The position numbers were made by a program, and so were the translations under genes. A stretch of DNA of 64,000 bases from Marinibacterium sp. (GTDB lineage Bacteria > Pseudomonadota > Alphaproteobacteria > Rhodobacterales > Rhodobacteraceae), in the NCBI GenBank assembly GCA_025800215.1, contig JAOXSC010000073.1, positions 1-64,000 on the forward strand. Reading direction: 5' to 3'. The notes below the pieces were generated by a model. That model saw only the letters and a list, made by a program, of their open reading frames with translations. It was not told the origin of the DNA and ran no database searches. Within the stretch, counting starts at the first letter, position 1; every line of letters begins with the position of its first letter. Shown piece after piece: positions 1 to 64,000 of this stretch.

Positions 1-1
1 A

Positions 2-1324
2 GAAGCGCTGGCCCTCTATGCCGCCTGCGCGCAGGCCGGCCTGGTGTTTTTACCCTTGAATACCGCCTATACCGTCGATGAGCTGACCTACTTTATTGAA
101 AACAGCGGTGCCTCGCTGATTGTCTGTGACGCCAAAAGTGAAGAGAAACTTGCCCCCATTGGCGCGCAACTGAGCGCGCGCGTAGAGACCCTGAACGCGG
201 ATGGCAGCGGTAGCCTGATGGAAAAGGCATCGGTTATGCCTATCAGTTTCGACACAGTCGATCGGGACGGCGAGGATTTGGCGGCATTCCTCTACACATC
301 GGGCACCACGGGCCGGTCCAAGGGCGCGATGTTGACCCAGAACAACCTGTTGTCGAATGCCGAAACGCTCGTCGAAGAATGGCGTTTCACATCCGACGAT
401 GTGCTGCTGCACGCGCTGCCGATCTTTCACACCCATGGGCTTTTTGTGGCCACCAACATCACGCTGCTGGCGGGCGGGTCGATGATCTTTCTGCCGAAAT
501 TCGACACCGATGCGGTGTTGGCCGCGCTGCCCGGTGCCACGTCGATGATGGGGGTGCCGACCTTCTATACAAGGCTGCTGGATGATGCGCGCTTTACCGG
601 CGATCTGGCGCGGCACATGCGGCTGTTCATTTCGGGCTCGGCGCCGCTGCTGGCCGAAACCCATCTTCGCTTTGAAGAGCGTACCGGCCACCGCATCCTC
701 GAACGCTATGGGATGACCGAAACCAACATGAACACCTCAAACCCCTATGACGGCGACCGCCGCGCGGGCACGGTGGGGTTCCCGCTGCCGGGGGTCGAGC
801 TGAAAATCACCGATGCCGACACCGGCGTGCCCCTGCCACGCGGAGAGATCGGCCAGATCGAGGTGCGCGGGCGCAACGTGTTTCAGGGATACTGGCAGAT
901 GCCAGAAAAGACCGCCGCCGAACTGCGCGCCGACGGGTTTTTCATCACCGGCGATCTGGGGCGCGTGGATGAAGACGGCTATGTCCACATCGTGGGTCGC
1001 AACAAGGATCTGATCATCTCGGGCGGGTACAATATCTATCCCAAGGAAATCGAACTGGCGCTCGACGCCCAGCCCGGCGTGCTGGAAAGCGCCGTGATCG
1101 GTGTGCCGCATCCCGATTTCGGAGAAACCGTGCTGGGCATTCTGGTGGCCGAAGCCGGGGCCAGCCCCGACACACAGGCCATCATGGATGCCATCGGCGA
1201 TCAGCTGGCCCGGTTCAAGCACCCCCGCCAGCTGATCGTGATCGACGCCCTGCCCCGCAACACCATGGGCAAGGTGCAGAAAAACATCCTGCGCGACCGC
1301 TATCGCGATCTCTATTCCGCCTGA
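2..1324 (+). CDS. matB: malonyl-CoA synthetase (MatB-type acyl-CoA ligase), 5' end cut off
   Basis: AMP-forming ligase expected to make malonyl-CoA from malonate, CoA and ATP in the cytoplasm. The reading frame is open from base 2, so the start lies left of the window; about 440 residues are visible and roughly 60 are missing compared with the usual length of about 500. Visible ANL-superfamily motifs are the P-loop [18 protein letters not shown] (around base 293), [10 protein letters not shown] (around base 700), the hinge [20 protein letters not shown] (around base 997) and the C-terminal [12 protein letters not shown] with the catalytic lysine. The opening [20 protein letters not shown] resembles MatB proteins, but a related methylmalonyl or other acyl-CoA ligase cannot be excluded. 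The RidA gene follows after 23 bases on the same strand, so the two are probably co-transcribed. Confidence 0.82.
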
Positions 1325-1347
1325 TCACACCCCAAGGGAACACCGCC

Positions 1348-1701
1348 ATGACCATCACCCGCATCGACACCGGCCCCCGCATGAGCAAGATCGTCATCCA
1401 TAACGACACCGTCTATCTGTGCGGTCAGGTCGGCAGCGGCGACACCGTGGCCGAGCAGACCCGCGATTGCCTGTCGCGGATCGAAGCGCTGCTGGCCAAG
1501 GCCGGATCGCGCAAGGAAGACCTGCTGCAGGTCACCATCTGGCTGGCCGATATGGATGACTTTGCCGCAATGAACGCGGTCTGGGATGCCTGGGTGCCCG
1601 CAGGCCACGCCCCGGCGCGCGCCTGCGGCGAAGCGCGGCTGGCGCGTGATGTGCTCAAGGTCGAAATGATCGCGACCGCCGCCGTCACGTCCCCCGACTG
1701 A
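1348..1701 (+). CDS. RidA family (YjgF/UK114) protein
   Basis: A 117-residue member of the RidA family. Relatives deaminate reactive enamine/imine intermediates made by PLP enzymes, or act in dedicated catabolic pathways. It spans the whole small fold, including the C-terminal [18 protein letters not shown] stretch, whose arginine corresponds to the conserved RidA substrate-binding arginine. The ATG at 1348 is preceded by AAGGGA at a suitable distance; a later ATG at 1381 is less likely because it would remove the first strand. The 3' end overlaps the oppositely oriented sulfatase gene by 17 bases. Its substrate is not evident from the context. Confidence 0.85.
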
Positions 1702-3220
1702 GCGGCGGAAACCGGTATCGGTCGGCGGCCTCGGTCCAGTCCATGTGGTTGCGCACATATTGCTGGCTCGCATCCGATGGCGGGTTGTAATCCCAATGCT
1801 CACCGGCGCCTGCCTCCATCGCCGCATGCAGGGCGCGGCGGGCTTTCTGGGTGGCGATGACATCGGCGCGCAGGCGTGCGCTGTCCCACCGGCGGGCCAC
1901 CTCGGCGGCAAAGTCGGCAGCGGCGGTGGCATAGGCAGGATCGCGGGCGCGGTTGACCTGTTCGTCGGGGTCGCGTGACAGATCAAACAGCTGCGGTGGG
2001 TCCACATCGCAATGGATATATTTCAACGCCCCGCGCCGGATCATGAACACGGGCCAGGGGGTCATCTCTGCGCAGTATTCGCCGATGGCCAGATCCACCG
2101 GATCGGCCTGCCCGCGCGCCAGCGGCATCAGGCTGCGCCCATCCACCGGCGCCCCCAGCAGACCGGGATCGCCCCCGGCAATGTCAAGAAAGCTGGGCAG
2201 CAGATCCACCAGCGAACAGGCCTGCGCCGTGTTTCCCTGCACGACCCCCGGACCCGCCATGATCAGAGGTACACGGGCCGAGTGTTCGAAAAAGGTCATC
2301 TTGTACCACAACCCGCGATCCCCCAGCATGTCGCCGTGATCGGCCGTGACGATGACGATGGTGTTGTCCAGCTCTCCGATTTCGACCAGGGTCTGCACGA
2401 TCTCGCCCAGCTTGCTGTCGAAATAGCTCACATTGGCCAGATAGGCGCGGCGGGCGCGGCGGATTTCGGCATCGCTGAGCGTCACCACGCTTGCTTCGAT
2501 CCCGTCCATGACCCGGCGCGAAAACGGATCCTGTGCGTCGGGGCTGCGCACATGTCGGGGCATGTCGATGTCATCGTCGGAATACAGATCCCACCATTCG
2601 GGCTTGGCCACGTATGGGTCATGGGGGTGGATGAAACTGGCCACCAGCGCAAAGGGCGAATCCCCGCCCTGCGCCCGGTCGCGGCCCCGGTCGATCAGCC
2701 AGCGGCGCGCGGCAAAGCCGACCTCGTCATCATAGTCGGTCTGAAACGTGGCCACGGCGACGCCGCTTTCGCGCACCGTCTGCATGTTGTGATACCACTT
2801 GTCGATGCGCTCGTCCGGGGCTTCCCAATCGGGGGTCCAGGCAAAATCGGACGGGTAGATGTCGGTGGTCACGCGGTCCTGAAACCCGTGCTTCTGGTCG
2901 GGCCCGACAAAATGCATCTTGCCCGACAGCGCGGTGCGATAGCCAAGCGCCTGCAGGTAATGGGCAAAGGTCGGCACGCTGGCCGGGAATTCCGAGGCAT
3001 TGTCATAGGCCGCAATGCGACTGATCAGCTGGCCCGACATGAAGGCAAAGCGCGACGGAGCACAAAGCGGCGAATTGCAATAGGCCGCATCAAAGCGCAT
3101 GCCGCGCGCGGCGAGCGCATCCATATGCGGGGTGTGGGCCACCGGGTGGCCGTAGGCGCCGCAGAACTGCGGGGCAAGCTGGTCGGCCATCACGACCACG
3201 ATATTGGGGGCACGTGTCAT
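1685..3220 (-). CDS. betC: choline-sulfatase (sulfatase family)
   Basis: Type I sulfatase of 511 residues expected to hydrolyse choline-O-sulfate to choline and sulfate. The formylglycine motif C-A-P-S-R is at residues 53-57, where Cys53 is the residue modified to formylglycine. Metal-site elements are MADQ near residue 11 and [12 protein letters not shown] in the middle of the protein. The C-terminal [18 protein letters not shown] matches the C-terminal extension of the BetC subfamily. The frame is open 32 codons further upstream, but the ATG at 3220 directly precedes the typical [10 protein letters not shown] start and has GGAGCGG in front of it. No betA, betB or betT is visible, so choline oxidation must be encoded elsewhere. 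The gene lies 170 bases downstream of the liv operon on the same strand. Confidence 0.85.
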
Positions 3221-3251
3221 CTGTCCGCTCCTGTTCTGATCCTGTCCGAAA

Positions 3252-3298
3252 GATACGATTGTCCTGTCCCGGTCGTCAGGCGGGGGGCGGTTCGTATC
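3252..3298. promoter_or_regulatory. inverted repeat upstream of the choline-sulfatase gene
   Basis: GATACGA (3252-3258) and TCGTATC (3292-3298) are perfect 7-bp arms 33 bases apart, just upstream of the betC start and downstream of livF. They could be paired operator half-sites. There is no independent support. Confidence 0.25.
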
Positions 3299-3390
3299 GC
3301 ATCGGTTTGGGAACACGGATCATCCGGCAGCCCCTTTGCGTTTCCACGGACCCGCCCCCGCACCGGCAGGTACGAGGGCGGGGAAAACGA

Positions 3391-4092
3391 TCACACCTCG
3401 AGCCATTCGCGGCGGATCGCGTCATCCTTCATCAGATCCTGAGGCGAGCCGTCGAACACCATATGCCCATGGCCCATCACATAGACCCGGTTGGTCACGC
3501 GCATGGCGATCGTCAGCTTCTGTTCCACCAGCAGGATCGACACGCCCCGTTCGGCGATCTGCACCAAGAGATCCCCCACCTGCTCCACGATCTTGGGCGC
3601 CAGCCCTTCGGTGGGTTCGTCGATCATGATGAAATCGGGATCCCCCATCAGCGCCCGGCAGATCGTCAGCATCTGCTTTTCGCCCCCCGACATCAGCGAC
3701 GCGTCCACATCCGCCCGCGCCCGCAGGTTGGGGAACATGTCGAACATGTCTTCGATGCACCAGCGCCCGTCGCCATCGCGCTGGCCCGGCTTGATGCCCA
3801 GGATCAGGTTCTGTCGCGTGGTCAGCCCCGGAAAGATGTCGCGGTTTTCGGGCACATAGCCGATGCCCGATTTGGCGATCTCAAAGCTTTTGCGCCCGGC
3901 GATTTCCTGACCGCGAAAGCGGATGGAGCCCACCGGGGCGACTTCGCCGATGATGGCCTTGCAGGTGGTCGAGCGGCCAACCCCGTTGCGTCCCAGAAGC
4001 GACACGATTTCGCCTTCGCCGACCGTCATGTTGACGCCCTGCAGAATGTGGCTTTTGCCGTAATAGGCGTGCAGATCCGTGACTTCGAGCAT
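3391..4092 (-). CDS. livF: branched-chain-amino-acid-type ABC transporter ATPase, LivF type, with atypical Walker A
   Basis: ATP-binding subunit of 233 residues, last gene of a livHMGF run. The signature MSGGEKQMLTICRAL and Walker B FIMIDEPTEGLAP are normal. The Walker A reads GRNGVGRSTT around residues 35-44, so the invariant P-loop lysine is replaced by arginine; the second LivF in this window (45943-46644) has the normal GRNGAGKSTT. The ATG at 4092 shares one base with the livG stop codon (TGATG), so translation is probably coupled. A GTG one codon upstream is an alternative start. The substrate is unknown because no binding protein is present; LivF-type ATPases also serve amides, urea and aromatic compounds. 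Confidence 0.85.
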   Translation of the reverse strand: MLEVTDLHAYYGKSHILQGVNMTVGEGEIVSLLGRNGVGRSTTCKAIIGEVAPVGSIRFRGQEIAGRKSFEIAKSGIGYVPENRDIFPGLTTRQNLILGIKPGQRDGDGRWCIEDMFDMFPNLRARADVDASLMSGGEKQMLTICRALMGDPDFIMIDEPTEGLAPKIVEQVGDLLVQIAERGVSILLVEQKLTIAMRVTNRVYVMGHGHMVFDGSPQDLMKDDAIRREWLEV

Positions 4093-4856
4093 CACACCGC
4101 CTCCTCTTCGAGGGTTGTGCCCAGATAGGCCTCTTTGACCTTGGCCGATGCGCGCACCCGGTCGGGAATGTCGCTTTCGATGATCTCGCCATAGACCAGC
4201 ACCGAAATCCGGTCGGCCAGATCAAAGACCACACCCATGTCATGTTCCACGATCAGAAGCGTCTTGTCTTCGGTCACCTTGCGGATCAGATCGACGATCA
4301 GATCGGTTTCGGAATGGCTCATCCCGGCGCAGGGTTCATCGAGCAGGATGATGTCGGCCCCGCCGGCAATGGTGATCCCGATCTCAAGCGCGCGTTGCTC
4401 GGCATAGGCCAGCGTGCCCGCCAGCAGATCGCGCCGCGACGACAGGTTGATCTGTTCCAGGATCTCGTCCGCGCGTTCGGTCACATCGCGCTGCCGCCCG
4501 ATCATGTGCCAGAACGAATAGCGATACCCCATGGTCCACAGCAGCCCGCAGCGGATGTTTTCGAACACCGTCATGTTGGGAAAGATGTTGGTGATCTGGA
4601 ACGACCGGCTGAGCCCGCGGCGGTTGATCTCGTAAGGCTGCAGCCCGCTGATCGTGTCACCGTGCAGGCGCACCTCGCCCGAGGTGGGAAAGAACCGGCC
4701 GGTGATCAGGTTGAACAGGGTGGATTTGCCCGCCCCGTTGGGCCCGATGATCGCATGGCGTTCGCCACGTGCGATGTCCAGATTGACCCCCTGGATGATC
4801 TTGGCCAGGCCGAACTGCTTGTGCAGATCGGTCAATGAGATGGCTGGAACGCTCAT
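4092..4856 (-). CDS. livG: branched-chain-amino-acid-type ABC transporter ATPase, LivG type
   Basis: ATPase subunit of 254 residues with Walker A GPNGAGKSTLFNLITG near residue 38, the LivG-typical FQITNIFPNMTVFENI Q-loop region and Walker B IILLDEPCAGMS. The signature segment is degenerate (TLAYAEQRALEIGITIAGG), which is common in LivG proteins. It overlaps livM by 4 bases (ATGA) and livF by one base, so the operon is tightly packed. It should pair with LivF and drive import through the LivH/LivM pore. Confidence 0.88.
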   Translation of the reverse strand: MSVPAISLTDLHKQFGLAKIIQGVNLDIARGERHAIIGPNGAGKSTLFNLITGRFFPTSGEVRLHGDTISGLQPYEINRRGLSRSFQITNIFPNMTVFENIRCGLLWTMGYRYSFWHMIGRQRDVTERADEILEQINLSSRRDLLAGTLAYAEQRALEIGITIAGGADIILLDEPCAGMSHSETDLIVDLIRKVTEDKTLLIVEHDMGVVFDLADRISVLVYGEIIESDIPDRVRASAKVKEAYLGTTLEEEAV

Positions 4857-6139
4857 GCGGCACCTCCGGCGTGATTGGCTTCGTCCCAGGCGGCTTTGAT
4901 TTCGGGCAGGATGCGCGACACCAGAAACAGCGACAGCGCTGCAATGGCCAGTGTCACCAGAACCGACCCCATGCCACCTGCATCAAATGCGATCCCGTAA
5001 AGGGACATGGCGTGGTCATCGCCATAGGAATGGCGTTTGTGATGCAGGATCTCAAGCAGGGCGGCCAGCGACAGAACCGATGTCGCTGCCGGGATCGCCA
5101 CCTTGAGATAGGGCCGGACCAGCAGATGCATCTTGCCCAGGGCCAGCGGCCTGCGGTGCATCGCGATCAGCCCCGCAAACCCGCCCGGAAAGAACATCAC
5201 GCAGGACACGAACAGGATCCCCAGATAAAGCGCCCAAAGCTCGGTATGCAGGCCCAGCACCGTCTGCAGCAGCGTGAACACCACCGCCCCGATGATCGGC
5301 CCCACAAAAAAGCCCGCCCCGCCGATGAAGGTCACCAGAAGGATCGTGCCCGAGGTCGCGAGGTTCAGGTTCTCTTCGGTCAGGATTTCGAAATTGATCG
5401 CAAAGAGCGACCCCGCCACCCCGGCAAAGAAGCCCGAGAAGCAGAACGAAATCCACCGCACCTTGCGCTGCGAATAGCCCAGGAATTCGGCCCGCTCTTC
5501 GTTGTCACGCACCGCATTGGCGATGCGCCCGATGGGCGTGCGCGAAAACAGGAACATCAGCAGCGCTGCAAGCAGCAGCCAGGCCGCCGTCAGGTAATAG
5601 ACCTCAAGCTGCGACAGGAATTCATAGCCAAAAACCGGAGGACCCATGGTGCGGTCGCCCGAGACGCCTTCTTCGCCGCCAAAGAACACCACGATGATGA
5701 TCGAGCAGGCCGCGATCAGCTCACCCACACCCAGCGAGATCATCGCAAAGGTGGTGCCTGCACGGCGCGTGGAAAAGGATCCGATCAGAAAGGCAAACAG
5801 CAGCCCGAACAGCCCACCCACGATGGGCAGCAGCGGCAGCGGCAGCCACAGGCCGTCTTCAACCCAGTTCATCACATGCATGGCAAAGAAGCCGCCCAGC
5901 CCCATATAGACCGCGTGGCCAAAGGACAGCATGCCCCCCTGCCCCAGAAGCATGTTGTAGCTCAGCGCAAAGACGATCGTGATCGCCATCTGGTTCATGA
6001 TGGTCAGCGCCGAATTCGACTGGAACACCAGCGGCAGGCACATCAGGAAGAGTGCCGCAAACGCCCATGGCATCACCGAACTGAGCGAAATCAGCCGCGT
6101 GCTTCCCGCCGTCAGCGGGGTTTTGGAAGCAATGGTCAT
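4853..6139 (-). CDS. livM: branched-chain-amino-acid-type ABC transporter permease, LivM type
   Basis: Polytopic inner-membrane protein of 428 residues. It contains the LivM signature LSYNMLLGQGGMLSFGHAVYMGLGG near the N-terminus and GIAGSLFA- and GGAGFFVGPIIGA-like segments in the middle. It is longer than a minimal LivM (about 320-350 residues): after the FFPGGFAGLI element that usually marks the end there are about 90 more residues with two further predicted membrane segments (ATSVLSLAALLEIL and LVTLAIAALSLFLVS). It overlaps both neighbours by ATGA. Confidence 0.87.
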   Translation of the reverse strand: MTIASKTPLTAGSTRLISLSSVMPWAFAALFLMCLPLVFQSNSALTIMNQMAITIVFALSYNMLLGQGGMLSFGHAVYMGLGGFFAMHVMNWVEDGLWLPLPLLPIVGGLFGLLFAFLIGSFSTRRAGTTFAMISLGVGELIAACSIIIVVFFGGEEGVSGDRTMGPPVFGYEFLSQLEVYYLTAAWLLLAALLMFLFSRTPIGRIANAVRDNEERAEFLGYSQRKVRWISFCFSGFFAGVAGSLFAINFEILTEENLNLATSGTILLVTFIGGAGFFVGPIIGAVVFTLLQTVLGLHTELWALYLGILFVSCVMFFPGGFAGLIAMHRRPLALGKMHLLVRPYLKVAIPAATSVLSLAALLEILHHKRHSYGDDHAMSLYGIAFDAGGMGSVLVTLAIAALSLFLVSRILPEIKAAWDEANHAGGAA

Positions 6140-7092
6140 GTTTCACGGTTCCCCAGCAGGCCCGACGGTCGGAAGACCAGGATCAGGATCATCAGCAGAT
6201 AGGGCAGGATCGGCCCCAGTTGCGGCAGGGTCAGGTTCCACAGATCCTGCAGCGGGTGATCCCAGATCATCTCGGGCTTGGTAAAGCCCATCCAGGTCAG
6301 CACCTGTTCGGCCGTCAGATTATAGGCCGCCGCAAAGGTCTGCAGCCAGCCGATGATCAGCGACGCCACCAGCGCGCCCCAGAGCGACCCAAGCCCGCCG
6401 ATCACGATGGTGACAAAGACGATGGATCCCAACTGGACCGCCATGCCGGGGAACACCCCCAGCACCGGCCCCGCGATCACCCCGGCCAGCCCCGCCATCG
6501 CGGTGCCCACGCCAAAGACGCCCATGAACACCAGCGGCACGTTGTGGCCCAGGTTCTGCACGGTTTCGGGATAGCTCAGCGCGGCCTGAATGGTCATGCC
6601 GATGCGCGTCCGGGTGAGGATGTAAAGCAGCGCCAGAAAGATCCCCATGGCCACGAAGATCATGAACAGTTTATAGGCCGGGAACGTGTTGCCCGCGATT
6701 GCGAAGGCCGGGAAATCCAGCGCCTCGGGCGCCGAAAAGGGCAGCTGGCTTTTGCCCCAGAAGAACTGCACCGTTTCTTCGATCAGCAGCGCCAGGCCAA
6801 AGGTAAAGATCAGCTCGGGCACATGGCCGAACTTGTGCACGCGCCTGAGCCCGTATCGTTCGATCAGCGCGCCCAGCACGCCCACGATCACCGGCGCCAC
6901 GATCAGCCCCATCCAGAAGCCCGTCACCAGGCTGATCTGATAGGCAAAATAGGCGCCCAGCATGTAAAAGCTCGCATGTGCGAAATTCAGAACGCCCATC
7001 ATTGAAAAAATGAGCGTCAGTCCGCTGCACAGCATGAACAGGAGCAACCCTGTCACAAGACCGTCCAGCACGTTCACCAGGAACAAGGCCAT
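6136..7092 (-). CDS. livH: branched-chain-amino-acid-type ABC transporter permease, LivH type
   Basis: Membrane permease of 318 residues with the LivH hallmark GLTLIFSMMGVLNFAHASFYMLGAYFAYQ at its N-terminus and VIGGLGSLWGALVASLIIGW in the C-terminal half. I take the ATG at 7092 because it starts MALFLVNVLDGL, the usual LivH beginning; the frame continues upstream for eight unrelated residues. A GGAG lies about 11 bases upstream. It is the first gene of the liv operon. No periplasmic binding protein lies upstream, where such operons usually have one. Confidence 0.87.
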   Translation of the reverse strand: MALFLVNVLDGLVTGLLLFMLCSGLTLIFSMMGVLNFAHASFYMLGAYFAYQISLVTGFWMGLIVAPVIVGVLGALIERYGLRRVHKFGHVPELIFTFGLALLIEETVQFFWGKSQLPFSAPEALDFPAFAIAGNTFPAYKLFMIFVAMGIFLALLYILTRTRIGMTIQAALSYPETVQNLGHNVPLVFMGVFGVGTAMAGLAGVIAGPVLGVFPGMAVQLGSIVFVTIVIGGLGSLWGALVASLIIGWLQTFAAAYNLTAEQVLTWMGFTKPEMIWDHPLQDLWNLTLPQLGPILPYLLMILILVFRPSGLLGNRET

Positions 7093-7129
7093 GGTTGGTT
7101 TTCTCCGTCGGTTCAACTGTCAGGGCCCC

Positions 7130-7183
7130 GCCCGCAGGACATGCGGGCGCAGGCCATCGTGATGGGCCGGGCCAAAGCCCGGC
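7130..7183 (-). promoter_or_regulatory. two GC-rich hairpins in the livH leader
   Basis: Two perfect 7-bp hairpins lie between a 14-codon leader ORF and livH. One is GCCCGCA/TGCGGGC (7130-7136 and 7142-7148, loop GGACA). The other is GCCGGGC/GCCCGGC (7166-7172 and 7177-7183, loop CAAA). Neither is followed by a T-run on the minus strand, so they are better read as mRNA leader structure than as classical terminators. Confidence 0.35.
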
Positions 7184-7194
7184 GGATCAGACAG

Positions 7195-7239
7195 CTACCT
7201 TGGGATGATGGGGCGCTTGGCCCGCGATGTGATCGCCAT
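7195..7239 (-). CDS. possible leader peptide of 14 residues upstream of livH
   Basis: A minute ORF, MAITSRAKRPIIPR followed by TAG. It has an unusually strong ribosome binding site (AGGGAGGAGAC, about 7 bases before the ATG) and lies about 100 bases upstream of livH. The two hairpins at 7130-7183 separate it from livH. Three isoleucines in 14 residues would fit translational sensing ahead of a branched-chain-type importer, but this is inference. It could equally be what remains of a lost binding-protein gene start. Confidence 0.3.
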   Translation of the reverse strand: MAITSRAKRPIIPR

Positions 7240-7588
7240 GATCAGTGTCTCCTCCCTAGACATGATCGCCCCTGATGGGGCTGGTTGCGGCATCGCGGCG
7301 GTGGCCTTGTTGATGGCCTGACCGTTAGTGGCGCATTTTGCGCCCGGCCCTCTGGGACCGCGAAACCGATATTCGATTTCCTCCTCTCGCGTCTGCGATG
7401 GCAGAGCGGGTGCCCGCGGATGATGTGCCCTGACCTCCTATCAGGGCGCGCCCGCTACGCACCTTCCCCTACGACACGGCGAACGACCCCTTCTGTCAAG
7501 GGACTGCAAGGGGCTGCGCCAGTCTACGCCACGTCAACTCTCCCCAACTGACGACAGACACAACATAGAGGCCGGGACGGCCTCCAGA
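7240..7588. other. intergenic region between the liv operon and the polysaccharide locus
   Basis: About 350 bases with no convincing gene; a plus-strand frame at 7285-7551 has no recognisable product. On the minus strand there is a second Shine-Dalgarno-like AGAGGAGGAAATCG (complement of about 7377-7390) with no start codon behind it. The liv promoter must lie here, but I cannot define it. A weak hairpin GAGGCC/GGCCTC (7568-7584) just after the rmd-like stop codon may end the polysaccharide operon. Confidence 0.4.
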
Positions 7589-8485
7589 TCAGGCATCAAG
7601 CATCCAGCGCAGAGTATCTATTAGCTCGTGACGCTCGAACCGCCCGACCAGCTTTTCAAGCCGTGATGAATCCCCGTTCAGAGTCTTGATCTCGCCTGAC
7701 CGGACAAAGGCGGGATTGACCGCAACCTCGATGTCATGGCCAGTAGCCGTGCGGCACATGGCAATGACGTCCTGAAGCGCCGTGGCCCGACCCGAGCATA
7801 TGTTGACGGTTTCCCCCGACGGAGCGGCATCCAGAAGACTGCGATACGCTTTGGCGACATCGCGAACATCCGAAAAATCGCGTGCCACATCGATGTTCCC
7901 AAGTTCGATCCGCGGTGCTCGGGCCCGGAAATGAGATACGATCTTGGGCAGAAGGAATTTCTCGTCCTGGCCACGCCCCGTATAGTTGAACGGCCGTGTT
8001 ACGATGATCGGCAACCGGTCCATGAAGAGCCGGGCCACCAGTTCCATCGACAACTTCGATACGGCATAGTCATTGGTGGGCGCCGGATCAGCAGTTTCAG
8101 AAATCGGGCTGCGCAGAGAATTGCCATAGATGTTGGCGCTGCTGGCCAGAACAATGCCATGCTGACCATACCCACCATCGGCCAGAACGCCCAAAAGATT
8201 GCGCGTTCCGATCACGTTGACCTGGTAGAAATCAGACGCGTTCCCATGAGCCACAAACGCAATCGCGCCAAGGTGCACCACGGCATCGGGGCGAATATCG
8301 GCAACGGCATCCGCCAGCGCCGCGGCGTCCGTCAGATCTGCGGTACGAAACTGCGGGTCGGCCTCAGCAGGCGCATGTGTGCCGATGCCCCAGACCTCCC
8401 ATCCTGAACGCGCAAGCTCTTCTGCGACGAATCGCCCGGTAAACCCGTAGCGACCCGTGACCAAGACGCGCCGACCTGAAGACAT
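7589..8485 (-). CDS. NAD(P)-dependent sugar reductase, probably GDP-6-deoxy-4-keto-D-mannose reductase (RMD type)
   Basis: Extended short-chain dehydrogenase of 298 residues. The Rossmann motif is TGRYGFTGRFV (residues 10-20) and the active-site YAVSK motif lies within NDYAVSKLSMELVARLF. It starts on the last base of the gmd stop codon (TGATG overlap). An SDR fused so closely to gmd is expected to reduce the Gmd product GDP-4-keto-6-deoxy-mannose, giving GDP-D-rhamnose; a GDP-L-fucose or GDP-6-deoxy-talose outcome is possible. The sequence lacks the longer C-terminal region of Fcl-type fucose synthases. Last gene of a four-gene minus-strand locus. Confidence 0.7.
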   Translation of the reverse strand: MSSGRRVLVTGRYGFTGRFVAEELARSGWEVWGIGTHAPAEADPQFRTADLTDAAALADAVADIRPDAVVHLGAIAFVAHGNASDFYQVNVIGTRNLLGVLADGGYGQHGIVLASSANIYGNSLRSPISETADPAPTNDYAVSKLSMELVARLFMDRLPIIVTRPFNYTGRGQDEKFLLPKIVSHFRARAPRIELGNIDVARDFSDVRDVAKAYRSLLDAAPSGETVNICSGRATALQDVIAMCRTATGHDIEVAVNPAFVRSGEIKTLNGDSSRLEKLVGRFERHELIDTLRWMLDA

Positions 8486-9522
8486 CAGTATACCATCCCC
8501 TTGGCATTGCGTTCGAGGTCCGCTTCCACCATCAGGCGGCAGAGCTCTTCAAGCGAAGTCTTCGGCTCCCAGCCAAGTTCGGTCTTAGCTTTGGTCGCAT
8601 CGCCGATCAGCAGGTCAACCTCAGCCGGGCGATAGTATTTCGGGCTGATCCGGACCACAGTCCGGTTGGTCTCGCTATCCACGCCGACCTCGTCGGCATC
8701 ACGACCTTCAAACCGCACTTCGATCCCGGCCGCCTTGAAGGCCATCGACACGAAGTCGCGCACCGTTTCGGTGCGGTTTGTCGCCAGGACATAGGTGTCG
8801 GGCGTATCGGCCTGAAGCATCCGCCACATGCCATCCACATATTCCTTGGCAAACCCCCAGTCACGTTTGGCATCAAGATTGCCCAGTTCGAGACACTCAA
8901 GCTTGCCCTGTTTGACCTTGGCCACGCCGTCGCTGATCTTGCGCGTCACGAATTCAAGACCGCGCAGCGGGCTTTCGTGGTTGAACAAGATGCCAGACGA
9001 TCCGAAAATATCGTAGCTTTCCCGATAGTTGATCGTCATCCAATGGGCATAGAGCTTGGCCACACCATAAGGAGACCGGGGCCAGAACGGGGTATCTTCG
9101 GTCTGCGGGATTGCCTGAACCTTGCCGAACATTTCGGAGGTCGACGCTTGGTAAAAGCGGATCTTGGGATTCACGATGCGAATGGCTTCCAGCAAGTTGA
9201 GCGCACCAATCCCCGTGATCTGCGCGGTTGTCTGCGGCTGATCAAACGAAATACCCACAAAACTCTGCGCGGCGAGGTTGTAGATTTCATCGGGCTGCGT
9301 GCGTTCAATCAAACGGATCATCGCACCCATGTCGGTAAGATCCATCTCGTGCAACTCGAGATTGGGGTGATTGCGAACCCCGAGGCTTTCGATCCGCCAG
9401 AAATTGGTTGAAACGACACGCCGAAAAGTTCCGATAACGCGGTACCCCTTTTCAAGCAGAAGCTCAGTCAGATAGGCGCCATCCTGCCCGGTAATACCCG
9501 TGATGATCGCTGTTTTCGCCAT
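8485..9522 (-). CDS. gmd: GDP-mannose 4,6-dehydratase
   Basis: SDR of 345 residues converting GDP-D-mannose to GDP-4-keto-6-deoxy-D-mannose. Visible elements are the cofactor loop [19 protein letters not shown] near the N-terminus, STSEMFG, the catalytic [10 protein letters not shown] (Tyr and Lys) and NHESPLRG with FVTRKI, all typical of Gmd. Start at the ATG 9522: TTTGGAGG stands 5 bases upstream, and a TTG start four codons earlier would overlap that site. A 163-base gap separates it from the glycosyltransferase gene, so an internal promoter is possible. Confidence 0.93.
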
Positions 9523-9685
9523 TTCGGCCTCCAAATTTCGTATTCTACGATGCCAAGGCGGTGCCTACGGCAATTGCACTGTTTAGGACAGGGCTTTGAC
9601 TGAAAACGCCACCCTGTCGGCGATTTTCATAATCTCTCTGCACAGGTTGCAACGCGCGACGCAACAGGTCCTGTCAGATCCCGTG

Positions 9686-12600
9686 TCACGTGCGCCCCAA
9701 ATCCAGCGCGCGGGCAAGCTGCTTGCTGCTTTCTTTCCAGCTGAGATACGGCATGCCTGTGGATTTGATCCCCTTCCCGGCCTTGGCGCGCGACAGCCAG
9801 TCTAGCACCGCTGTCGCCAGATTGTCAGATGAAGACCCATCGAAGAAGGCGGCAAATTCACCGCCGACTTCGCGGAAAACGGGGATGTCACGCGCCAGGA
9901 TGGGCAAGTCGTAATGCGCCGCCTCGATCAGGGGCAGGCCAAACCCTTCTGCTTCGCTTGCGGCAATCAGGCACGCACACGAGCGGTAAAGATGTTCCAG
10001 CTCTCCATCGGAGGCCGAATTCAATACAAACAGGCGCCGGTCCCGTTCGGGGTGGCTGTCCAGCCGTTCGCACAGCTCTTTGTTGCTCCACCCGACCTTG
10101 CCGAGAATGACCAGATTGACATCCTGCCCATCGGCCCAGAGTTTTTCAAAGGCGTCCAGGGCAAAGGCATGCCCTTTGCGCGGCTCGACCGTACCAACCA
10201 TCAGAAAACTCGGGCGGCCTTCGGACAGGATCGATTGCAACCCTGCAATCTGATCGTCCGTCGGTATGGTCTTGGCCCCCGTAAAATCGGCACCCAGATG
10301 GAACCAGCCGATCTCGGGGATGAGACCGTTGGCGGGCGGGTGCTCTGCCAGACGGGTTTCGACCTCCGACGCGACCGATCGCGAAATACAGATCAGCCGG
10401 TGACCAAGTGACGCGCAATCGAACCACCTGGCAAACTCTGTTGTCGGCCCGTGAAAATGCTGAGGCACCAGAATGGGCAGCAGATCATAAACAACAAAAC
10501 TGATCTCGACCCCCGCCGCCGCCATCTGATGCAGACCATCAGTAAGCCTGGAAACCGCATGTGGCGCCAGATCCAGACCGACGAAATGATCCCCTTCCCA
10601 ATAGTCGACAAGCGCATCTTCGGCCCAATCGTCGGGGATGCCCAGAAACCCGCAGGTGAAACGCTGTGCATACCGGTAGCGGCCCGCAGCAGGATCTGCA
10701 TAGACCGGTTCGACCCTCCAACCAACGGGCGGGGTCTTGAGCCACTGCAACAAGACGGATTTGACCACACGCTGAATGCCGGTATTCGCATCCGCCCGTG
10801 CAAGTTCGCTAACATCCACAAAGAGCTGCTTGCGCCGTGTCAGAGGTGGCAGACTGTCAGCCACGGCCTGCGCGACATCTGCCGACGCGCCCGCGTCACG
10901 GCCCAGTTCGACCAACCGGCGATACAGATCGACCTTGGCGCCCTGATGCCGCCGATAGCTCGCTTCGATTGCTTGGAAATAGGCTGCGCCACAGACCTCG
11001 GGGGCGTGCTCCTGCAGAACCAGGGCTCTGGCCGCACCACCAATCTGGCGGCGCAGGTTTTCGTCTTCGACCAGACGGTCAATCGCCTCGGCCAGTTCTT
11101 CGGCACTGAACCGGTCCGGAACATGCAGAACCGTGTCTTCCGGCAACTCGGCAAGGCCGCCATGCGCGTTGACGATGGTTGCGAGCCCATGGTTCTGGCA
11201 ATCCAGCACCGCAGCAGATGTTTCGCCACGGGATTTGGCGCGAAGCTGCACGGCAAAATCGGCGGCCAGCAGATAATCACCGTAGAGGTCACCGGGCGCC
11301 CAACCGGTCACCTGGACCCGGTCCTTTAACGGCGATCCTTCCAGATCTGACATCACCCGATCACCGTGTTCGTTGCCGGCACCGACAAAGACAAGGCGCA
11401 CATTTGCGTTCTTAGCGGCGCGGGACTGCAAAAGCCCCTCGACCAGCTTGCGGGGCCGTTTGAGGGGGCTGACATGACCAAAACTGCAGATCAGAATGTC
11501 GTCATCCTTGATCCCGAGCCGTGCACGCGCATCGCCTTTCGCCTTGTCCGTCAATTCCGCCGGGAGCCGAAGAAGTGGTATGACCGACCAATTGTCAGCG
11601 AATTCCCGAGCATAATATCGTCTGCCCAGGGATCGGGCGTATTCGGAATGCACGATCACGCCAAGCGCCGACTGCAACGCACGTTGATTGACGGGCCAGT
11701 TCCAGGTGCAGTTGTCAATTCCGCTCAGCCCCGATGGCGGTTTGTACCGATCCATCATGGCTGGATAGCCATGCGCCTTGAAAAGGGTACTGGTAAAGGC
11801 AACCGGGTCCATATGCGCTTCGATACCCGACAGGAAAAAATCGTGCAAAACCGTGACGCCCGGCACCTCTTCGATCAGATCGAACATATGCGCGTGAAAG
11901 TCCGAGTTGCCGAACTGATAGACCACCCGGTCAAACTCGTGCGCATGATCGCGGAACCAGTCGATGCTGCGCAGCGGCAGACCTGCGACCGCCGCAGGAT
12001 CAGGCGCATCCTTTTGATCAACGACAAGCTCTATGTCGTAATAGTCCTGCAAAGTCGGCAGCAGTTCAGCGGTATAAAAACTGATACCACTGGCCGCCGG
12101 AGGAAGAGGCGAAACCATCGCCAAGCGCGGTTTTTTGGCGTTCGCCGCAGCATCGCTTTTTTCCTTGTGCGCGGGGCGCCCTACCTCGTGCAGAACCTGC
12201 AACGTGCGGCGCGCTGCGTCCGCCCAATCGAACTTGGCTGCCTGTATCGGAGCGTGCTTCTGCAGGTCCTGACGAAACGCATCATCTGTCAGAACCCTTT
12301 CAATCATCCCGGCCATCTCGTCTACAGAACGCGGGTCGAATAGCGCGTCGTCCCGACCGATGACTTCGGGCAAGCTCGAAACATTCGACCCGATTACCGC
12401 CGCTCCGCACCGCATCGCCTCAAGCGCGGGCAATCCAAAGCCTTCATACCAACTCGGGAAGACAAAAGCCCTGCAGATGTTGTATAGGTCCAGCAGCATC
12501 TGGTCGCTGACAAAGCCCGTAAAGACAACACTGTCATCCGGCAGACCTTCGGCCTTCATCTGGTCAGCGAGGCGTGTCCGATCCGAGTCGCGGATGCTAC

Positions 12601-13360
12601 ACACAATTGCAAGCTGATGTTTCGCAATCACCCCTGCAGGCAATTTTGCAAAAGCACTGATCAGACCTTCGATATTCTTTCGGTGATCTATGCCACCCGT
12701 ATACATCAAAAAGGGTCGGACCAAACCGAGTTCGGATTCAATTTGCCTGCACCTCGGAAGATCGACTTTATGTGGCGCGAAACGAGCATCCACATCAGAT
12801 CCGATATTTGTGACCTGATTATCCAAGAGCCCCAGGTATTTCACGGCGTCGCGCGCCGACGCTTCGGATATTGCAAGTAGATGCGCTGATTGCTTCAGCA
12901 ATTCTATCTTATCAAGATACCATTCTCTAAGCGCATCGTTTTCAAGATATGGGTCCTGAAAGATGTAAGGGATCAGATCGTAGAGAACGACCACTGTCGG
13001 GCAGTCAGTCACCTGCGTCACACAGTCGTCTCCAAAACCTTCGAACAGGCTAGTCAGCAAGACTACATCAGGACAACAATCCGCTATGACGGCGGCCCGG
13101 ATCGCTTCGGCGGTCTGCAAACGCTGCGACGGGGTCGGCGCGGTCCAGACACGCCACTCAACATTTGGCAGACCCACCGCGAATGTCCTGCGCAACACGT
13201 CAGTCTGCCCACCCACAGCCCCATTCAGAAGCAGGATGAACTCGTCCTCATCCTCCGCGCCACTCAGCATATGCGTCACCAGAGCAGACGTATAGCGCCC
13301 AATGCCCCTGTTGCCATTCGGTGGCGACTGCAAAGCCTGAAGATCAATGAGTATTCGCAT
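9686..13360 (-). CDS. three-module GT-B glycosyltransferase
   Basis: A 1224-residue protein made of three GT4-like glycosyltransferase units in tandem. Unit 1 (about 1-390) starts MRILIDLQALQSPPNGNRGIGRY and contains GGIDHRKNIEGLI and WYEGFGLPALEAM, with the E-x7-E retaining-transferase motif. Unit 2 (about 405-790) starts RLAMVSPLPPAASGISFYTAELL and has a weaker donor site (AAVLDCQNHGLATIVNAHGG). Unit 3 (about 830-1224) starts LFVDVSELARADANTGIQRV and contains VGTVEPRKGHAFALDAF and SEAEGFGLPLIEAAHYDLPI. No membrane segments are apparent, so it probably acts on a lipid-linked acceptor at the cytoplasmic face. Together with gmd and the rmd-like gene it may build a deoxyhexose-containing repeat. 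Base composition is visibly less GC-rich than the flanking operons. Confidence 0.82.
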   Translation of the reverse strand: MRILIDLQALQSPPNGNRGIGRYTSALVTHMLSGAEDEDEFILLLNGAVGGQTDVLRRTFAVGLPNVEWRVWTAPTPSQRLQTAEAIRAAVIADCCPDVVLLTSLFEGFGDDCVTQVTDCPTVVVLYDLIPYIFQDPYLENDALREWYLDKIELLKQSAHLLAISEASARDAVKYLGLLDNQVTNIGSDVDARFAPHKVDLPRCRQIESELGLVRPFLMYTGGIDHRKNIEGLISAFAKLPAGVIAKHQLAIVCSIRDSDRTRLADQMKAEGLPDDSVVFTGFVSDQMLLDLYNICRAFVFPSWYEGFGLPALEAMRCGAAVIGSNVSSLPEVIGRDDALFDPRSVDEMAGMIERVLTDDAFRQDLQKHAPIQAAKFDWADAARRTLQVLHEVGRPAHKEKSDAAANAKKPRLAMVSPLPPAASGISFYTAELLPTLQDYYDIELVVDQKDAPDPAAVAGLPLRSIDWFRDHAHEFDRVVYQFGNSDFHAHMFDLIEEVPGVTVLHDFFLSGIEAHMDPVAFTSTLFKAHGYPAMMDRYKPPSGLSGIDNCTWNWPVNQRALQSALGVIVHSEYARSLGRRYYAREFADNWSVIPLLRLPAELTDKAKGDARARLGIKDDDILICSFGHVSPLKRPRKLVEGLLQSRAAKNANVRLVFVGAGNEHGDRVMSDLEGSPLKDRVQVTGWAPGDLYGDYLLAADFAVQLRAKSRGETSAAVLDCQNHGLATIVNAHGGLAELPEDTVLHVPDRFSAEELAEAIDRLVEDENLRRQIGGAARALVLQEHAPEVCGAAYFQAIEASYRRHQGAKVDLYRRLVELGRDAGASADVAQAVADSLPPLTRRKQLFVDVSELARADANTGIQRVVKSVLLQWLKTPPVGWRVEPVYADPAAGRYRYAQRFTCGFLGIPDDWAEDALVDYWEGDHFVGLDLAPHAVSRLTDGLHQMAAAGVEISFVVYDLLPILVPQHFHGPTTEFARWFDCASLGHRLICISRSVASEVETRLAEHPPANGLIPEIGWFHLGADFTGAKTIPTDDQIAGLQSILSEGRPSFLMVGTVEPRKGHAFALDAFEKLWADGQDVNLVILGKVGWSNKELCERLDSHPERDRRLFVLNSASDGELEHLYRSCACLIAASEAEGFGLPLIEAAHYDLPILARDIPVFREVGGEFAAFFDGSSSDNLATAVLDWLSRAKAGKGIKSTGMPYLSWKESSKQLARALDLGRT

Positions 13361-13366
13361 CTTCTG

Positions 13367-15079
13367 TTACCTTCTGCGCTCGGCAGCTGCCCGCATCGCA
13401 GCGAGGCGTTTCGAAACACGGTTCGCCTGCGGACTGAGGCCCGGCAGCCGATCCACCCCGCCCCCTGTCGCTGAATTCAGTTCGGCCCGAGCCTCGCGGA
13501 ATACCTCAGCGGGCAGCTCCACGGCATCCCGCAGGTACTGATAGTCGGTACTTGTCAGCCAGCGCCGGAACGGGCTGTGGGGACGGCCATCAGGATGCAG
13601 GATCAAGGGCCGGAACATCGAACGCGGCTTGCCGCTGGTGTGAAACAACAGTCGCCGCACCGCCTTTTTGGGTTTCCCGGAAGGGCGAAAGGCGATCCGG
13701 ATCCAAAGCGGCCGAGCCCCGGCACCGGCCTCTCCCTGAGCGCCCGCACCGATCGGGACCGCGTGCCTCAGGCTCTGATATTCGGCACTTTGCATCCACT
13801 GGCGAAATGGCCGGTGAGGACGGCCATCGGCCCGCAAGACCAATGAGCGGAACAAGCTTCGCGGCTTACCGCTGCTGTGGAACAACAGCCGGCGCACCGC
13901 TGTTTTGGGGCGGCCCGACGGGCGGAACGTCATCCGCACCCATAACGGCTCGCAGATCCACGCGACCGCCGACAGAACCGGCTCATGACGTTGGAAATGA
14001 GCATTGACCAGGGCCTCAAGGTCCCGCGCATGATCACTTATCTGCGCGCGCGTTTCCGACTCGGAACCCGTCAGACGCTTTGAAATTTCGTCAAGCTCGT
14101 CCAGTTGCACCTTTTGCTGCCGCGTCGCCTTGTCACACGCAGCAAGAGAAGCCTTGGACGCCTCTGCAAAATCATGCAGGGCGACCTTCTTCTGCTCGGC
14201 GAACTCCGACAGAAGATCGTCTTGGCGAGCCGACAGCTCTGCCATTTGTTTGCGCAGGTCCGCCATCGCCTCGGCGCCTGCGGCAATCAACTCTTGCCGG
14301 ACTTGTTGCGCTGTGGATTCCATCATCTGAGCCCGCGCCTCTTCTTGTCTGAGCCGAAGTTCGGCAGCATCCAGCCGAGCCGCAAGGTCAACCTCACGCG
14401 CTGGTCGAGCCTCATCGAATAGGTTGGGCGGCGCATCAAAGGCCTGCACCAGTTCAGGGTGCTCGTTCGCCACATAGTAACGGTTGAGCCCGTCGAACCA
14501 GACAAACCCGTAGCCCGCCTCAAGCAGCGCTGGCTCCCAAGCTTCATGGTTCGGAATTTGTGTCATCGGCACAGTGGCTTCGACAACGACTATCCAAGGA
14601 CGGTGCCTTTCCCAATCCGCGCCGCGAATGACCCGCTCTTCCAGGCCTTCCACGTCGATCTTGAGAAAATGAACCGGCTGGCCCTCGGGCACGTGGTCGT
14701 CCCAAATTTGCGCAAGGGTGGTAACAGGCACCGAGATCTCTTCACGGGCACCAAATGCGCCTTCGGCCGAGTCCGCGAGATCTTCACTCAGAGTCGACAG
14801 GCCGCTATCCCCGATGTTGAACAGCGATTGCGCCCCTTCGGCATCTGACAGCGCGACGCCCAGATTGGTATCATTGGGCCTGGCCTTGCGCAGTTGCGCC
14901 AGCATGCGCGGCAGCGGCTCGACATTTATGCCGCACCAGCCCGCCTTGTAGAACAGTTTCGTCACGCTGTCGTGATCAGGCGACCACGCGCCGACATCAA
15001 TGTAGAAACCAGCTTGCAAATTACCGAGCGCCCGCCACAGCATAATATCTTCAGAATTCTGCGCGTATGATATCAACAC
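13367..15079 (-). CDS. FkbM-family methyltransferase with coiled coil and repeated C-terminal domain
   Basis: A 570-residue protein. Residues about 1-230 are an FkbM-type SAM-dependent methyltransferase, starting LISYAQNSEDIMLWRAL and followed by GFYIDVGAWSPDHDSVTK and VHFLKIDVEGLEERVIRGADW. Such domains usually O-methylate sugars. Residues about 240-360 are charged and heptad-like, a likely coiled coil. Two copies of a roughly 58-residue unit follow at about 381-438 and 458-515, both containing FRPSG-(R/K)-PK-(T/K)-AVRRLLFH and DGRPH-x-PFR. I choose the GTG at 15079 because FkbM proteins normally begin just before ISYAQN; the frame is open 38 codons further. First gene of the locus, with only 6 bases to the glycosyltransferase. 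Confidence 0.78.
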   Translation of the reverse strand: MLISYAQNSEDIMLWRALGNLQAGFYIDVGAWSPDHDSVTKLFYKAGWCGINVEPLPRMLAQLRKARPNDTNLGVALSDAEGAQSLFNIGDSGLSTLSEDLADSAEGAFGAREEISVPVTTLAQIWDDHVPEGQPVHFLKIDVEGLEERVIRGADWERHRPWIVVVEATVPMTQIPNHEAWEPALLEAGYGFVWFDGLNRYYVANEHPELVQAFDAPPNLFDEARPAREVDLAARLDAAELRLRQEEARAQMMESTAQQVRQELIAAGAEAMADLRKQMAELSARQDDLLSEFAEQKKVALHDFAEASKASLAACDKATRQQKVQLDELDEISKRLTGSESETRAQISDHARDLEALVNAHFQRHEPVLSAVAWICEPLWVRMTFRPSGRPKTAVRRLLFHSSGKPRSLFRSLVLRADGRPHRPFRQWMQSAEYQSLRHAVPIGAGAQGEAGAGARPLWIRIAFRPSGKPKKAVRRLLFHTSGKPRSMFRPLILHPDGRPHSPFRRWLTSTDYQYLRDAVELPAEVFREARAELNSATGGGVDRLPGLSPQANRVSKRLAAMRAAAERRR

Positions 15080-15531
15080 AAAACCATACCCCCAACCAAC
15101 ACCAAAGAAAATCCAGCCCAAAATTTCATAAGCCGGTCCGCGCCTGTTTTCACGAATATTTTCAACGATCAACCCCAAACACGGGCATGCCAATGGCGAC
15201 TATGACAGCATGCTACTCATTGGAGCAATTCCAGACCAAGATCAAGTCGCAGCGTGAAATTGCCCCGATATACAACCGGATCTTCATTCCCAAAAAGCCG
15301 CACAGCTTACAAGTGCCTCATACGAGATCAAGCAAGACAAAAAAAACGCCACCACCCAGAATACAACAACCGCGCGGCGATCTTGCGGCCAGAACACCCG
15401 CCTGACCACAACCCTGCCCAGCGGTCTTTACCTCCGCCCATCCGGGCGAAAACACCGATGTTTATCATCTAGCCAAACTGAACTGTTCGGTTTAAGTAAG
15501 GCCGGATCTGTCAACCTATCGAGGCTGCCCC
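15080..15531. other. divergent AT-richer intergenic region
   Basis: About 450 bases, clearly less GC-rich than most of the window, between the minus-strand polysaccharide locus and the plus-strand efflux operon. It should hold promoters for both. A plus-strand frame at 15067-15405 encodes a basic, low-complexity sequence with no ribosome binding site and overlaps the FkbM start; I do not count it as a gene. The one clear element is the palindrome at 15475-15493. Confidence 0.5.
15475..15493. promoter_or_regulatory. operator-like palindrome upstream of the RND efflux operon
   Basis: AAACTGAACTGTTCGGTTT has 9-bp arms with one mismatch around a central T. It lies about 40 bases before the adaptor gene start, where TetR-family repressors of RND pumps normally bind. 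No tetR gene is adjacent, so the regulator would be encoded elsewhere. Confidence 0.55.
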
Positions 15532-16584
15532 ATGTTCGCCCGTCTGTTTCTTGTTCCCCTGCTTGTGCTGCTGATCGGCACCTCTGGCCTGATGGCGCAG
15601 GATGACCCGCCGCAGCCTGTCAAGCTTCTGACCGTCACCCCCACCGGGGTGCTGCCCGAACGGGTGTTCTTTGGCCGGGTCGTGGCCAAGGAAACCGTCA
15701 ACCTCGCGTTTCAGGTCGGCGGTCAGGTTCTGACGCTGCCCGTCACCCAGGGCGAAGTCGTGCCCGCCGGAACCCTGGTCGGCCAGCTTGATCTTGAACC
15801 CTTTGAGCTGGGGCTGGAACAGGCCGAACTGCAAAAGGCCCAGGCCGACCGGACCCTGCGCCGCTATGACCAGCTGAGCAGCAGCACCATCAGCCGGGTG
15901 GCCCGCGAAGACGCCGAAACCGCGGCGGCCCTGGCCGATGTGGCGCTGCGCAACGCACGCTTTGACCTGCGCCACGCCACGATCAGCGCCCCCTTTGACG
16001 CGCTGGTGGCCGAACGTCTGGTGGCCAATTTCACCACCGTCAGCCCCGGCCAGCCCGTGGTCACGCTGCATGACATGTCCGACCTGCGGATCGAAGTCGA
16101 CGTTCCCGAGGTGCTGTTCCAACGCACCGGCAACAACGCCAATCTTGAGATCGTCGTCGAATTTCCGGCCACCGATGGCAGCTTTCCGGTCGAGATCCGC
16201 GAATTCCGCGCCGAAAGCTCGGAGATCGGTCAGACCTACAAGGTCACGCTGGGCATGACGCCTCCGCCGGACCTTGTGCTGCTGCCGGGCGCATCGGCAC
16301 GGGTGCGGGCGCGCGTGATGGATGACACCGCGCCGCCGGTGCTGCCCAGTGCGGCTATTGCCGTGGCCAATGACGGCAGCACATCGGTGCTGGTCTTCGA
16401 CGCCGATGCCGACACCCCCGACCTGGGCACGCTGCGGCGCCAGCCCGTGACCATCAGGCCCAACACCGATGGCGGCATGACCGTGACGGATGGGCTCGAA
16501 GCCGGGCAAGAGGTCGTTGCAACCGGGCTGGTGCAGCTGGATGACGGGATGCGGGTCCGCCGTTTCCTGGGCTTTCCCGAATAA
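15532..16584 (+). CDS. RND efflux periplasmic adaptor (membrane fusion protein)
   Basis: A 350-residue HlyD/AcrA-type adaptor. It begins with a hydrophobic export signal (about 1-22, ending GLMAQ). A lipoyl-like half (VNLAFQVGGQVLTLPVTQGEVVPAGTLVGQLD), a helical hairpin (EQAELQKAQADRTLRRYDQL...) and the beta-barrel region (ISAPFDALVAERLVANFTTVSPGQPVVTLHD) follow in order. There is no lipobox cysteine, so it is probably held by the signal anchor or soluble. It bridges the pump and an outer-membrane channel that is not encoded here. GAGG stands 7 bases before the ATG. The pump gene follows after 12 bases. Confidence 0.9.
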   Translation: MFARLFLVPLLVLLIGTSGLMAQDDPPQPVKLLTVTPTGVLPERVFFGRVVAKETVNLAFQVGGQVLTLPVTQGEVVPAGTLVGQLDLEPFELGLEQAELQKAQADRTLRRYDQLSSSTISRVAREDAETAAALADVALRNARFDLRHATISAPFDALVAERLVANFTTVSPGQPVVTLHDMSDLRIEVDVPEVLFQRTGNNANLEIVVEFPATDGSFPVEIREFRAESSEIGQTYKVTLGMTPPPDLVLLPGASARVRARVMDDTAPPVLPSAAIAVANDGSTSVLVFDADADTPDLGTLRRQPVTIRPNTDGGMTVTDGLEAGQEVVATGLVQLDDGMRVRRFLGFPE

Positions 16585-16596
16585 GGCCGCCCGATC

Positions 16597-19500
16597 ATGA
16601 GAATCGCACGCTATTCCATCGTCAATCCGCTGATCACATGGCTGATCATTCTGGGCTGTTTTCTGGGCGGGGCCTGGGGCTTTGCATCGCTCGGGCGTCT
16701 TGAAGATCCGGCCTTTACCATCAAACAGGCGGTCATCGTCACCAGCTACGAAGGCGCGTCCGCACAGCAGGTCGCGCGCGAGGTGACCGAGCCGCTGGAA
16801 TCGGCCATTCAGCAGATGGGCGAGATCGACAAGATCATCTCGATCAGCCAGCCGGGCCGGTCGACCATCGAAATCGAAGTCCATTCCACCTATGACGGCA
16901 GCGAACTGCCCGCAATCTGGACCAAGCTGCGGGCCAAGGTGCGCGACGCCGCGCGCGGCCTGCCGGAAGGCGCCAGCAAGCCCTTTGTGAATGACGGGTT
17001 CGGTGACGTCTTTGGCCTGTTTTATGCGGTGACCGCTGACGGGCTGTCCGACAGCGAACGCCATGATCTGGCCACCTATCTGCGGCGCGAACTGCTTGCC
17101 GTTGACGGGGTCGCGGATGTGGAACTTGCCGGCCTGCCGGACGAAGCGATCTTTGTCGAACCCAACGTGGTGCAGCTGGCCAATCAGAACCTGTCCCCGG
17201 CCGAACTGATCGACGCGATCTATCGCGCCGACAGCCTGCGATCGGGCGGCAGTGTCGAACAGGACGGGCGGCGCACCATCATTCAGGCCCCCGACGGGTC
17301 GGGCACGGTGGATGAAATCGCCGCCCTGCAGATCGGTGTGAAGGGCGAGGTCGTGAACCTGATCGACATCGCGTCGGTCAGCCGTGGCCGCAAGGAAGCC
17401 CCCGAAGTCATGATCCGCTTTGACGGGGTCGAGGCCTTCACCCTTGGCGTGGCCGGGCTGTCGACCGAAAACATCGTCGAGGTCGGCCGCCGCGTCGATG
17501 CGCGGCTGGACGAATTGCAGTCTGAAATCCCCGCCGGAGTCGAGCTGCACCCGATCTATCAGCAGCATGTGGTGGTCGATGCCGCATCGACCGATTTTCT
17601 GTGGAACCTGGCCATGTCCGTGGCCATCGTGGTGCTGGTTCTGGCGCTGTTCATGGGCTGGCGCGCGGCGGTTGTCGTCGGAACCACGCTGCTTTTGACG
17701 GTGGTGGGGACGCTCTTTTTCATGGGGGTCTTTTCCATCGAGATGGAGCGCATTTCACTGGGTGCGCTGATCATCGCCATGGGGATGCTGGTGGACAACG
17801 CCATCGTGGTGGCCGAAGGGATGCAGATCTCGATGCGGCGCGGCGTCAATTCGCAAGAGGCCGCAAGCGACACCGCCAGCAAAACGCAGATCCCGCTGCT
17901 TGGGGCGACGGTGATCGGCATCATGGCCTTTGCGGGGATCGGGCTAAGCCCCGATGCGACGGGGGAATTCCTGTTCTCGCTCTTTTCGGTGATCGGGATT
18001 TCGCTGCTGCTGTCGTGGATCCTGGCCATCACGGTCACGCCGCTTCTGGGGCATTACTTTTTTGTCCAGGGTGCCGAAGACGGGGATGACCCCTATGGCG
18101 GCGCGATCTTCCGGGGCTATGCGGCCATGCTGCGCGGCGCATTGCGCGCGCGCTGGCTGGTGATCCCGGCGCTGATCGTGGTGACGGTGGTGTGCTATGG
18201 GCTGTTCGGGCAGATCCGGCAGCAGTTCTTTCCCGACAGCAACACGCCGCTTTTCTTCGTGCACTACAAGCTGCCGCAGGGCGCGCCCATCGAAACCACC
18301 GGCGCCGATCTGGCCCAGGTCGAAGCCTGGCTGGCCGAGCGTGATGACGTCCTGTCGGTCACCACATTTGTCGGCCAGGGGGCGACGCGGTTCCTGCTGA
18401 CCTATGCCGCCGAAAAACCGAACCCCAGCTATGGCCACATGATCGTGCGCACCGAAAGCATCGACCAGATCCCGGCCCTTCGGGCCGAGCTGGACGCCTT
18501 TGGTCAGGGGCTTTTCCCCGAAGGTGAATTCCGCACCACGCGGCTGATCTTTGGTCCCGGTGGCAGCAACCCGGTCGAAGCGCGCTTTTCGGGGCCCGAC
18601 CCGCAGGTGCTCCGGGATCTGGGCGACGAAGCCGTGGCGATCATGAATTCGGTCAGCGAAAATGCGCTGCATGTGCGGGCCAACTGGCGTGAACAGGAAC
18701 TGGTGGTGCGCCCGATCTACGCCACCGAACGGGCGCAGACCGCCGGCATCACCCGCGAAGATGTCACCGATGCGCTGCGTTTTACCACCGACGGCATCAA
18801 TGCCGGGGTCTATCGCGATGGCGACCGGCTGATCCCGATCATCGCGCGCACCAGCGCAGAGGAACGGATCGGGCTGGATGATGCGCTGGTCACGTCTCCG
18901 ATCACCGGCGAACAGATCCCCATCGAACAGGTGATCGAAGGCTTCCGCGCGGATCCGCAGGACACGCTGGTGCATCGCCGCAACCGTCTGCTGACCCTCA
19001 CGGTCGAAGCCGACATTCCCGAAGGCTTCACCGCCGCCGAGGTTCAGGCCGAAGTGACCGAAGCCATCGAAGCGATGGAGCTTCCGCCGGGCTACCGGTT
19101 CGAATGGGGCGGCGAGCTGCAAAGCGCGGGCGACGCGCAGGAAAGCCTGAACCGGCAGTTGCCGCTCAGCCTGCTGGTGATGGTTCTGATCTCGATCCTG
19201 CTGTTCAACGCGCTGCGTCAGCCGCTGATCATCTGGCTGCTGGTACCGATGGCGGTGAACGGGGTGGCGCTTGGGCTCTATCTGACGGGGCTGCCCTTTA
19301 CCTTTACCGCGCTTCTGGGGCTGCTCAGCCTGTCGGGGATGCTGATCAAGAACGGCATCGTCCTGGTCGAAGAAATCGACCTGGTTCGCGCTGAAGGTCT
19401 GCCCCTGCGCGAAGCCATCGTGACCGCCTGCGTCTCGCGTCTGCGTCCGGTGATCCTGGCGGCGGCGACGACCATCCTGGGCATGGCGCCGCTGCTGACG

Positions 19501-19641
19501 GACGCGTTCTTTGTGTCCATGGCGATCACCATCATGGGTGGCCTGGCCTTTGCGTCGATCCTGACGCTGGTAGCGGCGCCGGTGCTCTATTATCTCTTCT
19601 TCTTCAGGGAAGAGCGTAGACGCATCGCCGCTGCCGCCTGA
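16597..19641 (+). CDS. RND efflux pump, inner-membrane permease (HAE1/AcrB-like)
   Basis: A 1014-residue RND transporter with the duplicated architecture: TM1 at the N-terminus (NPLITWLIILGCFLGGAWGF), two large periplasmic loops and twelve expected membrane spans. The TM4 proton-relay region reads GMLVDNAIVVAEGMQ, with one of the two AcrB aspartates replaced by Asn, as in many non-AcrB HAE1 relatives. The second half carries the matching LSLSGMLIKNGIVLVEEIDL. It should expel hydrophobic or amphipathic compounds by proton antiport with the preceding adaptor. The substrate range cannot be told from sequence. It ends just before a strong hairpin. Confidence 0.92.
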   Translation: MRIARYSIVNPLITWLIILGCFLGGAWGFASLGRLEDPAFTIKQAVIVTSYEGASAQQVAREVTEPLESAIQQMGEIDKIISISQPGRSTIEIEVHSTYDGSELPAIWTKLRAKVRDAARGLPEGASKPFVNDGFGDVFGLFYAVTADGLSDSERHDLATYLRRELLAVDGVADVELAGLPDEAIFVEPNVVQLANQNLSPAELIDAIYRADSLRSGGSVEQDGRRTIIQAPDGSGTVDEIAALQIGVKGEVVNLIDIASVSRGRKEAPEVMIRFDGVEAFTLGVAGLSTENIVEVGRRVDARLDELQSEIPAGVELHPIYQQHVVVDAASTDFLWNLAMSVAIVVLVLALFMGWRAAVVVGTTLLLTVVGTLFFMGVFSIEMERISLGALIIAMGMLVDNAIVVAEGMQISMRRGVNSQEAASDTASKTQIPLLGATVIGIMAFAGIGLSPDATGEFLFSLFSVIGISLLLSWILAITVTPLLGHYFFVQGAEDGDDPYGGAIFRGYAAMLRGALRARWLVIPALIVVTVVCYGLFGQIRQQFFPDSNTPLFFVHYKLPQGAPIETTGADLAQVEAWLAERDDVLSVTTFVGQGATRFLLTYAAEKPNPSYGHMIVRTESIDQIPALRAELDAFGQGLFPEGEFRTTRLIFGPGGSNPVEARFSGPDPQVLRDLGDEAVAIMNSVSENALHVRANWREQELVVRPIYATERAQTAGITREDVTDALRFTTDGINAGVYRDGDRLIPIIARTSAEERIGLDDALVTSPITGEQIPIEQVIEGFRADPQDTLVHRRNRLLTLTVEADIPEGFTAAEVQAEVTEAIEAMELPPGYRFEWGGELQSAGDAQESLNRQLPLSLLVMVLISILLFNALRQPLIIWLLVPMAVNGVALGLYLTGLPFTFTALLGLLSLSGMLIKNGIVLVEEIDLVRAEGLPLREAIVTACVSRLRPVILAAATTILGMAPLLTDAFFVSMAITIMGGLAFASILTLVAAPVLYYLFFFREERRRIAAAA

Positions 19642-19650
19642 TCGGCGCAT

Positions 19651-19682
19651 CGGGGCCGCGCCACTCCTCCGGCGCGGCCCCG
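19651..19682. terminator. bidirectional hairpin between convergent genes
   Basis: A perfect 12-bp stem, CGGGGCCGCGCC (19651-19662) and GGCGCGGCCCCG (19671-19682), with an 8-base loop, lies between the convergent pump and HAD genes. There is no T-run on either strand, so it is a terminator candidate rather than a textbook intrinsic terminator. Confidence 0.6.
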
Positions 19683-19697
19683 ACAATCTCCACAGGA

Positions 19698-20423
19698 TCA
19701 GCCCTGTGCGACTTCCGCCTGATGAGTGGCGACCAGATCAGCCATGCTGTTGAACCGGAAATCATAGCGCGGCATCTCGTCGGGGGTCATGGTGGCGCCG
19801 AAGCCGTCCTTGTCATGACGCCGATAGATCCAGCAATTGGCCAGCCCGTGCCGGTTGGCCGGGGCGTGGTCGTGGAACATGCTTTCGGCGGTGTGCAGAA
19901 TGTCGCCCTTGGCGATACCCTGCTGCGCGAGCATGTCGAGCATATAGTCGAAATTGCGCGCGGCGGGTTTGTAGCTGCCGATGTCTTCGGCGGTATAGAC
20001 CCCGTCAAACGTGACCCCAAGCCGCGCGTTGGACGCCGCAAAGCTGCGATTGTCGGTGTTGGTCAGCACGATCAGCTTGAAATGCTGCTTAAGATAGGCC
20101 AGCGCCGCGCGGCTGTCGTCAAAGGCCGGCCACTGCCCCACCGACGCGCCATAGGCCTGGCAGTCTTCCCAGCGAACCGGCACGCCCCAGTGTTCGGCCA
20201 ACCGGCGATAGACCACGCCCAGAAGATCGGCATAGGGCTTGGCCGGGGTCCAGGCCTGCGTGGTCGATTCGTAATAGGCATGGGTCTGCAGGATCTCATC
20301 GCGCGTAAGCTCAGGGCCTGCCCGGTCGGTCAGCGGTTTCAGCGCCGCGATCATGCCGCTTTCCCAGTCGATCAGCGTGCCATAGACGTCAAAGGTCAGC
20401 GCTTTGTAGTCGCTCAGCTTCAT
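19698..20423 (-). CDS. HAD-superfamily hydrolase, haloacid dehalogenase type II-like
   Basis: A 241-residue HAD enzyme. The nucleophile motif FDVYGTLIDW carries Asp12, motif II is LTNTDN, and the motif III lysine lies in SYKPAARNFDYML. The length and the DVYGTL start match the group often named haloacid dehalogenase type II. The acidic loop reads HTAESMFHDHAPANRHG, which differs from well-studied L-2-haloacid dehalogenases, so dehalogenation is not assured. GGAGAC precedes the ATG. It is divergent from the LysR gene at 20537, which may control it. Confidence 0.75.
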   Translation of the reverse strand: MKLSDYKALTFDVYGTLIDWESGMIAALKPLTDRAGPELTRDEILQTHAYYESTTQAWTPAKPYADLLGVVYRRLAEHWGVPVRWEDCQAYGASVGQWPAFDDSRAALAYLKQHFKLIVLTNTDNRSFAASNARLGVTFDGVYTAEDIGSYKPAARNFDYMLDMLAQQGIAKGDILHTAESMFHDHAPANRHGLANCWIYRRHDKDGFGATMTPDEMPRYDFRFNSMADLVATHQAEVAQG

Positions 20424-20536
20424 TGCCGTGTCTCCGTGTTGGGGCTTTCGACCTGACTAGCGCCACGCTATCATATGACGCAAGAGAATGGTTTTCATAA
20501 CCCGATCTGTTTTTGTCATACAGCGCGAGGCCCGGA

Positions 20537-21406
20537 ATGACAGAAAAGCTGGATATCGACGCCATGCGCACCTTGCTGGCCGTGGCGCGCCATGGCGGGG
20601 TGACGCGGGCCGCGACGCATCTGGCGCTCTCGCAATCGGCGGTCAGCCACAAGATCCGGCGGCTGGAACGCGCGCTTGACTGTGCCCTGCTCAGCCGCCG
20701 CCCCGGTGCGCCTCTGCTGACCGAGGCGGGCACGCGGCTGTGCGACTATGCCCAACGCATGGTCGATCTGCAGGACGAAGCCCTGTCTGCCCTGTCGCTC
20801 AGCACGCTGAGCGGCGTGATCCGGCTGGGCCTGACCGAAGACACCGCCGCCAGCGGCATTGCGCGGGTGCTGGGGCGGTTTGCCCGCCTGTATCCGCAGA
20901 TCCGCGTGCAGATCCGCACCCGTCAGAGCCTGGTGGTGCAGGACCACATGGCCGCGGGCGAACTGGATCTGGCGGTGATGCAGATCTTTGCCCGCGATCT
21001 GCAGCCGGGCGACGACCTGCTCTATCGCGACAGCCTGCACTGGGTCAAAGCGCCCGCACTGACGCTTGACCCCGACGGGCCGATCCCGTTCCTGTCCTTT
21101 GATGAGCAGTGCTTTTATCGCCAATGGGGGATGGGCACGCCGCAGGGTCTGCAGATCGACACGGTGCTGGATTGCCCAAGCGCCAGCGGCATTCAGGCGG
21201 CTGTGCGCGCGGGGCTGGGCGTGGCGCTGCTGAACGGCCAGCACGTCACACCCGACATGGACCGGATCGACACTCTGCCATCCCCGCCCGAGCTGGCCTA
21301 TATCCTGCGCAGCCGCCATCCGCGCCCCGGCGCACCGGTGCGCGCGCTGATCACCGAAATCACCCGCGAAGCGCGCGCCGCCCTGCCCTTGCAGCAGGTC
21401 AGTTGA
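20537..21406 (+). CDS. LysR-family transcriptional regulator
   Basis: A 289-residue LTTR. Its N-terminal winged helix reads LDIDAMRTLLAVARHGGVTRAATHLALSQSAVSHKIRRLE, and a periplasmic-binding-like effector domain follows. The ATG at 20537 has GAGG 7 bases upstream; an in-frame ATG at 20513 would add eight residues that do not belong to the fold. The 113-base divergent region to the HAD gene is its probable target. Its 3' end overlaps the FAD-oxidase gene by 8 bases. Confidence 0.88.
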   Translation: MTEKLDIDAMRTLLAVARHGGVTRAATHLALSQSAVSHKIRRLERALDCALLSRRPGAPLLTEAGTRLCDYAQRMVDLQDEALSALSLSTLSGVIRLGLTEDTAASGIARVLGRFARLYPQIRVQIRTRQSLVVQDHMAAGELDLAVMQIFARDLQPGDDLLYRDSLHWVKAPALTLDPDGPIPFLSFDEQCFYRQWGMGTPQGLQIDTVLDCPSASGIQAAVRAGLGVALLNGQHVTPDMDRIDTLPSPPELAYILRSRHPRPGAPVRALITEITREARAALPLQQVS

Positions 21407-22784
21407 TATCGACCACCTTGCCGGGGTTCATCAGATTGTCCGGGTCGATGGCGGTCTTGAGCCGCGCCATCAGCGCATAGGCCGCGCCATGTTCTTCGGC
21501 CATGTATTTGACCTTGCCGCTGCCCACGCCATGTTCGCCCGTCACCGTGCCGCCAAAGGACAGCGCGATCCGGTTCACATCCGACGTCAGCGCGCGGGCC
21601 CGGGTCATTTCATCGGCATTGTCGGGATCGACCAGGATCAGAAGGTGGAAATTGCCATCCCCCACATGCCCCACCAGCGGCGCGAGCAGGCCCGACTGGG
21701 CGATCCGCTCCTTGGTGCGGGCAATGCAATCGGCAAGCGCTGAAATCGGCACGCAGCAGTCGGTCACGATGCCTTCGGCGCCTTTGCGCAGGGCGCGACC
21801 GGCGTAATAGGCGTTGTGCCGGGCATCCCACAGGCGGTTGCGGTCTTCGGCCCGCGTGGCCCAGTCGAACCCGGATGCGCCATGCTCGTCGGCCAGCGCC
21901 TGAAAGCTGGCGACCTGTTCCTGAACGCCGGCTTCGGTCCCGTGGAATTCAAGGAACAGATGCGGCTTTTCCGGCAGCCCCAGATCGGGGTTGTAGATCG
22001 CCATCCCCTTCATCTGCAATTCGTCCAGCAGCTCGATCCGCGCCATGGGCAGACCCATCTGGATGGCCAGGATCACCGTGTCCACCGCATCGCCGATCGT
22101 CTCGAAGGCGCAGGTCGCGGCCAGAATGCTTTCAGGCTGACCATAAAGGCGCACGGTCAGCCGGGTGATGATGCCCAATGTCCCTTCGGAGCCGACAAAA
22201 AGATGCGTCAGATCATAGCCCGCCGACGATTTGCGCGCCCGCGTGCCCGTCTCAATAACCGTGCCATCGGGCAACACAACCTCGAGCCCCAGCACATTGT
22301 CGCGCATCGTCCCGTAGCGCACCGTGTTGGTGCCCGATGCCCGCGTCGCGGCCATGCCCCCCAGCGTGGCATTGGCGCCCGGATCGACGGTGAACATCAG
22401 CCCGGTGGCGCGCAGATCCTCGTTTAGCTGCACCCGCGTCACGCCCGGCTGCACCACCGCATCCAGATCGCTTTCATGGATCTCGAGCACCCGGTTCATG
22501 CGGCTGGTATCCACGCTGATCCCGCCCCGGATCGGGATCACATGCCCTTCAAGAGACGTGCCAACGCCAAAAGGCACCACCGGCACCTTGTGACGGCTGC
22601 AGATCCGCATGATCTGTGACACCTCATCGGTGCTGTCGGGAAAGACCACCGCATCGGGCAGCGCCTGAGGGGAATAGGCTTCGTCACGGCCGTGGATTTC
22701 GCGGACCGACAGGCCCGTGGACAGCCGGTCGCCCAGCAGATCCGACAGCTCGGCGATGGCGGCCTGAACGGGTTGGGATGTCAT
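21399..22784 (-). CDS. FAD-linked oxidase, D-lactate dehydrogenase (cytochrome)/GlcD-like
   Basis: A 461-residue flavoenzyme of the PCMH/VAO type expected to oxidise a 2-hydroxy acid (D-lactate or glycolate) and pass electrons to the respiratory chain. FAD-binding elements are VVPFGVGTSLEGHVIP and DPGANATLGGMAATRASGTNTVRYG. The C-terminal domain has the HVGDGNFHLLILVD metal-site segment and GEHGVGSGKVKYM. The ATG at 22784 follows AAGGAG; the frame is open 27 codons further upstream with no family similarity. It lies 86 bases downstream of a LysR gene on the same strand. Confidence 0.85.
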   Translation of the reverse strand: MTSQPVQAAIAELSDLLGDRLSTGLSVREIHGRDEAYSPQALPDAVVFPDSTDEVSQIMRICSRHKVPVVPFGVGTSLEGHVIPIRGGISVDTSRMNRVLEIHESDLDAVVQPGVTRVQLNEDLRATGLMFTVDPGANATLGGMAATRASGTNTVRYGTMRDNVLGLEVVLPDGTVIETGTRARKSSAGYDLTHLFVGSEGTLGIITRLTVRLYGQPESILAATCAFETIGDAVDTVILAIQMGLPMARIELLDELQMKGMAIYNPDLGLPEKPHLFLEFHGTEAGVQEQVASFQALADEHGASGFDWATRAEDRNRLWDARHNAYYAGRALRKGAEGIVTDCCVPISALADCIARTKERIAQSGLLAPLVGHVGDGNFHLLILVDPDNADEMTRARALTSDVNRIALSFGGTVTGEHGVGSGKVKYMAEEHGAAYALMARLKTAIDPDNLMNPGKVVDIN

Positions 22785-22870
22785 GGCGGCGCTCCTTCTT
22801 GACCGGGTTGGACCGGGGGTCGCCCCCGCGCCGCGCAGCATGTCGCCAGAGCGCCGCAAAGACAAGCCAC

Positions 22871-23746
22871 CTAGCCCGCGCGCGGGCCCAGAACCTCGGC
22901 CAACAGGGGGTTGGCAAAGCGGCGCTTGATCGTGACCGCGATGAAATGTTCAGAGATGTCATCAAGCCGGGCAAATTCGGTCAGCCGGTTGCTGGCAAGC
23001 TCATCGCGCACAACCACCGGCGGGATCACCGCCACGCCTGCATCGGCCCGCGCCAGCAGACGCAGCATCGCCATGTCGTCGGCTTCGGCGGCGATGCGCG
23101 GCACGATGCCCAGCCGTTCGACCAGCGCGTCGAACCCCGCCCGCAGCGATGTTTCCGGCGTCGGCAGGATCAGCGGATGCGCCATCAGGATCTGCGCCAG
23201 ATCATCCGTTTGGGGCATCGCCCGTCCGGGCATCCCCACCAGCGACACCGGCTGATCGGCCAGCCGCGTGACCAGATAGGGGCTCGCCGCGTCGCGCGCC
23301 GGTGCCAGATTGGTCAGCACCACATCCAGCGCCAGCGCCTCGAGCCCGCGCAGCAGGCTTTCCTGATCGCCCGAGCGCAGCACGATTTCCACATCATCCC
23401 GCCCGATCACCGGATCCAGAAACCCCAGCTGAAAGTTCCGCGACAGCGTCGCCAGCGCCCCGATCCGCAGCACCTTGCGCGGGTTGTCGGCGCGTTTCAG
23501 GGTGGCCGTCAGATCTTCGGCGGCGCGGAAGATTTCATTGGCGTGATCCAGCGCGATGCGCCCCGCTTCGGTCAGGACCAGATTGCGCCCCTGCCGGTCA
23601 AAAAGATCATGCCCAAGCGCCTGTTCCAGCGCCTTGATCTGCGTCGACACCGCAGATTGCGAGATATTGAGCCCACGCGCCGCCCCCGTCAGCGTGCCGT
23701 CGCGCGCCACCGCCCGAAACAGCCGCAGATGATGCAGGTTGAGCAT
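22871..23746 (-). CDS. LysR-family regulator divergent from dabBA
   Basis: A 291-residue LTTR starting MLNLHHLRLFRAVARDGTLTGAARGLNISQSAVSTQIKALE, with a normal effector domain. The ATG at 23746 follows GAGG; the frame also allows a TTG five codons earlier. It is transcribed away from dabB across a 107-base AT-rich gap, the usual arrangement for an LTTR that controls its neighbour. It is therefore probably a CbbR/CcmR-like CO2- or metabolite-responsive regulator of inorganic carbon uptake. That function is inferred from position only. Confidence 0.85.
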   Translation of the reverse strand: MLNLHHLRLFRAVARDGTLTGAARGLNISQSAVSTQIKALEQALGHDLFDRQGRNLVLTEAGRIALDHANEIFRAAEDLTATLKRADNPRKVLRIGALATLSRNFQLGFLDPVIGRDDVEIVLRSGDQESLLRGLEALALDVVLTNLAPARDAASPYLVTRLADQPVSLVGMPGRAMPQTDDLAQILMAHPLILPTPETSLRAGFDALVERLGIVPRIAAEADDMAMLRLLARADAGVAVIPPVVVRDELASNRLTEFARLDDISEHFIAVTIKRRFANPLLAEVLGPRAG

Positions 23747-23853
23747 GAACCCCTCTTTCAAACAGAACGTTTACGGTCAAAATATGAAATTTTATTGAAG
23801 TGTTCCAGCAGATACATCCCGGCAAACCACATCCCTGACCGGAGTATTGCCCG
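23747..23853. promoter_or_regulatory. divergent LysR/dabB promoter region
   Basis: This 107-base gap contains an AT-rich core (around 23776-23800) with imperfect dyad TCAAAAT...ATTTTATTGA and several T-N11-A spacings typical of LTTR sites. The exact operator cannot be fixed by eye. Confidence 0.4.
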
Positions 23854-25434
23854 ATGTCCGACCCATCCCTGTCCATGCTGTCCCCGTCATTTCTGGCCCC
23901 GCTTGCCTATCTGGCGCTCGCAGGGGTGGCGTTGCGTCGTCCGGGCCGTCGCCCCGGCGCGCTGCCCCGCTGGGCGGAATACGCCGCGCTGGCAGCCTTG
24001 GTCGCGGCGCTTGGCGGGCTGGTCCAGGTCGTGCTGAGCGGGCCCGCGCGGCTGGGGACCACCGATGGGCTGGCGCTGATCGCGCTGCGCGCCGATGCGA
24101 TCAGCCTGACACTGGTGCTGCTGGTGGCCTTCATCGGCTGGGTCGTGATGCGCTACAGCCGCTCCTATCTGGACGGAGAGCCCCGCGAAGGCGCCTTTTA
24201 CGCCCTGATGGCCATGGTGCTGGCAGCGGTGCTGCTGTTTGTGCAATCGGCCAGCCTGGGCACGCTGGTTCTGACCACGGCGGGCGTGGGGCTGGGGCTG
24301 CGGCGCCTGCTGCTGTTCTATCCCGACCGCCCCGAGGCGCGGCGCGCGGCCACCAAGTTTTCGCTGGTCTGGCATGGTGGCGATGTCGCGCTGATGCTGG
24401 CCGCCGTGCTGCTGGCGGCAGGGTATGGCACGCTGGATCTGGCTGCGCTTGGGCAGCAGGCCGCCGCTGCCCCGCTGCCGGCGACCACAAAGCTCGCCAT
24501 TGCGCTGATCGTACTGGCGGCGATGCTCAAGACCGCCGCCTTCCCGCTGCATGGCTGGCTGACCGAGGTGATGGAGGCCCCCACCCCCGTTTCCGCCCTG
24601 CTGCATGCGGGCATCATCAATTCGGGCGGCGTGCTGCTGATCACGGCGGCCACGCTGGTGCAGCTCAGCCCCGGTTCGATGGCCGCGCTGGTGATGCTGG
24701 GCGGGTTCACCGCCCTTTTCGGAGCGGCGGTGATGCTGACCCAAAGCGCGGTGAAAACCGCGCTGGCCTGGTCCACCGTGTCGCAGATGGGCTTTATGCT
24801 ACTACAATGCGGGCTGGGGCTGTGGCCGCTCGCCCTTTTGCACATCGTGGCGCACTCGCTTTACAAGGCGCACGCCTTCCTGTCCTCAGGCGGAGCGATC
24901 AAGGCCGTGGCTGCTCAGCACCGCCCCGGACCGGTCGCGGTGCCCAGTTTGGGCGCGGTGCTGAAATCCTTTGGCCTGGCGGTGCTGGTCTATAGCGCGA
25001 TTGCGGGGCTTTTTATCGCCGTGCTGGGGCCCAAATCGGCACAATCGCTGGCCTTGGGGGCGATCCTGATCTTTGGCGTGGCCTATCTGGTGGCGCAGGG
25101 CCTGGCCGACAGCGCCCCTGCCGCCCTGACCAAGCGCACGGCCATTGCGTCGATCAGCACCGCCTTTGGCTATTTCGCCTTTCAGGCCATGGCCCAGACC
25201 ATCTGGGGGGCCGCGCTGCCCGGTGCCCCCGTGCCGGGCGCGCTGGAATGGGCGCTGATCGTGCTGGCGGTTCTGTCCTTTGGCCTTGTAGCCTTTGCGC
25301 AGGCGCTGTTTCCGCTTTGGGCGCATCACCCGGCCACCGCTGTCCTGAGGGTGCATCTGGTCAACGGGCTCTACCTGAATGCCTTGCTGGATCGCGCCAT
25401 TGGCGGGTTCCGCACACCCACCCACACATCCTGA
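23854..25434 (+). CDS. dabB: DabB, membrane subunit of the DAB inorganic-carbon accumulation complex
   Basis: A 526-residue polytopic protein of the proton-conducting complex I/Mrp antiporter family (NuoL-like). Characteristic segments are TAAFPLHGWLTEVMEAPTPVSALLHAGIINSGG (preceded by a lysine) and LAWSTVSQMGFMLLQCGLGLWPLALLHIVAHSLYKAHAFLSSG, which hold the Lys and His residues of the proton path. It is much shorter than NuoL and has no other complex I genes beside it; instead dabA follows after 27 bases. In characterised DAB systems this subunit is thought to couple a cation gradient to CO2 hydration by DabA. Confidence 0.9.
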   Translation: MSDPSLSMLSPSFLAPLAYLALAGVALRRPGRRPGALPRWAEYAALAALVAALGGLVQVVLSGPARLGTTDGLALIALRADAISLTLVLLVAFIGWVVMRYSRSYLDGEPREGAFYALMAMVLAAVLLFVQSASLGTLVLTTAGVGLGLRRLLLFYPDRPEARRAATKFSLVWHGGDVALMLAAVLLAAGYGTLDLAALGQQAAAAPLPATTKLAIALIVLAAMLKTAAFPLHGWLTEVMEAPTPVSALLHAGIINSGGVLLITAATLVQLSPGSMAALVMLGGFTALFGAAVMLTQSAVKTALAWSTVSQMGFMLLQCGLGLWPLALLHIVAHSLYKAHAFLSSGGAIKAVAAQHRPGPVAVPSLGAVLKSFGLAVLVYSAIAGLFIAVLGPKSAQSLALGAILIFGVAYLVAQGLADSAPAALTKRTAIASISTAFGYFAFQAMAQTIWGAALPGAPVPGALEWALIVLAVLSFGLVAFAQALFPLWAHHPATAVLRVHLVNGLYLNALLDRAIGGFRTPTHTS

Positions 25435-25461
25435 TCCCGCACCGATTCCAGAGGCTTCGAC

Positions 25462-27855
25462 ATGTTCATGAAACACGCAGATATCGCCCCCGCACAGCTT
25501 GGCGGGATCCTGTCCGCCGCCGAGCGTGCCGCCCGCGCCATCCCGCCCGCCTTTCCGCTGGACGCCACCGTTGCGGTGAACCCGTTTCTGGGCCAGACCG
25601 GCGAAGATCTGGCCACCGTATCGGCCCGCATGGCGCGGGTGGCGGGCATTCCCATGACCCGGTCGGGCGCCGATTACGCCGCCGCCATCGCCGCAGGCCG
25701 GATCAGCGATGATGACCTGCGCGCTGCCCTTGACGCCACCACCCTGCCCGGCGCTCCGGCCACATTGGACGCGCTCAAATCCGCCGCCCGCCGCGACATG
25801 GCCCCGCCCCACGCCCTGCCCACCGTGGCCGATCTGGCCGCCCGTGCCACCGGCACGGACTGGCCGTCGATCATCGAAAAGACCATCGGTCTGTGGGCAT
25901 CCGGGCAGTTTGACCGTGGCCAGGCGCTGTGGTCGCCGAAACCGGGGGCGCAGGCCTTTGCCGCGTGGCGGGCCTGGGCGACCCATGATCTGACGCCGGA
26001 AATCGCGGGGCTGTCGGGGTTTTGCGCCCATGTGGCCGATGCGCCCGACACGCCCGAGCGCGCCATCTGGCGCGCCGCTGATCGGCTGGGCCTGACCGAT
26101 GCGGCCGCCGAAACCGCGTTTCACCGGCTTTACATGGATCTTGGCGGCTGGTCTCAGCATGGCCGCTGGTGCCTGTGGCAAGCCGAGCTTGCAGGCCAGA
26201 GCGACCGCACCATGGTCGATCTTCTGGCCATTCGCCTGATCTGGGAAGACGCCCTGATCGCCCATGTCCCCGGCATCGCCACGCTCTGGACCCAGACCGT
26301 GGCCGATCACGCCGCAGCGCCCACCGCGACCGCGGATCAGGTCGCGCTGGCCATTCTGCAGGACGCGGCCGAGCGCGCGCATCAGAGGAGCCTGACCCAG
26401 GCGCTTGACGGCCCCGCGCCGCGCAAGGATCGGGCGCTGCTGCAGGCCGCGTTCTGCATCGACGTGCGCTCGGAAGTGTTCCGCCGCGCACTTGAAAGCG
26501 TCGATCCGCGCGTGGACACGATCGGCTTTGCGGGGTTCTTCGGCCTGCCGCTGTCGCATACCGGCCCCGGTTCCGACATCGCCGAAGCCCGCCTGCCGGT
26601 GTTGCTGAACCCTACGCTGCACACCACCAGCCGCAACGATGACGCAACCGAAATGGACACCCGCATCCGCGCCCGCGCCGCCCGCGCCTGGGGCCGGTTC
26701 AGCCGTGCGGCGGTGTCGTCCTTTGCCTTTGTCGAAGCCGCCGGGCCGCTTTACGCGGGCAAACTGCTGCGCGACGCGCTTGGCCGGGCGAACGCTGGTC
26801 AAACCGGACGGGACAAAACCCCCGCCCCGCAGGTGGTTGGCGGGCTGACACCACAGGCCAAGGCCGACACCGCCGCCGCCGTGCTGCGCGGCATGAGCCT
26901 GACCCGCGATCACGCGCGGACCGTGCTGCTGCTGGGTCATGGCGGGCAGGTGACCAACAACCCCCATGAAAGCGCCTATCACTGCGGCGCCTGCGGCGGG
27001 CACACGGGCGAGGTGTCGGCGCGGATGCTGGCGATCCTGCTCAATGACCCCGAGACCCGCGCGGGCCTGAGCGCCCACGGCCTCGCGCTGCCCCAAGACA
27101 CGCTGTTTGTCGCCGGGCTGCATGACACCACCACCGATGCGATCACCCTTTATGATCAGGACCTGGCGGGCGTGATCACCCCGGCGCAGGCCGATGATCT
27201 GGTGACGGTCGACCGCTGGCTGGCGCAGGCGGGCCGCATCGCGCGGGCCGAACGGGCGGCGCGCCTGCCCGGATCCACCGGCGATGATGTCGCCGCGCGC
27301 GCGCTCAACTGGGCCGAAATCCGCCCCGAATGGGGGCTGGCGGGCTGTGCGGCGTTCATCGCCGCCCCGCGCAGTGCCACGGCGGGCCGCGATCTGGGCG
27401 GGCGAGCCTTTCTGCACAGCTATGACTGGCAGGATGATGCGGGCTTTGGCACGCTCGAGCTGATCCTGACCGCCCCCGTCGTCGTGGCAAGCTGGATCAG
27501 CCTGCAATACTACGGATCATCGGTGGCGCCGGATGTGTTTGGGGGTGGCAACAAACTGATCCACAACGTGGTCGGCGGGCTGGGCGTGATCGAAGGCAAC
27601 AGTGGCCGTCTGCGCCCCGGCCTGCCCTGGCAGGCGGTGCATGACGGCGACGCGCTGGCCCATGATCCGCTGCGCCTGTCTGTGATGATCGACGCCCCAC
27701 GCGCGGCGATCACCGATGTCCTGAGCCGCCATCCGCAGGTGCAGGCGCTGTTCGACAACGGCTGGCTGCATCTGTTTGCGCTGGATCAGGGCCGGGTCGC
27801 GGCGCGCTATGAACCCGGCCTGCGCTGGTCTGATCGCAGCGCCCACGCCGCCTGA
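25462..27855 (+). CDS. dabA: DabA, zinc-dependent carbonic-anhydrase-like subunit (DUF2309)
   Basis: A 797-residue cytoplasmic subunit, full length for the family. The zinc/active-site residues known from DabA are in place: Cys332 and Asp334 in FCIDVRSE, His493 in LLLGHGG, and Cys508 in YHCGACGG, with the His-to-Cys distance of 15 residues found in the Halothiobacillus protein. The complex is understood to hydrate CO2 to bicarbonate in one direction and so concentrate inorganic carbon. GAGG lies 7 bases before the ATG. Carboxylases that would use the bicarbonate are not in this window, so the benefit may be anaplerotic. Confidence 0.93.
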
Positions 27856-27861
27856 CAGCCC

Positions 27862-27892
27862 GCCCCCCGCAAACGACCCGTTTGCGGGGGGC
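27862..27892 (+). terminator. hairpin after dabA
   Basis: A perfect 14-bp stem, GCCCCCCGCAAACG (27862-27875) and CGTTTGCGGGGGGC (27879-27892), with a three-base loop, begins six bases after the dabA stop. It is very stable but followed by only short A/T tracts. A small palindrome AATGCATTGCATT (27894-27906) follows directly and may belong to the next promoter. Confidence 0.65.
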
Positions 27893-27959
27893 AAATGCAT
27901 TGCATTCTGACACCACGCCTCCCAAGATCGCCGCATCACCAGCGGGGTCGGAGGGCATC

Positions 27960-30395
27960 ATGAAATCGCGCACCAAAGTTGTTGTCATCGGCGGGGGGAT
28001 CGCCGGGTGTTCGACGCTCTATCACCTCACCGAGGAAGGCTGGAGCGACGTTGTGCTGATCGAGCGCAACGAGCTGACCAGCGGCACCACCTGGCATTCG
28101 GCCGCTCAGGTCACGAATTTCGGCATGACCCAGACCATGGTCGGGCTGAAGTCGCATTCGATCCGGCTCTATCAGGAGCTGGCGAATGATCCCGATTACC
28201 CGATCAACTACCACCATGGCGATGGCGGCATCCGACTGGCCAACACGCCCGAGCAAATGCAGGGCTATCGCCATTTTGCATCCATGGCGCGCGGCATGGG
28301 TGTCACATTCGACGTGATCGACGCGGCCGAATGCGCCCGTCGCCACCCGCTGATCACAACCGACAATCTGCTGGGCGGGCTGTGGGATCCGATGGATGGC
28401 GACATCGACCCCGCGCAGCTGTGTCAGGCGCTGGCGCGGCGCGCGCGCAAGGCCGGGGCCGAGGTGTATCGCAACACCCCTGTCACCGGCCTGACCCAGC
28501 ATCGCGACGACAGCTGGACGGTCCACACCGAACAGGGTGACATCGACTGCGACATTGTCGTGAACGCCTGCGGATACCGCGTGAACGAAGTGGGCGCCAT
28601 GATGGGGGTGCAGCACCCGGTGGCGTCGATGGAGCACCAATATGTGCTGACCGATGACATCCCCGCCATCCGCGATGCGGATCACCGCATGCCGCTGCTC
28701 CGCTGCCCGATTTCGGATTTCTACTGCCGTCAGGAAAAGAACGGTCTGCTGGTGGGGTTCTATGAACAGGGCTGCAAGACCTGGGGCATGGACGGGATCG
28801 ACCCGCATTTTGTCAACGCGCTCTGCCCCGATGATCTGGACCGCATCACCGATGTGCTTGACGGTGCCATTGCCCGTCTGCCCGCGCTGGCCCATGCCGG
28901 CATTCATACGGTGATCAACGGCCCGATCACCTATACGATTGATGGCGCGCCTCTGGTCGGGCCGATCCCGGGCAAGCGCAACGCATTCTGCATCATCGGG
29001 CTGCGCGCGGGGCTCGGCGAAGGCGGCGGTCATGGCTGGCTGCTGGCCCAGCAGATCGTGCATGGCGAAGCCTGCTATGACACCTGGGCGATCGACCCGC
29101 GCCGCTTTACCGGCCACGCCACGGTCGAGCTGACCGCGCTGAAGGCGATCGAGGATTACCAGAACGAATTCCGCTTTCATTTTCCACATGAAGAGCGTCC
29201 CGCCGGGCGCCCCGCCAAGACCACACCGCTGACCCCGGTCCTGGCGGGCGAAGGTGCGGCCTTTACCACCGTCAATGGCTGGGAACGGGTGGATTACATC
29301 ACGCCATCAAAGGATTTCGAGCACCAGCCGGGGTTTGAGTTTGACGACACCTTCGACCTTGTGGGCGCCGAAATCGCCGCCCTGCGCGACCGCGTCGGCC
29401 TGTGCGAAGTGTCAGGGTTCAACCGGATCGAGATCACCGGCCGCGACCGCCACGCATTTCTGGATCGGCTCAGCTGCAGCGCGGTGCCGCGCGCGCCGGG
29501 GCGGGTCGGGCTGGGCTATCTGCTGAATGCACACGGCATGGTCAAATGCGAAGCCACCTTCGCCAACCTGCCTGCCAGTGACCGGGGCCCCGACCGGGTC
29601 TGGTACGGATCGGCCGCGGCCAGCGAATATCATGACATGGACTGGCTGCGCGCCCATCTGCGCGACGATGAAGATGTCGCCCTGCGCAGCCTGACCGACG
29701 CTCAGACCATCCTGGTTCTGGCCGGACCACGGGCGCGCGACGTGCTGTCATCCTGCGCGCGCGGCGACTGGTCGGCGGATGCCTTTGCCTGGCGGTCGGT
29801 GCGCGACTGCCATGTGGGCATCGCCCCCGCCGCGGTCATGAACCTGAGCTTTTCGGGCGAGCTGGCCTATGAAATCCATGTGCCCAACGCATCGCTATAT
29901 GCCGCCTATACGGCCCTGCGGGACGCGGGCCAAGCACATGGGATGACCCTGTTCGGGGCGCGCGCGGTCGAATCCATGCGGCTGGAAAAAGGGTTCCTGC
30001 ACTGGAAGGCCGATCTGATCACCGAATTCGATCCGTTCGAAACCGGGCTGGGGCGCTTTGTCCGGCTGGACAAGGGCGATTTCATCGGCCGCGACGCCCT
30101 GCTGCAGCGCAAGGCCGAAGGCCCGCGCAAGAAGCTGGTCAGCCTTGAAATCCACACCACCCATGCCCCGGCCCATCCCGGCGCGTCGCTGATGCACGAT
30201 GACCGCGTGGTGGGCACGATCACATCGGGTGCCTGGGGGCACCGGGTGGGGCGCAATCTGGCCTATGGCTTTGTCGATCCCGCGCTGTCCGAACCCGGCC
30301 AGCGCATGATGCTGGACCTGTGCGGCACCCCCGTCACGGCACAGGTCATCCCCCCATCGCCCTATGATCCGGGTCTGACCCGCGCACAAAGCTGA
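27960..30395 (+). CDS. dimethylglycine/sarcosine dehydrogenase-like flavoenzyme (DAO + GcvT domains)
   Basis: An 811-residue two-domain oxidoreductase. The N-terminal DAO domain begins VVVIGGGIAGCSTLYHL. The following SGTTWHSAAQ carries His46 at the position of the covalent FAD histidine in dimethylglycine dehydrogenase. The C-terminal half is a folate-binding GcvT/aminomethyltransferase domain (GARAVESMRLEKGFLHWKADL, DKGDFIGRDALLQRK). It should oxidatively demethylate an N-methyl amino acid and pass the one-carbon unit to tetrahydrofolate. The ATG at 27960 follows GGAGG; 26 upstream codons are open but unrelated. It stands alone between two hairpins. Next to the amine island it may act on a methylated amine product, but which one is unknown. 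Confidence 0.83.
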   Translation: MKSRTKVVVIGGGIAGCSTLYHLTEEGWSDVVLIERNELTSGTTWHSAAQVTNFGMTQTMVGLKSHSIRLYQELANDPDYPINYHHGDGGIRLANTPEQMQGYRHFASMARGMGVTFDVIDAAECARRHPLITTDNLLGGLWDPMDGDIDPAQLCQALARRARKAGAEVYRNTPVTGLTQHRDDSWTVHTEQGDIDCDIVVNACGYRVNEVGAMMGVQHPVASMEHQYVLTDDIPAIRDADHRMPLLRCPISDFYCRQEKNGLLVGFYEQGCKTWGMDGIDPHFVNALCPDDLDRITDVLDGAIARLPALAHAGIHTVINGPITYTIDGAPLVGPIPGKRNAFCIIGLRAGLGEGGGHGWLLAQQIVHGEACYDTWAIDPRRFTGHATVELTALKAIEDYQNEFRFHFPHEERPAGRPAKTTPLTPVLAGEGAAFTTVNGWERVDYITPSKDFEHQPGFEFDDTFDLVGAEIAALRDRVGLCEVSGFNRIEITGRDRHAFLDRLSCSAVPRAPGRVGLGYLLNAHGMVKCEATFANLPASDRGPDRVWYGSAAASEYHDMDWLRAHLRDDEDVALRSLTDAQTILVLAGPRARDVLSSCARGDWSADAFAWRSVRDCHVGIAPAAVMNLSFSGELAYEIHVPNASLYAAYTALRDAGQAHGMTLFGARAVESMRLEKGFLHWKADLITEFDPFETGLGRFVRLDKGDFIGRDALLQRKAEGPRKKLVSLEIHTTHAPAHPGASLMHDDRVVGTITSGAWGHRVGRNLAYGFVDPALSEPGQRMMLDLCGTPVTAQVIPPSPYDPGLTRAQS

Positions 30396-30397
30396 CA

Positions 30398-30426
30398 CCC
30401 CGCGACGGCGGAACACCGTCGCGGGG
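30398..30426. terminator. bidirectional hairpin between flavoenzyme and aminotransferase
   Basis: CCCCGCGACGG (30398-30408) and CCGTCGCGGGG (30416-30426) form a perfect 11-bp stem with a 7-base loop, starting two bases after the stop codon and lying between convergent genes. There is no T-run. Confidence 0.6.
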
Positions 30427-30497
30427 GATCGGGCGTGCAGGGTGGTCGGCTTCACGCCCGAAACCGCACCCGAAACCGGGCGCGCCCCGGCGGCGGG

Positions 30498-31850
30498 TCA
30501 CAGACCGGCGGCCACCTCGTGAATGGCGTCGCGCAGGATGGCTTCGATCCGGTCGATCATCGGGTCGTCCATGATCAGCGTCGGCGACAGGATCAGCACA
30601 TTGCCAAGCGCCCGCCCGATCAGCCCGCGTTTCTGACAGGCCTGCGCCACCCTGAGCCCGACCTGAGCGTCATCGGGATAGCTCTGCCTGGTGGCGCGGT
30701 CCTTGACGAATTCGATGCCCATCATGAAATGGCTGCCGCGCACCTCGCCCACCATGTCGATATCCATCAGCCCGCGCAGGTTGTTTTCAAAGCGCGGCCC
30801 GCTGCGGCGCACCCGCTGGGGGATCTCGTCGCGCTCCATGATGGCGATATTGGTCAAACCGGCCGCGGCGGCGGCGGGGTGGCCCGAATAGGTCATGCCG
30901 TGCAGGAACATCCCGTCCGGCCCGGAAATCACATCATGGATGTCATCGGACACGATGGTGGCCGACAGCGGCTGATAGCCCGATGTCAGCCCCTTGGCCG
31001 TGGTGATGATGTCGGGGACCATGCCGAACACATCCTCGGAGGCAAAGAAATGTCCCAGCCGCCCAAAGGCGGTGACGACCTCGTCGGCGACATATTTGAT
31101 GTCATTGGCCTTGCAGATGTCAAAGGCCCGTTTGTGATAGCCCGCAGGCGCGGTCACCACGCCGCCGGCCCCCTGGATCGGCTCGGCAATGAAGGCGCAG
31201 ATGTTTTCGGCGCCAATGCGCTCGATACTGTCGCTCAGATCCTCGATCAGCACATCAAGGAATTCGGCCTCGGTCAGGCCGTCGCCTTCGCGCCAGTAAT
31301 GCGGTGAGCGCAGGTGATGCACCAGATCGGTGGCCGCGTGCCAGCCTTCGCTGTAACCCGGCGTGGTCATCGCCATCGCCAGATGGGTCGAGCCGTGATA
31401 GGCGCCAAAGCGTGACAGCACCATCTTCTTTTCGGGGCGGCCCTTGCGGATGTTATAGTGATGCAGCATGCGGATCGCGCTGTCATTGGCGACCGACCCC
31501 GAATTGCCGAAATAGACCGCATTCAGATGCCCCGGTGCCAGCTGCGCGATCTTTTCGGCCAGCGCAGCGGCGGCGGGGTGGGTAAAGTTGTAGAAGGTCG
31601 AATAGTAATCCAGTTCGCGCAGCTGGCGGCTGATGGCATCGACCATCTCGCCATTGCCATGGCCGATATTCACGCACCACAGCCCGCCGATCCCGTCGAT
31701 CAGTTCGTTGCCGTCGCTGTCATAGACATAGGCGCCCTTGGCGCGCGAAATCACCGTGCGCGCGCCCTGCTGTTTGAGCGCGTTGAGATCGGCAAAGGAC
31801 TGGATCAGGTGGTTGTCCTGCAAAAGGATGTCATGGGTGTGCTGCGTCAT
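30498..31850 (-). CDS. class III (omega) aminotransferase
   Basis: A 450-residue PLP enzyme of the omega-amino acid/diamine:pyruvate group. Landmarks are GIGGLWCVNIGHG near the N-terminus, FIAEPIQGAGGV, VADEVVTAFGRLG (the Asp that contacts the PLP nitrogen), the PLP lysine in TTAKGLTSGYQPL, and GMTYSGHPAAAAAGL. Overall it resembles putrescine:pyruvate (SpuC) and related terminal-amine aminotransferases. AGAGG precedes the ATG. It is transcribed away from the LuxR-type gene across a promoter containing a perfect 22-bp palindrome. With the PotFGHI importer and the PuuC-like dehydrogenase it fits conversion of a terminal amine to an aldehyde and then an acid; taurine or beta-alanine are alternatives. 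Confidence 0.82.
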   Translation of the reverse strand: MTQHTHDILLQDNHLIQSFADLNALKQQGARTVISRAKGAYVYDSDGNELIDGIGGLWCVNIGHGNGEMVDAISRQLRELDYYSTFYNFTHPAAAALAEKIAQLAPGHLNAVYFGNSGSVANDSAIRMLHHYNIRKGRPEKKMVLSRFGAYHGSTHLAMAMTTPGYSEGWHAATDLVHHLRSPHYWREGDGLTEAEFLDVLIEDLSDSIERIGAENICAFIAEPIQGAGGVVTAPAGYHKRAFDICKANDIKYVADEVVTAFGRLGHFFASEDVFGMVPDIITTAKGLTSGYQPLSATIVSDDIHDVISGPDGMFLHGMTYSGHPAAAAAGLTNIAIMERDEIPQRVRRSGPRFENNLRGLMDIDMVGEVRGSHFMMGIEFVKDRATRQSYPDDAQVGLRVAQACQKRGLIGRALGNVLILSPTLIMDDPMIDRIEAILRDAIHEVAAGL

Positions 31851-31884
31851 CGGTCACCTCTGGCTGCGGGGCCTGCCATGCTGC

Positions 31885-31896
31885 ATACCCCCAAAT
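31885..31896. promoter_or_regulatory. single half-site of the 31924-31945 palindrome
   Basis: ATACCCCCAAAT shares 11 bases with the right half of the palindrome 50 bases downstream. It could be a second, weaker binding position nearer the aminotransferase start. Confidence 0.5.
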
Positions 31897-31923
31897 CTGG
31901 CTTCAAAGGTTACGTGCCCCGTT

Positions 31924-31945
31924 TTTGGGGGTATATACCCCCAAA
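31924..31945. promoter_or_regulatory. perfect 22-bp palindrome between aminotransferase and luxR-type genes
   Basis: The left arm TTTGGGGGTAT is followed immediately by its exact reverse complement, with no spacer or mismatch. It ends 11 bases before the LuxR-type start codon and overlaps its ribosome-binding region, so it is well placed for autoregulation and for control of the divergent aminotransferase gene. Confidence 0.75.
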
Positions 31946-31956
31946 GAGGTATAGAG

Positions 31957-32754
31957 ATGACACAGCCGCCCACGGATCCGGTCGCGCAAAGCCTGGGTCG
32001 CGCCATTCTGGCCATCGCCACGCCGGGCTTTGCCGCCTGCCTTCAGACCTATGTGGCAGGGGTCTGCGGCTTTGATAACATTGCCATCATCGCCTTTCCC
32101 GCCCATGGCCGGCCCAGCGTGCTGCACACCGATGCCAAGGACCGGCGCGTCTTTGACCGGATCGACAGCCACTACATCAGCGGCGCCTATCTTTTGGATC
32201 CGTTCTTTGACCTGCACAAGAAACAGGCAGATCAGGGGCTTTATCGTCTGTCCGAGATTGCCCCCGACCAGTTCCAGCGCAACGAGTATTTCAAATCCTA
32301 CTACGCGCGCACCACGCTGACCGATGAAATGGCCTTTCTGGCCCGGACCGGGACCGGCCTGTCGATCACCACCTGCGTCGGGCGCGATGCCACCACGGCC
32401 AGCCGGTTTTCTGCGCGCGACATCCGCGCCGCCCACACCATCGCGCCCGTGGTCAACGCGCTGGTGGCGCAGAACTGGCGCGATCTGGAACCGGGCGACG
32501 GCGCGCCGCCCTCCGGGGACACCGATGTCGCCGCCGCGCTGCGCGACCGTCTGGGCCGGGCCCGCGACATTCACCTGAGCGCGCGGCAGTCGGATGTGGC
32601 GCTGCTGATCCTGCAGGGGCATTCGTCGATCTCGATCGGGCTGACGCTGGGGATCAGCCCGCAGACGGTCAAGGTCATCCGCAAGCAGCTTTACAAGAAA
32701 TGCCGGATCTCGTCGCAGGGCGAACTGTATTATCTGATCGCACCCTATCTCTAG
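31957..32754 (+). CDS. LuxR-type (GerE HTH) transcriptional regulator
   Basis: A 265-residue regulator. The last 65 residues form a GerE helix-turn-helix domain (LSARQSDVALLILQGHSSISIGLTLGISPQTVKVIRKQLYKK, ending in the usual ISSQGELYYLI). The N-terminal 190 residues do not show the autoinducer-binding signature clearly, so it is more likely a metabolite-sensing solo regulator than a quorum sensor. AGAGGT precedes the ATG at 31957; the frame extends further upstream but would run through the palindrome. Probable targets are its own promoter, the aminotransferase and perhaps the following oxygenase operon. Confidence 0.85.
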   Translation: MTQPPTDPVAQSLGRAILAIATPGFAACLQTYVAGVCGFDNIAIIAFPAHGRPSVLHTDAKDRRVFDRIDSHYISGAYLLDPFFDLHKKQADQGLYRLSEIAPDQFQRNEYFKSYYARTTLTDEMAFLARTGTGLSITTCVGRDATTASRFSARDIRAAHTIAPVVNALVAQNWRDLEPGDGAPPSGDTDVAAALRDRLGRARDIHLSARQSDVALLILQGHSSISIGLTLGISPQTVKVIRKQLYKKCRISSQGELYYLIAPYL

Positions 32755-32775
32755 GCCGGCCTGCGATTAGCCGCA

Positions 32776-32794
32776 GCCTAAGCAGGGCTAAGCA
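32776..32794. promoter_or_regulatory. TAAGC direct repeat upstream of the monooxygenase operon
   Basis: GCCTAAGCA (32776-32784) and GGCTAAGCA (32786-32794) lie 10 bases apart, about one helical turn, roughly 100 bases before the monooxygenase start. The same core occurs upstream of the M20 deacylase (38932 and 38980) and of potG/enamidase (44178). Confidence 0.4.
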
Positions 32795-32889
32795 AGAGTG
32801 TAATTTCCACCCCCCCTGCCGTGTGAGACCCTTGGCCCCGCCGCTGCACGCAGGCAGGACCGGCACCGATCCGAGGGGGGACGCAAGAC

Positions 32890-34167
32890 ATGGCCATGGA
32901 ACGCATTGACACACTGGTGGTCGGCGGCGGGCAGGCAGGGATCGCCCTGAGCGAACATCTGGGACAGCACGGCGTGCCGCATGTCATTCTGGAAAAGAAC
33001 CGCATCGCCGAAGCCTGGCGCAGCGGCCGGTGGAATTCACTGGTGGCCAATGGTCCGGCCTGGCATGACCGCTTTCCCAATCTTCAGTTTCAGGGCGATG
33101 CGCCCGATGCCTTTGTGTCCAAGGACCGGGTGGCCGACTATCTGAAAGACTACGCCCGCATGGTCGCCGCCCCCATCCGCGAAGGGGTCGAAGCGCTGCG
33201 CGCCGAGCGGGTGCCGGGGATGGGCGGGTTTCGTGTCGAAACCAGCGCGGGCGATTTTCTCGCCCGGCGCATCGTCGCGGCAACCGGCGCGTTTCAGCAC
33301 CCCGTGATCCCGCCGATCCTGCCCGACACCGCCCCCGTCCAGCAGATCCATTCCTATCACTACAAGGCCCCCGATGCCCTGCCCGATGGCGCGGTGCTGG
33401 TGGTGGGCGCCGGATCATCCGGCGCGCAGATCGCGGACGAGCTGAACCGCGCGGGCCGCAGGGTGTTCTTGTCAGTGGGCCCCCATGACCGCCCGCCGCG
33501 CCGCTATCGCGGGCGCGACTTTGTCTGGTGGCTGGGGGTGCTGGGCCTGTGGGATCTGGCCGCGCAGGCCCCCGGAACCGAGCATGTGACCATTTCGGTC
33601 AGCGGCGCCTATGGCGGGCAGACGATGGATTTCCGGCGCCTTGCCGCCGAAGGCGTCACCCTTCTGGGCCTGACCCAAGGCTTTGATCACGGCGTGCTGC
33701 AGTTTGCCGATGATCTGGGGCGCAACCTGGCGGGGGGCGATGCCAATTACCGCCAGATGCTGGATCTGGCCGATGCCTATGTGGCGCGCACCGGGATCGA
33801 CCTGCCCCCCGATCCGCAGGCCCGCGTGCCCTTTGACGATCCCGATTGCCTGGCCCACCCGATCCGCAGCCTCGATCTGGCCGCCGAAGGCATCGGCACG
33901 GTCATCTGGGCCACCGGGTTCCGGCAGGATTTCGGCTGGATCAAGGCCGATGCCTTTGACGCCAGGGGCGCGCCGATCCACCAGCGTGGCGTGTCGGTGG
34001 AACCCGATCTCTATTTTCTCGGGCTGCCCTGGCAGTCGCGGCGTGGCTCGACCTTTCTGTGGGGGGTCTGGCATGATGCGAAATACATCGCCGATCAGAT
34101 CGCCATCCAGCGGGCCTATGCCGCCTATGACGGCGATGCCCATATCGTATCCCCAGCCGCGGAATGA
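32890..34167 (+). CDS. FAD/NAD(P)H-dependent monooxygenase (FMO/CzcO-like)
   Basis: A 425-residue two-dinucleotide flavoprotein. The FAD motif is VVGGGQAGIALSEHLGQHG (from about residue 10) and the NADPH motif is VLVVGAGSSGAQIADELNRAG in the middle; the SGRWNSLVANGPAWHDRFP segment is typical of CzcO/FMO-type N- or S-oxygenases. A GAGGGG tract about 11 bases upstream supports the ATG at 32890; a second ATG two codons later is possible. It is the first gene of a six-gene operon (to 38914) whose gaps are 31 bases or less. The substrate is probably a nitrogenous compound, judged from context only. Confidence 0.82.
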   Translation: MAMERIDTLVVGGGQAGIALSEHLGQHGVPHVILEKNRIAEAWRSGRWNSLVANGPAWHDRFPNLQFQGDAPDAFVSKDRVADYLKDYARMVAAPIREGVEALRAERVPGMGGFRVETSAGDFLARRIVAATGAFQHPVIPPILPDTAPVQQIHSYHYKAPDALPDGAVLVVGAGSSGAQIADELNRAGRRVFLSVGPHDRPPRRYRGRDFVWWLGVLGLWDLAAQAPGTEHVTISVSGAYGGQTMDFRRLAAEGVTLLGLTQGFDHGVLQFADDLGRNLAGGDANYRQMLDLADAYVARTGIDLPPDPQARVPFDDPDCLAHPIRSLDLAAEGIGTVIWATGFRQDFGWIKADAFDARGAPIHQRGVSVEPDLYFLGLPWQSRRGSTFLWGVWHDAKYIADQIAIQRAYAAYDGDAHIVSPAAE

Positions 34168-34198
34168 CGCCCGCCGCCAGACCCCGAAAGGACGCCCC

Positions 34199-35341
34199 AT
34201 GGCCAAGGATCACCTCGACCCTGTCGAAGCGCTGCGCCGCAACACCGCAGAACCCTTTGAGAGCGCCCGCGCGATGCCACCGTCGGTCTATACGTCCGGG
34301 GCGTTTCTGGATCAGGAACTGGCCCATATCTTTGCCAAAGACTGGTATTGCGTGGGCCGCGCCGATGCGCTGGCCAAACCGGGCGACTACACGACCTGCG
34401 AGCTGGCCGGACAACCCATTCTGGTGATCCGCGATCATGACGGGCAGCTGAGCGCGCTGTCCAATGTCTGCCTGCACCGCATGTCCACGCTGTTGCACGG
34501 GCGGGGCCGCACCCGCGCCATCGTCTGCCCCTATCACGCCTGGACCTACAATCTGGACGGATCCCTGCGCGGCGCTCCCGCCATGTCGCTGAACCAGGGG
34601 TTCTGCAAGGATCAGTACACACTGCCCCGGATCCGTTGCCAGGACTGGCTGGGCTGGGTCTTTGTCACGCTGAACCCCGACGCGCCCGATGTGGCGTCAC
34701 AGCTGTCTGCAGTCGAAGACATGGTCGCGGGCTATGACATGACCAACTATACCGAAGCCTTCTATGAAGAGCATGTCTGGAACACCAACTGGAAGGTGCT
34801 GGCCGAGAATTTCATGGAAAGCTATCACCTGCCGGTCTGCCATGCCGGCACGATCGGCGGGCTGTCGCGGCTCGAAGACATGGTGTGCCCGCCGGGCCTG
34901 CCCGCGTTCAACTATCACACGATCCTCAAGGATGACAGCCTGCGCATCGCCATGGCCCATCCCAGCAATGACCGGCTGACCGGAGACATGCGGCGCACCA
35001 CCTTTCTGCTGGCGATCTATCCAAGCCTGCTGATCACGCTGACGCCGGGCTATTTCTGGTATCTGTCGCTGCATCCCAAAGGGCCGGGGCAGGTCCATAT
35101 CCGCTTTGGCGGCGGCATGTCGGATGACTATCGCGACGATGCCGATGCGCAGCAGAACTTTGCCGATCTCAAGGCGCTGCTCGACCGGGTCAATGTCGAA
35201 GATCGCGGCTGCACCGAAAAGGTCTATGCGGGCCTGTGTTCGGACCGCGCCGTGCCCGGCCACCTGAGCCATCTCGAACGCCCCAACTATGACTTTGCCC
35301 AATACCTCATGGCCCGGATCGACGCCGGGCAGACCGCGTGA
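34199..35341 (+). CDS. Rieske non-heme iron oxygenase, alpha subunit
   Basis: A 380-residue ring-hydroxylating-type oxygenase. The Rieske [2Fe-2S] ligands are C-L-H in NVCLHRMS and C-P-Y-H in VCPYHAWTY. The mononuclear-iron pair is in ENFMESYHLPVCH (H-x4-H). It resembles the glycine-betaine/quaternary-amine demethylase branch at least as much as aromatic dioxygenases, so oxidative N-dealkylation is plausible. AAGGA precedes the ATG at 34199. No ferredoxin or reductase component is encoded in this operon or elsewhere in the window, so electrons must come from a partner outside it. Confidence 0.85.
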   Translation: MAKDHLDPVEALRRNTAEPFESARAMPPSVYTSGAFLDQELAHIFAKDWYCVGRADALAKPGDYTTCELAGQPILVIRDHDGQLSALSNVCLHRMSTLLHGRGRTRAIVCPYHAWTYNLDGSLRGAPAMSLNQGFCKDQYTLPRIRCQDWLGWVFVTLNPDAPDVASQLSAVEDMVAGYDMTNYTEAFYEEHVWNTNWKVLAENFMESYHLPVCHAGTIGGLSRLEDMVCPPGLPAFNYHTILKDDSLRIAMAHPSNDRLTGDMRRTTFLLAIYPSLLITLTPGYFWYLSLHPKGPGQVHIRFGGGMSDDYRDDADAQQNFADLKALLDRVNVEDRGCTEKVYAGLCSDRAVPGHLSHLERPNYDFAQYLMARIDAGQTA

Positions 35342-35360
35342 CCCCAAGGACAGGACAGCC

Positions 35361-35786
35361 ATGGCCCATACCCGCATCCGCAAATTCAACACCGCCGACA
35401 CCTATCCCGAACAGCGGCTGGACAACGACCTGTGCCAGGCGGTGGTGACCCAGGGCGGCAAGACCGTCTATCTGCGGGGCCAATGCCCGCAGAACATCGA
35501 GGATGCGGTGAATATCGACAGCCACGATCCGGTCGAACAGACCCACAAGGTCATGCAGAACATCCGCCAGCTGATCGAAGAATGCGGCGGCACCATGGAG
35601 CATCTGGTCAAGGTCGTCGTCTACATCACCGATGTGCGCCACCGCGAAGCGGTCTATCGCACCATGGGCGAATACATCAAAGGCGTGCACCCGGTGTCCA
35701 CCGGGCTGGTGGTGCAGGCGCTGGCCCGGCCCGAATGGCTGGTGGAAATCGACGGCACCGCCGTGATCCCGGATGACGCGGCATGA
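35361..35786 (+). CDS. RidA family protein, second copy
   Basis: A 141-residue RidA-like protein, distinct from the one at 1348. It has a longer N-terminus and the segments YLRGQCPQNIE, VVVYITDVRHREAVYRTMGEYI and PEWLVEIDGTAVIP. Start at ATG 35361 after AGGACAG. Its stop overlaps the DUF1028 start (ATGA). In such an operon it probably hydrolyses an imine or enamine formed by the flavin or PLP enzymes of the pathway. Confidence 0.85.
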   Translation: MAHTRIRKFNTADTYPEQRLDNDLCQAVVTQGGKTVYLRGQCPQNIEDAVNIDSHDPVEQTHKVMQNIRQLIEECGGTMEHLVKVVVYITDVRHREAVYRTMGEYIKGVHPVSTGLVVQALARPEWLVEIDGTAVIPDDAA

Positions 35787-36457
35787 CGTTTTCTCTGGTC
35801 GCCCGCTGCGCCGAAACGGGCATGTTCGGCATCGCCATTTCATCATCCTCCCCTGCCGTGGCCGCACGCTGCGCCTTTGCCCGCGCGGGCGTGGGCGCCG
35901 TGGCATCGCAGAATGTCACCGACCCAAGGCTGGGCCCGCTTGCGCTTGATATGATGCAAGGCGGGATGAGCGCGGGCGAAGCCATCGCAGGCGTCCGCGA
36001 TCTGGGCCAGCACATCGCCTATCGTCAGGTGCTGGCGGTCGATGCACAGGGGCGCAGCGCGATCCATTCGGGGCCCAATTCGCTGGGCATCTGGACGCAG
36101 GCCCAGGCCGAAAATGTGGCGTCAGGTGGCAATCTGCTGGCCAATGACGGGGTGCCGCAGGCCATCGTCGACGGGTTCCTGAGCGCAACCGGCCATATCG
36201 GAGACCGGCTGATCGCGGCCCTGCGCGCCGGGCTCGCCGCCGGGGGCGAAGCCGGGCCGGTGCATTCGGCGGGCATGCAGATCGTGGACAAGGTCAGCTG
36301 GCCGGTGGCCGACCTGCGCTGCGACTGGACCGAAGACTGCCCCATCGACGCGGTGGCCACCGCCTGGGGCATCTACAAACCACAGCTTGACGCCTATATC
36401 CAACGCGCGCTCGACCCGCGCGCGGCGCCGTCCTACGGCGTGCCGGGCGACGAATAA
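35783..36457 (+). CDS. DUF1028 family protein (Ntn-hydrolase-like)
   Basis: A 224-residue DUF1028 protein. It starts MTFSLVARCAETGMFGIAISSSSPAVAARCAFARAGVGAVASQN, which is characteristic of the family. The fold is thought to be Ntn-hydrolase-like, but no reaction is firmly established. It frequently occurs beside RidA, M20 peptidase and aminotransferase genes, as here, which suggests amide-bond hydrolysis in amine catabolism (inference). It overlaps the RidA gene by 4 bases, so the two are translationally coupled. Confidence 0.83.
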   Translation: MTFSLVARCAETGMFGIAISSSSPAVAARCAFARAGVGAVASQNVTDPRLGPLALDMMQGGMSAGEAIAGVRDLGQHIAYRQVLAVDAQGRSAIHSGPNSLGIWTQAQAENVASGGNLLANDGVPQAIVDGFLSATGHIGDRLIAALRAGLAAGGEAGPVHSAGMQIVDKVSWPVADLRCDWTEDCPIDAVATAWGIYKPQLDAYIQRALDPRAAPSYGVPGDE

Positions 36458-36472
36458 CAAAGGACATCCCTC

Positions 36473-37969
36473 ATGTCGGATCTTTCCCACGCGGACTGGA
36501 CAGCCCGCGCCGCCCGCCTGTCGTTTCGCGCGCAGGCCTTTATCGACGGGGCCTTTGTCGATGCCGGATCGGGGCGCGTCTTTGACTGCGTCAACCCCGC
36601 CACCGGAGCGGTGCTGGCGCAGGTTGCCGAATGCGACGCCCATGACGTGGACCGCGCGGTCACGGCAGCCCGACGCGCTTTTGACGACGGGCGCTGGTCG
36701 CGCGCGGCCCCCGGCGACCGCAAGGCGGTGCTGCTGAAACTGGCCGATCTGATCCGCGCCAATCTGCATGAACTGGCGCTGCTCGACAGTCTCGACATGG
36801 GCAAGCTGGTCCGTGATGCGGTCACCATCGACGCCCCCGGATCAGCGCATTTCTTTCAGTGGTATGCCGAAGCCATCGACAAGATCTATGACGAGGTCGC
36901 CCCGACCGGCCCCGGTGATCTGGCGCTGGTGCGCCGGGTGCCTCTTGGGGTGGTGGGGGCGGTGACGCCATGGAACTTCCCGCTTGATATGGCGACATGG
37001 AAGGCGGCGGCCGCGCTGGCGGCGGGCAATTCGGTGGTGCTGAAACCGGCCGAGCAATCGCCGCTTTCGGCGCTTCGGCTGGCCGAGCTTGCGGCCGAGG
37101 CTGGCATCCCCGATGGTGTCTTCAACGTGGTGCCCGGCTTTGGCGAAACCGCCGGTCAGGCCCTGGGGCTGCATATGGATGTGGATTGTCTGGCCTTCAC
37201 CGGATCAACCGCAACCGGCAAGCGCTTCATGCAGTATTCAGGCAAGTCGAACCTCAAACAGGTCTGGCCCGAAACCGGCGGCAAAAGCCCCAATCTGGTC
37301 TTTGCCGACTGTCACGATCTTGACCATGCCGCCGACATGGCGGCCTTTGGCATCTTCTTCAATCAGGGCGAGGTCTGCTCGGCCAATTCGCGGCTTTATG
37401 TGGACCGCCGGATCAAGGACGACTTTGTCGAAAAGCTCATCACACGCGCCCAAGGCATGCAGCCCGGAGACCCGCTGGATCCGGCATCGAAAATGGGCGC
37501 CATCGTGAACGAACACCAGACCAGCGGCATCATGCGCTTTATCGAAGCCGGCCGCAAAACCGCGCATCTGGTTGCGGGCGGCGACCGGGTGACCGTCAAT
37601 GGCGCAGGCTGCTTCGTCCAGCCCACGATCTTTGACGATGTGGCCCATGACGACCCGCTGGCCCGCGACGAGATCTTTGGCCCGGTCCTGTCGGTGATCC
37701 CCTTTGACAGCGAAGACGACGCCATCGCCATGGCCAATGACAGCATCTACGGGCTGGCCGCATCCGTCTGGACCGACGACCTGTCGCGCGCCTGCCGGGT
37801 GTCGGATCGTCTGATGGCGGGCACCGTGTCGGTCAACACGGTGGATGCGCTGTCGGCCCAAACCCCGTTCGGGGGCATGAAGCAGTCGGGCTTTGGCCGG
37901 GATTTGTCATTGCACTCGTTCGAAAAATATACTGCGCTCAAAACCACATGGATCAAATACCGGGCCTGA
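36473..37969 (+). CDS. aldehyde dehydrogenase, PuuC-like
   Basis: A 498-residue NAD(P)-dependent aldehyde dehydrogenase. The cofactor and active-site elements are PWNFPLDMATWKAAAALAAGN, FTGSTATGKRFM, the general-base Glu in WPETGGKS (about 268) and the catalytic Cys (about 302) in FNQGEVCSANSRLY. Stretches such as WYAEAIDKIYDEVAPT and SLHSFEKYTALKTTWIKY closely resemble gamma-glutamyl-gamma-aminobutyraldehyde dehydrogenase (PuuC). It probably oxidises the aldehyde released by the aminotransferase or by the oxygenases. It lies 15 bases after the DUF1028 gene. Confidence 0.9.
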   Translation: MSDLSHADWTARAARLSFRAQAFIDGAFVDAGSGRVFDCVNPATGAVLAQVAECDAHDVDRAVTAARRAFDDGRWSRAAPGDRKAVLLKLADLIRANLHELALLDSLDMGKLVRDAVTIDAPGSAHFFQWYAEAIDKIYDEVAPTGPGDLALVRRVPLGVVGAVTPWNFPLDMATWKAAAALAAGNSVVLKPAEQSPLSALRLAELAAEAGIPDGVFNVVPGFGETAGQALGLHMDVDCLAFTGSTATGKRFMQYSGKSNLKQVWPETGGKSPNLVFADCHDLDHAADMAAFGIFFNQGEVCSANSRLYVDRRIKDDFVEKLITRAQGMQPGDPLDPASKMGAIVNEHQTSGIMRFIEAGRKTAHLVAGGDRVTVNGAGCFVQPTIFDDVAHDDPLARDEIFGPVLSVIPFDSEDDAIAMANDSIYGLAASVWTDDLSRACRVSDRLMAGTVSVNTVDALSAQTPFGGMKQSGFGRDLSLHSFEKYTALKTTWIKYRA

Positions 37970-37993
37970 TCCACCCGCCAGCGGGGATGCGCA

Positions 37994-38914
37994 GTGCCTT
38001 TCAGATACACGCTTCGGCAGCTTGAATATTTTGTCGCCGTGGGCAAGGCGGGCAGCATTGCCGGGGCCAGCGAAAAACTGAACGTGTCGTCGCCGTCGAT
38101 CTCGGCGGCGATCGCCCAGCTTGAAACCGAATTCGGCATCACGCTTTTTGTGCGCGAACATGCGCGCGGCGTGTCGCTGACCAAAGCCGGGCACAAATTC
38201 ATGGAGCGCACCGAATTTGTCCTGCGCGAAGCCGATCTGCTGGCAACACTCGCCGGAGATCTTGCGGGCAATGTGCAGGGCATCCTGTCGCTGGGCTGTC
38301 TGGTGAGCTTTGCCCAGATCATCGTGCCGCGCCTGCGCCGCGATTTCGAAGACAGCCACCCCGCCGTGCGCATCGAACAGCGCGAACTGGATCAGGCCGC
38401 GATCTTCAGCCAGCTGCGGCAGGCGGAACTGGACATCGCGCTGAGCTATGATCTGGACATCCCCGCCGATCTGGATTTCCTGCCGCTGCACGAACTGCCG
38501 CCCTATGTGGTGCTGGCCAAGGATCACCCGCTGGCACGCCAGTCATCACTGAGCGTCACCGATCTGCGCGATCACCCCATGGTGCTGCTTGATCTGCCGT
38601 TCAGCGCCGATTATTTCCTGTCCTTCTTCCGGCAGGCCAATATCAAGCCCAACATCGCCGAACGCACCCGCGACATGTCAGTGATGCGCAGCCTGGTGGG
38701 CAACGGGTTCGGGTTTTCCATCGCCAATATCCGCCCCACCAACATGCTGTCGCCGGATGGGCGGGGGCTGGTCTTTGTGCCGCTGACCAGCCGGGTGCGC
38801 CCGCTGCGGCTGGGGATCCTCAAGGCGCGCAGCGACAATGACACCAGCACCGTGACCGCCTTTATCGCCCATTGCCGCGACAGCTTTGCCGCGCGCCGCC
38901 TGCCGGGTCTGTGA
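37994..38914 (+). CDS. LysR-family regulator inside the amine operon
   Basis: A 306-residue LTTR with HTH YTLRQLEYFVAVGKAGSIAGASEKLNVSSPSISAAIAQLE and a normal effector domain. It uses a GTG start at 37994 with GGGGA upstream and follows the aldehyde dehydrogenase by 24 bases, so it is probably co-transcribed. This is unusual, because LTTRs are normally divergent. It may recognise the TAAGC elements found in this island, though the LuxR-type protein is an equal candidate. Confidence 0.86.
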   Translation: MPFRYTLRQLEYFVAVGKAGSIAGASEKLNVSSPSISAAIAQLETEFGITLFVREHARGVSLTKAGHKFMERTEFVLREADLLATLAGDLAGNVQGILSLGCLVSFAQIIVPRLRRDFEDSHPAVRIEQRELDQAAIFSQLRQAELDIALSYDLDIPADLDFLPLHELPPYVVLAKDHPLARQSSLSVTDLRDHPMVLLDLPFSADYFLSFFRQANIKPNIAERTRDMSVMRSLVGNGFGFSIANIRPTNMLSPDGRGLVFVPLTSRVRPLRLGILKARSDNDTSTVTAFIAHCRDSFAARRLPGL

Positions 38915-38931
38915 CGGGTTGGTTTGGCTGC

Positions 38932-38987
38932 GCCTAAGCGCTGCCTCGGCAATCGCTGATATACCCGCACCACCCGCTGGCCTAAGC
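38932..38987. promoter_or_regulatory. two GCCTAAGC elements upstream of the M20 deacylase gene
   Basis: Exact copies of GCCTAAGC at 38932-38939 and 38980-38987, 48 bases apart, lie in the 104-base gap between the LysR and deacylase genes. The octamer also occurs at 32776. Confidence 0.45.
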
Positions 38988-39018
38988 TGGTCGCGTTGCG
39001 CAAAGGCTGGGGGCCCAC

Positions 39019-40170
39019 ATGACATCGACGCTGGATATTCTTGCGCGGCTGGTGGCCTTCGACACCATCACCGATGGGCCCAATGGCGATCTGATCGACT
39101 ATGTGGACAGCCTGCTGCGTGCGCGCGGCTTCACCACCCGGCGCATCGCAGATCCCGATCACGACCGCGCGGGGCTCTTTGCCCGGATCGGCCCCGCCGA
39201 TGGCGCGGGCGTGCTGCTGTCGGGCCACAGCGATGTGGTGCCCGTTGCCGGACAGCGCTGGACGCGCGATCCCTTTCGCCTGAGCTGCGAGGGCGGGCGC
39301 GCCTATGGCCGGGGCACCACCGACATGAAGGGCTTTGTCGCCAGCGTGCTGGCGCTTACCGAACGGCTTGATCCCACCCGCCTGCGCGAACCGCTGCGGA
39401 TCGTGCTGTCCTATGACGAAGAAATCGGCTGTGTCGGGCTGCACCGCATGCGCGACCGGCTGGCGCCCCTGCTGGGCCAGCCGCGCGCCTGTATCGTGGG
39501 CGAGCCCACGCAGATGCAGGTCGCCACCGGGCACAAGGGCAAGGCCGCGCTGCGGGCCATCTGCCACGGGCAGGCGGGGCATTCGGCCCTGGCCCCCCAT
39601 TTCGTGAACGCGCTGCATCTGGCGGGCGATTTCATGGCCGCCCTGCGCGCGCTGCAGGCCGAGCAGGCCGAAACCGGCGCCCGCGATCCCGCCTATGCGG
39701 TCCCTTATACGAGCTTTCATGTGGGGATGCTGTCGGGGGGGCGGGCGCTCAACATCGTGCCCGACCGGGCCGAGCTGCGGTTCGAATTCCGCCATCTGGC
39801 CGCCGATCACAGCGCCGATATTCTGCGCCGGATCCGTGACGCGGCCGACCGCACCGCCGCCCCCTATCGCGCGCAATGCCCCCAGGCGGGGATCGAGCTG
39901 CTGCAAGACAATGCCTATCCCGGTCTTGATGTGGCCGACACCGATCCTGTGGTCACCTATGCCCGGACCCTGACGCAGAGCCGCCACACAACCAAGGTCG
40001 CCTTTGGCACCGAAGCCGGCATCTTTCACGATCTGGGCATTCCCACCGTGGTCTGCGGGCCCGGATCCATGCAGGATCAGGGCCACAAACCCGACGAATA
40101 TGTCACGCTGGATCAGCTGGCCGCCTGCGACGCGATGATGGATCGCGTCGCAGATGACCTGATGCGGTAG
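39019..40170 (+). CDS. M20 family deacylase, acetylornithine deacetylase (ArgE)-like
   Basis: A 383-residue zinc-dependent amidohydrolase of the ArgE/DapE group. The metal and catalytic residues are visible: LSGHSDVVPV (His, Asp), YGRGTTDMKGF (bridging Asp), SYDEEIGCVG (catalytic Glu and metal Glu), CIVGEPTQM and a late His in GHKPDEY. ArgE activity for arginine synthesis is unlikely in this setting. Removal of an N-acyl or gamma-glutamyl-like group from an amine-pathway intermediate is more plausible. It is convergent with potF, 24 bases away. Confidence 0.8.
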   Translation: MTSTLDILARLVAFDTITDGPNGDLIDYVDSLLRARGFTTRRIADPDHDRAGLFARIGPADGAGVLLSGHSDVVPVAGQRWTRDPFRLSCEGGRAYGRGTTDMKGFVASVLALTERLDPTRLREPLRIVLSYDEEIGCVGLHRMRDRLAPLLGQPRACIVGEPTQMQVATGHKGKAALRAICHGQAGHSALAPHFVNALHLAGDFMAALRALQAEQAETGARDPAYAVPYTSFHVGMLSGGRALNIVPDRAELRFEFRHLAADHSADILRRIRDAADRTAAPYRAQCPQAGIELLQDNAYPGLDVADTDPVVTYARTLTQSRHTTKVAFGTEAGIFHDLGIPTVVCGPGSMQDQGHKPDEYVTLDQLAACDAMMDRVADDLMR

Positions 40171-40194
40171 GCCCCGAAGACGGGACCACCGCGA

Positions 40195-41232
40195 TCATTT
40201 CTTCAGATTGGTCCAGATCTGATCATACACGGCTTGGGTCGCCTCGTCGCAGACTTCGATGAACATGGCCGGCCCGGCCTTGTCATGGGGGTTCTTTTCG
40301 GGCTGCTTGGCCAGTTCGGGATCAAGATGATCGGCCACGCCGCTCACACCGGCATTGTACTGGGCATAATTGCTGACCGCGGCGATGTTTTCAGGTTCGA
40401 GCAGGAAATCCATGAACTTGATCGCACTGTCGCGGTTGGGCGCATCTTTGAGCAGCACCACATTGTCCATCCACGCGATATAGCCCTGCACCGGAAAGGC
40501 ATATTCCACATTGGCCCCTTCGATCCGGGCCTTGGCCGAAAACCCGTCATAGATCTGGCCCACGGCGGCATCGCCCGATACCAGAACCTCTTTGGCGGTG
40601 TCGGAATTGAACGACGCCCAATGCGCCTTGGCATCCTGCAGCATGGCGTTCAGCGCCTTGAGCTTGTCGCGGTCGGTCGAACATTGCTCGATCCCCATAT
40701 GGATCGCCGCCATGGCCAGAACCTCGCCCTGACTGTCGAGCATGTTGATCTTGCCCGACAGCTCGGCGGGCGGATTGAACAGGATGTCGGTGGTCTGAAT
40801 ATCGCCATCGAACACATCGCGGTTCACCGAAAAACTGGTCGAGCCCCACTGATACGGGATCGACGACTGGCGCCCCGGATCAAAGCCCGGATCGGCCCAT
40901 TCGGGGGCGATGTTGCCCTTGTTGGCCAGCTCGCCTTCGGCCATCGTGTCCAGCAGCCCTTCGCCGGCCATGATCTTGACCATGTAGTCACCCGGCACCG
41001 CGACGTCATAGGTGCCGATCCCGCCCGCCTTGAGCGACGCCAGCATCGCTTCGTTGGAATCATAGGTGTCCATGGTCACCTTGATCCCGGTCTCTTCGCT
41101 GAACTGGTCCAGCAGGGCCTGGGGGATGTATTCGAACCAGTGATAGATCACCAGCTCGCCTTCGGCGGCGGCGGCATTGGCACCAAGGGCCAGCGCCAGG
41201 GCTGCCGCGCTGCATGTCATGAGGGGTTTCAT
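40195..41232 (-). CDS. potF: polyamine-type ABC transporter substrate-binding protein (PotF/PotD)
   Basis: A 345-residue periplasmic protein with a signal peptide (about 1-23, ...LALGANAAAAEG). The mature start LVIYHWFEYIPQALLDQFSEETGIKVTMDTYDSNEAM is typical of PotF/PotD. It should bind putrescine, spermidine or another cationic amine and deliver it to PotHI. Last gene of a minus-strand potGHIF operon. Confidence 0.87.
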   Translation of the reverse strand: MKPLMTCSAAALALALGANAAAAEGELVIYHWFEYIPQALLDQFSEETGIKVTMDTYDSNEAMLASLKAGGIGTYDVAVPGDYMVKIMAGEGLLDTMAEGELANKGNIAPEWADPGFDPGRQSSIPYQWGSTSFSVNRDVFDGDIQTTDILFNPPAELSGKINMLDSQGEVLAMAAIHMGIEQCSTDRDKLKALNAMLQDAKAHWASFNSDTAKEVLVSGDAAVGQIYDGFSAKARIEGANVEYAFPVQGYIAWMDNVVLLKDAPNRDSAIKFMDFLLEPENIAAVSNYAQYNAGVSGVADHLDPELAKQPEKNPHDKAGPAMFIEVCDEATQAVYDQIWTNLKK

Positions 41233-41251
41233 CTGTCTCTCCGTCTGTTGG

Positions 41252-42058
41252 TTATTTGGTATTGTCCGATTTCCCGACCAGATAGCTGAGCGTGACCATC
41301 ACCACCGACACCGCCAGCAGCAGCGTCGAGATCGCCATGATGTTGGGTTTGATCCCCTGTTTCACCGACCCGAAGATGGCCGTGGGCAGGGTTTCGACCC
41401 CCGCGCCCTTGACGAAGTTGGTGATGATGAAATCATCCAGACTCACGATGAAGGCCAGCAGGAACCCCGATATGATCCCTGGCATCATCAGCGGCAGCAG
41501 GATCCGCGTGAACGCCTGCCGCCGGGTCGCATAAAGATCCATCGCCGCCTGCTCATAGCTGTCTTCGATCCCCTGCATGCGCGCCGAAATCGGCAGATAG
41601 GCAAAGGGGATGCAAAAGGCGATATGCGCCAGCAGGATCGTCAGCAGCCCCCGGTCAAAGCCGATGGCGTTGAAAAAGATCAGCGTGGCCACCGCCAGCA
41701 CGATCTCGGGCACCATGATGGGCAGGCTGATCAGCCCAAAGGACAGCGCCCGCCCCCGAAACCGCCCGCCCCGCACCATGCCGGTGGCCGCCAGCGTGGC
41801 GATCGCGGTGGCCACGCTGGCCGCGATCAGCGCAATCACAAAGCTGTTGCGCGCCGCAATCTTGAACTTGCCGCTTTCGGGCCCGGTAAAGACATCCGCG
41901 TACCAGCGCAGCGACAGACCTTCCCAGTTGGTCAGCGATTGCGAGGCGTTGAAGCTGTAGACCGTCACCACGATCAGCGGCGCATAAAGCACGATCAGGC
42001 ACAGCACGGTGATCGCCCGGAACCCGGTATAGCTGCGCAGGTCAAATGGTCCTTTCAT
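41252..42058 (-). CDS. potI: polyamine-type ABC transporter permease (PotI)
   Basis: A 268-residue membrane protein with about six spans. It has the binding-protein-dependent permease motif [30 protein letters not shown], which contacts the ATPase. The ATG at 42058 lies 4 bases after the potH stop codon; a GTG five codons earlier would overlap potH. It pairs with PotH as the second half of the pore. Confidence 0.87.
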
Positions 42059-42062
42059 CGCC

Positions 42063-42992
42063 TCAGCCCCCACCTTTGTCCGCGCGGGCCTGCTGGCGCG
42101 CCGACAGCATCAGGATGATCAGAACCAGGCTCAGCAGGATCATCGACGCCGCCGCCCCGAAGGGCCAGTTGCCCGCGTTGCCCTTGAACTGTTCTTCGAT
42201 CAGCGACCCGATCATGAAATTGCGCGCCCCGCCCAGCAGGTCGGGCGCCAGGAACGACCCCATCGACGGCACAAAGACCAGGATGCATCCCGCCACCACG
42301 CCGGGCCGCACCGATGGCAGCAGCACGCGGCGCAGCGTCACCCATTTTGACGCGTAAAGATCGGCCGCGGCCTCGGACAGGGCAAAGTTGTAGCGCTCGA
42401 CCGCCGCATAGATCGGCAGCACCATGAAGGGCAGATAGGAATAGAACAGCCCCAGCTGCACGGCGAGGTTGGTGTTCACGATATGCAGCGGGCTGTCGAT
42501 CAGCCCGATCCCGATCAGCGCATCATTCAGCGGCCCCTGATCGCGCAGAAGGAATTTCATCGACACGGTGCGGATCAGCAGGTTGACCCAATAGGGGATG
42601 GTGATCAGGAACACCCAGACCGGGCGCAGATTGGCCGGGCGCGTGGCGATGAAATAGGCGGTGGGAAACCCGATCAGCAGGCTGAACAGCGTCGCCACCC
42701 CCGCCTGCCAGATCGACCGCCAGAAGATCGTGACATAGGTCCATTCGATGCGCGGCGGGTCATCTCCGAACAGGCCCCGGTCGAAAAAGAACTGGTCATA
42801 GGCATCAAGGCTGAAATCCCAGATGACCCCGCCCCGGAATTCCTTGGTCAGGAAGGAATAGACCAGCATCATCAGCACCGGTGCCAGCACCAGAATGGAC
42901 AGCGTCACCCAGGCCGGCATCAGCAGCCAGGTGCGGGTGTCCTTGTAGGTGTCCGTGGTCGCGCTGCCACCGCTTGCCGCCCCCGCCGCCAT
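42063..42992 (-). CDS. potH: polyamine-type ABC transporter permease (PotH)
   Basis: A 309-residue permease with a first membrane segment at about 27-50 and the EAA-type loop [30 protein letters not shown]. It begins on the last base of the potG stop (TGATG overlap). Homologues form the heterodimeric channel with PotI. Confidence 0.87.
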
Positions 42993-44083
42993 CAGCCCGT
43001 CAAGAGGCGCGCGGCCCCTTGCTCCATATTCACGAAGACCGCCGTGCCGGGATCAAAGATGCGCTTGTTGCCGCGATCGGAATTCGATGTGCGCACAACA
43101 AAATCGGGGCCGTCATCCAGCTGCACGATGGTGGTGATGTCGGTGCCCACAAAGATGTTTTCGCGCACCTGCCCGCGCAGCCCGTCCGCAGCGACCGGGG
43201 TTTCGGACATGAACAGACGTTCGGGCCGGATCGACAGATGCACCTGGGCCCCGGCCTGCACCCCATCGCCCGCCACGCCGCGCAGCACATGCCCGCCGCC
43301 CAGATGACAGGTGGCGCCATCCGCATCGACCCGGTCGACCGACACGTCCAGCAGATTGGTTTCGCCTATGAAATCGGCAACAAACATGTTGGCGGGGCGT
43401 TCATAGATGTCGCTGGGGCTGCCCAGTTGCTGCAGCTCGCCTGCCGACATGACCGCGATGCGGTCGGACATGGTCAGGGCCTCTTCCTGATCATGGGTCA
43501 CGAAGATGAAGGTGATCCCGGTTTCGCGCTGCAGATGCTTGAGCTCGAGCTGCATCGCCTTGCGCAGCTTGAGATCCAGCGCCGACAGCGGTTCGTCCAG
43601 CAACAGCACCTTGGGCCGGGGCGCCAGCGCGCGCGCCAGCGCCACACGCTGCTGCTGGCCACCCGACAGCTGGGCGGGCTTGCGCGCGGCAAAGGCTCCA
43701 AGCTGCACCAGCTCGAGCATCTCGGCCGCGCGGGTCCGCGCCTCGGGGCGGGACGCGCCGCGCATCTCAAGGCCAAAGGCCACATTGTCCAGCACCGTCA
43801 TATGCGGAAACAGCGCATAGTTCTGGAACACCGTGTTCACCGGACGCTTGTTGGGCGGCAGGGTCTCGATTTCTTCGTCAAAGAGATAGATCGCGCCTTC
43901 GGTGACGTCCTCAAACCCCGCGATCATCCGCAACAACGTGGTCTTGCCACAGCCCGACGGGCCCAGAAGCGTAAAGAATTCGTTGTCCATGATGGACAGC
44001 GAAATGGTCTTGAGCGCGACGAAATCGCCATAGCGCTTGACCGCGCCGCGCACATCTATCGCGATTTGTTCGGGGTCGGGCAC
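42992..44083 (-). CDS. potG: polyamine-type ABC transporter ATPase (PotG/PotA)
   Basis: A 363-residue ATPase with Walker A GPSGCGKTTLLRMIAGFE, the Q-loop FQNYALFPHMTV, signature LSGGQQQRVALARAL, Walker B VLLLDEPLSALD and a C-terminal TOBE domain (from about 270). It uses a GTG start at 44083, with AAGGAT 6 bases upstream. It is first in the potGHIF operon, and its promoter shares the 44084-44277 gap with the enamidase promoter. Confidence 0.9.
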   Translation of the reverse strand: MPDPEQIAIDVRGAVKRYGDFVALKTISLSIMDNEFFTLLGPSGCGKTTLLRMIAGFEDVTEGAIYLFDEEIETLPPNKRPVNTVFQNYALFPHMTVLDNVAFGLEMRGASRPEARTRAAEMLELVQLGAFAARKPAQLSGGQQQRVALARALAPRPKVLLLDEPLSALDLKLRKAMQLELKHLQRETGITFIFVTHDQEEALTMSDRIAVMSAGELQQLGSPSDIYERPANMFVADFIGETNLLDVSVDRVDADGATCHLGGGHVLRGVAGDGVQAGAQVHLSIRPERLFMSETPVAADGLRGQVRENIFVGTDITTIVQLDDGPDFVVRTSNSDRGNKRIFDPGTAVFVNMEQGAARLLTG

Positions 44084-44177
44084 GCCGGATCCTTGGGGCA
44101 GTGATACATCGCAACCCAGCTTATACGGCGCCCCGGATCAGCCGAATTACCGACTTCCTCAGCACAAGTTAGGATGA

Positions 44178-44187
44178 AGCTAAGCAA
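44178..44187. promoter_or_regulatory. TAAGC element in the potG/enamidase intergenic region
   Basis: AGCTAAGCAA matches the GGCTAAGCAA found at 32786 upstream of the monooxygenase operon (nine consecutive bases GCTAAGCAA). A reverse-oriented CCAGCTTA at about 44116 matches TAAGCTGG at 38983. The element is about 95 bases upstream of potG. Confidence 0.35.
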
Positions 44188-44222
44188 CCCGCCACCATTG
44201 CTCAGCGCGTGGGCGGCCCCCT

Positions 44223-44256
44223 TGACCGGGTCAAAATTCAAGTTAGCATACAAATG
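44223..44256 (+). promoter_or_regulatory. enamidase promoter with operator candidates
   Basis: TTGACC (44223-44228) and CATACA (44247-44252) are 18 bases apart and suit a sigma70-type promoter. TTGACC also begins a near-perfect dyad with GGTCAA (44223-44235). The -10 region contains ATACAAATG (44248-44256), repeated exactly at 57828-57836 upstream of the dehydrogenase/reductase operon. Confidence 0.45.
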
Positions 44257-44277
44257 AAATCAGCGCCGGAGGATCAG

Positions 44278-45450
44278 ATGTCCCAGAAACTCGTGGTCAG
44301 GAATATCGGCCTGCTGCTGTCGGGCAAGATGGAAGATCCCATTCTGGACGCCGATTGCATCATCGCGCTGGATGGCAAGATCGCCGATTGGGGCGCCGAA
44401 GGCGATCTGGATTGCGACGATGCCCATGTGGTGGTCGATGCCAATGGTGTGACGCTGGCGCCCGGTCTGATCGACAGCCACGTGCACCCCGTGGTGGGCG
44501 ATTATACCCCGCGCCAGCAACAGCTTCACTGGATCGATTCCACCCTGCATGGCGGTGTCACCACGCTGATTTCTGCCGGCGAAGTGCACATGCCCGGCCG
44601 CCCCAAGGACATTGTCGGGCTCAAGGCGATGGCGATTGCCGCGCAGCGCTGGTATGAAAACTTCCGCCCCTCGGGGGTCAAGGTTCATGCCGGTGCGCCG
44701 GTGATCGAACATGGCATGATCGAAGAGGATTTCCGCGATCTGGCCGAGGCCGGTGTCACCCTGCTGGGCGAAGTTGGCCTGGGCACCGTCAAGGATGGCA
44801 AGACCGCCCGGCAGATGGTCGACTGGGCGCGCAAGTACGGGATCCAGTCCACCATCCATACCGGCGGCCCGTCGATCCCCGGATCGGGGCTGATCGACGC
44901 CGATATGGTGCTGGAAACCGGTACGGATGTGATCGGCCATATCAATGGCGGCCATTCCGCCCTGCCCGATGACCAGATCATGTGTCTTTGCGAAAGCTGC
45001 ACGGCGGGGCTCGAGATCGTGCATAACGGCAATGAACGCGCCGCCCTTCTGACGCTGAACACCGCGCGCGAGCTGAAACAGCTGGACCGAGTGATCCTGG
45101 GCACCGATGGCCCGGCGGGGTCGGGCGTGCAGCCGTTGGGGATCCTGCGGATGGTGGCGATGCTGTCATCGCTGGGCCATGTCCCGGCGGAAATCGCGTT
45201 CTGCTTTGCCAATGGCAACACCGCGCGCCAGCGCGAGCTGGACACCGGGCTGATCGAACGCGGCTATTGTGCGGATTTCGTGCTGATGGATCAGGCCCAG
45301 CATGCACCGGGCAAGACCATTCTGGAGTCAGTTCAGCTTGGCAATCTGCCCGGTGTCGGCATGACCATCATCGACGGTGTCGTGCGATCCGAACGCAGCC
45401 GCAACACACCGCCCGCCACCCGCCTGCCGCAGGTGGTCACGCCGGGCTGA
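44278..45450 (+). CDS. enamidase-like amidohydrolase (1,4,5,6-tetrahydro-6-oxonicotinate hydrolase candidate)
   Basis: A 390-residue cytoplasmic metal-dependent hydrolase of the amidohydrolase superfamily. The HxH metal motif is in DSHVHPVVGDY (about 62-72), the likely bridging Glu in GEVGLGTVKDG, His in STIHTGG and HINGGHS, and the late Asp in LGTDGPAG. LHGGVTTLISAGEVHMPGRPKD and the C-terminal RSRNTPPATR closely resemble the Eubacterium barkeri enamidase, which opens tetrahydro-6-oxonicotinate to 2-formylglutarate and ammonia. The ATG at 44278 follows GGAGG. The reductase and dehydrogenase for the two preceding steps lie in the minus-strand operon nearby. Assignment is by remembered similarity plus context. 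Confidence 0.78.
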   Translation: MSQKLVVRNIGLLLSGKMEDPILDADCIIALDGKIADWGAEGDLDCDDAHVVVDANGVTLAPGLIDSHVHPVVGDYTPRQQQLHWIDSTLHGGVTTLISAGEVHMPGRPKDIVGLKAMAIAAQRWYENFRPSGVKVHAGAPVIEHGMIEEDFRDLAEAGVTLLGEVGLGTVKDGKTARQMVDWARKYGIQSTIHTGGPSIPGSGLIDADMVLETGTDVIGHINGGHSALPDDQIMCLCESCTAGLEIVHNGNERAALLTLNTARELKQLDRVILGTDGPAGSGVQPLGILRMVAMLSSLGHVPAEIAFCFANGNTARQRELDTGLIERGYCADFVLMDQAQHAPGKTILESVQLGNLPGVGMTIIDGVVRSERSRNTPPATRLPQVVTPG

Positions 45451-45876
45451 TCAGCTGATCCGGCGCAGCAGACCAATCAGAGTGTCCTGTTCGCTTTCCG
45501 ACAGCGGGGCCAGCGTCTCGCGGGTGACACGGGCGCCGGCCTCTTTCATGCGGGCCAGCAGCTCGGCCCCTTCGGGCGACAGTGAAATCAGCGTGCGCCG
45601 CTTGTCGCTGGGATCGGGCGCGGTGACGGTCAGCCCCTTGTGTTTCAGACGATCCACCACACCCTTGATCGTGGCCACATCCATCGCGGCAAGACGGCCC
45701 AGCCGATTCTGCGAGCAGGTGCCCTGTTCGGCGATACGGACCAGCGCCGCAAATTGCGTGGCAGTCATACTATTTAGCGTATGCGCCTGAAAGATCGCCG
45801 TATGGCGTTGATTTGCGAGACGCAAAAGATACCCCACCTGATCATCAAGCGTGTACTCGGTTTCCGTTTCGGTCAT
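45451..45876 (-). CDS. MarR-family regulator of the N-heterocycle cluster
   Basis: A 141-residue winged-helix regulator: MTATQFAALVRIAEQG, then QNRLGRLAAMDVATIKGVVDRLKHKGLTVTAPDPSDKRRTLISLSPEGAELL, the full MarR DNA-binding core and wing. The ATG at 45876 follows AGGAG. Its stop codon abuts that of the enamidase gene (TGATCA). It lies 66 bases downstream of the livF-type gene, so it may be last in the long operon or have its own promoter. A ligand-released repressor of the nicotinate-type genes is the natural role (inference). Confidence 0.87.
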   Translation of the reverse strand: MTETETEYTLDDQVGYLLRLANQRHTAIFQAHTLNSMTATQFAALVRIAEQGTCSQNRLGRLAAMDVATIKGVVDRLKHKGLTVTAPDPSDKRRTLISLSPEGAELLARMKEAGARVTRETLAPLSESEQDTLIGLLRRIS

Positions 45877-45942
45877 GGCGGCTCCTGCCAATTTCGGTTC
45901 GCGCTATATACACGTTGACGCAAGGGCCACAACACCAACAGC

Positions 45943-46644
45943 TCAGACCGCCAAATATGTTCGTGATATATCAGGATTGGCGTCCAGATCGTCGAAACGA
46001 CCCTCGAAGCGTATTTGTCCCTTTTCAATAATATAGGTTCGGTCAGACACTAGGCGGGCGAAATGCAGATTCTGTTCGCTGATCAATACCGACAGGCCTT
46101 CGCGTTTCAGTTCGGCAATCACGCGGGCCATCTGTTCGACGATCACCGGCGCAATACCTTCGGACGGTTCATCCAATAGAATCAACCTTGGGTTGCCCAT
46201 CAGGGTGCGTGCAATGGTCAGCATCTGCTGTTCACCGCCCGACAGTTGCTTGCCCAGATTGCGCCGCCGTTCCCGCAGGTTCGGAAACAGCGCATAAAGA
46301 TGATCGAGCCCCCATTCGGGCGCATCCGGGCGTGGCGGGCGGCGGCCGACCTCAAGGTTCTCTTCCACCGTCAGTTCACCAAAAATGCGCCGGTCTTCAG
46401 GCACATAGCCCAGACCCTGACGGCAGATCGCATGCGACGCCCGGCCCAGAATGTCGCGCCCGTCATAGCGCACCGCCCCGCCGGTCTGCCGCAGCAGGCC
46501 CATAACCGACTTCATCGTGGTCGATTTGCCCGCCCCATTGCGCCCCATCAGGGCGACCACTTCGTTCTGACCCACGCGCATGGACACGCCATTCAGGATC
46601 TGCGCGCGCCCGTACCAGGCGGACAGGTCTTGGATCTCAAGCAT
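45943..46644 (-). CDS. Liv-type ABC transporter ATPase (LivF), second system
   Basis: A 233-residue ATPase with the normal Walker A GRNGAGKSTTMKSVMG, signature LSGGEQQMLTIARTL and Walker B LILLDEPSEGIAP. Start at ATG 46644, overlapping the LivG-type gene by 8 bases. Because it is embedded in the nicotinate-type operon, it probably energises import of the pyridine carboxylate rather than of amino acids. Confidence 0.87.
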   Translation of the reverse strand: MLEIQDLSAWYGRAQILNGVSMRVGQNEVVALMGRNGAGKSTTMKSVMGLLRQTGGAVRYDGRDILGRASHAICRQGLGYVPEDRRIFGELTVEENLEVGRRPPRPDAPEWGLDHLYALFPNLRERRRNLGKQLSGGEQQMLTIARTLMGNPRLILLDEPSEGIAPVIVEQMARVIAELKREGLSVLISEQNLHFARLVSDRTYIIEKGQIRFEGRFDDLDANPDISRTYLAV

Positions 46645-47410
46645 CGGATGCCTCCGTTTCGAACACGGCACCGCCGCCCAGATAGACCTCTTGCACCAGC
46701 GGGTTGGCGCGGATGTCGCTGCCGCTGCCTTCGGCGATGATCTCGCCCCGGTTCAGCACCAGGATCCGGTGTGCATGGGCAAAGACCACATCCATATCAT
46801 GTTCGGTAAAGACCACGCTGACACCGCCACGCGCCACGATCTCCGCCGTCAGCGCCATCAGCGCCACCCGTTCGGACGGCGCCATGCCCGCCGTGGGTTC
46901 ATCCATCAGCAGCAGCGCGGGTTCATGCGCCAGCGCGATCGCCAGTTCCAGCCGTTTGAGATCGCCATACGCCAGTTCCGAGCACGCGCGCCCGGCCTGA
47001 TCGCGCATCGACACCAGATCGAGCAGCGCCATCGCTTCGTCCACGTAAAGGCGGGTGGCGCGCGAAAACAGGTCGAACACCCGGCGGTGATGGGAAATCA
47101 GCGCCATCTGCACGTTTTCCACCACGGTCATCGACATAAAAGTCGATGTGATCTGGAATGTCCGGCCCACACCCATGCGCCAGATGTCGCGCGGCGGCTT
47201 GCCGATCAGCGACTGCCCGCCCAGCGAAACCGTGCCTTCATCGGGCGGAAGATAGCCGTTGAGCATGTTGAAACAGGTGGTCTTTCCCGCCCCGTTGGGA
47301 CCGATCAGCGCAAGGAATTCGCCCTCGGCCAGATCGAAATTCACATCCCTGACCGCGCGGATCCCGCCAAAGCTCTTGGACAGACCGCGCACCTGCAGAA
47401 CCGTGCTCAT
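46637..47410 (-). CDS. Liv-type ABC transporter ATPase (LivG), second system
   Basis: A 257-residue ATPase with Walker A GPNGAGKTTCFNMLNGYLPP, FQITSTFMSMTVVENV and Walker B LLLMDEPTAGMAPSE. It starts at ATG 47410 and overlaps the permease stop by 4 bases (ATGA). An in-frame alternative nine codons earlier lies inside the permease gene and is unlikely. Confidence 0.87.
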   Translation of the reverse strand: MSTVLQVRGLSKSFGGIRAVRDVNFDLAEGEFLALIGPNGAGKTTCFNMLNGYLPPDEGTVSLGGQSLIGKPPRDIWRMGVGRTFQITSTFMSMTVVENVQMALISHHRRVFDLFSRATRLYVDEAMALLDLVSMRDQAGRACSELAYGDLKRLELAIALAHEPALLLMDEPTAGMAPSERVALMALTAEIVARGGVSVVFTEHDMDVVFAHAHRILVLNRGEIIAEGSGSDIRANPLVQEVYLGGGAVFETEASDA

Positions 47411-49251
47411 GCTGCACCCCGCTTGATGATGCGCCACAGGCGCTGAATGCCGCCGGCAATCCCGTCAGGCGCCACCAGCACCACCACCAGGATGATCGTG
47501 CCGAAGATGAAGCGCCAGTAATCCAGCCGCGTCACCCAGTCTTCGATCAGCACAAAGGCCGACGCCCCCAGGATCGGCCCGGCCAGCGCGTGAATGCCGC
47601 CCAGAAGCACCATGATCAGCCCGTCAATGCTCAGCGCGATGCCAAGGCTGTCGGGAAAGACGCTGCCCTTGGAGAAGGCAAAGACCACCCCCGCCAGCCC
47701 GGCAAACGCACCTGCAATGACAAACCCCATCCATTGATGAAACCGTGTGTCCACGCCGATCGCTTCAGCGCGGGTCTGGCTGTCGCGCACCCCGCGCAGC
47801 ACATAGCCAAAGGGCGAATAGGCGATCCGCCGCATCACCCAGATGCCGCCCACGCACAACACGAAAGCGATGTAGAAGTAGACACGGTCCGAACTGGCCC
47901 AGCCGGGCGGCCAGACACCCAGAATGCCATCATCCCCGCCGGTGAAATCCTGCCACTGAAAAGTCACGCCCCACAGGATCTGCGCCGCCGCCAGCGTCAG
48001 CATCGCCAGATAGACACCCGACAGCCGCACGCTGAACCAGCCGAAAAACAGCGCCGCCAGCGCCGCGCATAGCGGGCCGAATGCCATCGCGGGCAGCATG
48101 CCAAAGCCCAGGAACTTGACCGCCAGCGCCGCCGCATAGGCCCCGACCCCGAAATAGGCAGCATGGCCGAAACTGACCATCCCCCCGATCCCCATCATGA
48201 AATGCAGCGACACCGCAAACAGCGTCGCCACCATCACATCAACCAGCAGCACGCTGGTGAATTCGGCGGTGAAGAGCGGGCTCAGCGCCAGCGCCATCAG
48301 CCCCGCGCACATCACCATCATCGCCTTGGGGCTCATCAGGGTCAGCGGCGCTTCGGGGGCTTCGGGGGCGCCCGCTTCGCTGCCCGGTTTGCCCAGGATC
48401 CCATAGGGCCGGAAGATCAGCACGATCGCCATGACGATAAAGGGCAGCACGATCGAGATCTGCGGAAAGATCAGGATGGCAAAGGAATTGAGCACCGAAA
48501 TCAGCACCGCCGCCACAAAGGCCCCCGACACGCTGCCCATGCCACCGATGACCACCACCACAAAGGCTTCGCCGATGATCGACAGATCCATCTGCAGCGA
48601 CACCGCCTCGCGCGGGATCTGCAGCGCCCCGCCCAGCCCCGCCAGCGCCGAGCCCAGGACAAAGGCCGCCGAAAACAGCCACGCCTGGTTGATGCCAAGC
48701 GCCCCGACCATCTCGCGGTCCTGGGTGGCGGCGCGCACCAGCACGCCCCAGCGGGTCTTGTGAAACAGCAGCCAGATCCCGGCCAGCACGGCCGGGCCAA
48801 TGGCGATCAGCGCCAGGTCATATTCCGGGATCGGCTCGCCCAGGATCCGCACCGCGCGATCCAGCCCCGGCGCGCGCGGGCCCAGCAGATCTTCGGCCCC
48901 CCAGATCGCAAGGGCCGCATCCTGCACGATCAGCACCACCCCGAAAGTGGCGACAAGCTGAAACAGTTCGGGCGCGTGATAGATGCGACGCAGGATCGTC
49001 AATTCCACAACCAGCCCGATCAGCCCCACCACCAGCGCGGCCAGCACCACCCCTCCCCAGAAGCCCAGCACGCTGCCACTCCAGAGGGTGACCAGCGTAT
49101 AGGCCAGATAAGCGCCCAGCATGTAGAACGACCCATGGGCAAAATTGACGATCCGCGTGACGCCAAAGATGATCGACAGACCGGATGCGATCAGAAACAG
49201 CGATGACGCGTTCGCAAGCCCGGTCAGCAGCTGCGCAAAGTAAAATCCCAT
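47407..49251 (-). CDS. fused LivH-LivM permease
   Basis: A 614-residue protein that joins both Liv permeases in one chain. The LivH half (about 1-290) has ASGLSIIFGVTRIVNFAHGSFYMLGAYLAY and VIGGMGSVSGAF. A short linker rich in Glu, Ala and Pro (GSEAGAPEAPEAPLTLMSP) follows at about 300-318. The LivM half (to 614) has FMMGIGGMVSFGHAAYFGVGAYAAALA and LIMVLLGGIHALAGPILGA. The ATG at 49251 starts MGFYFAQLLTGL, as LivH proteins do; the upstream open frame runs into the binding-protein gene. The fusion fixes a 1:1 pore and contrasts with the separate livH and livM at 4853-7092. Confidence 0.88.
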   Translation of the reverse strand: MGFYFAQLLTGLANASSLFLIASGLSIIFGVTRIVNFAHGSFYMLGAYLAYTLVTLWSGSVLGFWGGVVLAALVVGLIGLVVELTILRRIYHAPELFQLVATFGVVLIVQDAALAIWGAEDLLGPRAPGLDRAVRILGEPIPEYDLALIAIGPAVLAGIWLLFHKTRWGVLVRAATQDREMVGALGINQAWLFSAAFVLGSALAGLGGALQIPREAVSLQMDLSIIGEAFVVVVIGGMGSVSGAFVAAVLISVLNSFAILIFPQISIVLPFIVMAIVLIFRPYGILGKPGSEAGAPEAPEAPLTLMSPKAMMVMCAGLMALALSPLFTAEFTSVLLVDVMVATLFAVSLHFMMGIGGMVSFGHAAYFGVGAYAAALAVKFLGFGMLPAMAFGPLCAALAALFFGWFSVRLSGVYLAMLTLAAAQILWGVTFQWQDFTGGDDGILGVWPPGWASSDRVYFYIAFVLCVGGIWVMRRIAYSPFGYVLRGVRDSQTRAEAIGVDTRFHQWMGFVIAGAFAGLAGVVFAFSKGSVFPDSLGIALSIDGLIMVLLGGIHALAGPILGASAFVLIEDWVTRLDYWRFIFGTIILVVVLVAPDGIAGGIQRLWRIIKRGAA

Positions 49252-49318
49252 GGGGTGACTGTCCCTTTCCTGGCGGTGCGGAAATGGCCGGGCGGTGCGC
49301 CGCCCGGCCGGTGGCGGA

Positions 49319-50533
49319 TCACTCGGCCGGGCGCAGGGCGGCGGCGTCAGCTTCAGAGGGCAGGTAATCGGCCCCGTCCGCATAGGACCAGTCGACCATC
49401 GACGGCACCCCGTCGACCAGACCGGTGCGGCCCACATAGGCACCCATGGTCGACTGGTGATCGGCGGCGCGGAAGGTGAAGGGCCCGGTGGGGCTGCTGT
49501 CGACGTTCAGACCCTCCATCGCGGCCAGCAGGGCGTCGGTGTCGGTCGACCCGGCCTTTTCCAGCGCAGCGGCGATCGCCAGGATCGAATTGTAGCCGAC
49601 GATGGACCCGGTTTTCGGGATCTCGCCGAACCGCGCCTCATACGCCTCGGCAAAGGCGTTGTGGGCAGGCGTATCAATGTCGGCAGGCGGATAGCCGGTG
49701 ACAATCCAGCCTTCGGGCGTTTCATCGCCAAGCGGCAGCAGATATTCCGGCTCGCCCGTCAGCAACGACGCCACATCACGGTCTTCGAACAAAAAGCGCA
49801 GCGATCCTTCGCGCACGAATTTGGCCAGGTCACCGCCAAAGGTGACGTTGAAAATCGCATCCGGCTTTGACGCCTCAAGTGCGCGCACGGTGGATCCGGC
49901 ATCAATCTTGAAGACCGGCGGCCATTGTTCTTCGACAAATTCCACATCCGGGCGCAGGCGGGTCAGTTCGCTTTTGAACGCCTTCACCGCATCCTGACCA
50001 TAGGCATAGTTCGGCGCCACGGTGGCCCATTTCACCGCATCAAGCTTGGCCGCCTGTTCGGCCAGCATCGCGGCCTGCATATGTGTCGAAGGCCGCAGCC
50101 GGTAGGTGTATTTGTTCCCCTTGGACCACACGATTGCATCCGACAGCGGTTCGGATGCCAGGAACAGAACCTCTTTCTGTTTGGCAAAATCGGCCACGGC
50201 CAGCCCGATATTGGACAGGAAGGTGCCAAAGATCAGCACTGCGCCATCCTTCGACACCAGCTCTTCGGCGATGCGGATGGCGGTGGCGGGATCGCCGGTG
50301 TCGTCGCGGCTGATCACCTCGAGCGGGCGGCCATCAATGCCGCCGGCGGCGTTGATCTGTTCCACCGCCAGTTCCCAGCCCTTCTTGTAGGGTTCGGTAA
50401 AGGCCGGCAGGCGGGTATAGCTGTTGACCTCGCCCAGGATGATGGGATCGGCGGCCTGGCCCGCCTTGGGCATCAGGCCGATCATCGGCAAGGCCGCAAT
50501 CGCGCCCAGAACGGCGCGTCTGATAACTGTCAT
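49319..50533 (-). CDS. ABC transporter substrate-binding protein (Liv/Peripla_BP_6 type)
   Basis: A 404-residue periplasmic binding protein with a signal peptide (about 1-28, RRAVLGAIAALPMIGLMPKAGQAAD, with twin arginines at positions 5-6). The two-lobed type I fold has YKKGWELAVEQINAAGGIDGRPLEVISRDDTGDP and IVGYNSILAIAAALEKAGS. AGGAG precedes the ATG. It lies between the PF06684 genes and the fused permease in one minus-strand operon. The ligand is probably a pyridine carboxylate or related heterocycle, judged by context. Confidence 0.86.
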   Translation of the reverse strand: MTVIRRAVLGAIAALPMIGLMPKAGQAADPIILGEVNSYTRLPAFTEPYKKGWELAVEQINAAGGIDGRPLEVISRDDTGDPATAIRIAEELVSKDGAVLIFGTFLSNIGLAVADFAKQKEVLFLASEPLSDAIVWSKGNKYTYRLRPSTHMQAAMLAEQAAKLDAVKWATVAPNYAYGQDAVKAFKSELTRLRPDVEFVEEQWPPVFKIDAGSTVRALEASKPDAIFNVTFGGDLAKFVREGSLRFLFEDRDVASLLTGEPEYLLPLGDETPEGWIVTGYPPADIDTPAHNAFAEAYEARFGEIPKTGSIVGYNSILAIAAALEKAGSTDTDALLAAMEGLNVDSSPTGPFTFRAADHQSTMGAYVGRTGLVDGVPSMVDWSYADGADYLPSEADAAALRPAE

Positions 50534-50654
50534 GTTCTGTCTCCTGTTGGATAATGATCACGGCCAGTTCGCCCGGCTTCTCTGTCGTGCTTTGGTGCTC
50601 AAACCCTGCGGTGCAGCACATCAGACCCGTCTTGTGCGGGTTCTGACGCGCGCG

Positions 50655-51236
50655 TCAACGCAATCCGTCCTCTCCTTTTGCATCCTGGCTGGTCAATCCC
50701 CCGACCCGAGGCAACGGGCGTCCACTATCGGTGACAGCGACCGCCACCATGATCTCACGCGCGCGGGGGGCGTCGTTGAGCATCACCTCGATCCCGTCGA
50801 AATGGCTGCGCACATAGGCGGCATCCTTGTGCCCCAAAGGCACGTCCAGCACCTGCCCCGGACTGCCCATCTTTTTCGACGATGGCACCAGCGCCGCCCC
50901 TTTTTCGACCTCGTGGCGCAGCGGCGCGCCCAGTTTGGGATGCAGGATCGCGGCGGCATGTTCCAGTTCGCCCAGCTCGCCCACCATGGCCGATTTGCCA
51001 TAGCTTTCGGCCTGATCGGGCGTGATGCCAAGCGCGTCGACACAGCGCCGCCCCAAAAGCGCGCCCAGCTCGGCGCCGCTGTCCATCAGCGGGGTCAGAT
51101 CTTCGACATAGCGGCCGGCAAAGGGGTTTTCGATCACCGCCACGGCCACCGCCTTGCGGGTGGGCGGGGCGATGGTCTGCCCGGCCTCGATATGGGTTTC
51201 TTCCACCGTGACGGCGATCTTGCGGATCCGTGTCAT
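50655..51236 (-). CDS. PF06684 (DUF1185, 'amino acid synthesis') family protein, copy A
   Basis: A 193-residue soluble protein. Family hallmarks are ENPFAGRYVEDL (about 36-47), GELGELEHAAA, LVPSSKKMG (about 115-124), YVRSHFDGIEV and a C-terminal GLR. Structures of the family have a chorismate-mutase/RidA-like fold; the biochemical function is unproven despite the family name. It overlaps copy B by 4 bases (ATGA), and the 121-base gap to the binding-protein gene follows. Its position between importer and reductase genes suggests a role in the same pathway. Confidence 0.82.
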   Translation of the reverse strand: MTRIRKIAVTVEETHIEAGQTIAPPTRKAVAVAVIENPFAGRYVEDLTPLMDSGAELGALLGRRCVDALGITPDQAESYGKSAMVGELGELEHAAAILHPKLGAPLRHEVEKGAALVPSSKKMGSPGQVLDVPLGHKDAAYVRSHFDGIEVMLNDAPRAREIMVAVAVTDSGRPLPRVGGLTSQDAKGEDGLR

Positions 51237-51814
51237 CTCAGCCCGTCCTTTCCTGTGATCTGCGATGCCTCAAGCCCGCCCGAGCGCGAATGCACCCGTG
51301 GCCCCGTGGTCATGACAAGGGCAAAGGCCAGTTCATCGGCGCGCGGGGCATCGGTGCAGCCGACCTCCATACTGTCGAAATGGCTGCGCACATAGGAGGC
51401 GTTGATATGGGTGATCGGCACATCCAGCCGCGCGCCGACCCCGCCGACCTTTTTCGACGAAGGAACAATTGCATTGGCCTGCCCCAGAAGCTGGCGCATC
51501 GCATAGCCGCCCGGTGCATGCCAAAGCGCGCCATGCTCAAGCTCGCCCGCAGCACCCACCAGCGATCCCTTGCCATATCCTTCGATCTGATCCGCACCCC
51601 CAAGGGCCTCAATCAGCCGCTGCGCCAGCGCCAGCCCCAGCGGTTTGAGATCTTCCATGAAGGGCTGGATGTCGGGTTCATAGCGGCCCGCAAAGGGGTT
51701 GGCGATCACCGCCAGGATCGACGCCCGGCGCAGCGGGGTTGCGGCGACGGGGCCGCCTTCGTGAAAGATCTCTTCGACCGACAGCACGGTCTTGCGCAAT
51801 TGCAGCTCAGGCAT
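51233..51814 (-). CDS. PF06684 (DUF1185, 'amino acid synthesis') family protein, copy B
   Basis: A 193-residue paralogue of copy A with the same landmarks: ANPFAGRYEPDI, GELEHGA, IVPSSKKVG, YVRSHFDSMEV, CTDAPRADE and a terminal GLR. Apart from these motifs the two are clearly diverged, so the duplication is old and the two may form a hetero-oligomer. It starts 8 bases inside the UPF0280 gene, with AGGAG upstream. No catalytic residues are established for the family. Confidence 0.82.
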   Translation of the reverse strand: MPELQLRKTVLSVEEIFHEGGPVAATPLRRASILAVIANPFAGRYEPDIQPFMEDLKPLGLALAQRLIEALGGADQIEGYGKGSLVGAAGELEHGALWHAPGGYAMRQLLGQANAIVPSSKKVGGVGARLDVPITHINASYVRSHFDSMEVGCTDAPRADELAFALVMTTGPRVHSRSGGLEASQITGKDGLR

Positions 51815-52667
51815 GGGCGGGCTCCTGTTGAATGGGGGGCGGGGTCACGGGGGCATGATCGGTCTGGCAGGCCTGCCCGCGCAGCACCAGATAGGCGGCC
51901 CGGATCAGCCCGCGCGCTTGCATGTCACGGGCCACGCGCAGCCCGCGCTGCAACGCGCTCTGGCATTCGGCGGGATCAAGCGGGCCGACCCCGACAACCA
52001 CCGGGCGCGCGCCCAGATCACTGTCATCGCGGATGCTGTGCGCGGGCGCACGGGCGATGGCGGGATGTCCGGGCAGATCCACCGCATTGGCAATCAGCGT
52101 CGCGGCCACATCCGCCGCAGCCGCCCCGTGCGCCAGCACCGTGACGCTGTCGGCAATGCCGAAGCCAAGGCTCCGGCCCCCGCGCCCCGAGGTGGCGATG
52201 CCGCCGATGCCGTCGCCTGCGGTGATGCCGACCCGGCCCAGATCCGCCCCGTCCAGCCCGGCAACAGCAATGCGGAACCGCGCGCCGGGCGCCAGCCACA
52301 GCGCGATGTCGCCACCATTGTTCACAGATGCCCGGCGCAGATCGGCCGCATCGCGCATCGCCCCCAGAACCTCATCCGCGACGGCCCCCGCCACAGCCGC
52401 CATCGGCGTCACAAAGACACCCGCATGGCGCCGCACCGCATCATGCATGCGCCGCGCCACCGGGCCTGCGGGCGGCGGGGCGGCCGGATCCATGGGCGCC
52501 CTGAGCAGGGGCAGGTCTTCCACCAGCCCCGACAGGATCGTGTCAAACCGGGCCCGCGCCGCCGCATAGGCGGCCGTCCGGTCGCCATCTGCCGTCACCA
52601 GCAGATCAATCGGCCCGTGCTGCAGATGCAGCCGCCCATCCCCCAGTATGACAGCCCGAGGCCCCAT
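51807..52667 (-). CDS. UPF0280 family protein (ApbE-like fold)
   Basis: A 286-residue protein of the UPF0280 family, which is related in fold to the flavin transferase ApbE. Conserved glycine-rich parts are ASVNNGGDIALWL (about 155-168) and GDGIGGIATSGRGGRSLGFGIADSVTVLA, corresponding to the flavin- and metal-binding parts of ApbE. Its ATG follows the TAG stop of the 6-hydroxynicotinate-reductase gene with no gap, so it is translationally coupled to it. Because the characterised reductase carries covalently bound flavin, a flavinylation role is an attractive inference. There is no signal peptide, so it acts in the cytoplasm. Confidence 0.8.
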   Translation of the reverse strand: MGPRAVILGDGRLHLQHGPIDLLVTADGDRTAAYAAARARFDTILSGLVEDLPLLRAPMDPAAPPPAGPVARRMHDAVRRHAGVFVTPMAAVAGAVADEVLGAMRDAADLRRASVNNGGDIALWLAPGARFRIAVAGLDGADLGRVGITAGDGIGGIATSGRGGRSLGFGIADSVTVLAHGAAAADVAATLIANAVDLPGHPAIARAPAHSIRDDSDLGARPVVVGVGPLDPAECQSALQRGLRVARDMQARGLIRAAYLVLRGQACQTDHAPVTPPPIQQEPAHA

Positions 52668-54218
52668 CTATCCCTTGTCCCCCTTTGACCAGCGATAGTT
52701 GCTCGACGCCATCGGATCGGGCTGGCCCGCCAGCCCTTCGACGCGGCGGTCACGGTCGCTCAGAACCTCGGTCACCGGGCGGATTTCGCTCATATGCCCG
52801 CCCAAGGCGTCATAATCGCTGACCCGCATGGTGAATTCGATGGGCGCCACCAGCGCCGGGGTGGGGACATAGCCGAAGGATTCAGTGGGCATGTCCATCA
52901 CATCCACCATCACGGTGATGCCGCCACCCGGCCAGACATAGGCTTCGGCCCCGCCGCAGGACACATAGGTCAGCGCACCTTTCACCGATTTGGTCAGCCG
53001 CACGGGGTTTTCGGTGACCCCGGCCCGCAGGCTGCCCCCGGCCCCGCCCATGAACAGCACCGAACAGACCGACGGTTCACAGTTCTCCGCGATCAGATCG
53101 GCCGAGCGCCTCAGCTGGTCGGGAATGGCCGCAGGCTGCGGGATCAGATCCTCATCCAGCTGGAAATAGCCATATTGCTCGCCCGTGGTCGACACCATCA
53201 GCAGGCTCAGGCCCGCGCGCGCGTGCTTGGGGTTGAAGTCCCCCAGAATGGTCAGCGGATCGTGAATATCGGTGCCGCCCCAGCCGGTGCCGGGTTCGGC
53301 CACGTTGAAATAGCGCCCCGGCGTCGACCGGCGCCCGTTGATGCGGATCCCCGTCGGCGGCACATCCAGCAGCTTGCCCGCCTGATGTTCCGACAGCACG
53401 CCGGTGATGTGGTCATCGACCACGACGACCTCGTCGACATGGCCGACCCACTGGCGCGCAAACATGCCGATCGCGGCCGATCCACAGCCCACACGCATCA
53501 GCTTTTCTTCGACCCCGTTGATCACCGGCGCCCGGCCCGCCTGCACGATGATGGTGGTTTCGTGGCCCGGCTCCCCGATCACCATCTCGACCGCCGCGCG
53601 GTTGCACAGGCGCAACAGCGCATCGCAGGTCACCCGCCCTTCGGCCTTGGAACCCCCGGTCAGATGTTCTACCCCGCCCAGCGACAGCATCTTCGAGCCA
53701 TATTCGGATGTCATCACATGCCCGATCGGCTCGTCCGCGACGCGCACCACGTCGCGCTCGTGGCCGATATGGCGGTCGGTGTCGATCTTCACCTTGACGC
53801 CGCAATAGGAAAAGATGCCTTCGGTCACCACCGTGACCATATCCACATCATCGACCTGCTGGCTGACGATAAAGGGCGCGGGCTTGTAATCGGGATAGGT
53901 CGTCCCGGCCCCCACCGCCGTCACGAAGGGCCGCGTGCCCTGCACGATGTCCCCATCCCAGTCATCGGGCCCCGCGCTGTCCTTGAGAAACGGCACCAGC
54001 CGCGCGTCACCCCCATCCGCCCTGTCGATGCCGTCGATGATGGTCAGCGGATCCAGCCGCACCAGATCGCCGCCGTGATTGGCATAGCGATCGCAGGCCC
54101 CGATGCGGCCCTCGGCGATATAGCACATGACCGGGCAGGCATCGCAGCGGATCTTGTCGGGCCGGGACCGCCCGCCGCCCATGGCCGCATCGGCCCCTTT
54201 GTCCGGTGGCATGCTCAT
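52668..54218 (-). CDS. 6-hydroxynicotinate reductase-like iron-sulfur flavoprotein
   Basis: A 516-residue cytoplasmic enzyme. An N-terminal cysteine cluster CDACPVMC...GACDRY (Cys25, 28, 32 and 42) suggests one [4Fe-4S] centre. Other conserved-looking parts are TEGIFSYCGVKVKIDTDRHIG, YGSKMLSLGGVEHLTGGSK, VINGVEEKLMRVGCGSAAIG, and the glycine-rich FMGGAGGSLRAGVTENPVRLT. It matches the enzyme that reduces 6-hydroxynicotinate to 1,4,5,6-tetrahydro-6-oxonicotinate in E. barkeri. Its start overlaps the Mo-hydroxylase stop by 4 bases (ATGA). The electron donor is unclear because no ferredoxin gene is nearby. It is the diagnostic gene of this cluster. Confidence 0.82.
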   Translation of the reverse strand: MSMPPDKGADAAMGGGRSRPDKIRCDACPVMCYIAEGRIGACDRYANHGGDLVRLDPLTIIDGIDRADGGDARLVPFLKDSAGPDDWDGDIVQGTRPFVTAVGAGTTYPDYKPAPFIVSQQVDDVDMVTVVTEGIFSYCGVKVKIDTDRHIGHERDVVRVADEPIGHVMTSEYGSKMLSLGGVEHLTGGSKAEGRVTCDALLRLCNRAAVEMVIGEPGHETTIIVQAGRAPVINGVEEKLMRVGCGSAAIGMFARQWVGHVDEVVVVDDHITGVLSEHQAGKLLDVPPTGIRINGRRSTPGRYFNVAEPGTGWGGTDIHDPLTILGDFNPKHARAGLSLLMVSTTGEQYGYFQLDEDLIPQPAAIPDQLRRSADLIAENCEPSVCSVLFMGGAGGSLRAGVTENPVRLTKSVKGALTYVSCGGAEAYVWPGGGITVMVDVMDMPTESFGYVPTPALVAPIEFTMRVSDYDALGGHMSEIRPVTEVLSDRDRRVEGLAGQPDPMASSNYRWSKGDKG

Positions 54219-56968
54219 GAGGCGGCCTTTCGGATCGCCGCGCGCAGACGCGACGGGGTGGCCGGAATGCGCGTCAGCCGCACGCCGCAGGCGCGCCGGA
54301 TCGCGTTCAGCAATGCGGGCGCGGTGGGGATCAGCACATGTTCGCCCAGCCCCTTGGCGCCAAAGGGGCCGTGGGCGTCGGGCTCTTCTATGATCAGCGT
54401 TTCGATGGGCGGAATGTCCCCGATGGTTGGGATCAGATAATCATGCAGATTCTCGGTGCGCCCCGGCTGATAGTCCTCCATCAGGGCCATGCCAAGCCCC
54501 TGGGCAATGCCGCCCTGCACCTGGCCTTCGACCAGCAGCGGGTTGATCGCGCGCCCCACATCATGGGCCGCCACGAATCGCACCGCCCGCACCGTGCCAA
54601 GCCGCAGATCAACCTCGACCACGGCCAGATGCGCGGCATAGCCGAACTGGGCATAGGGCGCGCCCTGCCCGTTTTCATCAAGCGGCTGCGTGGGCGGATC
54701 ATAGCTTTGATCGGCGCACAGCACATAGCCCATGGCATCGGGCGCAAGCTGGCTCAGGTCAATGCGGTGCGTCTGCCCCCCATCAACCACATGGATCCAG
54801 CCATCGCCCAGACCGATCACCGCATCCGGGCCCGCATTGACCCGCGACAGGATCTGCGCGCGCAGATCCGCGCCCGCCAGCCGCGCGGCGTTGCCCGACA
54901 CATAGGTCTGGCGCGATGCCGATGTCTTGCCCGCATCCGGCGTCACATCGGTGTCGCCGCCGATCAGGTGCACCGCGCCCACCGGCACGCCAAGCGCGCT
55001 GGCAAAGATCTGGGCAATCACCGTATTGGCCCCCTGCCCGATATCCATCGCCCCCTGATGCAGCACCAGCCCGCCATCGGCGCGCAGCCCCGCCCGGATG
55101 GTCGACGGGTTGGGCAGGGATGTGTTGCCACAGCCATACCACCCCGCCGCAACCCCAACGCCGCGCGCCACCCCGTCGCTTTGCGCATTGAACGCCTCGG
55201 CGGCGGCACGTTCGCGGGCATAGGCCGGGCGCAGGGCGGTCAGGCAGGCCCCGATGCCCACCCCCTGATCAAAGACCTGACCGCAGACGGTGGGCACACC
55301 GTTGCGCAGCGCGTTGCGGATGCGAAACTCCAGCGGGTCGATGTCCAGCCCGTCGGCCAGATCGTCAAACAGGCTTTCCTGCGCGATCGCCGCCTGCGGC
55401 ACGCCAAACCCGCGGAACGCCCCCGATGGCGGGGCATGGGTGTGAATGCCGGTCGCTCCGGCCCGGTAGTCGGCCACGCGATAGGGCCCCGAGGCATGGA
55501 CCGGCACCCGCGCCGCCACGGTCGGCCCCCAGCTGGCATAGGCGCCGGTGTTGAACAGCCCGTCAAACTGCAGCCCGCTCAGGGTGCCATCGCGCATCGC
55601 CCCGATGCGCAGGCGCAGGTCGGACGGGTGGCGCTTGGTGGTCGACTGCATCGATTCCGCCCGCCCATAGGCCAGCCGCACCGGCCGCCCGGTCTTGATT
55701 GCGGCCAGCGCCAGATAGGGTTGCACCGACAGATCAAGCTTGGATCCGAACCCGCCCCCCGTTGCGGTGGGCAGGATGCGGATCCGGTCCTGCGGCCAGC
55801 CCAGGATCACGGCCAGCGCCTCAAGATCCATGACCGGCGCCTGGGTGCAGGCGTGGATCTCAAGCCGGTCATCGACCAGCCGGGCAAAGCCCGCCTCGGG
55901 CTCGATATAGGCGTGCTCGACAAAGCCCGACCGAAAGCGCCCTTCGACCACCAGATCGGCCCGCGCCAGCGCCGCATCGACATCACCGCATTGCACCTTG
56001 CCCCCACACATCACATTGCCTGCGCGGCCGGCATGCAGCCGTGGCGCATCCGGCGCCATCGCCCCGGCCATGTCCGGCGTGGACGGGCATTCGTGCCAGG
56101 TGACCGGGAAATCGGCAGGATCAAAGCCCGCAACGGCCTGCGGCGTGCCCACAATCGCGGCGACGGCCTCGCCGCGAAACCGGGTTTCGCCGGTCGCAAA
56201 AACAGGCTGGTCGACAAAATCGGGGATCACGCCAAAGAGGTTGCGGCCCGGCACGTCCGCAGCACTCAGCACCGCCACGATGCCCGGCTGCGCTGCGCGC
56301 CAGCCCTCAAGATCCCCCAGATCGAACCGGGCGCGCGGGTGGGGCGCGCGGATCAGCGCAATCTCCAGCGTGCCGGGCGGGGCGATGTCATCGCCGAATT
56401 GCTCGGTCCCGGTGACCTTCGCAGCCCCATCCAGCCGCCGGATCGCCGCCCCCACCGATCCCTGATCATCGCGGCGCGCCGGGCCGTCTGCCCCGCGCAC
56501 GGCGTCGATGATCTTGCGATAGCCGGTGCAGCGGCACAGCACGCCGCCCAGGGCATCCTGCACCTGCGCTTCGGACGGCTGAGGCGTGTCGCGCAGCAGA
56601 GCAACGGCGGCCACCATCATCCCCGGCGTGCAGATCCCGCATTGCGCGGCGCCGTGATCTTCGAACCGTTGGGCCAGCGCCTGCGCATCGGGGTCCTGCG
56701 CGACCAGACCGGCCAGCGTGTCGACCTGCCGGCCCGCCGCCTGATGCGCCGGCGTCAGACAGGCACAGACCGGATCGCCATCGACCAGCACCGTGCAGGC
56801 CCCGCAATCGCCCGCATTGCAGCCGATCTTGACGTCACGCGCGCCCAGCGTTTCGCGCAGCATTTCGGACAGGCGCATGCCCGGCCGGGCCCCGGCCCGC
56901 ACCTTCGCGCCGTTCAGCGTGAACGCCAGATCAGGATCCTGCAGTCGGGGGTCCATTGGTCTATCCAT
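54215..56968 (-). CDS. molybdenum hydroxylase, fused [2Fe-2S] and Mo-cofactor subunit (nicotinate dehydrogenase candidate)
   Basis: A 917-residue xanthine-dehydrogenase-family enzyme. Residues about 1-165 carry two [2Fe-2S] clusters: C50-x4-C55-x2-C58-x11-C70, then CGICTPGMM and CRCTGY. Residues about 180-917 form the molybdopterin domains, with TATGGGFGSKLDL, SGAFRGFGVPQAA, GKTSASRQTYVSGNA and the catalytic Glu in GAKGLGEHVLIP near the C-terminus (about residue 876). It should hydroxylate a ring carbon beside nitrogen. Given the downstream reductase, nicotinate to 6-hydroxynicotinate is the likely reaction. Of two ATGs (56968 and 56956) I take the first, which overlaps the FAD-subunit stop by 8 bases. 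The FeS and Mo parts are separate proteins in E. barkeri. Confidence 0.8.
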   Translation of the reverse strand: MDRPMDPRLQDPDLAFTLNGAKVRAGARPGMRLSEMLRETLGARDVKIGCNAGDCGACTVLVDGDPVCACLTPAHQAAGRQVDTLAGLVAQDPDAQALAQRFEDHGAAQCGICTPGMMVAAVALLRDTPQPSEAQVQDALGGVLCRCTGYRKIIDAVRGADGPARRDDQGSVGAAIRRLDGAAKVTGTEQFGDDIAPPGTLEIALIRAPHPRARFDLGDLEGWRAAQPGIVAVLSAADVPGRNLFGVIPDFVDQPVFATGETRFRGEAVAAIVGTPQAVAGFDPADFPVTWHECPSTPDMAGAMAPDAPRLHAGRAGNVMCGGKVQCGDVDAALARADLVVEGRFRSGFVEHAYIEPEAGFARLVDDRLEIHACTQAPVMDLEALAVILGWPQDRIRILPTATGGGFGSKLDLSVQPYLALAAIKTGRPVRLAYGRAESMQSTTKRHPSDLRLRIGAMRDGTLSGLQFDGLFNTGAYASWGPTVAARVPVHASGPYRVADYRAGATGIHTHAPPSGAFRGFGVPQAAIAQESLFDDLADGLDIDPLEFRIRNALRNGVPTVCGQVFDQGVGIGACLTALRPAYARERAAAEAFNAQSDGVARGVGVAAGWYGCGNTSLPNPSTIRAGLRADGGLVLHQGAMDIGQGANTVIAQIFASALGVPVGAVHLIGGDTDVTPDAGKTSASRQTYVSGNAARLAGADLRAQILSRVNAGPDAVIGLGDGWIHVVDGGQTHRIDLSQLAPDAMGYVLCADQSYDPPTQPLDENGQGAPYAQFGYAAHLAVVEVDLRLGTVRAVRFVAAHDVGRAINPLLVEGQVQGGIAQGLGMALMEDYQPGRTENLHDYLIPTIGDIPPIETLIIEEPDAHGPFGAKGLGEHVLIPTAPALLNAIRRACGVRLTRIPATPSRLRAAIRKAAS

Positions 56969-57794
56969 CAGCCTGCCCCGCCGCTCGGATCGCGCGGGCA
57001 CAGAGTTCGGCCACCGCCTCCATCCGGTATTCGGCCGACCCGCGCAGATCCGCAATCGGGCTCAGGCCCGACAGGTGATCGGGGTCCACCCGCACCGCAT
57101 CAGGGCGCGCGCCGATCGCCGCGCGCTCAAGCCCGCTCAACCGCTGCGCCACCGCCGAGCACGCCCCCACAGCCACCCGCGCACGGGCAATCCGCCGATC
57201 CGGCCCCAGCCCGATCAGCACCGCCACCATTGCAATCGAAATCACCATGTACCGCCGCGCGCCCAGCTTTTCAAAGCGCCCCACCGCGCCCGCAGGCGGG
57301 TCGGGCAGCAGCACGGCGGTCACCATCTCATCCGCAGCCAGCCCGGTCTCGCGCACCCCGGTGACAAACCGCTCAAGCGGCACCACCCGGCGCCCCCGCA
57401 GCGATCCGATCTCGACCCTGGCGTCCAGCGTCAAAAGCGGCGGCACCCCGTCGGCGGCGGGCGAGGCATTGCACAGATTGCCCCCCACCGTACCGCTGTT
57501 CTGGATCTGCAGGCTGCCCACCTCGCGCGCGGCGGCCTGCAGCCCGTGAAAGCCCGGCGGCAGATCGGCCTTCCACAGATCCGCCCAGCGGGTCGCGGCC
57601 CCGATGCGCCATTGCCCATCCGCACGGGTGATCCCGCGCAGCCCCGCCACCGTCGTCACATCCAGGATCGGCCCGGTCAGATCGCGCGGACCGGATGCGG
57701 CGAACACATCCGTGCCCCCCGCCACGATCCGCACCCCGCCCGAAGCAAGATGCGCATAGGCATCATCAAGTGTCCTGGGTGTTAGGTAGCGCAC
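56961..57794 (-). CDS. molybdenum hydroxylase FAD subunit
   Basis: A 277-residue FAD-binding subunit of the CoxM/XdhB type. It begins VRYLTPRTLDDAYAHLASGGVRIVAGGTDVF and contains SLQIQNSGTVGGNLCNASPAADGVPPLLTLDA, the two FAD-binding loops. I choose the GTG at 57794 because GGGAG stands 7 bases upstream and the family similarity begins there, although the frame is open 80 codons further. It is the first gene of the long minus-strand operon and passes electrons from the [2Fe-2S] clusters to an acceptor. Confidence 0.85.
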   Translation of the reverse strand: MRYLTPRTLDDAYAHLASGGVRIVAGGTDVFAASGPRDLTGPILDVTTVAGLRGITRADGQWRIGAATRWADLWKADLPPGFHGLQAAAREVGSLQIQNSGTVGGNLCNASPAADGVPPLLTLDARVEIGSLRGRRVVPLERFVTGVRETGLAADEMVTAVLLPDPPAGAVGRFEKLGARRYMVISIAMVAVLIGLGPDRRIARARVAVGACSAVAQRLSGLERAAIGARPDAVRVDPDHLSGLSPIADLRGSAEYRMEAVAELCARAIRAAGQADG

Positions 57795-57822
57795 GTCACA
57801 GCTCCCGGCCCACAATTTCTTG

Positions 57823-57863
57823 TTCGTATACAAATGGTAGAGCCGGCCCCGAACACCTGTCAA
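57823..57863 (-). promoter_or_regulatory. putative promoter and operator of the N-heterocycle operon
   Basis: On the minus strand TTGACA (complement of 57858-57863) is followed 18 bases later by TACCAT. Immediately downstream lies a dyad-like TTGTTCGTATACAA (plus-strand reading, about 57820-57833). GTTCGTATACAAATG here matches GTTAGCATACAAATG (44242-44256) in front of the enamidase gene in 13 of 15 bases. Both could be MarR operators. Confidence 0.42.
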
Positions 57864-57981
57864 TCTTTTGTTGCCCGCAACCACGTCTGCCGAACCGTCG
57901 CGCCCAATGGCCGGGCTTGACCGAACGCCGGGCGCAGCAAAATACTCGGACCAACCCCGCTGGCATCGAAGGGAGGCTCTG

Positions 57982-59325
57982 ATGACATCCACACCCAAAG
58001 GCATGACCGTGGCCCCGGACGGCCCCGGCACCACGCCCGGCTACATGTCCGGCTTTGGCAATGACTTTGAAACCGAAGCGCTGCCCGGCGCCCTGCCCAT
58101 CGGCCGCAACAGCCCGCAGCGCTGCAGCTACGGGCTTTATGCCGAACAGCTGTCGGGCACGGCATTCACCGCGCCCAGCCATCACAACAACCGCACCTGG
58201 TGCTATCGCATCCGGCCATCGGTCAAGCATTCGCACCGCTATACGCGGATCGACGTGCCCCATTGGAAAACCGCACCGCATGTGCAGGCTGACGTGACCT
58301 CGCTGGGTCAGTACCGCTGGGATCCGCTGCCGCTGCGCGACGGGCTGACCTGGATCACCGGCATGCACAGCATGACCACCGCCGGAGACGTCAACACCCA
58401 GATCGGCATGGCCAGCCACATCTATCTGGTCACCCAGAGCATGCAGGATCAGTATTTCTATTCCGCCGACAGCGAATTGCTCGTGGTGCCGCAACAGGGC
58501 CGCCTGCGCTTTTGCACCGAGCTGGGCATTCTCGACATCGGCCCGAAAGAAATCGCCATCCTGCCGCGCGGGCTGCTCTACCGGGTCGAGCTGCTCGACG
58601 ATGCCGCGCGCGGCTTTGTCTGCGAAAACTACGGCCAGGGGTTCGAGCTGCCCGCGCGCGGGCCCATCGGCGCCAATTGCATGGCCAATCCGCGCGACTT
58701 CAAGACCCCCGTCGCCGCCTTTGAAGACCGCGACACGCCATCATCCGTGATCATCAAATGGTGTGGCCAGTTCCATGAAACCCGGATCGGCCAGTCACCG
58801 CTGGATGTGGTCGCCTGGCATGGCAACTACGCCCCGGTGAAATATGACCTGCGCCATTACTGCCCGGTGGGGGCGGTGCTGTTCGACCATCCCGACCCGT
58901 CGATCTTTACCGTGCTCACCGCGCCGTCGGGGCAGCCCGGCACCGCCAATATCGACTTTGTGCTGTTCCGCGAACGCTGGATGGTGGCCGAAGACACGTT
59001 CCGCCCGCCCTGGTATCACAAGAACATCATGTCCGAGCTGATGGGCAACATCTATGGCGAATATGATGCCAAGCCGCAGGGCTTTGTGCCGGGGGGGCTG
59101 TCGCTGCATAACATGATGCTGCCGCACGGGCCCGACCGTAGCGCCTTTGACAAGGCATCGCGCGCCAATCTGGGGCCGGACAAGCTTGATCACACCATGT
59201 CCTTCATGTTCGAAACGCGCTTTCCCCAGCACCTGACGCGCTTTGCCGCGCAGGACGCACCGCTGCAGGATGACTATATCGACTGCTGGGCCGACATCGA
59301 AAAGCGCTTTGACGGAACCCCATAG
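57982..59325 (+). CDS. hmgA: homogentisate 1,2-dioxygenase
   Basis: A 447-residue non-heme iron dioxygenase that opens homogentisate to maleylacetoacetate in tyrosine/phenylalanine breakdown. It starts [26 protein letters not shown] like other HmgA proteins. The iron ligands are recognisable in [15 protein letters not shown] (His and Glu) and LPHGPD (His). GGAGG precedes the ATG. Maleylacetoacetate isomerase, fumarylacetoacetase and HppD genes are absent from the window, so this is an isolated copy. It is divergent from the N-heterocycle operon and shares a 187-base promoter region with it, which also contains a small dyad GTTGCCCGCAAC (57870-57881). Confidence 0.93.
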
Positions 59326-59362
59326 GCGGCGCTATCACCGCGAATGGGGCCACCAAACCGCC

Positions 59363-59382
59363 GCCCGGCATCCAGGCCGGGC
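59363..59382. terminator. hairpin between hmgA and rep
   Basis: GCCCGGC (59363-59369) and GCCGGGC (59376-59382) form a 7-bp stem with loop ATCCAG in the 74-base gap between the convergent hmgA and rep genes. It is weakly supported because there is no T-run. Confidence 0.4.
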
Positions 59383-59399
59383 ATGTCCGATAATGTCCC

Positions 59400-60581
59400 T
59401 TAGCCCACCCCGTCAAAGATCGCCGGGTCAAGCTCTTCCCAGAAGGCAAAGATGCCCTTGGCATTCAGCGCCGACATCCAGCCATGACGTTCGAAATCGG
59501 CACGCGCTTCGGGGTCTTCGATCTGGCTCTGGAACAGGCGCCGGTCGGCATCGCGCTGCGTCGGCGTGCGCGCCTTGACCGCCGCCTGTACCCGGCGCAG
59601 CCGTTCGGCGCGCGGGCTGGCCGGGGCCTGGGGGGCTGGGGTGTCCGCGTCGTCTCCGAAATCGCCGTCCAGCGCCGCCGACAGATAGCCGACCATGGAG
59701 CGCACATTCTTGCGCTCGCCCACATAGTCCAGCTTGGCGGCAACCTGCGCTTCGCCATGCACGCTGATCCACTGGCGCGCCAGCCGGTCGCTGACCCCCA
59801 GATCGCGCAGCCGCTGATAGACCGCACCATGGCGCAGCCCGGCCCCGTCATCCAGATCCAGAATGGCCAGCTGCGGGTTTTCACGGATCTTGAACCGGAT
59901 CTCGCTGACCACCCTGCCCCGCTTGCGGACCTCGGGCGTGATTTCGATATTCGACGTCTTGTTGACCTCGGCCACCGCCGGTTTGATCACCTTGGCGTTG
60001 AGGTGCTTGTAGCTTTCATAATAGCTCGACCCGTCCACCCCCATCAGCCGCCGGAACAGATCCAGCTCCCACCAGCCGGTCGATCCGGTGCGCACGAAGC
60101 GATAGCAGTTTTCATAAAGCGCCAGCGCATGGCCCGATGTGAACCGCCGCTGGATGTTGAGGTTGATCAGCGCAAAGACCTTGGGGTCGTGCAGCTTTTC
60201 GGCCAGCGCCGGCGAATAGGCATATTCACAGACACCGCCCTTGAGCTTGGCATAGCTCAGCAGGCTCGACACGCCCCATTCCTGCTGACCCTTTTCATCC
60301 AGCATGTCCCATTCGGCCACCGTTTCGGCCAGCCCGCGCAGCGACGCCTTGAGCGTTTCCATGTCATTCGAATTGTACCCGATCATCAGGCACAGCGTGC
60401 GCGCATCGATCATGTGGCGCGACCGGTTGGTCAGCGTGTCATAGGCATTCAGCAGCAGCACATTGGACAGTTTGCGCTGCAACAACGTCAATTTTCCCGA
60501 CACGTGGATCGCAGCCACGTGCTTTTTTACCGCCTCTCGGCGCAGCGACCCGCTCAGGTGCTCGCGTGGAATATCATCCAT
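59400..60581 (-). CDS. plasmid replication initiator, Rep_3 family
   Basis: A 393-residue initiator. Residues about 20-230 form the tandem winged-helix Rep_3 fold, recognised by SGKLTLLQRKLSNVLLLNAYDTLTNRSRHMID, ETLKASLRGLAETVAEWDML and FALINLNIQRRFTSGHALALYENCYRF. The C-terminal part is charged and Ala/Pro-rich. It should bind the iterons lying just upstream and recruit the host replication machinery. I choose the ATG at 60581: GAGG is 5 bases upstream and MDDIPREHLSG starts the recognisable protein. The frame extends to 60920 only because it runs through the iteron array. Transcribed away from parA. Confidence 0.87.
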   Translation of the reverse strand: MDDIPREHLSGSLRREAVKKHVAAIHVSGKLTLLQRKLSNVLLLNAYDTLTNRSRHMIDARTLCLMIGYNSNDMETLKASLRGLAETVAEWDMLDEKGQQEWGVSSLLSYAKLKGGVCEYAYSPALAEKLHDPKVFALINLNIQRRFTSGHALALYENCYRFVRTGSTGWWELDLFRRLMGVDGSSYYESYKHLNAKVIKPAVAEVNKTSNIEITPEVRKRGRVVSEIRFKIRENPQLAILDLDDGAGLRHGAVYQRLRDLGVSDRLARQWISVHGEAQVAAKLDYVGERKNVRSMVGYLSAALDGDFGDDADTPAPQAPASPRAERLRRVQAAVKARTPTQRDADRRLFQSQIEDPEARADFERHGWMSALNAKGIFAFWEELDPAIFDGVG

Positions 60582-60667
60582 GACTGCCTCATTTTTGCGC
60601 CCATTATGCCCCGAAAGGTGCCAAAGCTCAACGCGGCTTCGGGTGCCTTCAGATGCGTTCAGATGGT

Positions 60668-60894
60668 CCCGTATCCGGGTTCCTTTACGCTCTGGCACCT
60701 TTGCGGCGCGACGATTGGGGACCCTTTTACGGGATGGATCGGGGCCGATCGGGGCCCGAACCTGTGGACAACTCGGCCTTTGGGCCCGAAACCGCACGCT
60801 GGTGCCCCCTGCCCTGCGAATCGGGCCCCTTGCCCCTGTATGCGGGTCCACCCCATCCCGTATCCAGGTGCCCCAAGCCCTGTATCCGGGTCCC
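60668..60894. other. oriV iteron array
   Basis: Copies of a 16-bp element with consensus CCYGTATSCRGGTNCC occur at 60668-60683, 60835-60850, 60857-60872 and 60879-60894. An inverted copy lies at 60717-60733. The last three start exactly 22 bases apart (two helical turns). Degenerate copies are discernible at 60791 and 60813 in the same 22-base register, which would make five in phase. The position between rep and parA, upstream of rep, is that of an iteron-controlled plasmid origin. Confidence 0.82.
60763..60771 (-). other. DnaA-box-like site in the origin
   Basis: TGTGGACAA reads TTGTCCACA on the minus strand, one mismatch from the DnaA consensus TTATNCACA. It lies between the inverted iteron and the in-phase array, as expected for host DnaA assistance. 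Confidence 0.5.
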
Positions 60895-60937
60895 CAAACA
60901 TGGGTTAGCCTTTGATTCAACGGAATTTCTGGGTCAT

Positions 60938-60964
60938 AAAGATTCTAAAGACCCTAAAGACTCT
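60938..60964. repeat. three tandem AAAGAYYCT repeats, candidate DNA-unwinding element
   Basis: AAAGATTCT, AAAGACCCT and AAAGACTCT follow each other without spacer, 43 bases beyond the last iteron, within an AT-rich stretch (about 60909-61005). Tandem AT-rich repeats beside iterons usually mark the melting site. Confidence 0.6.
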
Positions 60965-61004
60965 TCAACTTTCTGCGGCTGTTCGGAATGGATTTTTTCA
61001 GGGT

Positions 61005-61017
61005 TTTCGCCGCGAAA
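61005..61017. other. parS-like palindrome upstream of parA
   Basis: TTTCGCCGCGAAA is a perfect palindrome around a central C, 88 bases before parA. The same core occurs at 62578 and 63622. It could be a ParB binding site and a site for autoregulation of the par operon. Confidence 0.55.
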
Positions 61018-61104
61018 CCTGCTTCTTGGATTCCCCACGCCATGCGCATGTGCGATAGTTTCGTCAAAACGACCAAAATCATCGAACATCGTTGAGGACA
61101 GAAG

Positions 61105-62529
61105 ATGGCGTCAGGCAAAGATGAGAGCCCCCCATATTTCAACATTGATCCGGCCAAGGCCGCAGAGAGGTTAAGCGACCCTATCGACACCGCCCGATTC
61201 GCAAAAGCGGCGGCCTTCGCAGCCAAGGGGCGGCAGGATCTGGCCAAGCGCGGCTACGCCCCTGATGGGCAGAAACGGCTGCGCATGTTCTCCACCTGGG
61301 AGGTCTGCCGCTACCTCATCCCGGTGGCGCCCGCGCATTTTCGGCGCGTGCTCAAGAAATACCCCGACCTTCCCCAGGGCACGGGCGACGGCAATTCGAA
61401 ATGGTTCACCCTTGATGACGTGCTGCGCCTGCGCGATCACTTTGCCACCGAAGGGGCCGCCGGGCGCGAATACCGACCCTGGCGCCCCGAAGGTCTGCCC
61501 GCCAAGATCGTGGCGGTGTCGAACTTCAAGGGCGGTACGTCAAAGACCACCACCACCGCGCATCTGGCGATGTCGGCGGCGCTTGACGGGTACAAGGTGC
61601 TGGTGGTCGATCTGGACAGCCAGGGGTCGCTAACCTCGATCATGGGCGGCAACGTGCCCGACGAATGGTCCACCGCCTTCCCGCTGCTGGCCAAGGATTA
61701 CGCCCGCGCGGTCGAAGCCGAAAACACCGTGCGCGCCGCCGCTGGCACGCCCCCCCTGCCCTTCGACGAAACCCTGACCGAGGCGCTCAAGGTCAAGGCG
61801 CAGGATCTCATTCAGGACACGCATTGGCCCAATATCGACCTGCTGGGCGCGCAGCTGAACCTGTACTGGGCGGAATTCCAGGTGCCGGTCTGGCGCATGG
61901 GGCTGCGGTCCTGGCCGCTTTGGGATGCGCTGGCCAATGCGCTGGATGGCGAGCGGATCGTTGACGATTACGACATCATTTTCATCGATACCCCGCCCGC
62001 ACTGGGATACCTCACGATCAACGCGCTGGCAGCCGCCGACATCCTGCTGGTGCCGCTTGGGGCGTCCTTTCTGGAGTTCGATTCAACGGGGCGGTTCTTC
62101 GACATGCTCTATTCGACCTTTGCGTCCATCGAAGAAGGCGAAAACTCGGCCCGCCGCGCCGCCGGTCTGCCCGAGGTGCATTTCGAATGGGACGCCGTGC
62201 GTGCCCTCATCACTCGGTTCGACGCAGGCCAGCAGACCGATCTGGCCAATGTGATCCAGGCCTATTTCGGGGATTTCATGACCACCTACCGCCAGGAACT
62301 GACCGCCATGGTCGGCCAGGCGGGCGAACAGGTGAACGGCATTTACGAGGCCGATTACCGCGAATTCAACCGCGACACCTATGTGCGCGGGCGCGAAACC
62401 TTTGACCGCACCTGGGCCGAGGTCAAGGAACTGATCCTGGGCACCTGGTGGCGCGATCTTCAGATGCAACAGGCCGAGGCTGAGGCCGAGCAGACAGACA
62501 AGGAGCAGGCAGATGGCGAAACGTCGTGA
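61105..62529 (+). CDS. parA: plasmid partition ATPase ParA (type Ia)
   Basis: A 474-residue ParA with an N-terminal extension of about 130 residues containing a helix-turn-helix-like region (MFSTWEVCRYLIPVAPAHFRRVLKKYPDL). The deviant Walker A FKGGTSKTTTTAHLAM lies near residue 142, then VLVVDLDSQGSLTSIMGG and the Walker B DIIFIDTPPALGYLTINAL. The extension is typical of type Ia proteins that repress their own operon. GAGGA precedes the ATG at 61105. It overlaps parB by 17 bases. Confidence 0.93.
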   Translation: MASGKDESPPYFNIDPAKAAERLSDPIDTARFAKAAAFAAKGRQDLAKRGYAPDGQKRLRMFSTWEVCRYLIPVAPAHFRRVLKKYPDLPQGTGDGNSKWFTLDDVLRLRDHFATEGAAGREYRPWRPEGLPAKIVAVSNFKGGTSKTTTTAHLAMSAALDGYKVLVVDLDSQGSLTSIMGGNVPDEWSTAFPLLAKDYARAVEAENTVRAAAGTPPLPFDETLTEALKVKAQDLIQDTHWPNIDLLGAQLNLYWAEFQVPVWRMGLRSWPLWDALANALDGERIVDDYDIIFIDTPPALGYLTINALAAADILLVPLGASFLEFDSTGRFFDMLYSTFASIEEGENSARRAAGLPEVHFEWDAVRALITRFDAGQQTDLANVIQAYFGDFMTTYRQELTAMVGQAGEQVNGIYEADYREFNRDTYVRGRETFDRTWAEVKELILGTWWRDLQMQQAEAEAEQTDKEQADGETS

Positions 62530-63613
62530 ACGGATCAAGGCGCCAAGCGCCGAAGACCTCAACCGGATGGAGGCCGAGTTTCGCCGCGAAACCCCCGGTC
62601 TGGGGGTGTCCGCCGCCGTGGCGCCCATCGCCCAGGTCGCGGCCGAAGCCGCCGCCGAAGCCCCGGTGACCACGCCGCAGGCCCGCGTCGAAGCGGCCCG
62701 ACTCAAGACCGACGCCGAAGCTCTGCGCGCCGCGGAAGCCGACGGGCGGCTGATCGTGGAGATCGCGCTTGACGATATCGCGGTCGACAACATGATCCGC
62801 GACCGCTCGGTGCTGGACGAGGCCGAGCTCATTGAGCTGCGCAAATCCATCGCGCTCAGCGGTCTGCGCCTGCCGATCGAGGTGATGGATCGTGGCGATG
62901 ACGAAAGCCCGCGCTATGCGCTGATCTCGGGCTATCGGCGGTTGCAGGCGTTTCAGGGCTTGCTCGAGCTGACGGCCGATGCGCGCTATGCCCGGATCCG
63001 GGCGCTGGTGCGCGCGCCGGTGGCCAGCGCCGATGCCTTTGCCGCCATGGTCGAAGAAAACGAAATCCGATCCGAGCTCAGCCCGTTTGAACGCGGACGC
63101 ATCGCGGCACTTGCGGCCCAGCAGGGCGCGTTCGTGAATGTCGAAGCCGCGGTCGATGCGCTCTTTGTGCAGGCGTCCAAGGCCAAGCGGTCCAAGGTGC
63201 GGTCCTTTGCCATGGTCTATGAAGAGCTTGGCGACATGCTGCATTTCGCCGAGAGCCTGAGCGAAAAGCGCGGGCTGCGGCTGGCGCAGGCGCTGCGCGG
63301 CGGGCTTGAAACGCCGCTGCGCGAAGCGCTGGCCGCCGGGCAGGATCCGCAATCGGTGGATGATGAATGGGCTCTGATGGAGCCGGTTCTGGCGCTGTCG
63401 GATGCCGCGCCCAAATCGCCGTCGCGCGGCGGGCGCCCGCGCAAGGCCGCCGGGCTGGGCTGGGACAATGCCGATGTGCTGCGCACCTCGGCGGGGATCA
63501 CCATCCGCAAACAGCGCGACAGCAAGGGCTTTGTGCTGCGGCTCGAAGGGAAGCTGGATGATGACCTCATGGCCAGCCTGATGGAAGAAATCCGCGCGCT
63601 GCTCGAGCGCTGA
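62513..63613 (+). CDS. parB: plasmid partition protein ParB
   Basis: A 366-residue ParB. The conserved N-terminal CTP/ParB-box region is IALDDIAVDNMIRD...LRKSIALSGLRLPIEV...YALISGYRRLQAF and MVEENEIRSELSPFERGR. A helix-turn-helix segment and an Ala/Arg-rich linker follow, then a C-terminal dimerisation domain (ITIRKQRDSKGFVLRLEGKLDDDLMASLMEEIRALL). AGGAG is 7 bases before the ATG. It should bind the TTTCGCCGCGAAA palindromes, one of which lies inside its own coding region. Confidence 0.92.
   Translation: MAKRRERIKAPSAEDLNRMEAEFRRETPGLGVSAAVAPIAQVAAEAAAEAPVTTPQARVEAARLKTDAEALRAAEADGRLIVEIALDDIAVDNMIRDRSVLDEAELIELRKSIALSGLRLPIEVMDRGDDESPRYALISGYRRLQAFQGLLELTADARYARIRALVRAPVASADAFAAMVEENEIRSELSPFERGRIAALAAQQGAFVNVEAAVDALFVQASKAKRSKVRSFAMVYEELGDMLHFAESLSEKRGLRLAQALRGGLETPLREALAAGQDPQSVDDEWALMEPVLALSDAAPKSPSRGGRPRKAAGLGWDNADVLRTSAGITIRKQRDSKGFVLRLEGKLDDDLMASLMEEIRALLER
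62578..62592. other. parS-like palindrome inside parB
   Basis: GTTTCGCCGCGAAAC, with 7-bp perfect arms around C, lies in codons 22-27 of parB and encodes part of EFRRETP. It is identical to the core of the downstream site at 63626-63640. Confidence 0.5.
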
Positions 63614-63621
63614 GACGGGCA

Positions 63622-63656
63622 GGGGGTTTCGCCGCGAAACCCCCTCGCGAAACCCC
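63622..63656. other. extended parS-like palindrome and half-sites downstream of parB
   Basis: A 23-bp perfect palindrome (63622-63644) has arms GGGGGTTTCGC and GCGAAACCCCC around a central C and starts 8 bases after parB. A further GCGAAACCCC (63647-63656) and CGAAACC (63660-63666) follow on the same strand as repeated half-sites. This is the best candidate for the plasmid centromere. It could also act as a terminator, but the repeats elsewhere argue for protein binding. Confidence 0.65.
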
Positions 63657-63749
63657 GCACGAAACCTGTGACGACACCCCGGCAGACCCATCATGAGATC
63701 TGCTCAGGGCACCTGTGACCCCCGCATTGCACCCAGAAGGAGGGTTATT

Positions 63750-63771
63750 TATACTCCTTCATAGGAGTATA
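63750..63771. promoter_or_regulatory. operator palindrome of the CcdA-type antitoxin operon
   Basis: TATACTCCT (63750-63758) and AGGAGTATA (63763-63771) are perfect 9-bp arms around TCAT, directly upstream of the antitoxin ribosome binding site. They fit toxin-antitoxin autorepression. Confidence 0.65.
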
Positions 63772-63786
63772 TAGCAGGAGGGTCCC

Positions 63787-64000
63787 ATGGCCCGCGTCAA
63801 GGTCAACCTCACCATCGAAGAAGACATCGCCGAAGCCGCCCGTGCGCTTGGGCTGAACATGTCGCGGCTGGCCGAAACGGCCATCGCCCAGGCGGTCAAG
63901 GCGGAACGCAACCGCCGCTGGCGCGCTGAAAACCGCGCCGCCATTGATGCCTATGCCGACGAAATCGCGCAGGACGGCCTGCCGCTGTCTGCGGATCGGG
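63787..64000 (+). CDS. ccdA: CcdA-family antitoxin, 3' end cut off
   Basis: Seventy-one codons are visible: MARVKVNLTIEEDIAEAARALGLNMS, a ribbon-helix-helix DNA-binding start, followed by RLAETAIAQAVKAERNRRWRAENRAAIDAYADEIAQDG, which is typical of the CcdA toxin-binding tail. Family members are about 75-80 residues, so only a few are missing. GGAGG precedes the ATG. A CcdB-type gyrase toxin gene would be expected just beyond the window. Such a module beside parAB stabilises a low-copy replicon by post-segregational killing. Confidence 0.78.
   Translation, partial: MARVKVNLTIEEDIAEAARALGLNMSRLAETAIAQAVKAERNRRWRAENRAAIDAYADEIAQDGLPLSADR

Follow-up and report, generated by a model that had tools for sequence, protein, structure and literature searches.

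Nicotinate is widespread in plants and in the sea, as is trigonelline, its methyl derivative. A 2006 abstract on Eubacterium barkeri is said to describe the conserved gene cluster for the reductive breakdown of nicotinate that is also known from Azorhizobium caulinodans and the Bradyrhizobiaceae. In the latter organisms, according to excerpts of a 2012 report (PMC3511419), genes for steps one to three are grouped with those of an ABC transporter and of two proteins whose function is unknown. The cluster itself is hence not new, and the novelty for aerobes put forward in a preliminary description of the present locus finds no support.

The window analysed here, a stretch of 64,000 nucleotides, comes from a contig of 91,703 bp. 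It shares with this cluster the three steps and the ABC importer, Azorhizobium being compared by its description in the same excerpts. The three enzyme homologues of the preliminary description were confirmed at positions 44278-45450, 52668-54218 and 54215-57794, and the Liv-type importer and MarR regulator by their Pfam domains. One minus-strand operon comprises the genes of the hydroxylase FAD subunit and fused FeS/Mo subunit, Hnr (6-hydroxynicotinate reductase), a UPF0280 protein, two DUF1185 proteins, the Liv importer and the MarR regulator; the gene of the enamidase homologue faces this operon from the plus strand. A chance assembly of this gene block is excluded, because it recurs in relatives, of which 161 loci were mapped. 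The UPF0280 gene (51807-52667) and the two DUF1185 genes (50655-51814) were unnamed in the preliminary description. Their products would fit the two unknown proteins of the published cluster, as far as the excerpts of PMC3511419 describe them. Two mapped loci, L165 and L218, match the cluster description in these excerpts and carry a NicB-like hydroxylase, a label that refers to size, domains and three CxxCH motifs in one full-length member and not to the P. putida NicB sequence; a full-length relative in CP099606 comprises 1267 aa with three CxxCH. In contrast to L165 and L218, the Fe-S and Mo parts encoded in the window are fused into one subunit that lacks CxxCH and is accompanied by an FAD subunit, and DUF1185 is present twice.

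The enamidase homologue (44278..45450, plus strand, 390 aa) aligns end to end with the E. barkeri enamidase (PDB 2VUN; 354.6 bits over 383 residues, E 5.6e-105), and the next PDB match reaches 27 bits. The HxH, Glu, His, His and Asp positions, which we take to be the metal ligands, are identical in both proteins. We infer that the enzyme hydrolyses 1,4,5,6-tetrahydro-6-oxonicotinate to 2-formylglutarate and NH3.

The hydroxylase consists of a fused [2Fe-2S] and molybdopterin subunit (54215..56968, minus strand, start inferred; Fer2, Fer2_2, Ald_Xan_dh_C, MoCoBD_1/2) and an FAD subunit (56961..57794, minus strand; FAD_binding_5, CO_deh_flav_C), which together hold the complete Pfam domain set of a molybdenum hydroxylase. 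Both are related to the E. barkeri nicotinate dehydrogenase (3HRD), which has four subunits according to excerpts of PMC10331938, as opposed to two in the window. The fused subunit matches 3HRD chains A, B and D. Chains A (255 bits) and B (215 bits) show the top score per aligned residue among the PDB matches to the Mo part. For the Fe-S part, 4-hydroxybenzoyl-CoA reductase (129 bits) and quinoline 2-oxidoreductase (125) precede 3HRD_D (120), the FAD subunit scores 89 bits with 6-hydroxypseudooxynicotine dehydrogenase versus 80 with nicotinate dehydrogenase, and the largest single-chain match of the fused subunit is aldehyde oxidoreductase (385). The best PDB matches of the subunits are mixed, and the substrate specificity of the hydroxylase cannot be read from its sequence. 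The comparison with characterised enzymes suggested earlier holds at full length for the enamidase and gives a divided picture for the hydroxylase.

Hnr (52668..54218, minus strand) is recognised from plasmid records, 17 of 26 matching ones naming it 6-hydroxynicotinate reductase and the rest being hypothetical or unannotated there; Pfam and PDB searches with the window protein itself gave no match. The comparison with E. barkeri Hnr rests on the 42% given for strain SG-6C in the excerpts of PMC3511419, not on the window Hnr. Seven cysteines (Cys25/28/32/42/139/245/380) are invariant in 65 sequences, and conserved Ser/Thr positions lie at about residues 394-409. Searching with the whole-chain AlphaFold2 model (pLDDT 80, pTM 0.76) returned no convincing whole-chain fold relative (best Foldseek E 0.039, prob 0.02), so that the modelled protein is without a recognised overall fold; a new fold is not claimed. 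A match to the T-protein barrel (Z 5.1 over 67 residues, the VIA-align maximum) agrees with weak Pfam GCV_T_C matches in 58 of the 65 members (best E 4e-5), the window's Hnr being among those without. Kinship with DUF39/HcyBio was considered and rejected, as none of the 65 members matches up to E 10, a threshold at which the HMMER filters drop most weak matches.

Across the 161 mapped loci, the Hnr core is one and the same, whereas the hydroxylase and the ring-opening enzyme each come in two types. The fused hydroxylase occurs with the enamidase in 61 loci and with a caprolactamase-like hydrolase (HyuA) in 18, the triheme NicB-like hydroxylase in five and six loci, respectively. Altogether, 68 loci carry the enamidase, 33 HyuA, none both, and 60 neither within the mapped stretch; the change counts on the tree are unaffected by the scoring of L057, whose short stretch shows no enamidase. 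HyuA occupies the place of the enamidase in its 33 loci. This swap predicts a pathway variant, of which no description was found in the open-access literature searched. The combination of one Hnr core with interchangeable ends suggests one common intermediate. A ferredoxin-NADP reductase is present in 31/161 loci and a 2-oxoacid:ferredoxin oxidoreductase in 6/161, never together; the window cluster contains no ferredoxin reductase.

The solute-binding protein of the importer (49319..50533, minus strand; Peripla_BP_6) matches PDB 3I45 with 511 bits (E 1.6e-152; next match 92 bits); the nicotinic acid that this structure reportedly contains is not used as evidence here. It is followed by a fused LivH-LivM permease (47407..49251; BPD_transp_2 twice) and the ABC ATPases LivG (46637..47410; ABC_tran and BCA_ABC_TP_C) and LivF (45943..46644; ABC_tran E 8.6e-32), all on the minus strand with inferred starts. 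The MarR protein (45451..45876, minus strand, start inferred) is nearer to 2NNN (141 bits) than to BpsR of Bordetella (6PCP/6PCO, 95 bits; PMC6837509). Three of the four residues that bind 6-hydroxynicotinate in BpsR are kept, namely Tyr15, Arg26 and His32; with His23 replaced by Tyr, the full set is not reached. In the best MarR match of 112 loci, Tyr is found 110 times, Arg 111 times and His 91 times. By these residues, the window MarR is a probable 6-hydroxynicotinate sensor.

Since the regulator keeps these residues and the modular loci share the Hnr core, nicotinate is the likeliest substrate, and the locus is likely to be an inducible operon for nicotinate uptake and reductive breakdown. 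The reductive nicotinate pathway proposed in the preliminary description finds support in the full-length enamidase homologue, the BpsR-like regulator and the encoded hydroxylase. The same description allowed for a different N-heterocycle, and Hnr and enamidase might indeed act on analogous intermediates of another pyridine carboxylate or substituted nicotinate, such as 6-chloronicotinate, picolinate or N-methylated nicotinate. Importers and entry enzymes differ between the relatives, an importer of the window's group occurs in a minority of loci (7/161), and 27/161 loci (L158 included) encode a Rieske oxygenase more than 55% identical to that of L158, which carries a VanA_C demethylase domain; the mixed matches and unreadable specificity of the hydroxylase point the same way. 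Against this, the enamidase matches the E. barkeri enzyme over its full length, the regulator retains most of the BpsR ligand residues, and a single core serves both hydroxylase types and both ring-openers. We regard another substrate as possible but improbable.

With nicotinate as substrate, the Liv-type importer would take it up and the flavin/iron-sulfur/molybdenum hydroxylase would convert it to 6-hydroxynicotinate. This product is probably also the signal to which the MarR repressor responds by letting go of the DNA. Hnr, presumably fed by ferredoxin to judge from relatives, would then yield 1,4,5,6-tetrahydro-6-oxonicotinate, whose ring the enamidase would open, giving 2-formylglutarate and ammonia. 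Decarboxylation and oxidation to glutarate, followed by formation of glutaryl-CoA, would be carried out by genes elsewhere in the genome. The downstream genes, absent from the region, had been thought to be either new or located elsewhere. For two later steps of the published Azorhizobium route, candidates exist elsewhere in the genome; decarboxylation and semialdehyde oxidation are not among the steps so covered. A CaiB protein resembling succinate-glutarate CoA-transferase scores 581 bits, below the cut-off of 750. The genome also encodes an acyl-CoA dehydrogenase 66% identical to a glutaryl-CoA dehydrogenase candidate; that candidate lies below its NCBIfam cut-offs and scores slightly better with a FadE model. 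By sequence, these CoA-transferase-like and glutaryl-CoA-dehydrogenase-like genes are candidates for part of an Azorhizobium-type lower half.

Both DUF1185 proteins (50655..51236 and 51233..51814, minus strand) match PF06684 (AA_synth; E 6.6e-72 and 7.8e-72), the second also PDB 3BYQ (E 9.3e-63). They may act at the aldehyde stage: instead of the amino-acid synthesis implied by the Pfam name, they would catalyse or speed the decarboxylation or tautomerisation of 2-formylglutarate or glutarate semialdehyde, an assignment that we consider possible, if somewhat doubtful. It is consistent with the presence of DUF1185 in 132/161 loci, including 68/68 enamidase and 22/33 HyuA loci, and with the homologue TgnF, for which excerpts of PMC7913881 cite a stimulation of a succinate-semialdehyde dehydrogenase during the degradation of trigonelline. 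On the other hand, HcdD, the DUF1185 homologue of that study itself, gave no such effect according to these excerpts, and 29/161 stretches lack DUF1185.

UPF0280 and Hnr were followed in 385 genomes of the window's class, which we infer from the named relatives to be the Alphaproteobacteria, and in 398 genomes of the phylum. Hnr was found in 68/385 and 32/398 genomes (95 distinct), and UPF0280 in exactly the same ones. Weak fragment matches in G053 (Hnr) and G051 (UPF0280) had been left out of the class-sample counts, and G694 (Hnr) as well as G649 and G719 (UPF0280 search) of the phylum-sample counts, the last two being true ApbE proteins weakly matched by the UPF0280 search. UPF0280 is absent from the mapped stretch in six of the 161 loci (L078, L082, L093, L142, L175, L176), and the respective genomes have a match elsewhere, which for L093 covers just 26 residues where a contig begins (E 5.4e-5) and for L175 and L176 consists of pieces divided over two contigs. 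With Hnr in 68/385 class-sample genomes, the reductive route is widespread, yet Hnr is seldom named in the open-access literature searched. The exact pairing offers a testable role for an uncharacterised family; no paper was found there under the name UPF0280.

The window protein (51807..52667, minus strand) belongs to UPF0280/COG2122 (NF003322, 359.7 bits versus a cut-off of 290). Against the PDB, phmmer matched 2O34 alone and a profile search 2O34 and four unrelated chains (E 0.07-1.7) with no ApbE among them; Pfam ApbE (PF02424) gave no UPF0280 match at E 0.1. The AlphaFold2 model (pLDDT 94.8) matched 7ESC with E 2.2e-5 in the fold search, in which only flavin transferases and DVU1097 rose above noise. 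ApbE, Ftp and FmnB chains superimpose with Z 14-17 over 201-215 residues, the next unrelated fold with Z 7.4, and identity to the ApbE/FmnB matches is 11-20%. As modelled, UPF0280 has the ApbE/FmnB flavin transferase fold; the assignment of this known fold and the shared genomes of UPF0280 and Hnr appear to be new. An hhalign comparison with ApbE (prob 67, E 5e-5 over 71 columns) aligns the ADxxAT motif of UPF0280 with the ADAMAT motif of ApbE, at which Asp186 and Thr190 are invariant in 48/48 sequences. GG(D/E) and TSG motifs are seen by eye in both families, hhalign leaving TSG unpaired with TSG. UPF0280 differs from ApbE/FmnB in the missing Pfam match and in a His-containing loop of two ApbE proteins, whose presumably catalytic His has no aligned His in UPF0280 according to hhalign; by conservation, His14 (44/48) or His17 (40/48) might substitute for it.

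We propose that UPF0280 is dedicated to Hnr as a maturase of its cofactor and may be its flavinyltransferase, flavin attachment being the simplest mode of action. E. barkeri Hnr reportedly carries a covalent flavin; a search of the open-access literature for 6-hydroxynicotinate with 'covalently bound flavin' found nothing. Besides the missing Pfam ApbE match and the unpaired His loop, it counts against the proposal that ApbE is present in 30/68 Hnr genomes, more commonly than in the rest of the genomes (odds ratio 2.7, p 7e-4). The remaining 38 have no ApbE match able to supply covalent flavin. These 38 genomes, the covalent flavin reported for E. barkeri Hnr, the restriction of the fold search above noise to flavin transferases and DVU1097, and the invariant Asp186/Thr190 argue against a role of UPF0280 in delivering sulfur to Hnr or maturing its Fe-S part. 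Such a role is nevertheless plausible, at slightly less than an even chance, given the unmatched His loop and the seven invariant cysteines of Hnr. It also corresponds to what excerpts of PMC5764234 report for COG2122 in Desulfovibrio, where the protein is needed together with DUF39 and a NIL/ferredoxin protein, a persulfide role is suggested and flavin binding is doubted. According to the same source, the family is required for homocysteine synthesis in D. vulgaris and methanogens; the family is the same (2O34, 23% identity, Z 20.2), whereas the partner is DUF39 with NIL/ferredoxin there and Hnr here, with HcyBio matches in 0/65 Hnr proteins. Returning to the maturase proposal, we tentatively consider, short of calling it probable, that UPF0280/COG2122 forms a new ApbE-superfamily branch of client-specific flavinyltransferases or maturases, with one subfamily for the covalent flavin of Hnr and another for the DUF39 homocysteine system, and that many bacteria replace the enamidase by the caprolactamase-like, ATP-dependent hydrolase.

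The surroundings of the cluster were also inspected. For the 50 window reading frames scanned with Pfam, the 'many oxygenases' of the preliminary description are an exaggeration, HgmA and one Rieske oxygenase being found among them. A tRNA-Gly call at 46697-46772 was taken as a false positive, because it lies inside livG on the opposite strand and Rfam has no match in the window at gathering score. Pfam places Rep_3 and ParA-like genes at 59.4-62.5 kb, followed by a ParB-like gene whose ParB_N match is below cut-off and which is annotated as ParB N-terminal in matching plasmids; Paracoccus plasmids share about 78% identity with these genes. No end overlap indicating a circular molecule was found on the 91,703-bp contig. 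The extrachromosomal location claimed earlier is plausible, but the cluster is not special to plasmids: its relatives sit on plasmids and also on whole-chromosome contigs (e.g., G197 and G361).

The preliminary description had placed three enzymes of a reductive nicotinate-type pathway in this region, a molybdenum hydroxylase, the 6-hydroxynicotinate reductase family protein Hnr and an enamidase, and all three were found at the positions it had assigned. The first two belong to a close-packed minus-strand operon, which starts with the FAD subunit of the hydroxylase (57794) and continues with its fused Fe-S/Mo subunit, Hnr (52668-54218), the COG2122 protein UPF0280 (51807-52667), DUF1185-2, DUF1185-1, a solute-binding protein, a fused LivHM, LivG, LivF and a MarR regulator (45451). 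From the FAD subunit to DUF1185-1, several genes overlap by a few bases. The enamidase gene (44278-45450, plus strand) lies tail to tail with the MarR gene, ending one base before the end of the latter, and a homogentisate dioxygenase ORF (57868-59325, plus strand) is located divergently upstream of the operon. Ahead of the operon we observe a promoter-like site, TTGACA-18-TACCAT (57834-57863, minus strand); two such sites occur in 501 bases, compared to 0.1 in shuffles. An imperfect palindrome at about 57826-57840, spotted by eye, may represent a MarR operator. According to PMC3511419, such a nicotinate cluster is conserved across A. caulinodans and the Bradyrhizobiaceae, and the window cluster is of this already published kind.

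The genomes that hold Hnr are, without exception, those that hold UPF0280, namely 68 of 385 in the class sample (the window's own genome counted, one further Hnr match, a 34-residue fragment, left out) and 32 of 398 in the phylum sample, three of them outside the class. Over both samples, the pairing comprises 95 distinct genomes. A search of a genome collection gave at least 583 stretches with Hnr, and 26 plasmid records out of 72,556 also carry it, 17 of them under the name 6-hydroxynicotinate reductase. For the comparison of gene neighbourhoods, 161 Hnr loci were mapped: 80 of the collection stretches, 67 loci from the class sample and 14 from the 27 additional phylum-sample genomes; three pairs of near-copies reduce them to 158 groups. 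As many stretches stop at contig ends, true gene absences are fewer than counted. UPF0280 is present in the fetched stretch of 155 loci, in 147 of these directly downstream of Hnr on the same strand, and non-adjacent copies were recovered elsewhere in the genome as clear matches for loci L078 and L082 and as a fragment for L093. DUF1185 is present in 132 loci. A constant UPF0280 partner of Hnr was not found in the open-access literature searched.

The AlphaFold2 model of UPF0280 (pLDDT 94.8) matches DVU1097 (PDB 2O34) best, with Z 20.2, followed solely by the flavin transferases ApbE, Ftp and FmnB (Z 14-17), while the next unrelated fold reaches Z 7.4. In all 48 sequences compared, Asp186 and Thr190 are invariant, and in the alignment with true ApbE proteins they fall on the ADAMAT motif. 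Of the 68 Hnr genomes, 38 lack an ApbE match; the other 30 have one, a higher share than among the remaining genomes (72 of 317; odds ratio 2.7, p 7e-4). The flavin of E. barkeri Hnr is reportedly bound covalently. Together with the strict pairing, the ApbE-like model, the invariant residues and the ApbE gaps, this suggests that UPF0280 attaches the covalent flavin of Hnr, a role to which we give somewhat less than an even chance; a cofactor maturase of some kind is the more probable assignment. Hnr residues about 139-230 resemble the C-terminal barrel of the glycine-cleavage T-protein (VIA Z 5.1), and Pfam GCV_T_C is matched by 58 of 65 Hnr members (best E 4e-5), the window's own Hnr being without a match.

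The enamidase aligns end to end with that of E. barkeri (354.6 bits; next PDB match 27 bits). For the Mo part of the hydroxylase, E. barkeri nicotinate dehydrogenase gives the best score per residue by our own arithmetic (255 bits with chain A, 215 with chain B), the largest single PDB match being an aldehyde oxidoreductase (385 bits); for the FAD and Fe-S parts, other family members score slightly above nicotinate dehydrogenase. The closest PDB relatives of the MarR protein are 2NNN (141 bits) and the Bordetella regulator BpsR (95 bits), which contacts 6-hydroxynicotinate via Tyr15, His23, Arg26 and His32 (PMC6837509). The window protein retains the Tyr, the Arg and His32 and carries Tyr at position 23. 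Among the best MarR matches per locus (at least 40% identity, 112 of 161 loci), Tyr is retained in 110, Arg in 111 and His32 in 91; at position 23, Phe is found in 57, Tyr in 39 and His in 14. Since the ligand residues are largely retained, 6-hydroxynicotinate is, judged by sequence, the likely inducer of the operon and nicotinate its likely substrate.

Entry and ring-opening enzymes vary among the loci. Fused-hydroxylase loci carry an enamidase in 61 cases, the hydrolase subunit HyuA in 18 and neither opener in 55; loci with a hydroxylase labelled NicB-like from size, domains and CxxCH carry an enamidase in 5 cases and HyuA in 6; those with neither hydroxylase type show an enamidase in 2, HyuA in 9 and nothing in 5. 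No locus contains both an enamidase (68 loci) and HyuA (33 loci; Fisher p 8e-10, kinship uncorrected), and the two stay apart after merging of near-copies (66 and 33 of 158 groups). On a tree of 65 Hnr sequences, each label requires five changes versus about 13 in shuffles, and only two of the label changes are forced by well-supported branches. HyuA, which replaces the enamidase beside Hnr in its 33 loci (e.g., L085, L134, L177), is often accompanied by HyuB; both score highest with caprolactamase subunits, yet below the cut-offs of those families. HyuA would be a caprolactamase-like enzyme, ATP-dependent by family; most simply, an ATP-dependent lactam hydrolase would take the enamidase's place on the same intermediate. 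A Rieske oxygenase carrying a VanA_C demethylase domain (L158:13378-14520) has counterparts of more than 55% identity in other loci, so that 27 of the 161 encode it, 18 of them with an enamidase, 9 with neither opener and none with HyuA; 22 have a LivK homologue in the stretch. In these relatives, it could demethylate trigonelline to nicotinate.

Ferredoxin-NADP reductase is found in 31 of the 161 loci and 2-oxoacid:ferredoxin oxidoreductase in six (L123, L134, L140, L149, L154, L169, in the stretch around Hnr), five of which have an adrenodoxin-reductase-like gene; the two enzymes never occur together. Neither is present in the window cluster, but two partial homologues lie at contig ends in the window's genome (62 and 70% identity). 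Searches of open-access literature that used terms other than their names did not yield the enamidase/HyuAB swap, the ferredoxin modules or the Rieske-demethylase entry.

In Azorhizobium, the ring-opening product is decarboxylated and oxidised to glutarate, which then leads to glutaryl-CoA. A route via glutarate is given in PMC3511419. The window's genome holds a succinate-glutarate CoA-transferase-like gene (581 bits, below the cut-off of 750) and an acyl-CoA dehydrogenase with 66% identity to a glutaryl-CoA-dehydrogenase candidate; no gene was assigned to the semialdehyde dehydrogenase step, and the ALDH at 36473-37969 scores highest with PuuC, below the cut-off. Both DUF1185 copies of the window match PF06684. 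SPO0826 and BB2672 have a chorismate-mutase-like fold, with BCAA-type transporter genes adjoining SPO0826 (PMC2954203), and the DUF1185 homologue TgnF boosts a succinate-semialdehyde dehydrogenase in trigonelline breakdown (PMC7913881). The transporter genes at SPO0826 would fit such a cluster in Ruegeria pomeroyi. DUF1185 may act at the formylglutarate or glutarate-semialdehyde stage.

Outside this pathway, a tRNA-Gly(gcc) called by ARAGORN at 46697-46772 (plus strand) was discarded, as it lies within livG on the opposite strand and obtains no support from Rfam at gathering score. The region 23854-27855 (plus strand) encodes DabA, a transporter of inorganic carbon, together with a partner that resembles proton antiporters. 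The stretch 30498-44083 encodes an aminotransferase, a Rieske oxygenase, the PuuC-like ALDH and an M20 peptidase, as well as an ABC importer whose ATPase has a TOBE domain; it resembles an island for polyamines or amino compounds.

Follow-up and report, generated by a model that had tools for sequence, protein, structure and literature searches.

Gene organization of the locus

The window, a stretch of 64,000 nucleotides of Marinibacterium sp. DNA, contains an operon in which a 6-hydroxynicotinate-reductase-like protein (HNR core; 52668..54218, 516 amino acids), here the proposed flavin acceptor, is followed by a UPF0280/COG2122 protein of the ApbE superfamily (51807..52667, 286 amino acids), the proposed flavinyl transferase or maturation factor. 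These and all other features described here lie on the minus strand. The junction between the two genes reads ...GGA TAG ATG GGG... (TAGATG), such that the HNR stop codon directly abuts the UPF0280 start codon; the first-pass annotation had described this arrangement, and we recovered both open reading frames at these positions. Downstream is an AA_synth (PF06684/DUF1185) protein (51233..51814; PF06684, 7.8e-72; PDB 3byq), a conserved operon partner present on nearly all HNR contigs read, followed by a second AA_synth paralogue (50655..51236; PF06684, 6.6e-72) and the open reading frames of a branched-chain-type ABC importer with a binding protein (Peripla_BP_6, 5.8e-69), fused permeases and two ATPases (45943..50533). 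On the other side of HNR are a xanthine-dehydrogenase-family [2Fe-2S] and molybdopterin fusion, a ring hydroxylase that matches the Eubacterium barkeri nicotinate dehydrogenase chains 3hrd (54215..57055), and the FAD-binding subunit of a molybdenum hydroxylase (56961..57842; PF00941, 8.7e-38); the start codons of both are uncertain.

This arrangement resembles known nicotinate clusters. Specifically, the E. barkeri cluster (hnr, ndhFSLM, ena and others) shares hnr, UPF0280, the molybdenum hydroxylase and AA_synth with the window, but the window operon has two AA_synth copies and an added ABC importer, no enamidase was seen in it, and its HNR lacks an N-terminal 2[4Fe-4S] ferredoxin domain. The clusters of Azorhizobium and Bradyrhizobium, with an HNR 42% identical to that of E. 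barkeri, have been linked to growth on nicotinate (PMC3511419).

The window HNR is homologous to E. barkeri HNR over its full length (40.7% identity, 462 residues). HNR is a ring reductase of nicotinate catabolism, and the characterised E. barkeri enzyme reportedly carries a covalent flavin, a finding attributed to Alhapel et al. in 2006. Across an alignment of 39 HNR sequences about 80 columns are invariant, among them the four cysteines (C25, C28, C32, C42) of a CxxCxxxCx9C iron-sulfur motif (54093..54146; 39/39) and residues C245, H270 and H278. In this alignment, the Bacillota and deltaproteobacterial-type sequences have the N-terminal 2[4Fe-4S] domain, whereas the window protein and other proteobacterial HNRs lack it. 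The AlphaFold model of the window HNR (pLDDT 84, pTM 0.82) has no Foldseek match to a known fold at E<=0.001; the glycine-cleavage T-protein was considered as a fold relative and rejected, with a best VIA Z of 4.9 over 67-69 residues lying within background. By eye, no export signal is evident on HNR or UPF0280, which agrees, as far as it goes, with the cytoplasmic target envisaged in the first-pass annotation.

Kinship of UPF0280 with ApbE

The window protein belongs to the UPF0280 family, scoring 359.1 bits (1.4e-107) against NCBIfam NF003322 with a curated cut-off of 290 bits. Alignment of the UPF0280 profile with that of ApbE (hhalign) gave 97.6% with E=4.5e-12 over 97 columns. The Pfam ApbE model reaches some UPF0280 proteins above its cut-off (for example, at 29.4 bits), including that of E. 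barkeri together with its neighbouring pieces (30.8 bits); the window UPF0280 alone scores 12.6 bits, below the 25.6 cut-off. Judged by these profile comparisons, UPF0280 is a remote homologue of ApbE and a member of the ApbE superfamily.

Several elements of the ApbE/Ftp FAD:protein FMN transferases (PF02424) recur in UPF0280, namely the GxxxD helix, N-x-GGD, TSG and ADxxxT. The NNGGD motif (residues 116-120; 52308..52322) aligns with the N-x-GGD loop of ApbE, and ATSG (residues 158-161) with the equivalent ApbE loop, as expected from the earlier proposal of an ApbE-like fold with these two loops. In an alignment of 43 UPF0280 proteins, G118, G119 and D120 are invariant. The TSG motif (residues 159-161; 52185..52193) holds the Ser of the ApbE Ser/His/Asp set, a residue named as the active-site Ser of ApbE (PMC12052999); S160 is found in 43/43 sequences and T159 in 42/43. 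The Asp of the set lies in the DxxxT of ADAxxT (residues 186-190; 52098..52112), which aligns with ApbE ADALAT, and both D186 and T190 are present in 43/43.

Despite these similarities, the third member of the set is missing. The spacing from SG to ADxxxT is 25 in all 43 UPF0280 sequences versus about 48 in ApbE, and the loop of about 20 residues that bears the general base of ApbE, a His (His257 in the V. cholerae enzyme), is not there; a His falls within this stretch in only 8/43 sequences, and no alignment column has His in more than 10/43. Because the catalytic His is missing, transferase activity is not to be assumed. In addition, the N-terminal region of ApbE is unmatched in UPF0280, no lipoprotein signal is evident, and a published view cited in PMC5764234 holds that COG2122 homology stops short of the ApbE flavin-binding region. 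The loss of the His loop from every sequence, with the pocket motifs kept, would be explained if UPF0280 were a non-catalytic chaperone or assembly factor for flavin or another cofactor, delivering FAD or FMN or holding apo-HNR while the flavin bond is made by another route. We consider this unlikely: the invariant D186, T190 and S160 suggest a working metal or phosphate site, and a His-to-Gly mutant of V. cholerae ApbE has decreased activity, not zero (PMC12052999).

Pairing of UPF0280 with HNR across genomes

The first-pass annotation had proposed co-occurrence as a check on the pairing. We surveyed 795 genomes from three phyla (249 Pseudomonadota, 148 in the phylum of a deltaproteobacterial MAG, and 398 Bacillota), and the genomes with HNR and those with an HNR-type UPF0280 form identical sets (60/60; 18/18, 27/27 and 15/15 in the respective phyla). 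Because the pair recurs in 60/60 HNR genomes with the two genes nearly always adjacent, the association is beyond chance. The single plasmid with UPF0280 and no HNR match bears the C-terminal remnant of an HNR cut by IS1071. In E. barkeri VPI 5359, UPF0280 begins 13 bases after hnr and is the only UPF0280 in the genome, which has no DUF39. Since UPF0280 and HNR are found together in every HNR genome examined, UPF0280 probably installs the HNR cofactor, although a pairing this strict fits an enzyme and a chaperone equally well.

A canonical cellular ApbE could instead flavinylate HNR, with the UPF0280 pairing incidental to operon inheritance. The window genome and E. barkeri both have a canonical ApbE; however, of 17 near-complete HNR genomes, at least 9 have none that is recognisable, and UPF0280 is present in more copies where a second partner family occurs. 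HNR also lacks an FMN_bind domain and the ApbE target motif D-x-x-[ST]-G-A-[ST]: the window HNR has no match to it, and E. barkeri HNR has only a chance TGGT. These observations make the canonical enzyme a highly improbable source of the HNR flavin.

The ApbE homology, the 60/60 pairing, the linkage in E. barkeri and the HNR genomes without ApbE together support a dedicated role. Judged from genome context, a flavinylation or maturation role dedicated to HNR is well supported; the dedicated flavinylation system first suggested for this locus is supported in part, the missing catalytic His being a qualification. We lean towards UPF0280 being a dedicated cofactor-attachment factor, most likely ApbE-like, of the HNR encoded just upstream, and we hold flavin transfer by UPF0280 to HNR to be somewhat probable. 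There is a precedent in the cytosolic ApbE of Klebsiella pneumoniae and its dedicated soluble target, a fumarate reductase; cytosolic ApbEs with soluble targets thus exist, but unlike UPF0280 and HNR, that system pairs a true ApbE with a target conforming to the ApbE motif (PMC12052999). In the literature searched, we found no report of FAD or FMN on any UPF0280 and no single paper linking UPF0280, HNR and flavin.

Candidate flavin acceptors and a second UPF0280 clade

The threonines of the RAGVTENPVRLT stretch of HNR (residues 398-409; 52992..53027) were the original candidates for the acceptor. They are present at 402 and 409, but T402 is conserved in 26/39 sequences (otherwise C/V/A) and T409 in 34/39 (otherwise N/S), and the stretch was rejected on this lack of conservation. 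The GCGSAT of HNR was likewise rejected, position 249 being Ala in the window protein. S396, just ahead of RAGVTENPVRLT, is found in 39/39 sequences.

We propose a mechanism that follows the FMN-transfer logic of ApbE. UPF0280 would bind FAD together with Mg2+ in the conserved site made up of GGD, TSG and DxxxT, and would move FMN from FAD onto a Ser or Thr of cytoplasmic HNR with release of AMP. Electrons in HNR would then pass from the iron-sulfur clusters through the tethered flavin to a hydroxylated N-heterocycle, the predicted substrate, which the neighbouring molybdenum hydroxylase would supply. The invariant H270, H278 and C245 of HNR could also accommodate an autocatalytic 8-alpha flavin link, with UPF0280 a pathway enzyme or subunit acting elsewhere on nicotinate metabolites. 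This seems very unlikely, in that UPF0280 is homologous to ApbE and its family also partners DUF39 enzymes with unrelated substrates, which points to a role towards partner proteins and not towards a metabolite.

Most UPF0280 genes occur in genomes other than those with HNR, and belong to a separate clade (100/100 support) that is associated with homocysteine synthesis by DUF39/COG1900. A predominance of UPF0280 genes lacking a reductase partner had been expected to speak against the pairing; this is indeed the situation family-wide, because the second clade accompanies the DUF39/COG1900 enzymes, but it does not hold within the HNR-type clade. MA1715 of Methanosarcina and DvMF_0044 of Desulfovibrio are, by annotation and NF003322, of the same family as the window protein and, like it, dedicated partners of a ferredoxin-linked enzyme; they differ in clade and partner, acting in homocysteine biosynthesis with DUF39/COG1900 and NIL/ferredoxin. 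A crystal structure exists for a relative (2o34).

Members of this clade raise the idea that UPF0280 handles sulfur, either delivering persulfide or maturing Fe-S clusters, and that it acts in this way on the iron-sulfur centre of HNR, in which the four-Cys motif is invariant. MA1715 has been described as a sulfur trafficking protein in methanogen sulfide assimilation (PMC12068725), and in Desulfovibrio the synthesis of homocysteine depends on a COG2122 gene (PMC5764234). However, UPF0280 has no conserved Cys (no column exceeds 10/43), which counts against a persulfide carrier; its invariant residues are of the kind that make up a nucleotide/metal pocket, and HNR would presumably rely on the general Fe-S machinery. 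We regard a sulfur role as quite unlikely.

On the best reading, COG2122 would be a member of the ApbE superfamily that attaches a cofactor to enzymes of two ferredoxin-linked families. We suggest, tentatively, a cytoplasmic ApbE branch without the His loop that flavinylates HNR as well as the DUF39/COG1900 sulfurtransferases, which act in the synthesis of homocysteine and perhaps also of coenzyme M. If the latter were unrecognised covalent flavoproteins, this would explain the need for COG2122 in homocysteine formation, for which both sulfur donor and electron count are unsettled in methanogens, sulfate reducers and clostridia (PMC12068725). If true, flavinylation would gain a cytoplasmic branch whose catalytic machinery is altered, and covalent flavin would be predicted in an enzyme family without any known. 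The proposal offers a testable function for a conserved family of unknown role, and bears on how the covalent flavin of HNR is installed and on the part COG2122 plays in homocysteine synthesis. Compared for a shared fold or sequence relationship, the two partner families, HNR and DUF39/COG1900, give an hhalign probability of 0.5% and a 22-column alignment that covers a VDVVTxxT motif only, and their AlphaFold models, neither with a clear PDB match, have no PDB match in common in the VIA lists.

Pairing of UPF0280 with the reductase

In the window, the genes for the 6-hydroxynicotinate reductase homologue (HNR; 516 aa, 52668-54218) and the COG2122 protein UPF0280 (51807-52667; NCBIfam, 359 bits against a cut-off of 290) lie in a minus-strand operon with the FAD subunit and the [2Fe-2S]/Mo fusion of a molybdenum hydroxylase, two AA_synth (PF06684/DUF1185) paralogues (50655-51814) and a branched-chain-type ABC importer. 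As the first-pass annotation had it, UPF0280 begins directly after the reductase stop, its ATG being the next codon after the TAG. An enamidase was not seen within this operon. AA_synth makes a third component that HNR clusters almost always contain (the window and loci L038, L039, L042, L047, L048 and L051); crystal structures exist for such proteins (3byq, 2qtp), and the reduced ring may be their substrate.

The same annotation proposed UPF0280 as the flavinyl transferase of HNR and suggested a co-occurrence check, which bore the pairing out: HNR and HNR-type UPF0280 occupy identical genome sets in three phyla. Specifically, HNR is present in 18 of 249 sampled genomes of Pseudomonadota, 27 of 148 of the deltaproteobacterial-MAG phylum and 15 of 398 of Bacillota; UPF0280 occurs in those same 18, and UPF0280 of the HNR type in the same 27 (high-scoring; sharing a contig with HNR in 25) and the same 15. 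Hypergeometric P is 3e-30 for the deltaproteobacterial-type set and 9e-28 for the Pseudomonadota set, values that ignore kinship within a pattern spanning three phyla and many genera. For paired HNR and UPF0280 proteins, distances are correlated (r=0.88), which is what joint inheritance of neighbours would produce. The partnership is genuine and striking; its exact one-to-one form across three phyla is new here.

Among PLSDB plasmids, 26 records contain HNR and 27 contain UPF0280. The surplus record, Hydrogenophaga sp. BPS33 plasmid pBPS33-1 (NZ_CP044550.1; locus L187, 156263-187087), has UPF0280 at four places; both copies examined sit just downstream of an HNR C-terminal stub, the gene being truncated near IS1071. 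These two copies share IS1071-linked units with a Rieske oxygenase and a MarR regulator.

The Eubacterium barkeri nicotinate cluster was retrieved from GTDB genomes with that species' enamidase (PDB 2VUN) as query. There, hnr (L042:1830-3329) is followed 13 bases further by UPF0280 (GTG at 3343), the only copy in the genome, and then, with genes named after the established pathway, by a hydroxymethylglutarate-dehydrogenase-like gene, nicotinate dehydrogenase subunits, enamidase, AA_synth and later pathway genes. This newly ties UPF0280 to a characterised hnr locus. The purified E. barkeri enzyme, in work of Alhapel and colleagues from 2006, reportedly has its flavin attached covalently and contains one [2Fe-2S] and two [4Fe-4S] clusters.

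UPF0280 as a candidate flavinyl transferase

Flavinylation of HNR by UPF0280 is, with slightly better than even confidence, the best single explanation of this pairing. A canonical ApbE, the alternative agent, is present in the window genome and in E. barkeri; among 17 near-complete proteobacterial genomes with HNR, however, 9 (G035, G159, G167, G171, G194, G197, G200, G207 and G217) give no match to the ApbE model, or UPF0280 alone, and a divergent ApbE could escape that model.

The ApbE likeness claimed for UPF0280 stands at the level of the superfamily. A UPF0280 profile search recovers crystal structure 2o34 at 7e-33 and then, weakly, FAD:protein FMN transferases from E=0.035; its hhalign alignment to an ApbE profile constructed for this analysis reaches 97.6% (E=4.5e-12), passing through GxxxD, NNGGD, ATSG, VTV and ADxxxT, and some UPF0280s exceed the threshold of Pfam's own ApbE model. 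A review of ApbE singles out Ser241, His257 and Asp285 as active-site residues of the V. cholerae enzyme (PMC12052999). The TSG Ser and ADxxxT Asp, equated with Ser241 and Asp285 by motif rather than structure, are invariant in 43 UPF0280s, but the His-bearing stretch of known transferases (...RYHHILDPxTGxP...) is missing, a further new observation, and the SG-to-ADxxxT spacing is 25 residues in 43/43 versus ~48 in ApbE. UPF0280 thus sits within the ApbE superfamily yet lacks a defining feature of known transferases. Because the His stretch is missing, flavin transfer by UPF0280 would need a different or target-supplied base. The nearest rival to flavin transfer is that UPF0280 serves as a cofactor chaperone. 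A persulfide relay is disfavoured, since the alignment has no conserved Cys or His column (at most 10/43).

The proposed acceptors in HNR, T402 and T409, did not hold up: among 39 HNRs they are Thr in 26 (otherwise Cys, Val or Ala) and 34 (otherwise Asn or Ser), respectively. S396, which shares their loop, does not vary, and neither do T129, T132, S137, T147, S175, T187, S247, S298, T316, T344, T345 and T453. None of these invariant residues lies in an ApbE motif.

A second clade linked to DUF39

Most UPF0280 genes outside Pseudomonadota score much lower (~1e-20) and form a distinct clade (100/100 support in a tree with five sequences sampled). Taken as a whole, UPF0280 genes are found mainly without a reductase, an outcome that the first-pass annotation named as refuting its proposal, owing to this DUF39-linked clade; within the HNR-type clade, UPF0280 tracks HNR exactly. 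Across 148 genomes, DUF39/HcyBio and second-clade UPF0280 occur together in 96, DUF39 alone in 3 and this UPF0280 alone in 7 (Fisher 6e-26); both HNR and DUF39 are missing from just 5 of the 108 genomes with UPF0280. Acetobacterium bakii and the deltaproteobacterial MAG have both HNR and DUF39 and two UPF0280s each, one per kind, the second adjoining DUF39 in A. bakii; DUF39 was not found in the E. barkeri genome. The second clade is the COG2122 that Desulfovibrio needs, alongside DUF39 and NIL/ferredoxin proteins, to make homocysteine (PMC5764234); for Methanosarcina, its role has been described as sulfur trafficking (PMC12068725). That UPF0280 bridges HNR and the DUF39 homocysteine enzymes is also new. 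In a Synechococcus elongatus control genome, DUF39 was matched and UPF0280 was not found.

Features of the reductase

The window reductase is 40.7% identical to the E. barkeri protein across 462 residues; it matched no Pfam family, and its predicted model had no clear PDB relative. A CxxCxxxCx9C motif is invariant (39/39 sequences). The N-terminal 2[4Fe-4S] domain of the Bacillota and deltaproteobacterial-type enzymes is missing from the window HNR. The HNRs of Sagittula and Comamonadaceae also have no ferredoxin domain of their own, and a ferredoxin-NADP reductase gene adjoins them (L039:9021-9848, L038:8956-9729), which may supply their electrons.

The 4-Cys region (residues 25-42; window 54093-54146) weakly resembles (E ~1e-5) the N-terminal start of ~340-aa proteins in many genomes (G296, G332, G289 and others), and the AmmeMemoRadiSam radical-SAM model weakly matches the window HNR; on this resemblance, these proteins possibly have a small iron-sulfur module in common. 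Several deltaproteobacterial-type HNR matches (L051/G255, G262 and G278) were reported with one internal TAA; a full-length ORF occupies the same locus, and the TAA probably reflects the search running beyond the true stop.
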